Assembly (NCBI GenBank): GCA_013202295.1
Contig: JABMRT010000032.1
Span: forward strand, 1 to 36,905
From: Candidatus Zhuqueibacterota bacterium
GTDB lineage: Bacteria > Zhuqueibacterota > QNDG01 > JABMRT01
DNA length: 36,905 nt
Direction: 5' to 3'
Below, piece after piece: positions 1-36,905 of this stretch; the stretch's first letter is position 1, and every line of letters begins with the position of its first letter. Under the pieces are notes generated by a model. That model saw nothing but the letters and a program-made list of their open reading frames with translations. It was not told where the DNA came from and did not search any database. The translations under genes were made by a program, and so were the position numbers.

Positions 1-888
1 ACCCAATCCGGCTCCACGACGACGTCCCACAGCATCAATTTCTTCAATGAATATAATACATGGCGCATTTTTCTTCCCCTGCTCAAATAGATCACGAACA
101 CGTGATGCACCGACTCCCACAAACATTTCAACAAAATCAGCTCCTGAAATACTCATAAAAGGGACATCTGCTTCACCTGCCACAGCCCGCGCCAGTAATG
201 TCTTGCCTGTTCCGGGAGGTCCTAAAAGAAGAACGCCTTTCGGAATTCGCCCACCAAGCTTTTGAAATTTTTCAGGCAATTTGAGAAATTCAATGACCTC
301 TTGAAGTTCCTCTTTGGCTTCATCCGCACCAGCCACATCCTGAAATGTGACCTTGGGGAGATTTCCGGTCTGCATACGCGCCCTGCTCTTGCCGAAATTA
401 AATATCCCCTTTGTGCCGCCTCCGCCTCCCTGCAAACGTCGCAGGAAAAAGAAATAGAGTAAAACAATAAAAAGCCATGGCAGAAGCCAGGATACAACGC
501 CCCACCAAGCCGTCGACCTCCGTTTGAATTTATATTGGATGCCGAGTTCGTTCCATTCTTTTATCATTTCATTGGTGATTGGAGGGAGAATCACCTTAAA
601 CTGTTTGACCTGGATTGTTTCACCCTCTCGCACGATGGTCTCTTCATATTTTAATATACCATGAAACTCATCTTCAACGATGGTCGCCTGTGCGACCGCT
701 TCATTTTTCAAGAACCTTAAAAATTCTTCATTGTATTCAATCTCAACATCCTTATCACGGCGAAGATTGAACATATTTACAATGTAAACAGTCCCCAGAA
801 AAATGAGCACCCAAAAAAGGATGGTTCGACTTGCATTCTTCCACTGAAAACCGCTGTTTTTTGGTAAATCGGGTTTCTTGTTTTCCAT
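1..888 (-). CDS. ftsH: ATP-dependent zinc metalloprotease FtsH (partial, N-terminal 296 residues)
   Basis: Membrane-anchored AAA+ protease that degrades misfolded membrane proteins and some regulators. The reading frame runs off the left edge, so only the N-terminal 296 codons are present and the HExxH protease domain is outside the window. Visible parts are TM1 (about residues 22-40), a periplasmic loop, TM2 (about 128-149), a Gly-rich linker (154-158), Walker A GPPGTGKT (223-230) and the pore-loop region with FVG (256-258). The Walker B strand reads IIFIEEID (278-285), with Glu282 where FtsH normally has Asp. The ATG at 886-888 lies 11 bp after the tilS stop, so the two genes are probably cotranscribed; the Shine-Dalgarno sequence is weak, consistent with coupling. 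The tilS-ftsH order is common in bacteria. Identification is firm. Confidence 0.95.
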
Positions 889-899
889 ATTTGTTATGT

Positions 900-2285
900 T
901 TAACCTGTAAGTTTAATTTTTAAAATATTCCTGGTTTGTGATTTGACCTTAAATCTCTCATCAAGACGATATCCAAGAATACAGATAATATCTCTATCTT
1001 GAACGAGCAGCGGAATGGATTGACGCTTGTAGGCTGGAATTTTTGCATCAATAAAATAATCTTTCAATTTTTTCTTGCCTTCCATCCCAAGTGGAACAAA
1101 CCAATCACCTGGCCTGAACGATCGAACATGAAGCGGTTTTTGGATTTTATCAAAATCGATATATTCAGTTTGCGATTCTTTTTTTTTCAAGGAGTATAAA
1201 GATCCTGGCTCCAGCTTGTTCAGGATGAGCACTTTATCAATTTCCTTTATATCAAATTGTGAATCTGGCCAAACCTTTTGATTTTGAATGGGTGAAAGGA
1301 CCTTATAAAAAACTAAGTGGTTATTATGTATTGCAGCCCTTACAATTTCATTAATCCTGATCCATCGACCGCTTTGACGAGATTGAACAAGTGAGACCAG
1401 CCGATTAAAAAGAGTATTGCTAACGTTGTAGAAATCCGGACAAAGCTGCTGAATTGCCTGTTCAATCAACGCTTTTTGAACCGACGTAAAGTAGCGTAAA
1501 AATTGATAAATATCAAGCACAATTTCCGTGTTGGATTCTTCTCTTACAACGGATGCCCAAGCCTTGCTTTCTTCCTGTTCGAGAAATGTGAGGATTTCCT
1601 GAGCATGTTCTCCACTTCGTCCAATCGTATGAATCAAACTGGATCCATAAATCGCTTTCAATGGCGTCAGGATTTCGGACCGGATTTGATTTCGCCGGAA
1701 TTTTTTATTACGGTTTGTGGGATCATCCCGAAAGGATAAATGACACCTATTGGTGTAGGATAGAATTTCCTCACGTGAAGCAAATAACAAGGGATGAATA
1801 ATCCGATCCCGTTTGGGTCGAATACCACCCAAACCGCGAATTCCACTTCCCCGCGCCATGTTCATTAAAATGGTTTCAGCTTGATCATCCGCTTGATGTG
1901 CGAGTGCGATACAATCAAATCCAATCCGTTCTCGAACTTCTTCAAGCACACTGTGCCTGAGATCTCTCGCGCCTTCTTCGGGTGAAAGACCATGCGCTTT
2001 CGTGTATTTCACCGCATCCACACGAGTACCATAGAAGGGGATCCCTGATCGTGATGCTGTATTTCGGACAAAAATTTCATCAAGATCCGCTGATTTGCCA
2101 CGCAATCCATGGTGCACATGGCAGATTGCAAGGGTTAGAGGAGTGATTTCCCGCATCGTTTTAAGGATATGAAGCAATGCCATGGAATCCATCCCACCTG
2201 AAACACCAATCAGGATAGAGTCATACACCTTATACAGAGAATGCTTTTGGTTGTTTTCGACAAATTTTTTATGGAAGATTTTCAT
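900..2285 (-). CDS. tilS: tRNA(Ile)-lysidine synthase TilS
   Basis: ATP-pyrophosphatase-type enzyme that converts C34 of tRNA-Ile2 (anticodon CAU) to lysidine, changing its reading from AUG to AUA. The PP-loop SGGMDS sits at residues 29-34 of the 461-residue form, and a HVHHGLRG segment and the QADDQAET motif follow as in the family. The C-terminal part matches TilS in length and style ([11 protein letters not shown], then KLKDYFID). I chose ATG 2285 rather than the upstream in-frame ATG 2333 because the extra 16 residues would read through the tRNA terminator hairpin and look non-conserved, and TilS proteins usually begin shortly before the PP-loop strand. An AAGG that could serve as Shine-Dalgarno lies in the 3' arm of that hairpin. 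It is followed closely by ftsH. Confidence 0.92.
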
Positions 2286-2289
2286 AATT

Positions 2290-2318
2290 AAAAAAGCCTT
2301 CCAGACTCTGAAAGGCTT
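2290..2318 (-). terminator. Rho-independent terminator after the tRNA gene
   Basis: On the minus strand a perfect 7-bp stem, AAGCCTT (2312-2318) with AAGGCTT (2294-2300), has an 11-nt loop and is followed by six T residues (2295-2290). It lies 31 bp beyond the tRNA 3' end and just before the tilS start codon (2285), so its 3' arm and U-tract overlap the tilS ribosome-binding region. Confidence 0.8.
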
Positions 2319-2348
2319 AAATTTTATCGGCACTCAGGCCTTTTTTTG

Positions 2349-2422
2349 TAGCGGCGCAGGGATTCGAACCCCGGACACGTGGATTATGATTCCACTGCTC
2401 TAACCAGCTGAGCTACGCCGCC
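2349..2422 (-). tRNA. tRNA with CAU anticodon (probably elongator tRNA-Met; tRNA-Ile2 possible)
   Basis: The 74-nt cloverleaf folds cleanly: acceptor arm GGCGGCG with CGCCGCT (G1-U72 wobble), D-arm GCTC/GAGC, anticodon stem GTGGA/TCCAC with loop ATCATAA (anticodon CAT), 5-nt variable loop, T-arm CGGGG/CCCTG with loop TTCGAAT, discriminator A. CCA is not encoded (CAA follows). A CAU anticodon fits elongator Met, initiator Met or lysidine-modified Ile2. The paired T-arm and general look, including G1-U72, favour elongator Met, from recall of Firmicute elongator sequences. The neighbouring TilS gene makes Ile2 worth testing. Confidence 0.93.
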
Positions 2423-2437
2423 ATTTTTGGGTCAATA

Positions 2438-2466
2438 ATAATAACGCAAATTGTTCTGAAAGTCAA
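2438..2466 (-). promoter_or_regulatory. Sigma-70-type promoter of the tRNA gene
   Basis: On the minus strand TTGACT (2466-2461) and TATTAT (2443-2438) are separated by exactly 17 bp. The predicted start, about 7 nt downstream near 2431, would leave a leader of roughly 8 nt before the mature tRNA 5' end at 2422. It sits in the gap between ptsI and the tRNA, so the tRNA is expressed independently of ptsI. Confidence 0.78.
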
Positions 2467-2520
2467 GATATTTTTTATAACCTGAATGAATTAAACATCC
2501 TGTTATAAGCTCAATTCAGA

Positions 2521-4305
2521 TCATTTCTCCCGAGTCGGTAGCGGCACAGCCTGCCGATTATTGGCAGCTTCGTGAAACAGATGCAATTCTTTTTCAATCT
2601 CTTCTGAAGACACCATTGTCATGATTTTTTGCGTTAACTCCTCGCACTCCTTGATTGTCACTGCTCGAATCCGCTCTTTTACCTCGGGGATCAAGGAGGG
2701 ACTCATACTTAAATCACGTAATCCCATACCGATGAGCATTGGAACATATCGGACGTTTCCCCCCATTTCCCCACAGAGGGAAATAGCTTTGTTGGCGTTC
2801 TTTGCAGCTGTGATGGATCCTGAAATCAGTGTGAGGATGGCCGGATTCGTAGGCTGATAAAATCGTGCGACCCGCTCATTGTTCCTATCCACGGCCAGCG
2901 TATATTGGATCAAGTCATTGGTGCCGATGCTTAAAAAGTCGCAATGATTAATCAAGCGATGCGCACAAATCGCTGCGGATGGCACTTCAATCATCACCCC
3001 TTGCTGAACAGATTCATCAAAGGGAACGCCTTGTTTCCTCAGTTCATCCTTTGCTTCATCTATCAGGGTATAAATATCTCGTATTTCTTCATAACTCGAA
3101 ATCATGGGATACAGAATGCGCACATTTCCAAAATGACTTGCACGCAGAATCGCCCGCAATTGACTCTTGAAGATATCTTTTTCCTGAAGAAATATTCGTA
3201 TAGAGCGCCAGCCGAGAAATGGATTTCGATCCTGTTTCACATCATCAAAGGGTAAAAACTTGTCTCCTCCTAAATCCAGCGTGCGAATCGTGACAACCTT
3301 GCCATCCATAGATTCAGTGATCTTCTTGTAGATCTGAAATTGTTCTTCTTCAGGGAGCAGATTTCCGGCAATCAGAAAGGGCAGCTCTGTACGAAAAAGA
3401 CCGATCCCGTCCGCGCGATATTGTACGGCCAGATCAGCTTCAGTGATCATGGAAACATTGGCATATAGAGAGATTTCCACACCATCCAGTGTCTCGGATG
3501 CCAGGAGATTCTCATCCGTCATCTTTTTTAAATAGGCTGAGAATTTATCCTTCTGCTTGCGGTATTCCTTGAGAGCTTTCGCATCAGGATTAATCTGCAC
3601 TGTGCCGTCATGTCCATCAAGAACAATCAAGTCACCATTTTTCACATTGTCCATGAGATGCTCGGCACCAACCACAGCAGGGATGCCAATGGACCGCGCG
3701 AGAATGGATGCATGCGAAGTGTTGCCTCCCATCTCGGTGGCGAATCCCAATATTTTCTTGGGATCAATACGTGCGGTATCCGAAGGGATCAGATTATTCG
3801 CCACAAGAATTGTATCTTCGGAAGGCGAAATTTTAACCGCTTCAGTTTTGTAAAGAACTCTCAGGAAACGGATAGCGACATCCTGAATGTCATCTGCGCG
3901 ATGACGGAAAAACTCATTTTCCATTTTTCGAAAGGATTCAGTAAGCTGATCGATTCCATCCTTCAGAACGGCTTCGGCATTAAATTTTTTAGATTCAATG
4001 GAAAGGGGAATTTCGTCTTGAAAAAACGGATCTTTGAGAATGGCAAGGTGAGCGTTAAATATTTTTGATTCTTCTTTTCCAATCTCTTTCTGGACATGAT
4101 CTCTGCACTCGACAAGTTGGTCGTTGACACTTTTCATACAAGCGCGATATCGTTTGAGTTCAGATTCAATCTGATGATCTTCAAGAGGGAATCGCTTGAC
4201 CTCATCCCATGGACTTTTTAAAATCCATGCGCGTCCAATGGCGATGCCTTCTGATGCGGAAATGCCTTGAATAAATCCGGTTTTCGAAGCGGATGATTGC
4301 GACAA
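2521..4305 (-). CDS. ptsI: Phosphoenolpyruvate-protein phosphotransferase (PTS enzyme I)
   Basis: Cytoplasmic enzyme that autophosphorylates from PEP and passes phosphate to HPr. At 594 residues it has the usual enzyme I length and no GAF or HPr fusion. The swivelling phospho-His domain shows GGNTSHAS (193-200) with active His198. The PEP-binding TIM barrel follows, with RTLDLGGDK, the EVPSAA segment and active-site Cys511 in LCGEMGG. The N-terminal helical domain would bind HPr. It starts 22 bp after the def stop, so def and ptsI probably form a transcription unit. No HPr or sugar-specific EII gene lies in the window, so whether it drives sugar import or a purely regulatory PTS cannot be told. 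Confidence 0.95.
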   Translation of the reverse strand: MSQSSASKTGFIQGISASEGIAIGRAWILKSPWDEVKRFPLEDHQIESELKRYRACMKSVNDQLVECRDHVQKEIGKEESKIFNAHLAILKDPFFQDEIPLSIESKKFNAEAVLKDGIDQLTESFRKMENEFFRHRADDIQDVAIRFLRVLYKTEAVKISPSEDTILVANNLIPSDTARIDPKKILGFATEMGGNTSHASILARSIGIPAVVGAEHLMDNVKNGDLIVLDGHDGTVQINPDAKALKEYRKQKDKFSAYLKKMTDENLLASETLDGVEISLYANVSMITEADLAVQYRADGIGLFRTELPFLIAGNLLPEEEQFQIYKKITESMDGKVVTIRTLDLGGDKFLPFDDVKQDRNPFLGWRSIRIFLQEKDIFKSQLRAILRASHFGNVRILYPMISSYEEIRDIYTLIDEAKDELRKQGVPFDESVQQGVMIEVPSAAICAHRLINHCDFLSIGTNDLIQYTLAVDRNNERVARFYQPTNPAILTLISGSITAAKNANKAISLCGEMGGNVRYVPMLIGMGLRDLSMSPSLIPEVKERIRAVTIKECEELTQKIMTMVSSEEIEKELHLFHEAANNRQAVPLPTREK

Positions 4306-4327
4306 GATTCTCTCCCCGATTTAGAGT

Positions 4328-4831
4328 TCAGGATGCTTCGGTGTGACTTTTTTCAAGTTTCCTTAATTTGGTGCGTAATAGCCTTCTTGTAATAGATGAG
4401 ATATGATCAATGATCATTTTGCCATTAAGGTGATCTGTTTCATGCTGTAAAACTCTTGCGAGCAATCCGTCCGCGATCAGGTCAATGGATTTGTTATCAG
4501 GATCAAGCGCTGTGAGGTGGACTCGATCCGGACGTGTGACATCAACCCGAATGTCCGGCAAACTGAGGCATCCTTCATCCATTGAATCAGCGCGGGCGTC
4601 TTCGGGCACCGTCAATACGGGATTGATGAGAACCATGAGCCCTTCTCCGGCATCAACAATAATGAGCCGTTTGGTTAGCCCGATCTGATTCGCTGCCAGC
4701 CCCACGCCGTCTTTGACATACATGGTTTCTGTCATTTCTTCGATTATTTCATGAAGTTCATCATCAATTTCAAGAATTTCATCCGCGCGAGTTCGCAAAA
4801 CCGGGTCCGGGTATGTGACTATATTATACAT
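4328..4831 (-). CDS. def: Peptide deformylase
   Basis: Metal-dependent hydrolase that removes the N-formyl group from nascent proteins. All three family motifs are visible in 167 residues: GVGLAANQIG (42-51), EGCLSLP with metal ligand Cys88, and QHETDHLNG with His130, catalytic Glu131 and His134. The ATG is preceded by GAGGAA at good spacing. It is the first gene of a likely def-ptsI unit. The roughly 195-bp gap upstream separates it from the large PHP-ABC ATPase gene and carries two inverted repeats. Confidence 0.97.
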   Translation of the reverse strand: MYNIVTYPDPVLRTRADEILEIDDELHEIIEEMTETMYVKDGVGLAANQIGLTKRLIIVDAGEGLMVLINPVLTVPEDARADSMDEGCLSLPDIRVDVTRPDRVHLTALDPDNKSIDLIADGLLARVLQHETDHLNGKMIIDHISSITRRLLRTKLRKLEKSHTEAS

Positions 4832-4912
4832 AATTTCCTCAAAATTACATCAATTGTCTAACAAAATTTAACGACTCATAAAATAATAAGTTTCATAACG
4901 CGCAGACTAATA

Positions 4913-4939
4913 GGTGTGAGGACGTTTTTTTCTCACACC
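4913..4939. repeat. Inverted repeat, 8-bp stem
   Basis: GGTGTGAG (4913-4920) pairs perfectly with CTCACACC (4932-4939) around an 11-nt loop rich in T on the plus strand. No T-tract follows the stem on either side, so it is not a standard intrinsic terminator. It lies between def and the PHP-ABC ATPase gene. Confidence 0.6.
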
Positions 4940-4974
4940 CTTGTTAAACCTGATGGTATGCGGTCTTTCTGTAC

Positions 4975-4992
4975 GTACTAGCCCGCTAGTAC
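4975..4992. repeat. Near-perfect palindrome GTACTAGC-CC-GCTAGTAC
   Basis: Two 8-bp arms (4975-4982, 4985-4992) are separated by 2 bp, 33 bp beyond the stop codon of the PHP-ABC ATPase gene. It could be a protein-binding dyad, a weak terminator stem or a scar at the edge of an acquired segment; the sequence does not decide. Confidence 0.55.
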
Positions 4993-5025
4993 TTGTTGAA
5001 TTATGCTTAAGCCAGCGTAACACAG

Positions 5026-8000
5026 TCATGTTCGCCCCACACCCAAGACTGCGCGCCGGCGACCCTGCTTTCTGTATTTCAAACGACGGTTGTCGAACGC
5101 AGGCAACGTTCCTTCGAGGATATCCACAACGGCTTGATTGATGCGGACGTCTTCGATAGAACCGGAAAAAAAATCAAAGTCGTTCACACCGTCCTTTTTA
5201 TCTATAGAGACATGGATGATCTGCTCTGCATCGGCCACGACGGCGAGGTTCGGATTGTGAGTTACCAGGATGATCTGCCGCCGCATCTTGGCCTGCTTGA
5301 TAAACGTGACCAAAATTTCGTAAACGCTCTTGTTGTCAAGATTGTCCTCCGGCTGATCAATCACAAGAGGGATATCCTGTCGGTCAAGCATGAGATAGAA
5401 AACCAGCAACAGACCGCCACGCTCTCCGGGCGAAAGTTCACTGAGGTCTTTCTGATCGACCTTCAGATCGTACTTGGTGACAAGATAGTCAAAGCCGAAG
5501 AGATAGTCATACAAATCCTGAACTAACCTCTGGCCCTTTATCTGTTTGAACACGTCACGTGCTGCATTCGGTGGCGCCACCTCATCGCGTTTGTCGATAT
5601 GCAGAGCTTCGACTATCGCATTGAGTGCCTTGAAGACCTGTTCCTCATTCTCCCAGTCGGTCACAGAATCGCTGAGACGACGAAGCATTGTCTGTCCTTC
5701 CTCCTGCCCGCGGAAACTGCCGATGGCGACATGATTGATGAATTTCAGAAACTCGTCGAAGAACATTGGGCTAAATCGCAAGCCCGCATCAATAGAGATG
5801 TTGTATTCTCCAAGATGCTCGCGGCACTTGGTTATCTCTCTGTCGATGGATTGCTTGATGGCGTTATAGAACTGTGTGAGTCCACATTTCTTACAGAATA
5901 TCTCCTTGCTGATATGCTCCCGCTCGCTGTGGGCGATGCGCAATGCTTCCGGATAGAACTTGTTGACACTGTCCAGCTCCTTCTCCAGTCCTTTCAGGGT
6001 ATCAGCGCCAGGATTCTGGTCGTCGCCCCGCAGTTCATTTTGCCTTTCCGTCCATAGTCTCAGGTTGCTAAGATATTGCTGATACGCGCGCGCGGGGTTT
6101 CCCATCCTCTCAACAATCTCGGCCTTTTGAACCTCTATTGCTGCTTTTTGGCATACAAGGCTGGTGGCCGCTGTCGCTGTGCGCGCTGATTCAGTGGAGG
6201 CCTCGTCCTCGCCACCAACCATTGCTTCGATTTCGTCGCTGGTTAAAAGCAAGGCTTCGATCTGCTGCAACCTCTGCGCTTTCGCATTAACAACTGCGTC
6301 GAGACTGCTGTAATCCACGACCAGCTTAACGATCTGATCGAAAGTAAGGTCGGCTGCTGTGAGTGCGGTCCGATACTTCGCTTTCAGGCCGATCAGAGCA
6401 CCTGCTTCGCGATTGATTGCTTGCCTGACCTGCCGTAGTTCTTCGGCAGACTGACTGATCTCAATCTGTTCCGTTTTAAGCTGGTCAATCTGATTGGTAA
6501 GACTAGAAATATTCTGTGTAAGCTGTTCGATCTGCGCGATTTCCTTCGGCGCAGTTCCCGTAATTGCTTCGGGATTCTGCTTTTCCTCTGGTCGAGCAGT
6601 CGCATGCGCCTCAAGGTCCTCCTTCTTCAGTGTGATCTTTTCCTCGAGTCCCTTGCGGTAATCTTCGGTTAGTTTCTTTTCTATTGATACAATTTTTATG
6701 TTAGCTTTATAAAGCCCCTGCTTCTTCTGTGCAATGTCTTCCTCAGCTTGCTGTGTACGGTACTTAATCAGGTCATCGAGATTGGTCATGCCGTGCTGAT
6801 CCTGCGGCTTGACGTAGCGGAAGATGACTTCATTGAGCGTTGCCCTAAACTCGTCGTCCGCGATATTCGAGCAGATTCTCTCAAGGTATTTCTGCGGTAG
6901 GTATTCGACCTTTTCCGGCAGGTGCAGCTCGACTTGTGCATCCAGCAGCTTGCTGTCCGGCTCGCCCTCATACCAGCTCAGTATCCCCTGGAAGTGCTTG
7001 GCGCAACCGCCCTTGAGGAATTTTTCTTTGTTCAAAAACGAAAACAACTCTTCGGACTTTCCAGTTGACAAACCCTTTGAGGTCTGGTTGTGACTGTTGC
7101 TAAGCAGCCCGATGATGTCCGTAATCGCGCTTTTACCGCTACCCTTATTTCCTATGATCGCAACAAGCTCCTTGCCAAGAACGATCTGCTCATCAGAAAA
7201 CCATGAGCAATGTTGGTCGTGCTGATAGCCGTCAATGCAGGTGATGTGTAGTGAATCTATATATCGATTCTTGTGCTCTCGGACTCGCCGCTCGATTTCC
7301 GGTTCTTCACCGATGAACACGCGGTTGCGCGGCTCGAAGATGATCTGTTTGAGACCTTCAAAGGTGAGATCGGCCTTGACCCAAGTTGGCTCCAGCACGA
7401 TGCCGCTTTCTGCATCGGAAACAACCTGACCCAGACGCGCATCGAGGTCCGCAAGTGAATGGGCGTCGCACCCGGACAAGACAGGCTTTGGTTTGGTGTA
7501 TTCCGTTTTGTCCTCAGCACGGTCGGTGGATAGAAAATACTCTTTGTTTCCCGCATTCCCGAAGAACGCATCGCTGAACTTATCGATTTCGTCTGTAATA
7601 AGAAGTTTGCGCTTCTTACCGCGTTCAGCACGGATACCGTCATTGTTCGCCGCCGTGATGATAAGAACACAATCGAGAAGATCAGCATCCTTGCCATAGG
7701 TACTTTCAAGAGCCTCGCGGATAAAAGTACGTGTCGTCGTCGCTTCCTCGAAGTGAGTTTTCTTCGTTAGCTCCGATGCCATAATATTCCTACTGACGTT
7801 ATCGGTCTTGCTTGTCTTCAAAGACTGCAGGAACAACCTGATCTTTGCCTCATAATCCGGTTGGAAAGGAGTGAAGATCAGGTGAATATTGACCTCCTCC
7901 TGTTCTCTGTTGACAACATCGTTGGTTCTTAGCTCGATATTCGGCAAGAACACCTTCTCGGAATCCGCGTAACGTTGATGGAACTTTTCGCAAACGGAAA

Positions 8001-8190
8001 AATAGCAGCCGGCGGAGAAGTAATCCGTGATTCCGAAGACCTGCACATCTGACTCGTACAGTCTCCGGCAATACTCATCCCACACGTCACCTCTATCGAC
8101 ATTGTACTGGTCGTCGAGTTTTGTTCCAGGCGCATGGAGATGGAGATCCCACTTTCTCCATTCTGATCCTCTTGGCCAGGGTTGTGTCAT
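5026..8190 (-). CDS. PHP-domain / ABC-SMC-type ATPase (TrlF-like), probable defence or DNA-conflict protein
   Basis: A 1054-residue protein. The N-terminal PHP-type metal-dependent phosphoesterase domain (about 10-310) shows DLHLHA, ITDYF, NIELR and GCDAHS. The ATPase that follows is split by an insert: Walker A GNKGSGKS near 345-352, then helical/coiled-coil segments (about 480-760), a CxxC (CKKC, near 767-770), ABC signature LSPGERGG (near 917-924), Walker B LVIDQPED (near 940-950) and H-loop VTHNPN (near 975-980). This resembles RecN/SMC/Rad50-type ATPases fused to PHP; public annotation calls similar proteins TrlF-family AAA-like ATPases (from recall). Such fusions are known from bacterial conflict and defence loci, so nucleic-acid cleavage or processing driven by ATP is a plausible inference, not shown. 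It is richer in G+C than its neighbours (36 of 60 bases at 6181-6240) and stands alone between def and thiC. ATG 8190 is preceded by AGGAGAG, 11 bp away. Confidence 0.85.
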   Translation of the reverse strand: MTQPWPRGSEWRKWDLHLHAPGTKLDDQYNVDRGDVWDEYCRRLYESDVQVFGITDYFSAGCYFSVCEKFHQRYADSEKVFLPNIELRTNDVVNREQEEVNIHLIFTPFQPDYEAKIRLFLQSLKTSKTDNVSRNIMASELTKKTHFEEATTTRTFIREALESTYGKDADLLDCVLIITAANNDGIRAERGKKRKLLITDEIDKFSDAFFGNAGNKEYFLSTDRAEDKTEYTKPKPVLSGCDAHSLADLDARLGQVVSDAESGIVLEPTWVKADLTFEGLKQIIFEPRNRVFIGEEPEIERRVREHKNRYIDSLHITCIDGYQHDQHCSWFSDEQIVLGKELVAIIGNKGSGKSAITDIIGLLSNSHNQTSKGLSTGKSEELFSFLNKEKFLKGGCAKHFQGILSWYEGEPDSKLLDAQVELHLPEKVEYLPQKYLERICSNIADDEFRATLNEVIFRYVKPQDQHGMTNLDDLIKYRTQQAEEDIAQKKQGLYKANIKIVSIEKKLTEDYRKGLEEKITLKKEDLEAHATARPEEKQNPEAITGTAPKEIAQIEQLTQNISSLTNQIDQLKTEQIEISQSAEELRQVRQAINREAGALIGLKAKYRTALTAADLTFDQIVKLVVDYSSLDAVVNAKAQRLQQIEALLLTSDEIEAMVGGEDEASTESARTATAATSLVCQKAAIEVQKAEIVERMGNPARAYQQYLSNLRLWTERQNELRGDDQNPGADTLKGLEKELDSVNKFYPEALRIAHSEREHISKEIFCKKCGLTQFYNAIKQSIDREITKCREHLGEYNISIDAGLRFSPMFFDEFLKFINHVAIGSFRGQEEGQTMLRRLSDSVTDWENEEQVFKALNAIVEALHIDKRDEVAPPNAARDVFKQIKGQRLVQDLYDYLFGFDYLVTKYDLKVDQKDLSELSPGERGGLLLVFYLMLDRQDIPLVIDQPEDNLDNKSVYEILVTFIKQAKMRRQIILVTHNPNLAVVADAEQIIHVSIDKKDGVNDFDFFSGSIEDVRINQAVVDILEGTLPAFDNRRLKYRKQGRRRAVLGVGRT

Positions 8191-8254
8191 GATAACAATG
8201 CTCTCCTACTGATCCTGTATAATATTTAGAAGAATAGACAGAAGAAAAAACTCT

Positions 8255-9550
8255 TTATTCATTCTCTGACCCAAGCAGTGTCTGATTCACAAGCTTAATC
8301 GCGCAAAAATCACCGCACATCGTACAAACATCCTCTTCTTTGGGAGCGGCACTCTTTCTCAATGCCGCCGCCCGAACAGGATCAATCGAAAGCTCAATCT
8401 GTTTATTCCAATCCAAATTTCGACGCGCACTTGACATCGCATAATCCCACTCTACTGCTCCAGGAACACCTTTCACTAGATCGGCCGCATGAGCCGCTAT
8501 CCTGGCAGCCATCACCCCTTCTCTCACTTCATCCGCATTGGGTAATTTCAGATGTTCGCAGGGCGTCACATAACAGAGAAAATCCGCGCCCTCAGAAGCA
8601 GCAAGCGCTCCGCCTATGGCTGAGGTAATGTGATCATATCCTGGTGCTATATCGGTTACCAATGGACCGAGTACATAGAAAGGAGCATTCTGGCACAATT
8701 TCTTTTGTATCTGCATATTGGTGCGAATTTGATCAAGCGGCACATGACCCGGCCCCTCAATCATCACCTGCACATTGGCCTCACGCGCCCGCTGAGTCAG
8801 CTCGCCCAATATGAGCAGTTCCTGAATCTGTGCCCTGTCCGTGGCATCGGCGATTGACCCTGGGCGGAGGCCGTCTCCCAGACTGAGTGTCACATCGTAT
8901 TTTTTGGCAATTTCAAGCACGTGATCAAATTCAGAGTAAAGGGGATTCTCTTTCTCATTGGCAATCATCCAGGTCATGAGAAAAGAACCGCCGCGGCTCA
9001 CAACATTCGTGAGTCTGCCCTGTTTTTTTAATCTTTCCAGACTCTGCAGCGTCAATCCGCAGTGCACCGTAAAGAAATCCACGCCTTCTTCCGCCTGTTG
9101 TATGAGTACATCAAATAAAGTCTCAGGTTTCATATGAATAATGCCGCCGCCATCCTGAACGGTACGAACGGCTGCCTCATAAATCGGCACGGTTCCAAGT
9201 ATCAGCGGGATTTCTCTCAGAATGCGTCGCCGGATCAGGCCCAGATCCCCAGCCGTGGATAAATCCATGAGCGCATCGGTTTTGGCCTCGAGGGCCACAC
9301 GTGCTTTTTCAATCTCTTGTTCCAGATCAGAAGCATCGGTTGACGTGCCGATATTGGCGTTGACTTTGGTTCTGAGCCCCCCGCCTACTCCAAGAGGCGC
9401 AACGCCCTGATGGTTTTCATTTTTTACGAGAGCAATCTCGCCTTTAGCAACCTGATTGCATAGCCACTCGGCACCTACACTTTCGTAAGAAGCGACAGTT
9501 TTCATTTCCGATGTGATACGACCCGCTTTTGCCGCTTCCATTTGCGTCAT
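8255..9550 (-). CDS. thiC: Phosphomethylpyrimidine synthase ThiC
   Basis: Radical-SAM-like enzyme converting aminoimidazole ribotide to HMP phosphate, the thiamine pyrimidine moiety. It has 431 residues, the short form without the N-terminal extension of proteobacterial ThiC. Recognisable segments are NANIGTS, MDLSTAGD, VDFFTVHCG, SRGGSF, LSLGDGLRPG, IEGPGHVP, LGPLVTDIAPGYDH and FLCYVTPCEHL. The C-terminal cluster-binding motif reads CTMCGDFC (409-416), so its spacing is CX2CX3C rather than the CX2CX4C I recall for long ThiC. The start ATG follows AAAGGAGT, which is part of a small palindrome (9553-9565). No TPP riboswitch is seen in the 87-bp leader and no other thi gene is adjacent. Confidence 0.96.
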   Translation of the reverse strand: MTQMEAAKAGRITSEMKTVASYESVGAEWLCNQVAKGEIALVKNENHQGVAPLGVGGGLRTKVNANIGTSTDASDLEQEIEKARVALEAKTDALMDLSTAGDLGLIRRRILREIPLILGTVPIYEAAVRTVQDGGGIIHMKPETLFDVLIQQAEEGVDFFTVHCGLTLQSLERLKKQGRLTNVVSRGGSFLMTWMIANEKENPLYSEFDHVLEIAKKYDVTLSLGDGLRPGSIADATDRAQIQELLILGELTQRAREANVQVMIEGPGHVPLDQIRTNMQIQKKLCQNAPFYVLGPLVTDIAPGYDHITSAIGGALAASEGADFLCYVTPCEHLKLPNADEVREGVMAARIAAHAADLVKGVPGAVEWDYAMSSARRNLDWNKQIELSIDPVRAAALRKSAAPKEEDVCTMCGDFCAIKLVNQTLLGSENE

Positions 9551-9637
9551 TAAAAGGACTCCTTTAACCCATTATCGTATTATTTTGGATAAATCAAGAT
9601 ACGAAATAGTAGATGGAATATCCATAAAAAGATAAGT

Positions 9638-11848
9638 TTATTTGGAATTTAAAATTTCCTGAAGGATGGCTCCGCTGCGGATTGGTATTTCTATCCAGTT
9701 TTCAATCGTTTTGAAGTTTTTAGAGGATTTTTCGGTCAGGATTAATTCCCATTGTCCGTCCACATTAAATTGCGCAGGTTGTGAAGGATGAATGTTGAAA
9801 AGCATGATCAAATCCGGATGATCCGAAATGGACAATCGCATACCAAGTGACCCTGGATTGCTGCCATCAATAAATTGGAGGTTCACCTGCTCCAGATGTG
9901 TAAAATGCGTATAAGTTTTCCTGATCTTGATCAGAGCTTTATAATATGAGACCAATTCATGATTTAAATCAACATGATCATAATTCAGCCAGTTTGTTTC
10001 ATTGTCCTTGTTGTAACTGTTATGATCCAGACGGCCTATTTCAAGATCATCAATATTCGTATCGGCAATGACTTTGCTACGTGCGAACTCCTGCCCGGAG
10101 TGAAGCATGACGGCTCCTTGACCCGTAAACAGGATGAGTGCAGCTAATTTATGAATCCGGATTTGATCCACAGACAGCTTATAATGGCTTGCTAAACCCT
10201 TTATTGGATGCGCTGGATCATTCGCACCGGTTGCAATTCGGATAAAATCTCCAAGTGTATATCCGTCATGGGATGCCAGGTAATTCACGGAATGGCCGGC
10301 CCTGATAAACTGTCCGCCTTCACTGGCAGGGGTTCCACGAAGAAAGTGTTTCAAACTTTGAATGGATCTTGCAGCATTTCCCTGTCCGAAAATCATTCCC
10401 TTCTGATGAATGGGATCGGCCCCTTTAATGCCATTGCGATACCAGTCATTCCAGCTGCTCCAATCCCTTTCGGAAAAACGATACTGCCCGTGATTTGTAC
10501 CGCCCCAGGGCTCGCCGATCAAAATCACATCCGGATTGACCTCACGTGCCGCCTTGGAAATGGCGTCCAGTGTATCATCGTCTATCAATCCGGCCAGATC
10601 AAAACGAAATCCGTCAATGTGATAGGTTTGCATCCAATGCAGAATAGAATCCACAATCATTTTTCGTACCATTGGCCGCGTTGTATTTAAATCATTACCG
10701 CATCCACTCTCGGAGCAGTAATGCCCCTTGTCATCAAGCTTAAAATAATAATCACGGTCGATTGATTTTAACGGATTCATATCATAATTGGACACATGAT
10801 TATACACGACATCCAAAATGACTGCAATGCCAGCCTGATGAAAAGCACGGACCATTGATTTCAGTTCGTTAACGGCAGAACCATTATCACCGCAGACTGT
10901 TTCTGGATCAAGGGTCTGTCCCATTGCATAATAGGATTCAGGCGCAAAATAAAAGGAGGTCATATAACCCCAGTGATTGCGCGCATACGGATTCCAGGTA
11001 TTCCATGCGCCGGATATCGCATCTTTGTATGGGATCTCTATGTTGGTAAATTCATGAACCGGCAGCAATTCTACTGCGTTCATTCCTAATGCTCGGATGT
11101 AATCCAGACCGCCACGATGACCGAATTCCGAAAGCCCCTGATATGTACCACGTCGATCTGCAGGAAGTCCGGAGGTCTCATGCGCTGTCATGTCCCGGAC
11201 ATGCAGCTCATAAATCATGAGTGATTCCGGTTTCGGACAAACCCATGAATCGCGCTGCCAGTCAAATTCTGTATCGGGCTGGACGAGGCTTTTCGCGACA
11301 TGTCGATAATCATTGGTGGTCACTACGGCCTGCGAGTAAGGATCTGGAATATCAATCTCTGAAAATCCCTTCGATGAGTTTGGAGACCGACCATTCAACC
11401 GATATGCGTAATATTTGGCATTGAGGGATTTTGGAAGCCGGATTTCCCAAACACCGTCCAAGTCACGAATCATTTCATGAACAGCGTGGGAGAACTGATC
11501 ATATATGTTAAACAAGGCCAACTGGACTTGCGCAGCCTGAGGCGCGAATAGTCGGAATACCGCATCTCCGTTTTCGGTGAAGCATCCCAATTTCTTATCG
11601 GATTGAAATTCATTCAAAATCTGATCTGGACGGAGGACTATTGAATTGAAACCTTCTATTTCAAGCTCATATGTTGTTTGGATATCAATAGGAGAAGTTT
11701 CAAGCAGACAGGTTGCATCTTTGATCTTCATTGCTAAAACTTCCAGACCTGAAATTCGAATTTGAGTTTTTTTCAAAGACTTGGGATTTTCTGAAAAGAG
11801 AATTTCAACGGAAGTCCTGGATTGTATTAACGCATGGATGATCTTCAA
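9638..11848 (-). CDS. pulA: Type I pullulanase / alpha-amylase-family (GH13) debranching enzyme
   Basis: A 736-residue glycoside hydrolase expected to cut alpha-1,6 branch points in glycogen, pullulan or limit dextrins. The N-terminal region (about 1-95) is of unclear family. A CBM48-like beta-sandwich follows (about 105-180, AVFRLFAPQAAQVQL). The GH13 barrel has all four conserved regions: DVVYNHV (near 345-351), GFRFDLAG with the nucleophile Asp (near 416), GEPWGG with the acid/base Glu (near 445) and YLASHDGYTL. The NHWGYM segment corresponds to the YNWGY hallmark of type I pullulanases. There is no signal peptide, so it is probably cytoplasmic and works on stored glycogen. It is apparently monocistronic, separated from thiC by 87 bp and from the PAP2 gene by a 246-bp gap holding an inverted repeat. 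Confidence 0.9.
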   Translation of the reverse strand: MKIIHALIQSRTSVEILFSENPKSLKKTQIRISGLEVLAMKIKDATCLLETSPIDIQTTYELEIEGFNSIVLRPDQILNEFQSDKKLGCFTENGDAVFRLFAPQAAQVQLALFNIYDQFSHAVHEMIRDLDGVWEIRLPKSLNAKYYAYRLNGRSPNSSKGFSEIDIPDPYSQAVVTTNDYRHVAKSLVQPDTEFDWQRDSWVCPKPESLMIYELHVRDMTAHETSGLPADRRGTYQGLSEFGHRGGLDYIRALGMNAVELLPVHEFTNIEIPYKDAISGAWNTWNPYARNHWGYMTSFYFAPESYYAMGQTLDPETVCGDNGSAVNELKSMVRAFHQAGIAVILDVVYNHVSNYDMNPLKSIDRDYYFKLDDKGHYCSESGCGNDLNTTRPMVRKMIVDSILHWMQTYHIDGFRFDLAGLIDDDTLDAISKAAREVNPDVILIGEPWGGTNHGQYRFSERDWSSWNDWYRNGIKGADPIHQKGMIFGQGNAARSIQSLKHFLRGTPASEGGQFIRAGHSVNYLASHDGYTLGDFIRIATGANDPAHPIKGLASHYKLSVDQIRIHKLAALILFTGQGAVMLHSGQEFARSKVIADTNIDDLEIGRLDHNSYNKDNETNWLNYDHVDLNHELVSYYKALIKIRKTYTHFTHLEQVNLQFIDGSNPGSLGMRLSISDHPDLIMLFNIHPSQPAQFNVDGQWELILTEKSSKNFKTIENWIEIPIRSGAILQEILNSK

Positions 11849-11924
11849 AAGCTGTAATCCTTCATAAATTTATTCAAAAATTAGGTTCTATGTCGTTTTG
11901 CGGAGTATAAGATAAAATGTTTTA

Positions 11925-12037
11925 GCCACTGATTTTCACCGATTAACACAGAATTAATAATCAAAACATTTGAACTCAATTATTTTTTCATGTTTTAACT
12001 TCATTATATCCGTGTTTTATCTGTGTCAATCTATGGC
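11925..12037. repeat. Long imperfect inverted repeat (about 50-bp arms)
   Basis: The left arm (11925-11974) begins GCCACTGATTTTCACCGATT. The right arm (11987-12037), read on the minus strand, begins GCCATAGATTGACACAGATA. The arms align along most of their length (GCCA, GATT, CAC, GAT, AACAC, GA, TAAT, AAAACAT and GAA blocks in the same order) with scattered mismatches and a 12-bp centre. The block pattern resembles a dispersed intergenic repeat I recall from several uncultivated Gram-negative groups. It lies between pulA and the PAP2 phosphatase gene and could act as a transcript-end hairpin. Confidence 0.65.
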
Positions 12038-12094
12038 AAATCAGCTTTTTTTTAATCTATTCACTCGATTCGATATAGAGTCAATAAATTAGAT

Positions 12095-12865
12095 TTATAG
12101 AGCAAACTGGATATCTAGCATCATAGGTTGTGGCAATGTGTTGATCTCAGGAACAACATCCTCGCGATGCATTTGTGGAATGGCCCAACCGATCAGTGAC
12201 CCCACTATCGCACTGGCCAGCACATCGGTTGGAAAATGCTTTCCAGCAAGAATTCGCAAAACACCGGTTGTCGTAGCGAGGGACAAACTTGAAATCCATA
12301 CAGCGTTGTTCCACTTTGAATCCGGATGAAAATGCTCCCAATAAATTGCAGTGGAAACAGCTCCTGCGAAAGCAATTGAAGTGTGGCCCGAGAGGAAAGA
12401 TCTAGCCGCCTCTTTATCCATTGATTCTGTTTCAGCATGATAGGCATAAGGTCTTGGGCGGTGAACGATACCTTTGCATAATTCGGTGAAACCGATTGTC
12501 CAGATTTGAGATTCAAAATAAAGTGCGGTTTCAGTCCAATCTTTTGAATGGCTATTTTCGGAAACGATGATTACAAGCGGACTCAGTGCCAGTATACCAA
12601 GTGTTATATCACTCAACTGTGCAGCGGTTGAGCTCTCAAATCTTAATGCAAATTGATCCGGGAGGAAGATTTTAGATCTATCGAGCGATTCCGGGTTTGG
12701 AGGAAAAATACGATGAGAAAACAATTCTCCAATTCCCGTGAGAAGTAATCCTCCACCAACGAGCCATATATCCTGAGGTGCTTTAAATTTGTATTGAAAA
12801 GACGTGTCTGCGAAAGCACTTGTAAGGGAAGCGAACAATAGCAGAATGACAATTTGTTTTTTCAT
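12095..12865 (-). CDS. PAP2-superfamily membrane/periplasmic phosphatase
   Basis: Acid phosphatase / lipid phosphatase family, 256 residues. A signal peptide or N-terminal anchor is visible (residues 1-19, ending SAFAD). The three PAP2 signature motifs are present: Lys131-x4-Arg136-Pro137 in KGIVHRPRP, Ser159-Gly160-His161 in FLSGHTS, and Arg204-x5-His210-x3-Asp214 in RILAGKHFPTD. Hydrophobic helices surround motifs 1 and 3. The substrate is unknown; undecaprenyl pyrophosphate, lipid-A-type lipids and phosphatidic acid are all possible. Its ATG overlaps the stop of the upstream isoaspartyl peptidase by 4 bp (ATGA), indicating translational coupling. Confidence 0.9.
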   Translation of the reverse strand: MKKQIVILLLFASLTSAFADTSFQYKFKAPQDIWLVGGGLLLTGIGELFSHRIFPPNPESLDRSKIFLPDQFALRFESSTAAQLSDITLGILALSPLVIIVSENSHSKDWTETALYFESQIWTIGFTELCKGIVHRPRPYAYHAETESMDKEAARSFLSGHTSIAFAGAVSTAIYWEHFHPDSKWNNAVWISSLSLATTTGVLRILAGKHFPTDVLASAIVGSLIGWAIPQMHREDVVPEINTLPQPMMLDIQFAL

Positions 12866-13776
12866 TCAACCGCAACCCAGAAGTCATCTTGCTCGCATGT
12901 CATTGTACCGCGGGCCATTCTGGGTGTATTATATGCGACACCGATTTGACCCTTTTTATCAATACAGATCAATCCGCCGAGACCATTGACACGCTCCTTG
13001 AGTATTACGATGGATTGTTCGGCGGACGTTTGAGCATCGACATCCTGGCGCATTCGTTCTGCCACATCTTTCGCGAGCATCACTTTCATAATCGCTTCAC
13101 CCCAACCTGTGCAAGATACGCCGCCCACACCATCCTCGGCATAGGTTCCGGCGCCAATAATGGGTGTATCCCCCACACGCCCGGGAATCTTCTTGGGTGT
13201 GCCTCCGGTCGAGGTCGCTGCGGCAATATGACCCTGTTCATCCAGCACTACAACACCCACGGTTCCCCGCTTCTGGCCAAAGGCATGTTCGGCGCGAAAA
13301 TCCTCATCGAGCATAACAGATTCCAATCGGTGTAACTCTCGTTCGGTCATCAGTTCACGAATTGGAGAAGGATGAAATCCATGCTTCATCGCAAAGGATT
13401 CACATCCAGGTCCTGAGAGTAGAATATGCTCGGTTTTATCCATAACGCATCTTGCGATTTGAACCGGATTTGGATAATTACGAAGCGCAGCCACAGCCCC
13501 GGCTTTCATATTACTGCCATCCATGATAGATGCATCCATTTCGACCGATCCGTCTGTATTGAGTATGGAACCTTTACCAGCATCAAATGTAGGATCATCC
13601 TCCAGCACAGAAACAGACCGCTCCACTGCATCAAGCCCCTTGCCACCATTTTTCAGGATCTTCCACCCCTCCTGCAAAGCAACCCGGATACCGTTCAGAT
13701 GGGCCTGAATCTCTTCATCAGGTATTCTCCAGGCACCTCCATGCACAACTATAACGGGTTTAATATGCTTTATCAC
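12862..13776 (-). CDS. Isoaspartyl peptidase / L-asparaginase (Ntn-hydrolase, plant type)
   Basis: A 304-residue precursor of the T2 family, which self-cleaves to expose a catalytic Thr and then hydrolyses isoaspartyl dipeptides or asparagine. Thr172 in RGTVGVVVLD is the predicted nucleophile. Other family landmarks are VHGGAW near the N-terminus, GLDAVERSV, DAGKGSILN and the glycine-rich TSTGGTPKKIPGRVGDTPIIG substrate loop region. No signal peptide is visible, although the partner PAP2 protein it overlaps is exported. Possible role: turnover of damaged peptides or nitrogen salvage. Confidence 0.93.
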   Translation of the reverse strand: MIKHIKPVIVVHGGAWRIPDEEIQAHLNGIRVALQEGWKILKNGGKGLDAVERSVSVLEDDPTFDAGKGSILNTDGSVEMDASIMDGSNMKAGAVAALRNYPNPVQIARCVMDKTEHILLSGPGCESFAMKHGFHPSPIRELMTERELHRLESVMLDEDFRAEHAFGQKRGTVGVVVLDEQGHIAAATSTGGTPKKIPGRVGDTPIIGAGTYAEDGVGGVSCTGWGEAIMKVMLAKDVAERMRQDVDAQTSAEQSIVILKERVNGLGGLICIDKKGQIGVAYNTPRMARGTMTCEQDDFWVAVE

Positions 13777-13870
13777 AACGATATCCCCTATCGGTTAAAG
13801 TGTTTTTTCGGATGGCTGAAACAACAAATTAACAATAGACGTATTATTAAAAAAACTACGGAGGCAAACA

Positions 13871-14137
13871 ATGGATTTACTGGCATTTCTACTCGTCTTT
13901 GGCATAGCACTGCTTTGTTTCAAAGGATTGGGATTGATCATCTAAACCGGACTATTTATCCTCAGTCTGCCATTCATCATCATATTTTCACTTATTTTCA
14001 GCGGTCTCTTTATTGCTTTGATTCCTGTAACGCTTGTATCGGGACTGATTGCTTTGGTGCTGACTCCACTTGGTCTGATTGCTCCCTTGCTCCCGATTCT
14101 TCTGATCGCTGCAGGTATCTATCTTCTATTACGTTAG
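13871..14137 (+). pseudogene. Small membrane protein gene interrupted by one in-frame TAA
   Basis: ATG 13871 follows a strong GGAGG (spacing about 6). The frame encodes 24 residues (MDLLAFLLVFGIALL, then CFKGLGLII), then TAA at 13943-13945. It continues in the same frame for 63 more hydrophobic codons (TGLFILSLPFIII through GIYLLLR) to TAG at 14137. The post-stop part keeps the frame, the hydrophobic pattern and a charged end, so the intact protein would be 88 residues with about three membrane helices. A single C-to-T change (CAA to TAA) would explain the stop. It is one of only two plus-strand genes in the window. It may be a recent nonsense pseudogene, a sequencing error, or two short peptides. 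I do not recognise a function. Confidence 0.7.
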
Positions 14138-14158
14138 ATTCCATGCGAGGCTGCTTGA

Positions 14159-14380
14159 TTAATGATTCAATAACAGCAGGATTAAAATGACAATAAAAAT
14201 GAGTTCAATAAAAACTCCAGCTATGATAAATCGCCATTTTGTTCCTTTTGAGGGTTTCCATTCTGCATCAAACGCAAATTTTTCACTAAATGATTTTAAC
14301 TGCATTCCCAGTTCGGGTTTGAGTACCAGCACAACGAGAATCAATGCCATAAGTAAAATTAAGATCAGATAGATGTTCAT
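14159..14380 (-). CDS. Small two-helix membrane protein, unknown function
   Basis: A 73-residue protein with a hydrophobic helix at about 3-20, a polar, basic middle (about 22-47, with Lys/Trp-rich KPSKGTKWR) and a second helix at about 50-71. ATG 14380 has a good GAGGGAG Shine-Dalgarno a few bases upstream. It ends 21 bp from the end of the convergent broken membrane-protein gene. I do not recognise the family. The RBS and membrane topology argue that it is real. Confidence 0.65.
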   Translation of the reverse strand: MNIYLILILLMALILVVLVLKPELGMQLKSFSEKFAFDAEWKPSKGTKWRFIIAGVFIELIFIVILILLLLNH

Positions 14381-14410
14381 CTCTCCCTCACTTTTCTATC
14401 AATTTAGCTC

Positions 14411-15148
14411 TTATGCTTTTCGAAAAAATCGTTCCGTCCATATGCGAAATAGCGGATTATCAATCCTGGGTCGTCGCGTGACAATCCGCCATCCCCGGCG
14501 TATCGCTTCTTTCCTTAATCCAAAATCGGGATGAACAGCAACAACATTTCCAAATAATGAAAGAAGGGGTATATCAAAATAACTATCGCCAAAACAAATA
14601 GATTTTTCCCAATCGACCTTTTTACCTTTTAATAACTGTTTCAATATCAAAACTTTTTCACGATGAACGGGATAGTGTCCAAGAAGACGCCCCGTAAGCT
14701 TGCCATTCTTTATTTCAACGCGTGAACCCGCACCACCAGTTGCGTCTAATTTAAGAATTAAAAATTCCACAATGAAGTCTAATGTTCCCGAAACAAGATA
14801 AATGGCATAATCCTTTTTTCGTAAATCTTCCATTTCTTGTAACAGGTCTTGTGAAAGCGCCGGTTGTAGAATCGACTCATAGAATGCCGGAAGGACATCC
14901 TGAATGGTTTGCATTTCAATATCATGCAAATAGTATTTATTTTTCAAAAATGAAAAAAGAATCCCATGCGGTAGTCGAAAAAATGTAAGGATAACGGTTT
15001 TAAGCACATTTCTAAATGGGATAATTTTTTTTTGTTTCAAATATTCCACCAATAATGATTCAGCGGATGTCCCGCAAAGCAGGGTCCAATCAACGTCAAA
15101 AACAGCGATGGCTTGTGCCTGGTCTGAATTGTTAATAGTTACCATCAT
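14411..15148 (-). CDS. HAD-superfamily (HAD-IB, SerB-like) phosphatase
   Basis: A 245-residue predicted phosphomonoesterase. Motif I is DVDWT with nucleophile Asp18 and Asp20; motif II is the LVSGT Ser; motif III/IV is the Lys before CFGDSYFDIPLL with its acidic pair. A helical cap lies between motifs I and II, as in the SerB/HAD-IB type. The substrate is unknown; phosphoserine, a lipid phosphate or a sugar phosphate are possible. It follows rfaE1 by 33 bp at the end of the cutA-tonB-exbB-rfaE1 cluster, so cotranscription is likely, but the adjacency alone does not make it a heptose bisphosphatase (GmhB is a different HAD subclass). Two tandem ATG codons have little Shine-Dalgarno ahead of them. 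Confidence 0.85.
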   Translation of the reverse strand: MMVTINNSDQAQAIAVFDVDWTLLCGTSAESLLVEYLKQKKIIPFRNVLKTVILTFFRLPHGILFSFLKNKYYLHDIEMQTIQDVLPAFYESILQPALSQDLLQEMEDLRKKDYAIYLVSGTLDFIVEFLILKLDATGGAGSRVEIKNGKLTGRLLGHYPVHREKVLILKQLLKGKKVDWEKSICFGDSYFDIPLLSLFGNVVAVHPDFGLRKEAIRRGWRIVTRRPRIDNPLFRIWTERFFRKA

Positions 15149-15181
15149 TGAAGTGCGGGAACTGTTGAGGAGGATTTATAT

Positions 15182-16183
15182 TTATTCATTATCGTCATCG
15201 AAATTATCCAACATGTCTTGATACAAAGCCATTTTCGAAATGGGCACAATTCCGATCTCGCCCACAACAATACCTGCCGCATGATTGGCAAGAGTTGCCG
15301 CCTCAGATATGGTAGCTCCGGATGTCATAGCAACCGCTATTGTGGAAATCACAGTGTCTCCTGCTCCGGACACATCATGCACCTTGACTGCTTTGGTGGG
15401 AACTTGAATTTCCGGTTTTCCCTTTTCAAATAGGACCATACCCGATTCACCCAAAGTGATTAAAACAGCTTCACAGGATAACCTCTCAAGTAGATCCAAA
15501 CCTGCTTTGCGAATGTGTGCTTCGCTATCAAGTGTTAAGCCCAGTCGATCTGCAGTTTCTTTACGATTGGGTTTAAAAAGGGTCACATTCTGATAGTCAA
15601 AGAAATGATTGAACTTGGGGTCCACAAACGTCAATTTATCCCTATATCGCGCTGTGGCTTTTTGAATGAGTGTTTTCGTGAGCAGACCTTTGTTATAATC
15701 TTGAAAAATTAGTCCATCCACTGAGGTATACATTTTATCCAGAATATCCAAAACTTGAGATTCGGTTTGAGAATCAATGGGCTGGTTGCTTTCAAAATCA
15801 GTACGCACCACGTGCTGATGATGCGCCATTACACGTGTTTTAAAAGTTGTGGGGCGTTCCTTATCCACAATCAATCCATCGGTGGACAAACCATGTTCCT
15901 GAAACAGTTTCTTTAATTTCTGTCCGGCATGGTCATCTCCGATTAATCCGATGGGAATGACCTGAGCGCCAAGCTCCTTAATGTTTAACGCCACATTGGC
16001 TGCACCGCCCAGTCTGTGCGTTTCCTTCTCCACATTCACAACAGGCACAGGTGCTTCTGGCGAGATTCGTGATACAGAACCCCAAATATAATGATCCATC
16101 ATTAAATCACCAAGTACAGCAATCTGGCTATTTTTAAAAGCACCAAAAAGTGTATCCAGCCGATTCTTGTCAAATCCGATCAA
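15182..16183 (-). CDS. rfaE1: D-glycero-beta-D-manno-heptose-7-phosphate kinase (RfaE1/HldA-type, PfkB family)
   Basis: Phosphorylates heptose 7-phosphate at C1 in the ADP-heptose pathway for LPS inner core. It has 333 residues, the length of the kinase alone without the HldE nucleotidyltransferase half. Diagnostic segments are MMDHYIWG and the RISPEAPVPVV block (39-49), LGGAANVALN (58-67) and the PfkB C-terminal signature DVSGAGDT (270-277) with catalytic Asp276. It starts 5 bp after the exbB stop. Its presence supports a heptose-containing LPS. No nucleotidyltransferase (rfaE2) gene is in the window. Confidence 0.92.
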   Translation of the reverse strand: MIGFDKNRLDTLFGAFKNSQIAVLGDLMMDHYIWGSVSRISPEAPVPVVNVEKETHRLGGAANVALNIKELGAQVIPIGLIGDDHAGQKLKKLFQEHGLSTDGLIVDKERPTTFKTRVMAHHQHVVRTDFESNQPIDSQTESQVLDILDKMYTSVDGLIFQDYNKGLLTKTLIQKATARYRDKLTFVDPKFNHFFDYQNVTLFKPNRKETADRLGLTLDSEAHIRKAGLDLLERLSCEAVLITLGESGMVLFEKGKPEIQVPTKAVKVHDVSGAGDTVISTIAVAMTSGATISEAATLANHAAGIVVGEIGIVPISKMALYQDMLDNFDDDNE

Positions 16184-16188
16184 TCACA

Positions 16189-16821
16189 CTACTCCTTCTG
16201 ATTTCGCATCCTGTCAAGTTTTCCCATAAGATGCGATGAATGCTTCTCAATCTCTAAAACAAAGTGTTCCACTTTATGTGTAAAATAATTATACGCAACC
16301 AAAGTCGGAATTGCAATAGAAAGTCCAACCACTGTGGTGATTAATGCTTCCGAAATTCCACCGGATAACAATTGTGTCTGTCCCAATCCCTGATTTGAAA
16401 TTACCTGAAACACTTTGATCATGCCGAGCACGGTGCCGAGCAAACCAAGAAGGGGCGCGATACCAGCAATGGTTTCCAGAATCCCGAGTCCTCGTTCAAG
16501 TGTGTTGGTTTCCTGTCTGCCTTGATCCAGAATGGCCTCTTTGATTTCATCACGTGTCTGCCCTCTCCTTTCAAGACCCGCACGCATGACATTCAAAAAG
16601 GGTCCGTCTTCATCCTTCATTGTGGCCAACGCCATCTCCGCTTCCTGAGGTTTTTCGATCTGGTTTACCAGCTTAATAACGTGTGGTTTGAGGATGCGAT
16701 TTTTATGAAGAAAAAGAGCCCGTTCAATCACAACCGCCAGTGCCAAAACTGAAATGAGAAGAAGTGGAATCATTACGATTCCGCCACGAGCAAGCATTTG
16801 ATAAATTTCTAACATATACAC
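16189..16821 (-). CDS. exbB: MotA/TolQ/ExbB proton-channel protein
   Basis: Inner-membrane channel subunit that converts proton motive force into motion of TonB- or TolA-type transducers. 210 residues with three membrane segments: about 13-33, 110-135 (APLLGLLGTVLGMI, the conserved TolQ/ExbB stretch) and 153-178. A cytoplasmic loop with charged helices lies between TM1 and TM2. It follows the TonB-like gene by 7 bp and precedes rfaE1 by 5 bp. ExbB/TolQ normally works with an ExbD/TolR subunit, but none is encoded in this cluster. Confidence 0.92.
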   Translation of the reverse strand: MYMLEIYQMLARGGIVMIPLLLISVLALAVVIERALFLHKNRILKPHVIKLVNQIEKPQEAEMALATMKDEDGPFLNVMRAGLERRGQTRDEIKEAILDQGRQETNTLERGLGILETIAGIAPLLGLLGTVLGMIKVFQVISNQGLGQTQLLSGGISEALITTVVGLSIAIPTLVAYNYFTHKVEHFVLEIEKHSSHLMGKLDRMRNQKE

Positions 16822-16828
16822 TTCCTGG

Positions 16829-17704
16829 TTAAGGGTTATTAAGTATCATATATTCAAATCGGGCAGTGACTTCCAAATACGCTTCGGGAAAGTCTTCCGG
16901 AAGCGGTTTAAACGGCGCGGAATACAGTACCGCGTTTTCGCTTGTAGCAATCAGGGATTTCTCTCCCAGTGCGTTAATCAAATCGGGTCCCACAAGCTGT
17001 CCATCCGGCATAATTCGAAATCGAATGAGATTGCTGCCACCAATGCCCATGCGTGTATAAATGGGCGGTGGAAAAATATTCTTTTCTATCCGCCTCTTCA
17101 AATCCAGAAGATAGGGTCCATATTCCCAGGCATAGGTATTAAAACTGAGGCCACCCAAATCGTCCGCGCTGGAACTTTGCTGTTGATATAACGGCCGACT
17201 TGCTGCATTTGATGCCGTGGCGTTAGATGCAAGGAGCTGTTCACGGCTGAATCCTGATCGCACTGTGCTTTTTCTCTCAGAAGCAGATAGAGTTACTTTC
17301 TCTTCAGAATCTTCAGCGCCATTGTCCTGATCCTGTGAAGGAGAGGGATTTTTTTGCATCTGAGATGGAAGTGCTGTTTCCAGGTTTTTATTGGGTGTCT
17401 GCCCATTTGAAAAAGGTAAATTGGATTGTTGAAAGTTCTCAGAATGCAGATCCGATGCCATGGCATTTTGATCCGAAAGAAAATCCACCTGATCTGGCTC
17501 CTTATCCGTGTTGGATTTGGATTCGATAATTTCAAAGGCAAGCGGTGGTCTGTGGCTCATGGATTCCTGTTCCGGTAAACGGAAAACGATATACCTTCCC
17601 CAATCGGTATAAAACAACAGGAACAATAGATGGAGAAGCAGCGATATTGCCACAGTCCAGTACAATCGATGTTCCCTTAAGGATTGACGGATGTGTAAAT
17701 CCAA
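16829..17704 (-). CDS. tonB: TonB-family energy transducer
   Basis: A 291-residue envelope protein. The N-terminal membrane helix (about 15-33) carries Ser21-x3-His25, the SxxxH arrangement essential in E. coli TonB. A long polar linker rich in Ser, Gln, Asn and Asp follows (about 55-185), less Pro-rich than classical TonB. The C-terminal domain (about 195-291; YLLDLKRRIEKNIFPPP, then RFRIMPDGQLVGPDLI) matches the TonB C-terminal fold, so it should contact TonB boxes of outer-membrane transporters. The start overlaps the end of cutA by 28 bp and exbB follows at once. Annotation as TolA is possible but less likely given the C-terminal motif. Confidence 0.88.
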   Translation of the reverse strand: MDLHIRQSLREHRLYWTVAISLLLHLLFLLFYTDWGRYIVFRLPEQESMSHRPPLAFEIIESKSNTDKEPDQVDFLSDQNAMASDLHSENFQQSNLPFSNGQTPNKNLETALPSQMQKNPSPSQDQDNGAEDSEEKVTLSASERKSTVRSGFSREQLLASNATASNAASRPLYQQQSSSADDLGGLSFNTYAWEYGPYLLDLKRRIEKNIFPPPIYTRMGIGGSNLIRFRIMPDGQLVGPDLINALGEKSLIATSENAVLYSAPFKPLPEDFPEAYLEVTARFEYMILNNP

Positions 17705-18015
17705 TTCAAATACTCCTCGGAACCTCGATTTATAGAAAGGGCAATAATTTCCGGCAATTCATAGGAATGCAGTTCTATAATCCGCTTCTCAAGTGCCTTA
17801 AATTTATTCCGGCGGGTTTTCATAACCATCATAACTTCCTGTTCATGCTGCACGGCATTCTTCCACCAGTAAATCGATTTCACGCCAGGAACCAGGTTTA
17901 CACATGCGACCAGTTTCTCGGTCACAAGTGCTTCGGCCATCTTCTCGGCTTCAGTTGGATTGGGGGCCGTCGAAAGCACAAATATATACCCCGCCCATTT
18001 AGGTTTAATAATCAT
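17677..18015 (-). CDS. cutA: CutA1-family divalent-cation tolerance protein
   Basis: Small trimeric PII-like-fold protein, 112 residues, the usual length. Hallmarks are STAPNPTEAEKMAEALV, LVACVNLVPGVKSIYWW and the C-terminal SYELPEIIALSI then YLNWI. Originally linked to copper tolerance; the biochemical role is still debated. It is the first gene of the minus-strand cluster and overlaps tonB by 28 bp. It diverges from the gene at 18207 across a 191-bp gap in which I see no clear promoter. Confidence 0.93.
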   Translation of the reverse strand: MIIKPKWAGYIFVLSTAPNPTEAEKMAEALVTEKLVACVNLVPGVKSIYWWKNAVQHEQEVMMVMKTRRNKFKALEKRIIELHSYELPEIIALSINRGSEEYLNWIYTSVNP

Positions 18016-18206
18016 ATTGTTTTAGCTTTCGCTATTCACCATTTTAGACGCCATTTCTGTCCCTGTATCATACATAAATTTCTTTTTTTAAACAAGTGGA
18101 ACCATAATTCAGTTTCATTTTTAATTTGGAATCTTAAATTGAGGGAACGCTGTTATGGGTTCATCGTAAAATGGATGACGCTAATTTTTAATTTTTTGGA
18201 GCATGC

Positions 18207-19130
18207 ATGCGTTTCCTTGGCTTTTCCATTCTTCTGTCTTTAATAGTACACCTGCTACTCGCTCTTATAATCCATCAATTGGAAAAGCTCTATACTATCC
18301 CATATTCTTTAAATGACATTACACTTATGATATTAGACAACAAAAAATATCAGGATATTCCACAAGAATTTAACAGGCCGTATATTCCTCCAGATCAGTT
18401 ACATCATGATGTCCCTGTTCCCACTGAGGCGACTATCCCAAGTCAAAATGGCAACGAAACTGTATGGGATTCATTGATTGAGGATCGCGCTCGTGATTAT
18501 GCATTTCTCCATCACCCTGTTGAGACTGAGAATGACGGTATTATTCCAGATTCACTCCGTTCATCAATTCTGCATTCCCTTCACTCAATGCACATTATGC
18601 AGGAAGATCCGATAGATACATATATCCGAAAGCGGAACTTGGGAACAGAACCTTTCTTGTTTAATTTTAGTGACTTGGTGCCCAACAATACGGAGAAAGT
18701 TCAAAAGAAATTGAGGCTGGATTTCATCCCCACTGAAGGTCAAATCAGAGCTCTCAATCATCTATTCGAAAAGGGTGCAATGCAGGATACCGACCTTTAC
18801 CCGATCCTAAATACTGAAGATTTTAAAACGTATGACATGTATCGAAATGAAATGGACCGGATTGTGAGTAAAGGCCTTGTATCAAAAGAGAAAGTATCTC
18901 CTGAACAATTGTTTATACTCTTTTTTGTACCTATTGAAATGAACTCAAAAAATAAGAAAAATCCGGAGTATCGCTATGAACCGCTTTTCTCGAAAAAAAC
19001 ATTGATCGATTTTCTGCAGGCACGACACTATATACTTCAACAAGCGAGAGAAAGTGCAGAAACGGACTCAATTAAAATAAATAGTCAAATGAAAGATATT
19101 TCCAAAAAACTTTCGATTTTATTGGATTAA
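18207..19130 (+). CDS. Membrane-anchored protein of unknown function with TonB-like SxxxH helix
   Basis: 307 residues, no domain recognised. One N-terminal membrane helix (about 4-23) contains Ser11-x3-His15, the same spacing as in the neighbouring TonB-like protein and E. coli TonB. The rest is hydrophilic with acidic and basic patches and a Lys/Glu-rich C-terminal helix, and should lie in the periplasm if it is inserted like TonB. There is no TonB C-terminal domain. ATG 18207 is preceded by TTGGAG. It diverges from cutA-tonB-exbB and ends 5 bp from the convergent SDR gene. A partner of the ExbB channel is a reasonable inference from the helix pattern and location; no function is claimed. 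Confidence 0.75.
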   Translation: MRFLGFSILLSLIVHLLLALIIHQLEKLYTIPYSLNDITLMILDNKKYQDIPQEFNRPYIPPDQLHHDVPVPTEATIPSQNGNETVWDSLIEDRARDYAFLHHPVETENDGIIPDSLRSSILHSLHSMHIMQEDPIDTYIRKRNLGTEPFLFNFSDLVPNNTEKVQKKLRLDFIPTEGQIRALNHLFEKGAMQDTDLYPILNTEDFKTYDMYRNEMDRIVSKGLVSKEKVSPEQLFILFFVPIEMNSKNKKNPEYRYEPLFSKKTLIDFLQARHYILQQARESAETDSIKINSQMKDISKKLSILLD

Positions 19131-19135
19131 TCGGA

Positions 19136-20125
19136 TTATAACCAACCTTGCTGCACATACCAGTCGTATGTTCTTTTAATTGCTGTATTTAAATCATATG
19201 ATGGTTTAAATTGGATTTCTTTCCCGGCTTGACTTGAATCGCAAATCCAGAAGCGCTCTCTGAACTCTTTCACTTTATCCCAATTAATAATATCAGGCTT
19301 GTGTGTGATACGGGAAACAGCCTCTCGTATCAAAGCGATCGCAGCAAACATCCAGATTGGAATATGAATTTTAAATGCTTTTTTCCCCATCACTTCAGCC
19401 ACAATATTATTGAAGTGCTCCAAATTTATCTTTTGTTCGGTTGCGAGAAAGTAGGTTTTGCCAATGGATTGATCCGATTCAGCGGCTTGAATCAATCCGT
19501 TGACCAGATCTTCAACAAAGATGAAACTGGCATATTGGGGCTTCCAGCCGAGAACGGGTTTCGTTCCGAATTTTATTGCCTTGAAAATCTTCAGCATATC
19601 CCGATCTCTTGGGCCAAACACACTCGGTGGTCGCGCAATGGTCACCGGCAGTCGATCTGCATAAGAAAGAACAACTCTTTCGGCATCCAGCTTGCTCTTT
19701 CCGTATAGAGTAAGTGGATGGGACGCATCGCTCTCCTTTACTGGAGTACCGTCCTGTGATGGCCCTGATGCAGCCTGAGAAGAAACGAATAGGAATCTTT
19801 TTAAATTTGATTGATTTGATAATGCGGCCTCAAGCAGATTTTTTGTGGCGACCACATTGGCTGCATGAAACGCCTTTTGATCGAATGCTTTTGTTGCTCC
19901 AGCTAAATGAAAGATCATATTGGAATCTTGAACCGGTTTGAGAAGAGTATCAATATTGCCCAAATCGGCATGAATAACTTCAATATTGAGATGTTGAATC
20001 CATCGAAGATCACTGGTGTTTCTTACAAGGCATCTGACATGAATCTTTTCACGGCATAGAGCTTCTAATAGATGGCTTCCAATAAAGCCATTCGCGCCTG
20101 TGACCAATGCTGTTTTCATCTTCAT
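19136..20125 (-). CDS. NAD(P)-dependent epimerase/dehydratase (extended SDR)
   Basis: 329 residues. The Rossmann nucleotide-binding motif TGANGFIGSHL (9-19) fits the extended SDR GxxGxxG. The catalytic Ser is in FVSSQAAS (115/116) and the YxxxK pair is Tyr141-Lys145 (YGKSK). The style resembles 3-beta-hydroxysteroid dehydrogenase, dihydroflavonol-reductase-like and nucleoside-diphosphate-sugar epimerases; substrate not predictable. A candidate promoter lies about 50 bp upstream. It is not part of the che operon, which ends 130 bp upstream on the same strand. Confidence 0.9.
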   Translation of the reverse strand: MKMKTALVTGANGFIGSHLLEALCREKIHVRCLVRNTSDLRWIQHLNIEVIHADLGNIDTLLKPVQDSNMIFHLAGATKAFDQKAFHAANVVATKNLLEAALSNQSNLKRFLFVSSQAASGPSQDGTPVKESDASHPLTLYGKSKLDAERVVLSYADRLPVTIARPPSVFGPRDRDMLKIFKAIKFGTKPVLGWKPQYASFIFVEDLVNGLIQAAESDQSIGKTYFLATEQKINLEHFNNIVAEVMGKKAFKIHIPIWMFAAIALIREAVSRITHKPDIINWDKVKEFRERFWICDSSQAGKEIQFKPSYDLNTAIKRTYDWYVQQGWL

Positions 20126-20174
20126 TTTGGTAATTTTATGCTTTTTATTGTTGAACTGGTTTTACCGACACAAC

Positions 20175-20203
20175 AAAATACAATATATGCTTTAATTTTT
20201 CAA
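20175..20203 (-). promoter_or_regulatory. Candidate sigma-70 promoter for the SDR gene
   Basis: On the minus strand TTGAAA (20203-20198) and TATTTT (20180-20175) are spaced by 17 bp, about 50 bp before the ATG at 20125. It lies in the gap after the last che-operon gene. The match is fair and the region is AT-rich, so it may be chance. Confidence 0.4.
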
Positions 20204-20255
20204 GATAAATGAAAGTATAGAGAAGATTTATAAAGATTGCTGGATTAAGAAAATA

Positions 20256-21347
20256 CTAATTCGGTAAATAGATAGAAATCAGACGACCACTGGAATCTGC
20301 CTTTTCAATGCTAAAAAATCCTTCATGATCATGAATTATGGAATAGACCGCAGAATATCTGAGCGATAACTCACTGTCATCAGAGGGAATAAATAAACCT
20401 TCTTGAATTTCGGAATCCTTTGGATCGTACATCCTGCCATCTGTCACCGTAATAGCTAAATAAGATGAAGCAGGATCGGTTTTTTGTTGTTTAAGCAAAT
20501 CTTTTGAAGGCATACTTTGTTTGACTTCAATGATGATATCAAATCCGCCTGGTGAAGATTCATAAGCATTAAAAAGAAGATTATATATCGTCAAATAAAG
20601 TTCACCCGGATCACCGACGACAATGAATGGCTCATCCTCAAGCGCATGGAAAGAATATTTTGCGGAACCTTTTGTTAAATCATCCATCTCATTGATCACT
20701 TCATCAATAAGATCTCTGAGTTTCACAGATTTTCGAATTGGATTTTCCGTATTGGTATAGGTATGATACTGTGTAACCGATTGATAAAGGCCATCAATAA
20801 TAGATTGAATCTGTGAAATGTCCACATTCGGTATATTGAGTTGATCCTGACAGAATTTTAACCTTTCAAGCAGACTTTCGGATAACACCGCACCGACTTT
20901 CCCAATACTACTTAAATGAACAGTCCTCTCAAGAATCTGTTGATATCGCTTATTCTGCAGCTCAAAGACTTTTCGACTCAGTTGGTTTTGTACCCTTGTC
21001 GCGATTTCAACCAAATTAAAAGGCTTTGTGATGTAATCTACAGCACCAAGTTCAAATCCTCGAATTTTATCCTCAACAGCCGTTTTAGCGGTTAGAAACA
21101 TAACAGGAATATCTTTGGTTTCCTCCTCAGCCTTGAGAAGCTCACAAACCTCATATCCATCTGTACCAGGCATCATGACATCAAGTAAAATAAGATCGGG
21201 ATGATACTGAATAGCAGCTTTAAATCCCTCAAATCCATCTTCTGCGGTAATCACATTATATTTTTGTTTTTCAAGATAATGCGTCAGTAGGCGAATATTT
21301 GCCGGCGTATCATCCACCGTCAATATGGTCATCTTTTCAGGATTCAT
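20256..21347 (-). CDS. Response regulator receiver fused to a degenerate histidine-kinase core (pseudokinase)
   Basis: 363 residues from ATG 21347, which is 1 bp after the TAA of the hybrid kinase gene, so it is coupled. A longer in-frame start at 21449 would lie entirely inside the upstream gene and adds unrelated sequence. REC domain (about 6-125) is intact: DD at 12-13, phospho-acceptor Asp56 in LILLDVMMP, Lys in YITKPF. A HisKA-like segment (LSSIGKVGAVLSES, 145-158) aligns with the usual xxSIGxLAAGVAHE box but has Ser156 where the phospho-His should be. In the ATPase part the N-box (NLLFNAYESS) survives, while the G1 box (VTDGRMYDP) and the GTGLGL G2 box are lost. It probably acts as a phosphorylated adaptor or sensor rather than a kinase (inference). 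Confidence 0.85.
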   Translation of the reverse strand: MNPEKMTILTVDDTPANIRLLTHYLEKQKYNVITAEDGFEGFKAAIQYHPDLILLDVMMPGTDGYEVCELLKAEEETKDIPVMFLTAKTAVEDKIRGFELGAVDYITKPFNLVEIATRVQNQLSRKVFELQNKRYQQILERTVHLSSIGKVGAVLSESLLERLKFCQDQLNIPNVDISQIQSIIDGLYQSVTQYHTYTNTENPIRKSVKLRDLIDEVINEMDDLTKGSAKYSFHALEDEPFIVVGDPGELYLTIYNLLFNAYESSPGGFDIIIEVKQSMPSKDLLKQQKTDPASSYLAITVTDGRMYDPKDSEIQEGLFIPSDDSELSLRYSAVYSIIHDHEGFFSIEKADSSGRLISIYLPN

Positions 21348-21348
21348 A

Positions 21349-24300
21349 TTATTTAGTAATTGTTTTATATTCCTTCGTGAGTGTTTTAGCCAGAACGTGA
21401 ATTTTATCCCAGTCTCCATCACGCCCGGCATTCTCAATATCACCGCCAATCACGGAGAATTGGGGAAATCCATATGACCCACCAGTTCCCTTCAGTGAAT
21501 GGCCAAAACGTGTAACCTCGTCTAATTCTTTGTCTTTAATATCTTTTTCAAATTTGCCAAGACGCTCGCCAAGATCTGATATAAAAAATTCTGTCAGTTC
21601 AGCCATCATCGGATCAATTTCATCCGCAGTGCTCTGACTCTTGACTCCTGATTCTTTTTCTATCGTCTTCTTGATTTTAGTAACTTCCTTTTTGGGACTT
21701 TCATCCTTTTGTATATATTTCTGCAGGACTTCAGCCAATTTTTCACGATTTACAGGTTTGGCAAGATAATCTGTACATCCTGCATTCAAAGTTTTCTTGC
21801 GATGTTCTTTCATTGCATGAGCCGTTAACGCGATAATTGGCAGCTTTTCATACTTTTCCTGTTTTCGAATTTCCCGAGTTGCTGTAAACCCATCCATTAT
21901 CGGCATTTCCATATCCATTAATACAATATCATAATGGCTCTTGTCAATCAGATTCAGTACTTCTTTACCCGTTATTGCGAGATCGACAGTGTATCCCAAA
22001 CGATCCAATACGTGTTTCATCAGTTTTTGACCAGATGGATCATCCTCAGCCAATAGAATATGACCTTTCGCTTGAGACACTTCTTTCTTCTGAAGTTGCA
22101 CTGTCGGTTTTTTCTTTTCTACAAGTTGATTGAGCTGTGTAAGCAGAGTTTCAGGGGTTTCCTGGGTTTTTTGGAGAAGAAGTTCATAATGCTCGCTAAG
22201 TTTTGATCTATCACTGGCTGTTAATTCTTTTCCTGTATAAATGACCACAGGAATATCTTTTGTTTTCTCAGATGATTTCAATTTTAATAAAACGTCAAAA
22301 CCATCTACACCCGGCATAAGTAAATCAAGAATCACAAGTGAAACGTTGTTGCTACGTTCTAGATAATCTATTGCGGGACGTCCATTGTCAAATGTTTTTA
22401 CTTTAACTCCTTCGCGTGCAAGAAGTCTTTCAAAGAGTACGAGCACCGTTTTATCATCATCCACAACGAGCACTTCTTTATTTTTATCCTTTGCAAAACC
22501 AATCGAACGATGTAACGTTTCTAAAATCATCTGCTCCTTGGCTGGTTTTTCAACGTATTCAACCGCACCGAGACTGAATGCTTTTTTCTGATTGGATAAA
22601 ACAGAACAAACAATGACCGGAATGCTTCTGGTTAGTGTACCATTTTTCAACGCACGTAGCACTTCCCATCCATCCATTTTACCTGGTAGAAGAATCTCGA
22701 GAATAATCGCATGTGGACGATAAAATTTCGCTTTAAGCAATCCATCTTCGCCACTTGTGGCTGTCTCTACAACGTATCCATCTCTTTCGAGATATTTCTT
22801 TATAAGTGTAGTGGTTGAGGCATTGTCCTCAATGAGAAGAACGGTTGGAGGTTTTCCATCTTCGCCTTCTTCACGGACCTGACCGGTAATTTCATCTAGC
22901 TTGGAAAGAATAGTAAGTTCATCTTTGGAATGTACTTCATCATCTACTTCTTCTTCACTTCGTGGTAACGGATGTTCTTTACGAATTTCAGCGGCCATGG
23001 CACGCTCAGAAATTATTTTTACCGGTATCTCAAATGAAAAAACGCTTCCCCTGCCTTGCTCAGACTCAAACCAGATTCTACCGTCAAGGAGCTCGACCAT
23101 TTGCTTGCAGAGCGTTAATCCCAATCCCGTACCGCCAAAACGCCGTGTAATCGAAGCATCCGCCTGTGTAAACGATTCAAAGATAGTGGATGATTTCTCA
23201 GGCGGAATGCCAACACCTGTATCTTCAATATGAACAACAAGAGTCCCCTGCGTGCTTTTGGTTGACCCAACCTGTACAATAATTTTTACCTTGCCTTCTT
23301 CTGTGAACTTAATTGCATTTCCTAAAAGATTGACCATGATCTGACGAATTTTTGTACGGTCACTTTCAATTAAAGGAAGCACTTTTACATTGGTTTCCAC
23401 TTCAAATTTCAGACCTCGATCCAGCACACGAGGACGTTGGAGCTGGGCCACGCTTTCAACCATCTCCTGGAGATCGAATTCTAGCATCTCCACTTCCATT
23501 CGACCTGTTTCGACTTTGGCGAGATCAAGAATCTGGTTGATAATATGCAATAATTCTTCACCGTTTAATTTGATGGTTTGGGCAAAGTCACCTAATTCCT
23601 CAGGTAGATTTTCCTGAAGCAACAGATCTGAAAACCCAATAATGCTGTTCATTGGTGTACGGATTTCATGACTCATGTTAGCTAAAAACTCACTTTTTGC
23701 CCGGCTGGCAGCTTCAGCCATCTGCACATTTCGCTTTTCACTTTCGTAGAGCTGTGCATTTTCAAGGGCCATGGCAATTTGATCTGCCAAGGTCTTCATC
23801 ATCGCACTGTCTTCTTCATCAAATCCATTGATCCGTTCACTTGCAAGATGAAGTACACCCACCAGATTGTTACCCTTTTGTATGGGTACAGCCAGTTCAG
23901 ACTGACTTTCTTTAATAAGCGGTTTTACACCTTTATCATCCAAAATATTCTTACAGATTACCACATCACCACTTGAAATAGCCTTGCCAATCAAACCCTT
24001 ATTCTGTTTCATTCTCAGTTTGTTCGGTATCTGTTTTGAATAAGGCCCGGCCTTCGCCTGCATAAACAGATCATTTTCTTTTTCATCCAGACGCATCAAA
24101 ACAATCTGACAATTTTCATATTCTGAGCTTATCGAATCAACAATTTTCTCGCTCAATTTTGTACTATCCAGCGTGGATGAGGCTTTTTGCGCAACCTCAT
24201 TGATTAAGGATAACTGACGCGTTCTCCGCCGCTCTGTTTGCATTAAACGGGCGTTTTCCAGGGCCACACCCACTTGCCCAGCGAGGATTGTTAAAATTCT

Positions 24301-25311
24301 TAAATGGGCATCGATAAATTGATGAAGCCCTCTTTTAAGTAGGACAATGACTCCCAGAGTTTTATCTTCATATTGCATTGGTACAGCAAGCATGGATTCT
24401 TCCGGGGGTTTTTCACCTTTTGGGTAGCTGGCCTTTGGATGTTTAGATACATTGCTGATCATCTCCGGCTTCCCTTTGGCGAAAACCAGTCCTGTGATAT
24501 CCTCACCGACTTGCAGCCTCAAGTCTTCAACTTTTGCACCTTGTTTTTCCTGATCCAGTTTTTGCCCGTAATAAACAGGAATCAGATACCGGCCATTGTC
24601 ATCAATTCTGTAAATCCGGCATTCGTCATAATCAATGAGACGTTTAACACCCACAGCCACAGCTTCTCCAACATCTTCGGGCATCAGGGAACGATTCAGT
24701 TTGTCTGATACCTCATTGATGGTCTCAATCGTCTCAAGGGCTTTTCTAAGTTCCTTGTTTGCTTCTTCTAATTCTTGATTTCGTTGTACCGCGTTCTCAA
24801 ATGTGGAAAAAAGCAAATCGAGAATCTGCATTCTGTCAGAAGTGATAAAATGTTTCTGACCTGCAAAAAATATCTCAATCCCCATTTCCGTAATAGAATT
24901 CCGGCGCAGTTCCTGATTGGCTAAAATATATTGGATACGCGAGATCAGGAATTGTTCACTGTAAGGTTTGGTTACAAAATTATCAGCACCGCTGAGAAGA
25001 CCTCGAATCACATCACGTGGATCAACTAATTGCGTGAGAAGAATAACAGGGATATATTGTAAATTCTCATCTGCGCGAATTTGTCGGCATAATTCATATC
25101 CATCCATTTCAGGCATTAGAATATCACTGATCACAATCGTAGGTTTGTTTTCACGCATGATACGCAGTGCATCCTTGCCATCTTTGGCCACAGTAACGGC
25201 ATAACTGTGTTGCTGAAGAATATGCTTAAGATGGAGTGCCTGTGTTGGACTGTCTTCGACAACCAGTATTTCAACACCAATATTGATATTTTTATATTCA
25301 ATTTGTTTCAC
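21349..25311 (-). CDS. Multidomain hybrid histidine kinase REC-GAF-GAF-HisKA-HATPase-REC-REC-REC-HPt
   Basis: 1320 residues, no membrane segment. Order: REC1 (about 14-130, Asp63); linker helix; GAF1 (about 205-355); GAF2 (about 370-520); HisKA with His548 in MSHEIRTP; HATPase (about 650-765) with intact DTGVGIP and GGTGLGL boxes; REC2 (about 823-940), where Glu872 replaces the phospho-acceptor Asp (LEILLPG); REC3 (about 945-1060, Asp996); REC4 (about 1083-1200, Asp1133); HPt with His1271 in HSLKGTGG. It can therefore hold a whole phosphorelay in one chain. The start is GTG 25311, 8 nt after GAGG and 25 bp after the cheB stop. Position in the che operon suggests cross-talk with CheA or the free HPt. 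Confidence 0.93.
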
Positions 25312-25336
25312 GGATTCGTCCTCAATATAAAACGGT

Positions 25337-26410
25337 TTAGGACTCTACATTTTCGGTTTTTATGGTCAGATTTACCAGTTTTTCTGCAATTTGTGTCGAC
25401 GGCAGAACGATAGAGGCGCCACCGATCTTAATGGCTTCCCCTGGCATACCATGAACCACAGAGGTTTCTTTGTCCTGTGCAATTGTTATGGCACCCAGTT
25501 CTTTGAGCAATTTCAATTCATCAGCCCCATCTTTACCCATACCCGTTAACAGGACACCGATGGATTGTTTACCAAGAGTCTTGGCAACAGATTTAAAAAA
25601 GTAAGACACCGAAGGACAGAGGTTTTGTTTGGGTTGTTCATCATTAAGATGTACCTTCAACGACTTGTCAATTCCAAGTTGATATCCATCTGGAGCAAGA
25701 TAGGCACATCCAGGTTTTAGTCTCTCGCCATCTTCTGCAATATTCACAGAATATCCTGTTGTGCGGCTGAGCCATTCAGCCAAACCGGCAAGAAATCCCG
25801 GCGCGATATGTTGTACAATGACAATTGGAATTGGATATTCTTTTGGCATTCCGGAGATAATTGTCTGCAGTACCAAAGGGCCGCCCGTGGATGAACCCAT
25901 TGCAATGAGTTTAATATCCTTGGATGCGCTTATTTTTTCCTGGGTTACTTTTCGTTCTTTATCCTTCTTTGGAACACTTTTTTTACGATCATGTGACCAT
26001 CGTCTGACAACCTTTACACCTGCCATTAGTTTCACTGTTTTTAACAGTTCGGTCACAGAGGCTTCCGAGTCTGGATGCCCCATTCCTCTGGGTTTTTCGA
26101 GTGCAGCGACCGCTCCAGCTTCCATGGTGCGGAAAGTTTTATCAACTTCCTCCGGATTCCAGCTGGCACTGCAAATGACAATCGGCACTGGATATGTTTC
26201 CATGATTGCTCGCGTAGCCTGATATCCATCCATCTTGGGCATATGTATATCCATCGTCACAACATCAGGCTTGGTCAGTGCCACCATCTCAACGGCTTCT
26301 TCACCATCTTTGGCAACACCAACAACTTCGATTTCAGGATCAGAATCCAGAATATATTTCAAATATCCTCGAACGACTGGCGAATCTTCGGTTATTAAAA
26401 CCTTTATCAT
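25337..26410 (-). CDS. cheB: Chemotaxis response regulator protein-glutamate methylesterase CheB
   Basis: Demethylates MCPs and provides adaptation. 357 residues with an N-terminal receiver (Asp54 in TMDIHMP) and a C-terminal methylesterase. The catalytic triad is visible: Ser174 in GSSTGG, His201 in VQHIAPG and Asp294 in GMGKDGAD. The linker (about 125-165) is unusually Lys-rich. It lies 22 bp after cheA. Pairs with the CheR encoded upstream in the same operon. Confidence 0.96.
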
Positions 26411-26432
26411 CTATGGAACCCTCATGCTTGTC

Positions 26433-28811
26433 TTAGATCAATTTTTTAATCACATCAAGAAGATTGCTCTGATCAAAACTGCGTTTTACAATATACGCGT
26501 TTGCACCCACATCAATCCCGCGCTCACGATCTTCTCTTGATTCAAGTGCCGTGACCAGCACTACTGGCAGCTCAGCAGTACTCCTATCGGCTCTGATTTT
26601 GGTGACCAGATCAAATCCATTCATTCTGGGCATTTCAATGTCAGAAACGACAAGATCAAATGTCGCTGATTTCAATGCTGAAATTGCATCCATGCCATCT
26701 ACGGTAGTTTGAACTTCATATCCGGCGGATTCTAAAATATTTTTCAATAGCGTCCTTGATGTGATTGAATCTTCAGCAACTAAAATGCGTTTTTTCTCCA
26801 ATTTTTCTTCCTCCATTTTGGCTCTGCGGGTGGAGACTGATACAACTTTTGCGGCAGATTTTACCAGATCAGGCACATTCAGAATGGAAACGACTTTTCC
26901 ATCTCCAAGAATCGTAGCACCTGCAATATTGCGTACACGAATTAATTGCCTGCCCAGATTTTTTACGAGAACTTCTTGCTCACTGAGAACGCGATCACAT
27001 GTAAAAGCCACGCGCTTATCAGCAGAGCTTAAAACGAGAGCTCGGACAGAATCCGAATCGGGGTGAATGGATTTTTTTTCGGGCAATTCAAGTACATCTT
27101 GAAATCTAGTTAACGCCAACATGCGACCATCCATAAGAATGCTCTCTTTATTTTCGATCAACTGTACATCTTCATGATTGAAACGTATAACCCGTTCAAC
27201 GTTAGTTGTTGGTATAATGAAATACTGATCCTGAACCTGTATAAGGATTCCCCTAAACTTGGCCACAGTCACAGGAAGTAAAATTCTGAATGTGGTACCT
27301 TCACCGACTTCAGTTTGAATTGTAATGGATCCACCCAGATTTTCCACCTTTTCGCGCACGATAGGTAAACCCAGACCCCGACCGGATAAATCTGTAATAA
27401 TGGGGCTTGTGGAGACTTCGGACTGGAAGATCAACATCACAGCTTCCTGGTCATCCAGTTGATCTGCTTCAGATTTTGAGATAATTCCTTTTTTAGCAAC
27501 TACTTCACGTACTTTATCTGGATCAATTCCCCCACCATCATCAACAATTATTATTTCAATTTGATTCGCACTTAATTGTGAAATAGCAATGCTGATCGTA
27601 CCACCCTTCGGTTTCTTGTTCTTGAGCCGTTCGTCGGGTTTTTCAATACCATGATCTATACAATTCCTAAGAATATGAATAAACGGATCCTTGAGTTCCT
27701 CCAGGATGCGTCTGTCAATTTCAATAGTACTTCCCTTGACAATAAGTTCTACGTCTTTTCCTTGATCTCGGGAAAGATCTCGAACGACTTTTGGCAGGAT
27801 CCGAAGTAACGTGGAGAATGGCAGCATCAATAACTTCTTCATATCTTCCAACAATGTATCAAGCATGCCACCAAATGACCTGGCATTGTTATCGGTCAAA
27901 CTTGAAAGATTTGACAATTTGTCTTCGAAATCTTTAAATACTATGAGATTCTCGAGCATTAAGGAATTTATTAGCAGCATTTGTGACTGAATCATAGCCG
28001 AATCAGTTTCATTCCCATTACTCTCGAATTCTTTCGCGGTTCCTCTAAAATCGACTTCCTGTTTTTCCCATCCCTTACGCAGAGTGGCAACTTCCAGAAG
28101 CAATTCTTTATGATCCTTGGATTGTTGAAGAACAGCCAATTTTGTACTGAGCATTTCTTCAGTTTGAAGTAATATAGAATCAAGTTTTGATGTAGAAATC
28201 CGAATCGTATCAGAAACAAGTGCTTTCTCAAACTCTTTGGGCATCGCGCTCCGTGTAGAATCATCAGATGCGACGATAGTGGGTTCAGATTCAGGCGCAG
28301 TATCAATTTGATCCGGTTCTTCCATCTGTTTGGAAATGGTTTTTGTTTGTTTTATTTTCTCAGCCTCTTGTCCAGTTCTTGCGGATGTGCTCTCTGTTTT
28401 TTTAGAAGAGGAGGATAATATTGTTTTCTCAAGAGCAGTCAGTTTGCGCATGATATCGGATATTTCTGTTTTCTCCGGACTTTCAATCAAGCCACTTACT
28501 GTATCGACTGATTGATGTAGCACATCAAAAAGCTCAGGTGTAATATCGATCTGTTGATGTTTCAAAGCAGAAAAAACTGTTTCCACTGATTGGCATACTG
28601 TCTCTACATCAATCAGGTTGACTGCACGAGAGGCGCCCTTTAAACTGTGTGCTTCCCGGTATATAGTTTCCACAATCGGGATCTGATCCATGACCTTGAC
28701 TGTTTTTTCAAGTTTGAGAAGTCCTGAAGAAATTGCCTTTAAATGTTCTTCGGCCTCAATTTTGTACATCGACAACAGTTCTTTAAAGAAAGCCTCTTCG
28801 TTGCTAACCAT
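26433..28811 (-). CDS. cheA: Chemotaxis sensor kinase CheA with C-terminal receiver domain
   Basis: 792 residues. P1/HPt with phospho-His55 in EAHSLKGAS; a low-complexity acidic linker (about 130-195) with no recognisable P2 CheY-binding domain; dimerisation-like region (about 200-340); HATPase with N-box HILRNCIDHGIEKP (379-392), G1 DDGGGID and G2 GRGLGLPI; CheW-like P5 (about 515-655); REC (about 674-792) with Asp724 and Lys in YIVKRSF. CheA-REC fusions are typical of chemosensory systems that control functions other than flagella. GGGAGT precedes the ATG. The P1 domain is closely similar to the separate HPt protein encoded just upstream. Confidence 0.95.
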   Translation of the reverse strand: MVSNEEAFFKELLSMYKIEAEEHLKAISSGLLKLEKTVKVMDQIPIVETIYREAHSLKGASRAVNLIDVETVCQSVETVFSALKHQQIDITPELFDVLHQSVDTVSGLIESPEKTEISDIMRKLTALEKTILSSSSKKTESTSARTGQEAEKIKQTKTISKQMEEPDQIDTAPESEPTIVASDDSTRSAMPKEFEKALVSDTIRISTSKLDSILLQTEEMLSTKLAVLQQSKDHKELLLEVATLRKGWEKQEVDFRGTAKEFESNGNETDSAMIQSQMLLINSLMLENLIVFKDFEDKLSNLSSLTDNNARSFGGMLDTLLEDMKKLLMLPFSTLLRILPKVVRDLSRDQGKDVELIVKGSTIEIDRRILEELKDPFIHILRNCIDHGIEKPDERLKNKKPKGGTISIAISQLSANQIEIIIVDDGGGIDPDKVREVVAKKGIISKSEADQLDDQEAVMLIFQSEVSTSPIITDLSGRGLGLPIVREKVENLGGSITIQTEVGEGTTFRILLPVTVAKFRGILIQVQDQYFIIPTTNVERVIRFNHEDVQLIENKESILMDGRMLALTRFQDVLELPEKKSIHPDSDSVRALVLSSADKRVAFTCDRVLSEQEVLVKNLGRQLIRVRNIAGATILGDGKVVSILNVPDLVKSAAKVVSVSTRRAKMEEEKLEKKRILVAEDSITSRTLLKNILESAGYEVQTTVDGMDAISALKSATFDLVVSDIEMPRMNGFDLVTKIRADRSTAELPVVLVTALESREDRERGIDVGANAYIVKRSFDQSNLLDVIKKLI

Positions 28812-28846
28812 TTATACTCCCAATATCCGAAAAATCATACATTTCT

Positions 28847-29266
28847 TTATTTCCTGTACTGAACCATTTGACTGCTGATTTCTTCTACAATTCGCATTAG
28901 TTCAGATTTTTCTCCCTCGGTTTTGCCTTCACTATTAATTGATTCAAGCAAAACACTCAACAATTTAACGGCTGTGTGAAACTTATTAAATATCTCGGAT
29001 GGAATTGTAAGTTTTTGTCGCATAAAAATACCAAATGTGGTTTCAAGACTTTGGCATATTGGTTCCACATCAACCAAGCCGATTGTACGGGCAGCCCCTT
29101 TTAAACTATGCGCGGAACGATGTACGACTTCGGCAATTTCAATTTGTTTCTCCGAATTCATATTTTGCTCAAGATCATCGAGACCTTGAGTCATGGTTTG
29201 AACGTGTTCCCGACATTCACCTTTGAAGATTGTAAGCAGTTCCTTAAAAAAGGCCTCATCTTGCAT
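28847..29266 (-). CDS. Stand-alone HPt phosphotransfer protein, paralogue of the CheA P1 domain
   Basis: 139 residues, a single HPt domain with phospho-His53 in SAHSLKGAAR. It matches the N-terminus of CheA from the next gene closely: both begin with a short tail then AFFKELL, share AHSLKGA, then LVDVE or LIDVE, and CQSLET or CQSVET. It therefore looks like a duplication of the P1 domain. It has no kinase part, so CheA or the hybrid kinase must phosphorylate it, and it could pass phosphate to one of the five or more receivers encoded in this operon. AGGATAACGTC precedes the ATG. Confidence 0.88.
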   Translation of the reverse strand: MQDEAFFKELLTIFKGECREHVQTMTQGLDDLEQNMNSEKQIEIAEVVHRSAHSLKGAARTIGLVDVEPICQSLETTFGIFMRQKLTIPSEIFNKFHTAVKLLSVLLESINSEGKTEGEKSELMRIVEEISSQMVQYRK

Positions 29267-29301
29267 GACGTTATCCTATCATTATTAATTGGATCAATCC
29301 G

Positions 29302-30909
29302 TTATACCCTGTATTGTTCAATCAGATGTTTCAAATTCTGCCCGAGTTCATGTAAATCATGTGCTGCAGATTCAACTTGTTTTGTGGCTGTGACATTTTG
29401 CGTGCTGGCCTGTTTAATACTCTCCATGGCACTGACGACCTGATCCATTCCGACCAGCTGTTCCTGGCTAGAGACTGCGATTTGTGTTGTGGCTTGTGCC
29501 GCTTCCCCTACACTATTCGCCAGATCCTGGATGGCGTTACTCGCATTTCCAGAAACTTCTACACCGGCTTCAACTGCACTTCCGCCCTGCTCAGTGGTTA
29601 ATACTGCACTGCCTGTCGCTTTCTGAATGTCATCCAGGATTCCCCTGACGCGAGATGTCGCCTGTCTGGATTGTTCTGCAAGGCTCTTAACTTCCATGGC
29701 AACAACTGCGAAGCCTTTGCCCTGCTCACCCGCTTTCGCAGCCTCAATGGATGCATTCACCGCAAGCAAGTTCGACTGTTCGGCAACATCTTCCACGGTG
29801 GCAATAATACCTCCAATTGCTTGTCCATGCTCGCTAAGTTTCATAATGCTCTCTGCTATCGTGGTCATCTGAACCTCAATGCGCTTCATGCTATCTACCA
29901 TATCGACCACGGCCTTTTCACCATTTTGTGAAACCTGAACGGCCTTTTGAGCGCTCTCGGAAACGTATTTTGCTTTACGATTTGAATCAAGAGCGGTTTG
30001 ACGAACCTCCTCCACTGTGGTCGATGTTTCGTTGGCCGCTGTTGCAGTTTCAGTGGCACCAGATGCAATCTGGGTGACAGAGGCTGATATCTCACTCGAA
30101 GCCGCAGCAAGTGCATTGGCAGCTTCTTTAATTTGCATCGTCAATTCGCGAAGATTCGCTACCATTTTTCTAAATTTCTGAATAAGGCTGCCTACTTCAT
30201 CCTGCAGATTGGTGTGCGGCACTTCTACTTGCAAATCACCATTGGCAATTTTATCTGCGATATCAATCACAATATGGAGAGGTTTCGTAATGCTGTAGAT
30301 AATAAAGAATGCGAGTCCGAAAATGAATGGAAGGATTCCGATAATAGTCACATAGACCACGGTTCTCATATTGGTATTCAAAGCCTGAGAATCTATAATA
30401 CTATCCTGTATATTCTGCATATCATTCAGATTGACTGAGTAAAGTTGATCTCGAATTGAACTAAATTGCCATTTTGCGTTTTGATATTCGGTTGACAGAG
30501 TGTCTTGTCTTCCTCGCCGAATTAATCTTTGATACATCTCACGTGTAGGCGTATAGTATGCTTGCATTTGCTCATTGATGGTATCAATTTGCTCCCAATC
30601 AATGACTGAATTCCCTCGCTGTTCCTCGATCTGAGTTTGGAAATCCTGAAACATATTATCTGCATCATCCAGTTTGGATATGTCTCTAGTCATCATCCCT
30701 GCTTCAAATAGAGATTGTATGCTTGTGAGGTCATCCCTTAAAAATTGACTTGTTACCCAGGCCGGCACATAACCGTCTACGATATCTACTAGGATTTTTT
30801 CATTCCCACTGATGCCTGAGTTAATAAAAGTGACAGCAATAATTGATGTAATGAGACTTAAAACAGGTATCAACAGGATCTTGTATTTCAGATTTAACTT
30901 ATTAAACAT
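29302..30909 (-). CDS. Methyl-accepting chemotaxis protein (transmembrane chemoreceptor)
   Basis: 535 residues. TM1 (about 10-30), a helical periplasmic ligand domain (about 33-183, 4HB_MCP-like from length and helical character), TM2 (about 184-206), HAMP (about 207-260, NGDLQVEVP) and a cytoplasmic signalling hairpin. The highly conserved tip is [20 protein letters not shown], then [11 protein letters not shown] (about 373-404). Ala/Thr/Glu-rich helices on either side (about 265-330, 440-520) offer methylation sites. There is no C-terminal pentapeptide tether for CheR/CheB. It is the only receptor in the operon, so it is probably dedicated to this CheA. Confidence 0.95.
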
Positions 30910-30963
30910 CCTTCAACCCCTTTATCTAGTGAGACACTATATTTCATACGTTTAAAAATCCAA

Positions 30964-31536
30964 TCAAACATCCGGCTCTTCATTTACAATAATCGATGGA
31001 TCTGAAAATATTTTTTCTATATCTAAAAGGATCAGCGAATCTTTTGTAACCCCTTTTAAATATTTTGTTTGTATTGGGCTGAATGTTGGAAGTGGAGGCT
31101 GGATATGTTCTTTAGGAATAATTTTAACACCCATGATAAAATCAGCAAGCAGCCCCATTTCCAGATCATCGGTTCTCACCACAAGAACACGATTTAGATT
31201 AGACAAACCCTTTATAGGAAGTCCGAAAAATCTTCGTATATCAATCAAAGATAAAATGGTTCCTCTCAGATTCATAATTCCCATGATAAAAGATGGCGTG
31301 CAAGGCAGAATTGAGAAGTCAGACATGGGATAGACTTCACTTACATATTTTGATTCAATGGCATACTTCTCATACGCAAGTTCAAATTCTACTACTTCGA
31401 TGGCATCATCATGCGAGCCTATATCATCTTCTTGCAGTGCCATTTCTTTTGCACGTTCACCCAGAATTTTATTAATCTGACTCTGGCTGAGTTTTTTTAA
31501 TTTCGTTTCTGTATCTTTTTTTGAGGTTGTTTTCAT
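30964..31536 (-). CDS. cheW: CheW-like coupling protein with N-terminal extension
   Basis: 190 residues with a single CheW domain (about 45-185), which links receptor to CheA. Recognisable features are VVEFELAYEKYAIES, PCTPSFIMGIMNLRGTILSLIDIRRFFG, and GLLADFIMGV. The N-terminal 45 residues are Lys- and Gln-rich and extra compared with the second CheW of this operon. Its ATG overlaps the cheR stop by 4 bp (ATGA). Two CheW proteins in one operon may serve different receptors or arrays. Confidence 0.92.
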   Translation of the reverse strand: MKTTSKKDTETKLKKLSQSQINKILGERAKEMALQEDDIGSHDDAIEVVEFELAYEKYAIESKYVSEVYPMSDFSILPCTPSFIMGIMNLRGTILSLIDIRRFFGLPIKGLSNLNRVLVVRTDDLEMGLLADFIMGVKIIPKEHIQPPLPTFSPIQTKYLKGVTKDSLILLDIEKIFSDPSIIVNEEPDV

Positions 31537-33131
31537 GCAGCCTTTCCTTCATTTATCATTGCCAGTATTAATTCTTTCAACCGACCGGCCGTTATGCCTT
31601 CAGAAGAGGGTAATATATCCTCTTGTTTATGATCTTCAAGTAAATGAAGTGCATTCTGGAAATATTTGATGGATTCCATTTCACGACCAACCTGCTTTGT
31701 AATATTGCCGAGCATGAAATAGGCAAGCACGTAATTGGGATCGAGATACAACGCCCGTTTAAATGATGTGATTGCATCCATCAATTCACCTTTTTCCATA
31801 AGAATGACCGCATGTAGATGATATCGTTCAGGATTTAATCTTTCAATTGCCAGTGCTTTCTCACACCATGATAATGCATCATTTAATTTCCCTTGATTTG
31901 CAAATGACTTGGCCATGAGAGCCATTGCTTCAACATTTTCATGCTCTTTCTCTACCAGCACTGAAATGACCTGCACTGTATCATGATACTTGCCCTGATC
32001 ATACAACTCTGTGGCTCTCTCAAAAACAGTTTTGGGAATAACTTCTTCTGCTTCAACGAGTATCTCAACAGCATCTTCTACTTCAACAACTATGTCTACC
32101 AATTCTTTTTCAGGTTCGTCTTCAACTACATAGCTTGTTTTTTGCACATCTTGACTTGCGGCTTCAATGGGTTTAAATGAACTTTCACGAAGCTTGAATG
32201 GCTTAAACTCAGGCTGAGTTGCAGGTAAATCATAGTCAGCATATAAATGTGGTGGAAATACAAATGCGCCTTTTTCATCCAGGTTTAAATTCTTGCGATA
32301 TAGAATAGCTCCTGGGTGATTCTCTGTTTTGAAATGAGTATTAAAAATAGGAGAAGTTTCGCTGGAAGCCACAATCAAACAACCGTCATCGAGAAGTGAA
32401 TGATATAGCCGCTCGATTACATTTTTTACTTGAGGATCGCTGAAATACATCAGAACATTTCTACAAAAAATGATATCCATCGCGTTTGTATTGTTAAAAA
32501 CCGAAGGATATATATCTTCTACTAGATTTAGATATTGGATTTTAACCATCCGTTTAATCCGCGGGATGATCTCATAAAATCCATCTTTATTGGTTTTAAA
32601 ATAATTTTCTTTCAACCAATATGGCGTACCTCGAAAGGACCATTCACGATACAGTCCCTGACTTGCCCGGTTTAAAAACAGAGGATTAATATCTGTGGCA
32701 AGAATTTCAATGTTCCATGATTGCAGATCTGGTATGATGCGATCAAGAAGAATGGCAATTGAATACGGTTCTTCACCAGAACATGAAGCAGCACTCCAGA
32801 TCCTGATTCTCTTCTCATCATCCCAACGTTTTCTGATTAATTCGGGCAATATTGTTTTTTCCAATGCTTCAAAAACTTTCGGTTCACGTATGAAATATGT
32901 CTCTCCCACGGTTAAATGGCTCGCAAGCACTTCGACCTGATGCTTTTTTAAAGGTCTTGACAATAGCCATTCAATACACTCTGTGACATCTGAAAACCCA
33001 AATTCTGAAGCTGCAGATCGAATCCCTCTTAATAGATCCAATTGCCTGCCTTTCTGAAAATGCAGCCCCATCTGAGCAGCTACAAAGGCGCTTAACTCAT
33101 CAAGCAATTGGTTTGGGACACGTTTTTTCAT
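31533..33131 (-). CDS. cheR: Chemotaxis protein methyltransferase CheR with C-terminal TPR repeats
   Basis: 532 residues. The N-terminal all-alpha CheR domain and SAM-dependent methyltransferase cover about 1-280: GETYFIRE (76-83), SAASCSGEEPYSIAILL (113-129) as the SAM site and IFCRNVLMYF. An acidic Val/Glu-rich linker (about 335-370) leads to about four TPR units (about 375-515; ATELYDQGKYHDTVQVI, ALSWCEKALAIERLNPERY, ITSFKRALYLDPNYVLAYF). CheR-TPR proteins are seen in non-flagellar Che systems, where the TPRs mediate protein contacts. It methylates MCP glutamates using SAM. Confidence 0.95.
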   Translation of the reverse strand: MKKRVPNQLLDELSAFVAAQMGLHFQKGRQLDLLRGIRSAASEFGFSDVTECIEWLLSRPLKKHQVEVLASHLTVGETYFIREPKVFEALEKTILPELIRKRWDDEKRIRIWSAASCSGEEPYSIAILLDRIIPDLQSWNIEILATDINPLFLNRASQGLYREWSFRGTPYWLKENYFKTNKDGFYEIIPRIKRMVKIQYLNLVEDIYPSVFNNTNAMDIIFCRNVLMYFSDPQVKNVIERLYHSLLDDGCLIVASSETSPIFNTHFKTENHPGAILYRKNLNLDEKGAFVFPPHLYADYDLPATQPEFKPFKLRESSFKPIEAASQDVQKTSYVVEDEPEKELVDIVVEVEDAVEILVEAEEVIPKTVFERATELYDQGKYHDTVQVISVLVEKEHENVEAMALMAKSFANQGKLNDALSWCEKALAIERLNPERYHLHAVILMEKGELMDAITSFKRALYLDPNYVLAYFMLGNITKQVGREMESIKYFQNALHLLEDHKQEDILPSSEGITAGRLKELILAMINEGKAA

Positions 33132-33178
33132 GTAACATCCTAGATGCTGTGCTGATTAATAGTAATTATTATGTAATT

Positions 33179-33652
33179 TTACTTTATTGTTTTCTTGCTT
33201 TTCTTTAATGATTTTTCAAGTTTCTTTTCTTCGTTTATTGTAAGCAATGTCTCGATATCCTGTATCAATATCATATTTTCTTCATTCTTTATGAAACCTT
33301 GAATTCTATCAGCACCAGGTAGTAGTTTCTTCTGACTGATGATATCACCTTCTTGTGATTCTAAAATATCGATTACTTCATCAGCAAGTAATCCCAACAT
33401 ACGATCTTTTGAATTAATAAGAATGATTTGAGCATCCAAGTCCAATTCTCCAGCATTTAATCCAAACCGTTTTCGCAGGTTTACAACCGGAATGATATCG
33501 CCTTGAACATTAATAACTCCTTCAATGACCTCAGGAACTTCCGGAATTGATGTAATTTGAACAACTCGTACAATACGAAAGACTTCGGACAGCCGGATAG
33601 CAAATAGTTGCTGATCAATTTTGAAGATAACATAAAATGTATTGGCGCTCAT
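33179..33652 (-). CDS. cheW: CheW-like coupling protein
   Basis: 157 residues, one CheW domain: FYVIFKIDQQLFAIRLSEV, PEVIEGVINVQGDIIPVVNL and GLLADEVIDI. The C-terminus is a Lys-rich tail (KKLEKSLKKSKK). It lies between the CheY-like gene (51 bp away) and cheR (47 bp away). Scaffold between MCP and CheA; second copy in the operon. Confidence 0.93.
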   Translation of the reverse strand: MSANTFYVIFKIDQQLFAIRLSEVFRIVRVVQITSIPEVPEVIEGVINVQGDIIPVVNLRKRFGLNAGELDLDAQIILINSKDRMLGLLADEVIDILESQEGDIISQKKLLPGADRIQGFIKNEENMILIQDIETLLTINEEKKLEKSLKKSKKTIK

Positions 33653-33703
33653 ATGATTTTCATCCCTTATGTCACATATAAATTCGGATGAAGCAGAAAT
33701 AAA

Positions 33704-34072
33704 TCAATCTAAAAGTAATCCTTTAATTTCTGAGATCACCTGCCGCACGTCAAACGGTTTGGTGATATAACATTCAGCTCGAACTTCCTGTGCAAGTTCA
33801 ATTTCTTTTGAAGCATCTTTTGCTGTAAGAAATAAGATTGGAACTTCACTTAAAGGTTTATAGAATTTAATTAATCGGGCTGCCGTCAAGCCATCCATCC
33901 GTGGCATCACCACATCAAGGACAATCAGGTCAGGTTGTTCTTTCTTTGCCACTTCAACACCTTCCAGACCATCCTCAGCAAGAACAACAGTAAATCCCTC
34001 GCGTTCAAGAAATTTTGAAAGCAAACGCCTGATGCCAGCATCATCATCTACAATTAATATTTTCTTTGGCAA
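33704..34072 (-). CDS. CheY-like single-domain response regulator
   Basis: 122 residues, receiver domain only: acidic triplet DDD at 9-11, phospho-acceptor Asp53 in LIVLDVVMP, Thr in FLTAKD and Lys in YITKPFD. No output domain, so it acts by protein contact. I chose TTG 34072 because AAAGGGG lies 8 nt upstream and the encoded start (PKKILIVDDD) is standard for the family. A GTG at 34096 would add 8 residues but would put that Shine-Dalgarno inside the gene. It is the first gene of the che operon, about 100 bp after a sigma-54-like promoter. Confidence 0.92.
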   Translation of the reverse strand: MPKKILIVDDDAGIRRLLSKFLEREGFTVVLAEDGLEGVEVAKKEQPDLIVLDVVMPRMDGLTAARLIKFYKPLSEVPILFLTAKDASKEIELAQEVRAECYITKPFDVRQVISEIKGLLLD

Positions 34073-34183
34073 TGGTTCTACCCCTTTTGTGAGCACAAGA
34101 ATCAGATTTTCACTCTGTATTGATCCTTTTCAAAACAAAATGTTTTCTCAATACTTACACTGAAAAAGACTCAAAGAATGACG

Positions 34184-34199
34184 TACAAAACTTGTGCCA
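34184..34199 (-). promoter_or_regulatory. Sigma-54 (RpoN)-type -24/-12 promoter for the che operon
   Basis: The minus strand reads TGGCAC (34199-34194), AAGTT, TTGTA (34188-34184). Consensus is TGGCAC-N5-TTGCA, so only the C of the -12 GC is changed. The GG to GT spacing is the required 10 bp. The predicted start near 34172 gives a leader of about 100 nt before the cheY-like gene. An activator (enhancer-binding protein) would be needed; none is encoded in the window. Confidence 0.55.
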
Positions 34200-34379
34200 T
34201 AACATTTATAGATATTTGTGTATCAAAATGCCGGTTTTTGGTTGCAAATTGCACAATTATAAATAATAATGTGAAAAATCGATTCATTTTAAGCAAAATA
34301 GAATTGGATATAATCATTTAAGTGAAACATTGTTAGTGAGAGTAAGCATTTTATTCCTACTGAACTCGTATTCTATAAA

Positions 34380-34397
34380 AATGATTTATAGATCATT
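34380..34397 (-). terminator. Weak AT-rich hairpin, possible terminator of the PDO-like gene
   Basis: On the minus strand AATGAT and ATCATT form a 6-bp stem around CTATAA, and the stem runs into a short T-rich stretch (TTTTAT). It lies 54 bp after the stop at 34451. The stem is weak, so termination efficiency is doubtful. Confidence 0.35.
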
Positions 34398-34450
34398 GTG
34401 ACAGATATTATACTTTTTATGCTATTTTCAAACGATAGATTTTCGAATCG

Positions 34451-35095
34451 TTATTTAATAATCTCCTGTATTTTCTCTAAAAACAATTCCTCAGGAAGAG
34501 CACCATCAAAACTATGTGTCTCATTAATGACGACTTTTGGAACTCCCATCACACTGTATTTTTGCGCGATATGCGGAAATTCAGAAATTTCAACAATTGA
34601 AGCCGAGATCAAAGGATTTTCTATCGCAAATTGTATCGCAGTGAGGGCAGCTTTTGGACAATAAGGACATGTAGGTGTAGCAAATACTTGAAGTTGAATA
34701 GACTGGTCAATTTGTCGTATTTCTTTAGAAATTGAGCCTGCGAGCCCTGATTTATCATCAGAAACAAGTAGCAGAGTCTCCAGAAAGGTGGCAAACTCAT
34801 ATCCACTTGGAATGCCGAAAAATCGAATGCCGTGATCTGATTCACCAATAATCGCCGTAGCAGGTATTTTATCAATTCCATATTCTTCAACAAGATGTGT
34901 ATCATTAACAAAATTATATATTTCTAAATTCAGCCGATCGGATAAATCACACACTTCTTTTAATAAACTTTCTGTTTCTGTACAAAATTGGCACTGACCT
35001 AGTATTTGTTGCGTAAAATATAATAATTTTACCGGTTTTGAGAGGCTCCTTAATCTCTCTTTAATCTGAATTTTATCATTCTCTTGTAATATCAT
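34451..35095 (-). CDS. Protein-disulfide-oxidoreductase-like protein with two thioredoxin folds (PDO/glutaredoxin-like)
   Basis: 214 residues made of two tandem thioredoxin-fold domains, each with a CxxC: Cys35-x2-Cys38 (CQFC) and Cys143-x2-Cys146 (CPYC, glutaredoxin-like). Cis-Pro loops follow each (KIPAT near 78; GVPK near 190). The arrangement matches PDO and the N-terminal half of AhpF. No signal peptide, so cytosolic thiol-disulfide exchange, probably fed by thioredoxin reductase. Shine-Dalgarno GGGAGGG precedes the ATG. It lies downstream of the trx operon, but a strong terminator in between suggests its own promoter. Confidence 0.88.
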   Translation of the reverse strand: MILQENDKIQIKERLRSLSKPVKLLYFTQQILGQCQFCTETESLLKEVCDLSDRLNLEIYNFVNDTHLVEEYGIDKIPATAIIGESDHGIRFFGIPSGYEFATFLETLLLVSDDKSGLAGSISKEIRQIDQSIQLQVFATPTCPYCPKAALTAIQFAIENPLISASIVEISEFPHIAQKYSVMGVPKVVINETHSFDGALPEELFLEKIQEIIK

Positions 35096-35325
35096 TTTTA
35101 AAACCCTCCCTTAGGATAAAATGGCATTGATTAAATCTAATACACTTTTTATAAAACGTCCAGTAATATTTTAAATATATCATATTTTTAATCATCTTAT
35201 AAAACAAGTTGCAAGGAGTACCTTTCAACATGAAATCAATAGACTGATTTAACATTTTCTTAAACCTAAACTTTTGGTTCTAATATTTGAAGGTTATGAT
35301 ATTTAGAGAATACTTATCAATGAAA

Positions 35326-35363
35326 AAGGCTTAATCGAGGAGAAAAAACCTTGATTAAGCCTT
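35326..35363 (-). terminator. Rho-independent terminator of the trxB-arsR-trxA-fmdB operon
   Basis: An 11-bp perfect stem, AAGGCTTAATC (35326-35336) with GATTAAGCCTT (35353-35363), has a 16-nt loop. On the minus strand it is followed by TTT from the adjoining A-run (35323-35325), giving CCTTTTT. It lies 24 bp after the FmdB stop. The rest of the 291-bp gap to the PDO-like gene shows only AT-rich sequence and that gene's RBS. Confidence 0.8.
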
Positions 35364-35386
35364 GATAGAAATGCTGTAAAATATGA

Positions 35387-35611
35387 TTACAATCCACACA
35401 TCCCCGAAGCGCAAGCAGGTTGGCTGAGAGCACAACTGCCATCAGAGCAACTGGATTGTGTACTCGATTGTCCTTCAGATACAGCAAAAACTGATATTAG
35501 CTTTTTCATGTCATTACTGCCACAAGAACACACAGGCTGTTTATAAGCCCCTTTAACAAGCATCTCACTCACAGTACCGCATGTATTACATTTAAATTCA
35601 AAAATTGGCAT
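35387..35611 (-). CDS. FmdB-family zinc-ribbon protein with Cys-rich tail
   Basis: 74 residues. N-terminal zinc ribbon: MPIFEFKCNTCG, then CSCGS, giving two CxxC-type pairs. The C-terminal 25 residues are rich in Cys and Ser (SCSDGSCALSQPACASGMCGL region), with CxxxxC spacings. FmdB proteins were named as putative regulators near formamidase or amidase genes; real function unclear. ATG 35611 is preferred over GTG 35623 because GGAGG lies just upstream of it and MPIFEF is the family start. Last gene of the redox operon, 16 bp after the DUF6132-like gene. Confidence 0.88.
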   Translation of the reverse strand: MPIFEFKCNTCGTVSEMLVKGAYKQPVCSCGSNDMKKLISVFAVSEGQSSTQSSCSDGSCALSQPACASGMCGL

Positions 35612-35627
35612 TAAAGCCTCCACAATA

Positions 35628-35810
35628 CTATTTGATACTTGATGAAAATAAAAAACCTAAGACAGCCCCATATAGAATGCTTGCGTAGGGGTTACTTGTA
35701 ATCGGGCAAGTGCCAGTCCTGCAGCCGACGAATCTATAATATAAATATCCTCCGACCATTCCGAGTAGAACACCCACTATAATTCGTATTAACATTTTTC
35801 TTTTCTCCAT
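35628..35810 (-). CDS. DUF6132-like small membrane protein
   Basis: 60 residues: N-terminal basic end, one membrane helix (about 8-26), a conserved-looking GCRTGTCPITSNPY segment with two Cys (29-42) and a second hydrophobic stretch (about 43-57). The GTCPITSNPY stretch is what I recall from the DUF6132 family, often next to thioredoxin or rhodanese genes. Start is either ATG 35810 (weak Shine-Dalgarno) or ATG 35795 (GGAG ahead of it, giving 55 residues). Lies 4 bp after trxA. Function unknown; a thiol- or sulfur-linked membrane role is inference from context. Confidence 0.82.
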   Translation of the reverse strand: MEKRKMLIRIIVGVLLGMVGGYLYYRFVGCRTGTCPITSNPYASILYGAVLGFLFSSSIK

Positions 35811-35814
35811 TCAA

Positions 35815-36141
35815 TTATCCGATCACTGAATCCAGCTTTTTTGCAATAATATTTTTAGGAACAGCTCCAATAATTTGATCAACTGGTTTACCATCCTTAA
35901 AAATCAAGAGTGTCGGAATACTAATCACACCATATTCACCGGCAAGTGCAGCATTCTCTTCAGTGTTCACTTTGCCTATTTTTGCTTTTCCCTCATAGTC
36001 TGCAGCCAATTCTTCTACAATAGGACCAACCATACGACAAGGCCCACACCATGTTGCCCAAAAATCGACAAGCACAGGTATGTCTGAATCCAGAACTTCA
36101 GTTTTAAAATTATCGGAATTCAAAGTGATTTCTTTTCCCAT
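35815..36141 (-). CDS. trxA: Thioredoxin
   Basis: 108 residues, the usual length. Active site WCGPC with Cys32 and Cys35; DFWATWCGPCR context, cis-Pro in SIPTLLIF and the conserved FKDGK turn are all present. Reduced by the thioredoxin reductase encoded at the right edge of the window. 22 bp after the ArsR-family gene and 4 bp before the DUF6132-like gene. AGGAGATAG lies upstream of the ATG. Confidence 0.97.
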   Translation of the reverse strand: MGKEITLNSDNFKTEVLDSDIPVLVDFWATWCGPCRMVGPIVEELAADYEGKAKIGKVNTEENAALAGEYGVISIPTLLIFKDGKPVDQIIGAVPKNIIAKKLDSVIG

Positions 36142-36163
36142 GATAACTATCTCCTTATTCGTT

Positions 36164-36433
36164 TTAATCAGATATTAGATCAATTAGTTTTGTGATTCGT
36201 TCATTTGAAACGTGATAGCAAACCTGGTTTCCATCTCTCTCTGCATGCACAATGCCCAGGTTTCTAAGTAGAGAAAGATGTTGTGATATATTGGGTTGTG
36301 TCAGGCCCAATGTCTCTTCCATCATCTTCACGCATTGCCGTTTTTCAAGAATCAACTCGATCAAATGAATTCGAGTAGGATGCGCCAGGGCTTTAAATAT
36401 CTGTGCATTTCTGTTATAATCAATTGATGCCAT
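36164..36433 (-). CDS. ArsR/SmtB-family winged-helix regulator
   Basis: 89 residues from ATG 36433, which follows GGAG and lies 4 bp after the trxB stop; the longer frame from 36508 would overlap trxB. Family features: KALAHPTRIHLIELIL, recognition helix LTQPNISQHLSLLRNLGIV, wing AERDGNQVCYHV. Two Cys (in RQCVKMMEE and NQVCYHV) could be thiol, persulfide or metal sensing sites; the full ELCVCD metal motif is absent. It sits between trxB and trxA and probably regulates this operon. Confidence 0.9.
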   Translation of the reverse strand: MASIDYNRNAQIFKALAHPTRIHLIELILEKRQCVKMMEETLGLTQPNISQHLSLLRNLGIVHAERDGNQVCYHVSNERITKLIDLISD

Positions 36434-36437
36434 AGGA

Positions 36438-36905
36438 TTACTCTCCATCTTGAAAGTGTTTCTCGATGTGATTGAATGCAGAAATCGCAGCAATGGTTCC
36501 GTCAGCAACCGCTGTAGTGATCTGCCGTACGGTTTTGGATCTCACATCCCCAACAGCAAATACACCAGGAACCGAAGTTTCCATGTTCTCATCAGTTACA
36601 ATATAATTCCACTGATCCAAATCAAGTTTACCTTTTAGAAACTCCGTATTGGGATTGAAACCAATCCAAACGAAAATACCTTCAACCTCAAATTCTCTTT
36701 GTTTTTGTGAATGTCGATCTTCAACAACCACACTTTTCACTTTCTGATCGCCCTTAATTTCAAGAACACTGTGGTTTAGATAGAATGAAAATTTAGGATT
36801 ATCTATTGCACGTTTTTGCAGGATTTTTTCAGCATTCATATGATCCAAAAACTCTACCAGTTTGATTGACCGCACAAACCGCGTTAAATACAGACTTTCC
36901 TGAAC
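36438..36905 (-). CDS. trxB: Thioredoxin reductase (partial, C-terminal part)
   Basis: FAD/NADPH-dependent enzyme that reduces thioredoxin. The frame enters at the right edge, and 155 codons remain. Visible features: ESLYLTRF and VEFLDHMNAEKILQ at the NADPH-domain end, VEGIFVWIGFNPNTEFL, and the FAD-binding GVFAVGDVRSKTVRQITTAVADG. The CxxC and both nucleotide GxGxxG motifs are outside the window. Followed at 4 bp by the ArsR gene, so it heads or belongs to the redox operon. Confidence 0.94.
   Translation of the reverse strand, partial: VQESLYLTRFVRSIKLVEFLDHMNAEKILQKRAIDNPKFSFYLNHSVLEIKGDQKVKSVVVEDRHSQKQREFEVEGIFVWIGFNPNTEFLKGKLDLDQWNYIVTDENMETSVPGVFAVGDVRSKTVRQITTAVADGTIAAISAFNHIEKHFQDGE

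Follow-up and report, generated by a model that had tools for sequence, protein, structure and literature searches.

A predicted TrlF-family PHP-ATPase inserted at the thiC-def junction of a Candidatus Zhuqueibacterota bacterium: a candidate single-protein defence system

Described systems and the TrlF family

Ppl is described as a single-gene 3'-5' ssDNA exonuclease that combines PHP and NTPase domains, is restrained by NTPs, and is released by nucleotide depletion together with 3'-OH ends (review PMC12904381). The only genetic study bearing on TrlF is that of the Photorhabdus TRL operon, in which temperature restriction was linked to trlG, not trlF (PMC7554251). In this TrlRFG operon, trlF lies beside trlR and trlG, the latter coding for AlbA_2 and HATPase_c_4 domains. 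The NCBIfam family NF045780 (TrlF family AAA-like ATPase) is presumably named after the Photorhabdus operon, to judge by the name itself. Literature searches for "TrlF family" returned no paper, and we found no published phage-challenge experiment on any TrlF-family protein.

The gene described here lies in a window of 36,905 nucleotides, meaning the whole stretch of DNA that was analyzed, from a Candidatus Zhuqueibacterota bacterium (Table 1), and is flanked by thiC and def instead of trlR and trlG. It occurs once in the host genome. Its product scores 614.8 bits against NF045780, for which the cut-off is 350 (E=4.5e-184), with protein residues 7-1040 aligned to model positions 1-944 of 944, a whole-length match at an E-value that excludes chance. 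By profile the product is thus a full-length member of the TrlF family, with the PHP domain, Walker A, coiled coil, signature, and Walker B in the family's order. TrlF is already a named, widespread, and annotated family, to which the window gene adds a member. TrlF homologs from the host's own phylum are mostly about 880-1000 aa, whereas the window form is larger (about 1050 aa) and has a longer coiled coil.

Ppl shares the single-gene PHP plus SMC-like ATPase design, and C-terminal homology to it is detectable, but the best alignment falls mostly on the coiled coil and ATPase. Membership in Ppl can be rejected, since the window protein reaches 75.9 bits against the Ppl model (NF042955), whose cut-off is 1000; PADLOC matches were likewise weak, the best being Ppl at 56.4 bits, and no other Ppl was found in the host genome. 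The Spaf_1101 family (NF045781) has a related C-terminal ATPase, and its model gave 128.7 bits, under the cut-off of 475, with the best match over residues 735-1041.

Table 1. Features of the TrlF-family gene and its flanks, in window coordinates.
Feature	Position	Strand	Basis or remark
def (peptide deformylase), operon gene 3' of insert	4328..4831	-	profile match; directly after thiC in relatives
Spacer, insert to def	4832..5025	.	two perfect 8-bp hairpins, 4913-4939 and 4975-4992
TrlF-family PHP-ATPase gene, 1054 aa	5026..8190	-	intact ORF; one copy in the host genome
ATPase C-lobe: SPGERG 920-925, VIDQPED 943-949, THNPN 977-981, ILEGxxxAFxxR	5060..5440	-	motifs
Coiled-coil insert, ~residues 471-797	5800..6780	-	AlphaFold2 model
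CKKC, residues 766-769	5884..5895	-	lacking in relatives; away from coiled-coil tip
ABC/SMC ATPase N-lobe, Walker A GNKGSGKS residues 347-354	7045..7260	-	Pfam, motifs, model
PHP domain, ~residues 1-310	7261..8190	-	motifs, fold match, family profile
64-bp gap, thiC to insert	8191..8254	.	no promoter-like match
thiC, operon gene 5' of insert	8255..9550	-	profile match; relatives' gene order

Domain architecture

A sequence-only reading of the window had described the protein as a PHP phosphoesterase domain joined to a RecN/SMC-like ATPase with a long coiled-coil insert, and profile and structural evidence bear this fusion out. The HLH, DYF, IEL, and DAH motifs that it named are all present, as HLH at residues 17-19, TDY at 55-57 (its "DYF"), IELR at 85-88, and CDAH at 241-244. 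The putative metal ligands H17, H19, D56, E86, H103, D242, and H244 are conserved among close members of the family. Loss of the PHP ligands, which that reading had held would count against it, is seen at most in part: these seven residues are kept, but the usual PHP His of TDH/TEH is replaced by Tyr57. Most close members likewise have Tyr at this position, and His is kept by some relatives.

Pfam PHP models did not match the window protein, in which Pfam recognized the ATPase alone (AAA_21, SMC_N); they matched 4 of 29 family members, with a best E of 1e-7. A search of the PHP part by sequence only against solved structures gave chance matches alone, and a family-profile search gave as its top match the PHP protein PsfC, a weak hit (E=0.035) in which the DxHxH, T-D/E-Y/H, E, and GSDAH motifs are nevertheless paired. 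Foldseek matched the domain to RNase AM (7ug9, TMt 0.61; also 9etk). The PHP assignment follows from these four lines together, the conserved motifs, the relatives with Pfam PHP, the PsfC profile match, and the RNase AM fold. RNase AM, a PHP exonuclease, shares the fold, but TrlF differs in having Tyr at TDH, and to our knowledge RNase AM has no SMC-like ATPase.

An AlphaFold2 model built from 40 sequences (pLDDT 84.5, pTM 0.69) places the N-lobe of the ATPase after the PHP domain and the C-lobe after the coiled coil, whose helices span residues 471-506, 509-531, 548-612, 628-647, and 732-788. In the C-lobe, SPGERG is the signature, VIDQPED the Walker B, THNPN the H-loop, and ILEGxxxAFxxR the family's C-terminal motif; the ATPase motifs and most of the PHP ligands are conserved. 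The nearest solved folds to the ATPase in Foldseek were MukB, Rad50, SMC, RecN, JetABC (Wadjet JetC), and Lamassu LmuB. Wadjet JetC, Lamassu LmuB, Rad50, and RecN share the ABC/SMC head and coiled coil, and we know of no fused PHP domain in any of them; Wadjet, Lamassu, and Rad50 act with separate nuclease subunits.

The same reading had suggested that a CxxC could act as a zinc hook or zinc knuckle, and proposed structure prediction as a check on whether it lies at the coiled-coil tip. The residues exist but the site is neither conserved nor apical: it is found in the window copy only, the equivalent positions being N..R in the relative at 79% identity and S..C in that at 71%, and it falls within helix 732-788, about 20 residues before the helix end near the ATPase as read from the secondary structure. 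Since the CxxC is not shared by relatives and sits close to the coiled-coil base rather than the apex, we reject a zinc hook or knuckle here, and a tempting wrong lead is removed.

Insertion site and origin of the gene

In all eight relatives of the same family and order that were examined, thiC and def are separated by 5-87 bp and followed by ptsI, whereas the window has 3423 bp between the two genes. The TrlF gene occupies this site in the host genome only, the site being empty in the eight relatives, which confirms that the gene was inserted into an otherwise conserved thiC-def-ptsI operon. The earlier claim of a solitary gene between housekeeping genes, and its proposed presence/absence comparison at the def-thiC junction, thus come out as expected, with def and thiC as the only flanking genes and no visible partner; no defence gene turned up among the other window proteins that were scanned. 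The TrlF gene, def, and thiC are all co-directional.

Two perfect 8-bp hairpins, GGTGTGAG..CTCACACC (4913-4939) and GTACTAGC-CC-GCTAGTAC (4975-4992), lie in the 194-bp spacer that separates the insert from def, and this 3' hairpin segment occurs once in the genome. No attC or terminator was recognized in the spacer, no direct repeats of at least 7 bp link the two insert flanks, and no TPP riboswitch was found upstream of thiC (8255-9640, Rfam). In the wider context, ptsI and tilS lie beyond def, and a pullulanase-type gene lies beyond thiC. A tRNA gene with anticodon CAT (2348-2422) sits between ptsI and tilS and is possibly the TilS substrate tRNA-Ile2 rather than tRNA-Met. Farther along the window, 21349-34096 is a chemotaxis-like cluster with CheA, two CheW, a CheR with TPRs, CheB, an MCP, an Hpt protein, and a 1320-aa multi-receiver hybrid histidine kinase.

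Composition was compared in a sample of 106 ORFs of the host genome, the TrlF gene among them. Its GC3 is 0.591 against 0.434 +/- 0.078 in the 105 other ORFs, 3 of which are as high, and its codon-choice score is the lowest of the 106, about 4.9 sd under the mean. The suggestion of a G+C-rich gene of deviant composition therefore stands for GC3 and, more strongly, for codon choice, but not for plain G+C, which at 0.500 equals that of thiC (0.504). Neither lineage-wide def-PHP/ABC-thiC synteny nor host-like composition, which together had been named as grounds for abandoning the idea of an inserted defence gene, was found.

The closest relatives found are from other phyla, one in a Desulfobacterales MAG (79% identity) and one on a contig binned as Waddliaceae (71%), a binning that is uncertain since the contig is just 4 kb; the tree groups both with the window protein at 100 SH-aLRT. 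Other genomes of the host family lack the gene, as does most of the phylum, in which family members are patchily distributed and 15 of 82 genomes (the host counted among them) pass the NF045780 cut-off. The own-phylum homologs that were aligned share 17-25% identity with the window protein and are placed elsewhere in the tree; thiC, taken for comparison, shows 63-69% identity within the host family. Taken together, the empty thiC-def sites, the outlying codon usage, and nearest relatives in other phyla are strong evidence of horizontal transfer between phyla.

The TrlF gene on the Waddliaceae-binned contig (L022:204-3584) is bounded by GTTATGC upstream and by a 133-nt GCATAAC...GTTATGC pair downstream, followed by a small ORF, and thus has the look of a possible integron cassette. 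Two loci of the host genome score over the cut-off of the TIGR02249 integron integrase family (G000:C8:40986-41927, 450.8 bits; G000:C241:354-1166, 368.6 bits). An integron origin of the window insert is unsupported: an attC-like scan gave 31 hits in the window versus about 39 in shuffled sequence, with none at the 3' end of the insert.

Neighbourhoods of relatives and proposed function

Conjugative plasmids and prophage-like contigs carry relatives of the gene, which often have restriction-modification or Septu-like genes next to them but no fixed partner. A gene-neighbourhood survey in relatives was among the checks that the sequence-only reading had proposed. The 79% relative adjoins a type III DNA methyltransferase gene, one at 43% (L099) adjoins HsdM and HsdR, and another (L103) has a PtuA-like ATPase gene nearby. 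A type I RM system follows the copy on a Sulfitobacter plasmid (L089), an AbiEii-type gene is near the R. sullae copy, and other plasmid copies lie among conjugation genes or recombinases. A Microcystis phage record contains one further copy. A profile scan of virus-like contigs gave 79 loci with related sequence, many of which match the ATPase alone; a scan of viral contigs for close relatives gave no match, and comparing viral proteins by fold yielded generic SMC/SbcC-like matches alone.

We consider the gene most likely to be a horizontally acquired, stand-alone TrlF member whose product would by itself defend the cell from phages or other foreign DNA, with the ATPase gating the PHP domain, and we hold this with moderate confidence. 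Family membership, the Ppl-like design, and the mobile and defence neighbourhoods of relatives speak for a defensive role; the Tyr at a PHP ligand, the failure of Pfam PHP to match, a similarity to Ppl that is mostly ATPase, the Photorhabdus result on trlG, and the lack of a defence gene among the other window proteins scanned speak against it. Given the Ppl-like layout, in which the ATPase motifs and the majority of the PHP ligands are conserved, an ATPase-gated PHP nuclease is the best explanation. Two ATPase heads, linked by the Rad50/SMC-like coiled coil, would bind ATP as well as nucleic acid (DNA ends, probably, or other intermediates of infection) and would restrain the PHP domain. An infection signal would then free the PHP domain, which would hydrolyze nucleic acid using divalent metal. 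Phage protection, nuclease activity of the PHP domain, its substrate, and a Ppl-like trigger are what we infer by analogy with Ppl.

If the clade departs further from Ppl, it could constitute a defence type of its own, with a Tyr-modified metal centre, a different substrate (e.g., RNA or dsDNA ends), and a one-gene, cross-phylum module that in at least one relative may be an integron cassette, an idea that we put forward tentatively and regard as rather unlikely.

Explanations other than defence were also weighed. The protein could be a stress or growth-arrest factor like Photorhabdus TRL, in which TrlF and TrlG (AlbA_2 plus HATPase_c_4) limit growth under heat or other stress and defence is secondary. 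Deletion of the TRL operon relieved temperature restriction, and the family name apparently comes from TRL, but every mutation selected in the operon was in trlG and none in trlF (PMC7554251). In addition, no SLFN_AlbA_2 protein was found in the host genome, and the annotations of the ten plasmids that were read show no TrlG-like partner next to TrlF. We think this role improbable. We give equally little credence to a DNA-repair or recombination nuclease, SbcC/RecN-like, that was adopted by the host. The resemblance of the ATPase to Rad50, RecN, and SMC proteins, the co-directional position in a housekeeping operon, and the general occurrence of PHP domains in DNA polymerases and exonucleases would all suit such an enzyme, but its absence from the host family and most of the phylum, its foreign codon usage, and relatives on plasmids and prophage-like contigs and beside RM genes would not. 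That the gene is a passenger, a recent insertion with no function in the host, is very unlikely: atypical codon usage and its presence in one genome only within the host family are compatible with this, but decay would be expected without selection, and the 1054-codon frame is intact, the ATPase and PHP residues are kept, and protein identity across phyla is 79%.

The combination of an insertion with eight empty sites, transfer between phyla, relatives in defence neighbourhoods, and residues that can be mutated makes the hypothesis that this TrlF protein acts in defence an easy one to test.
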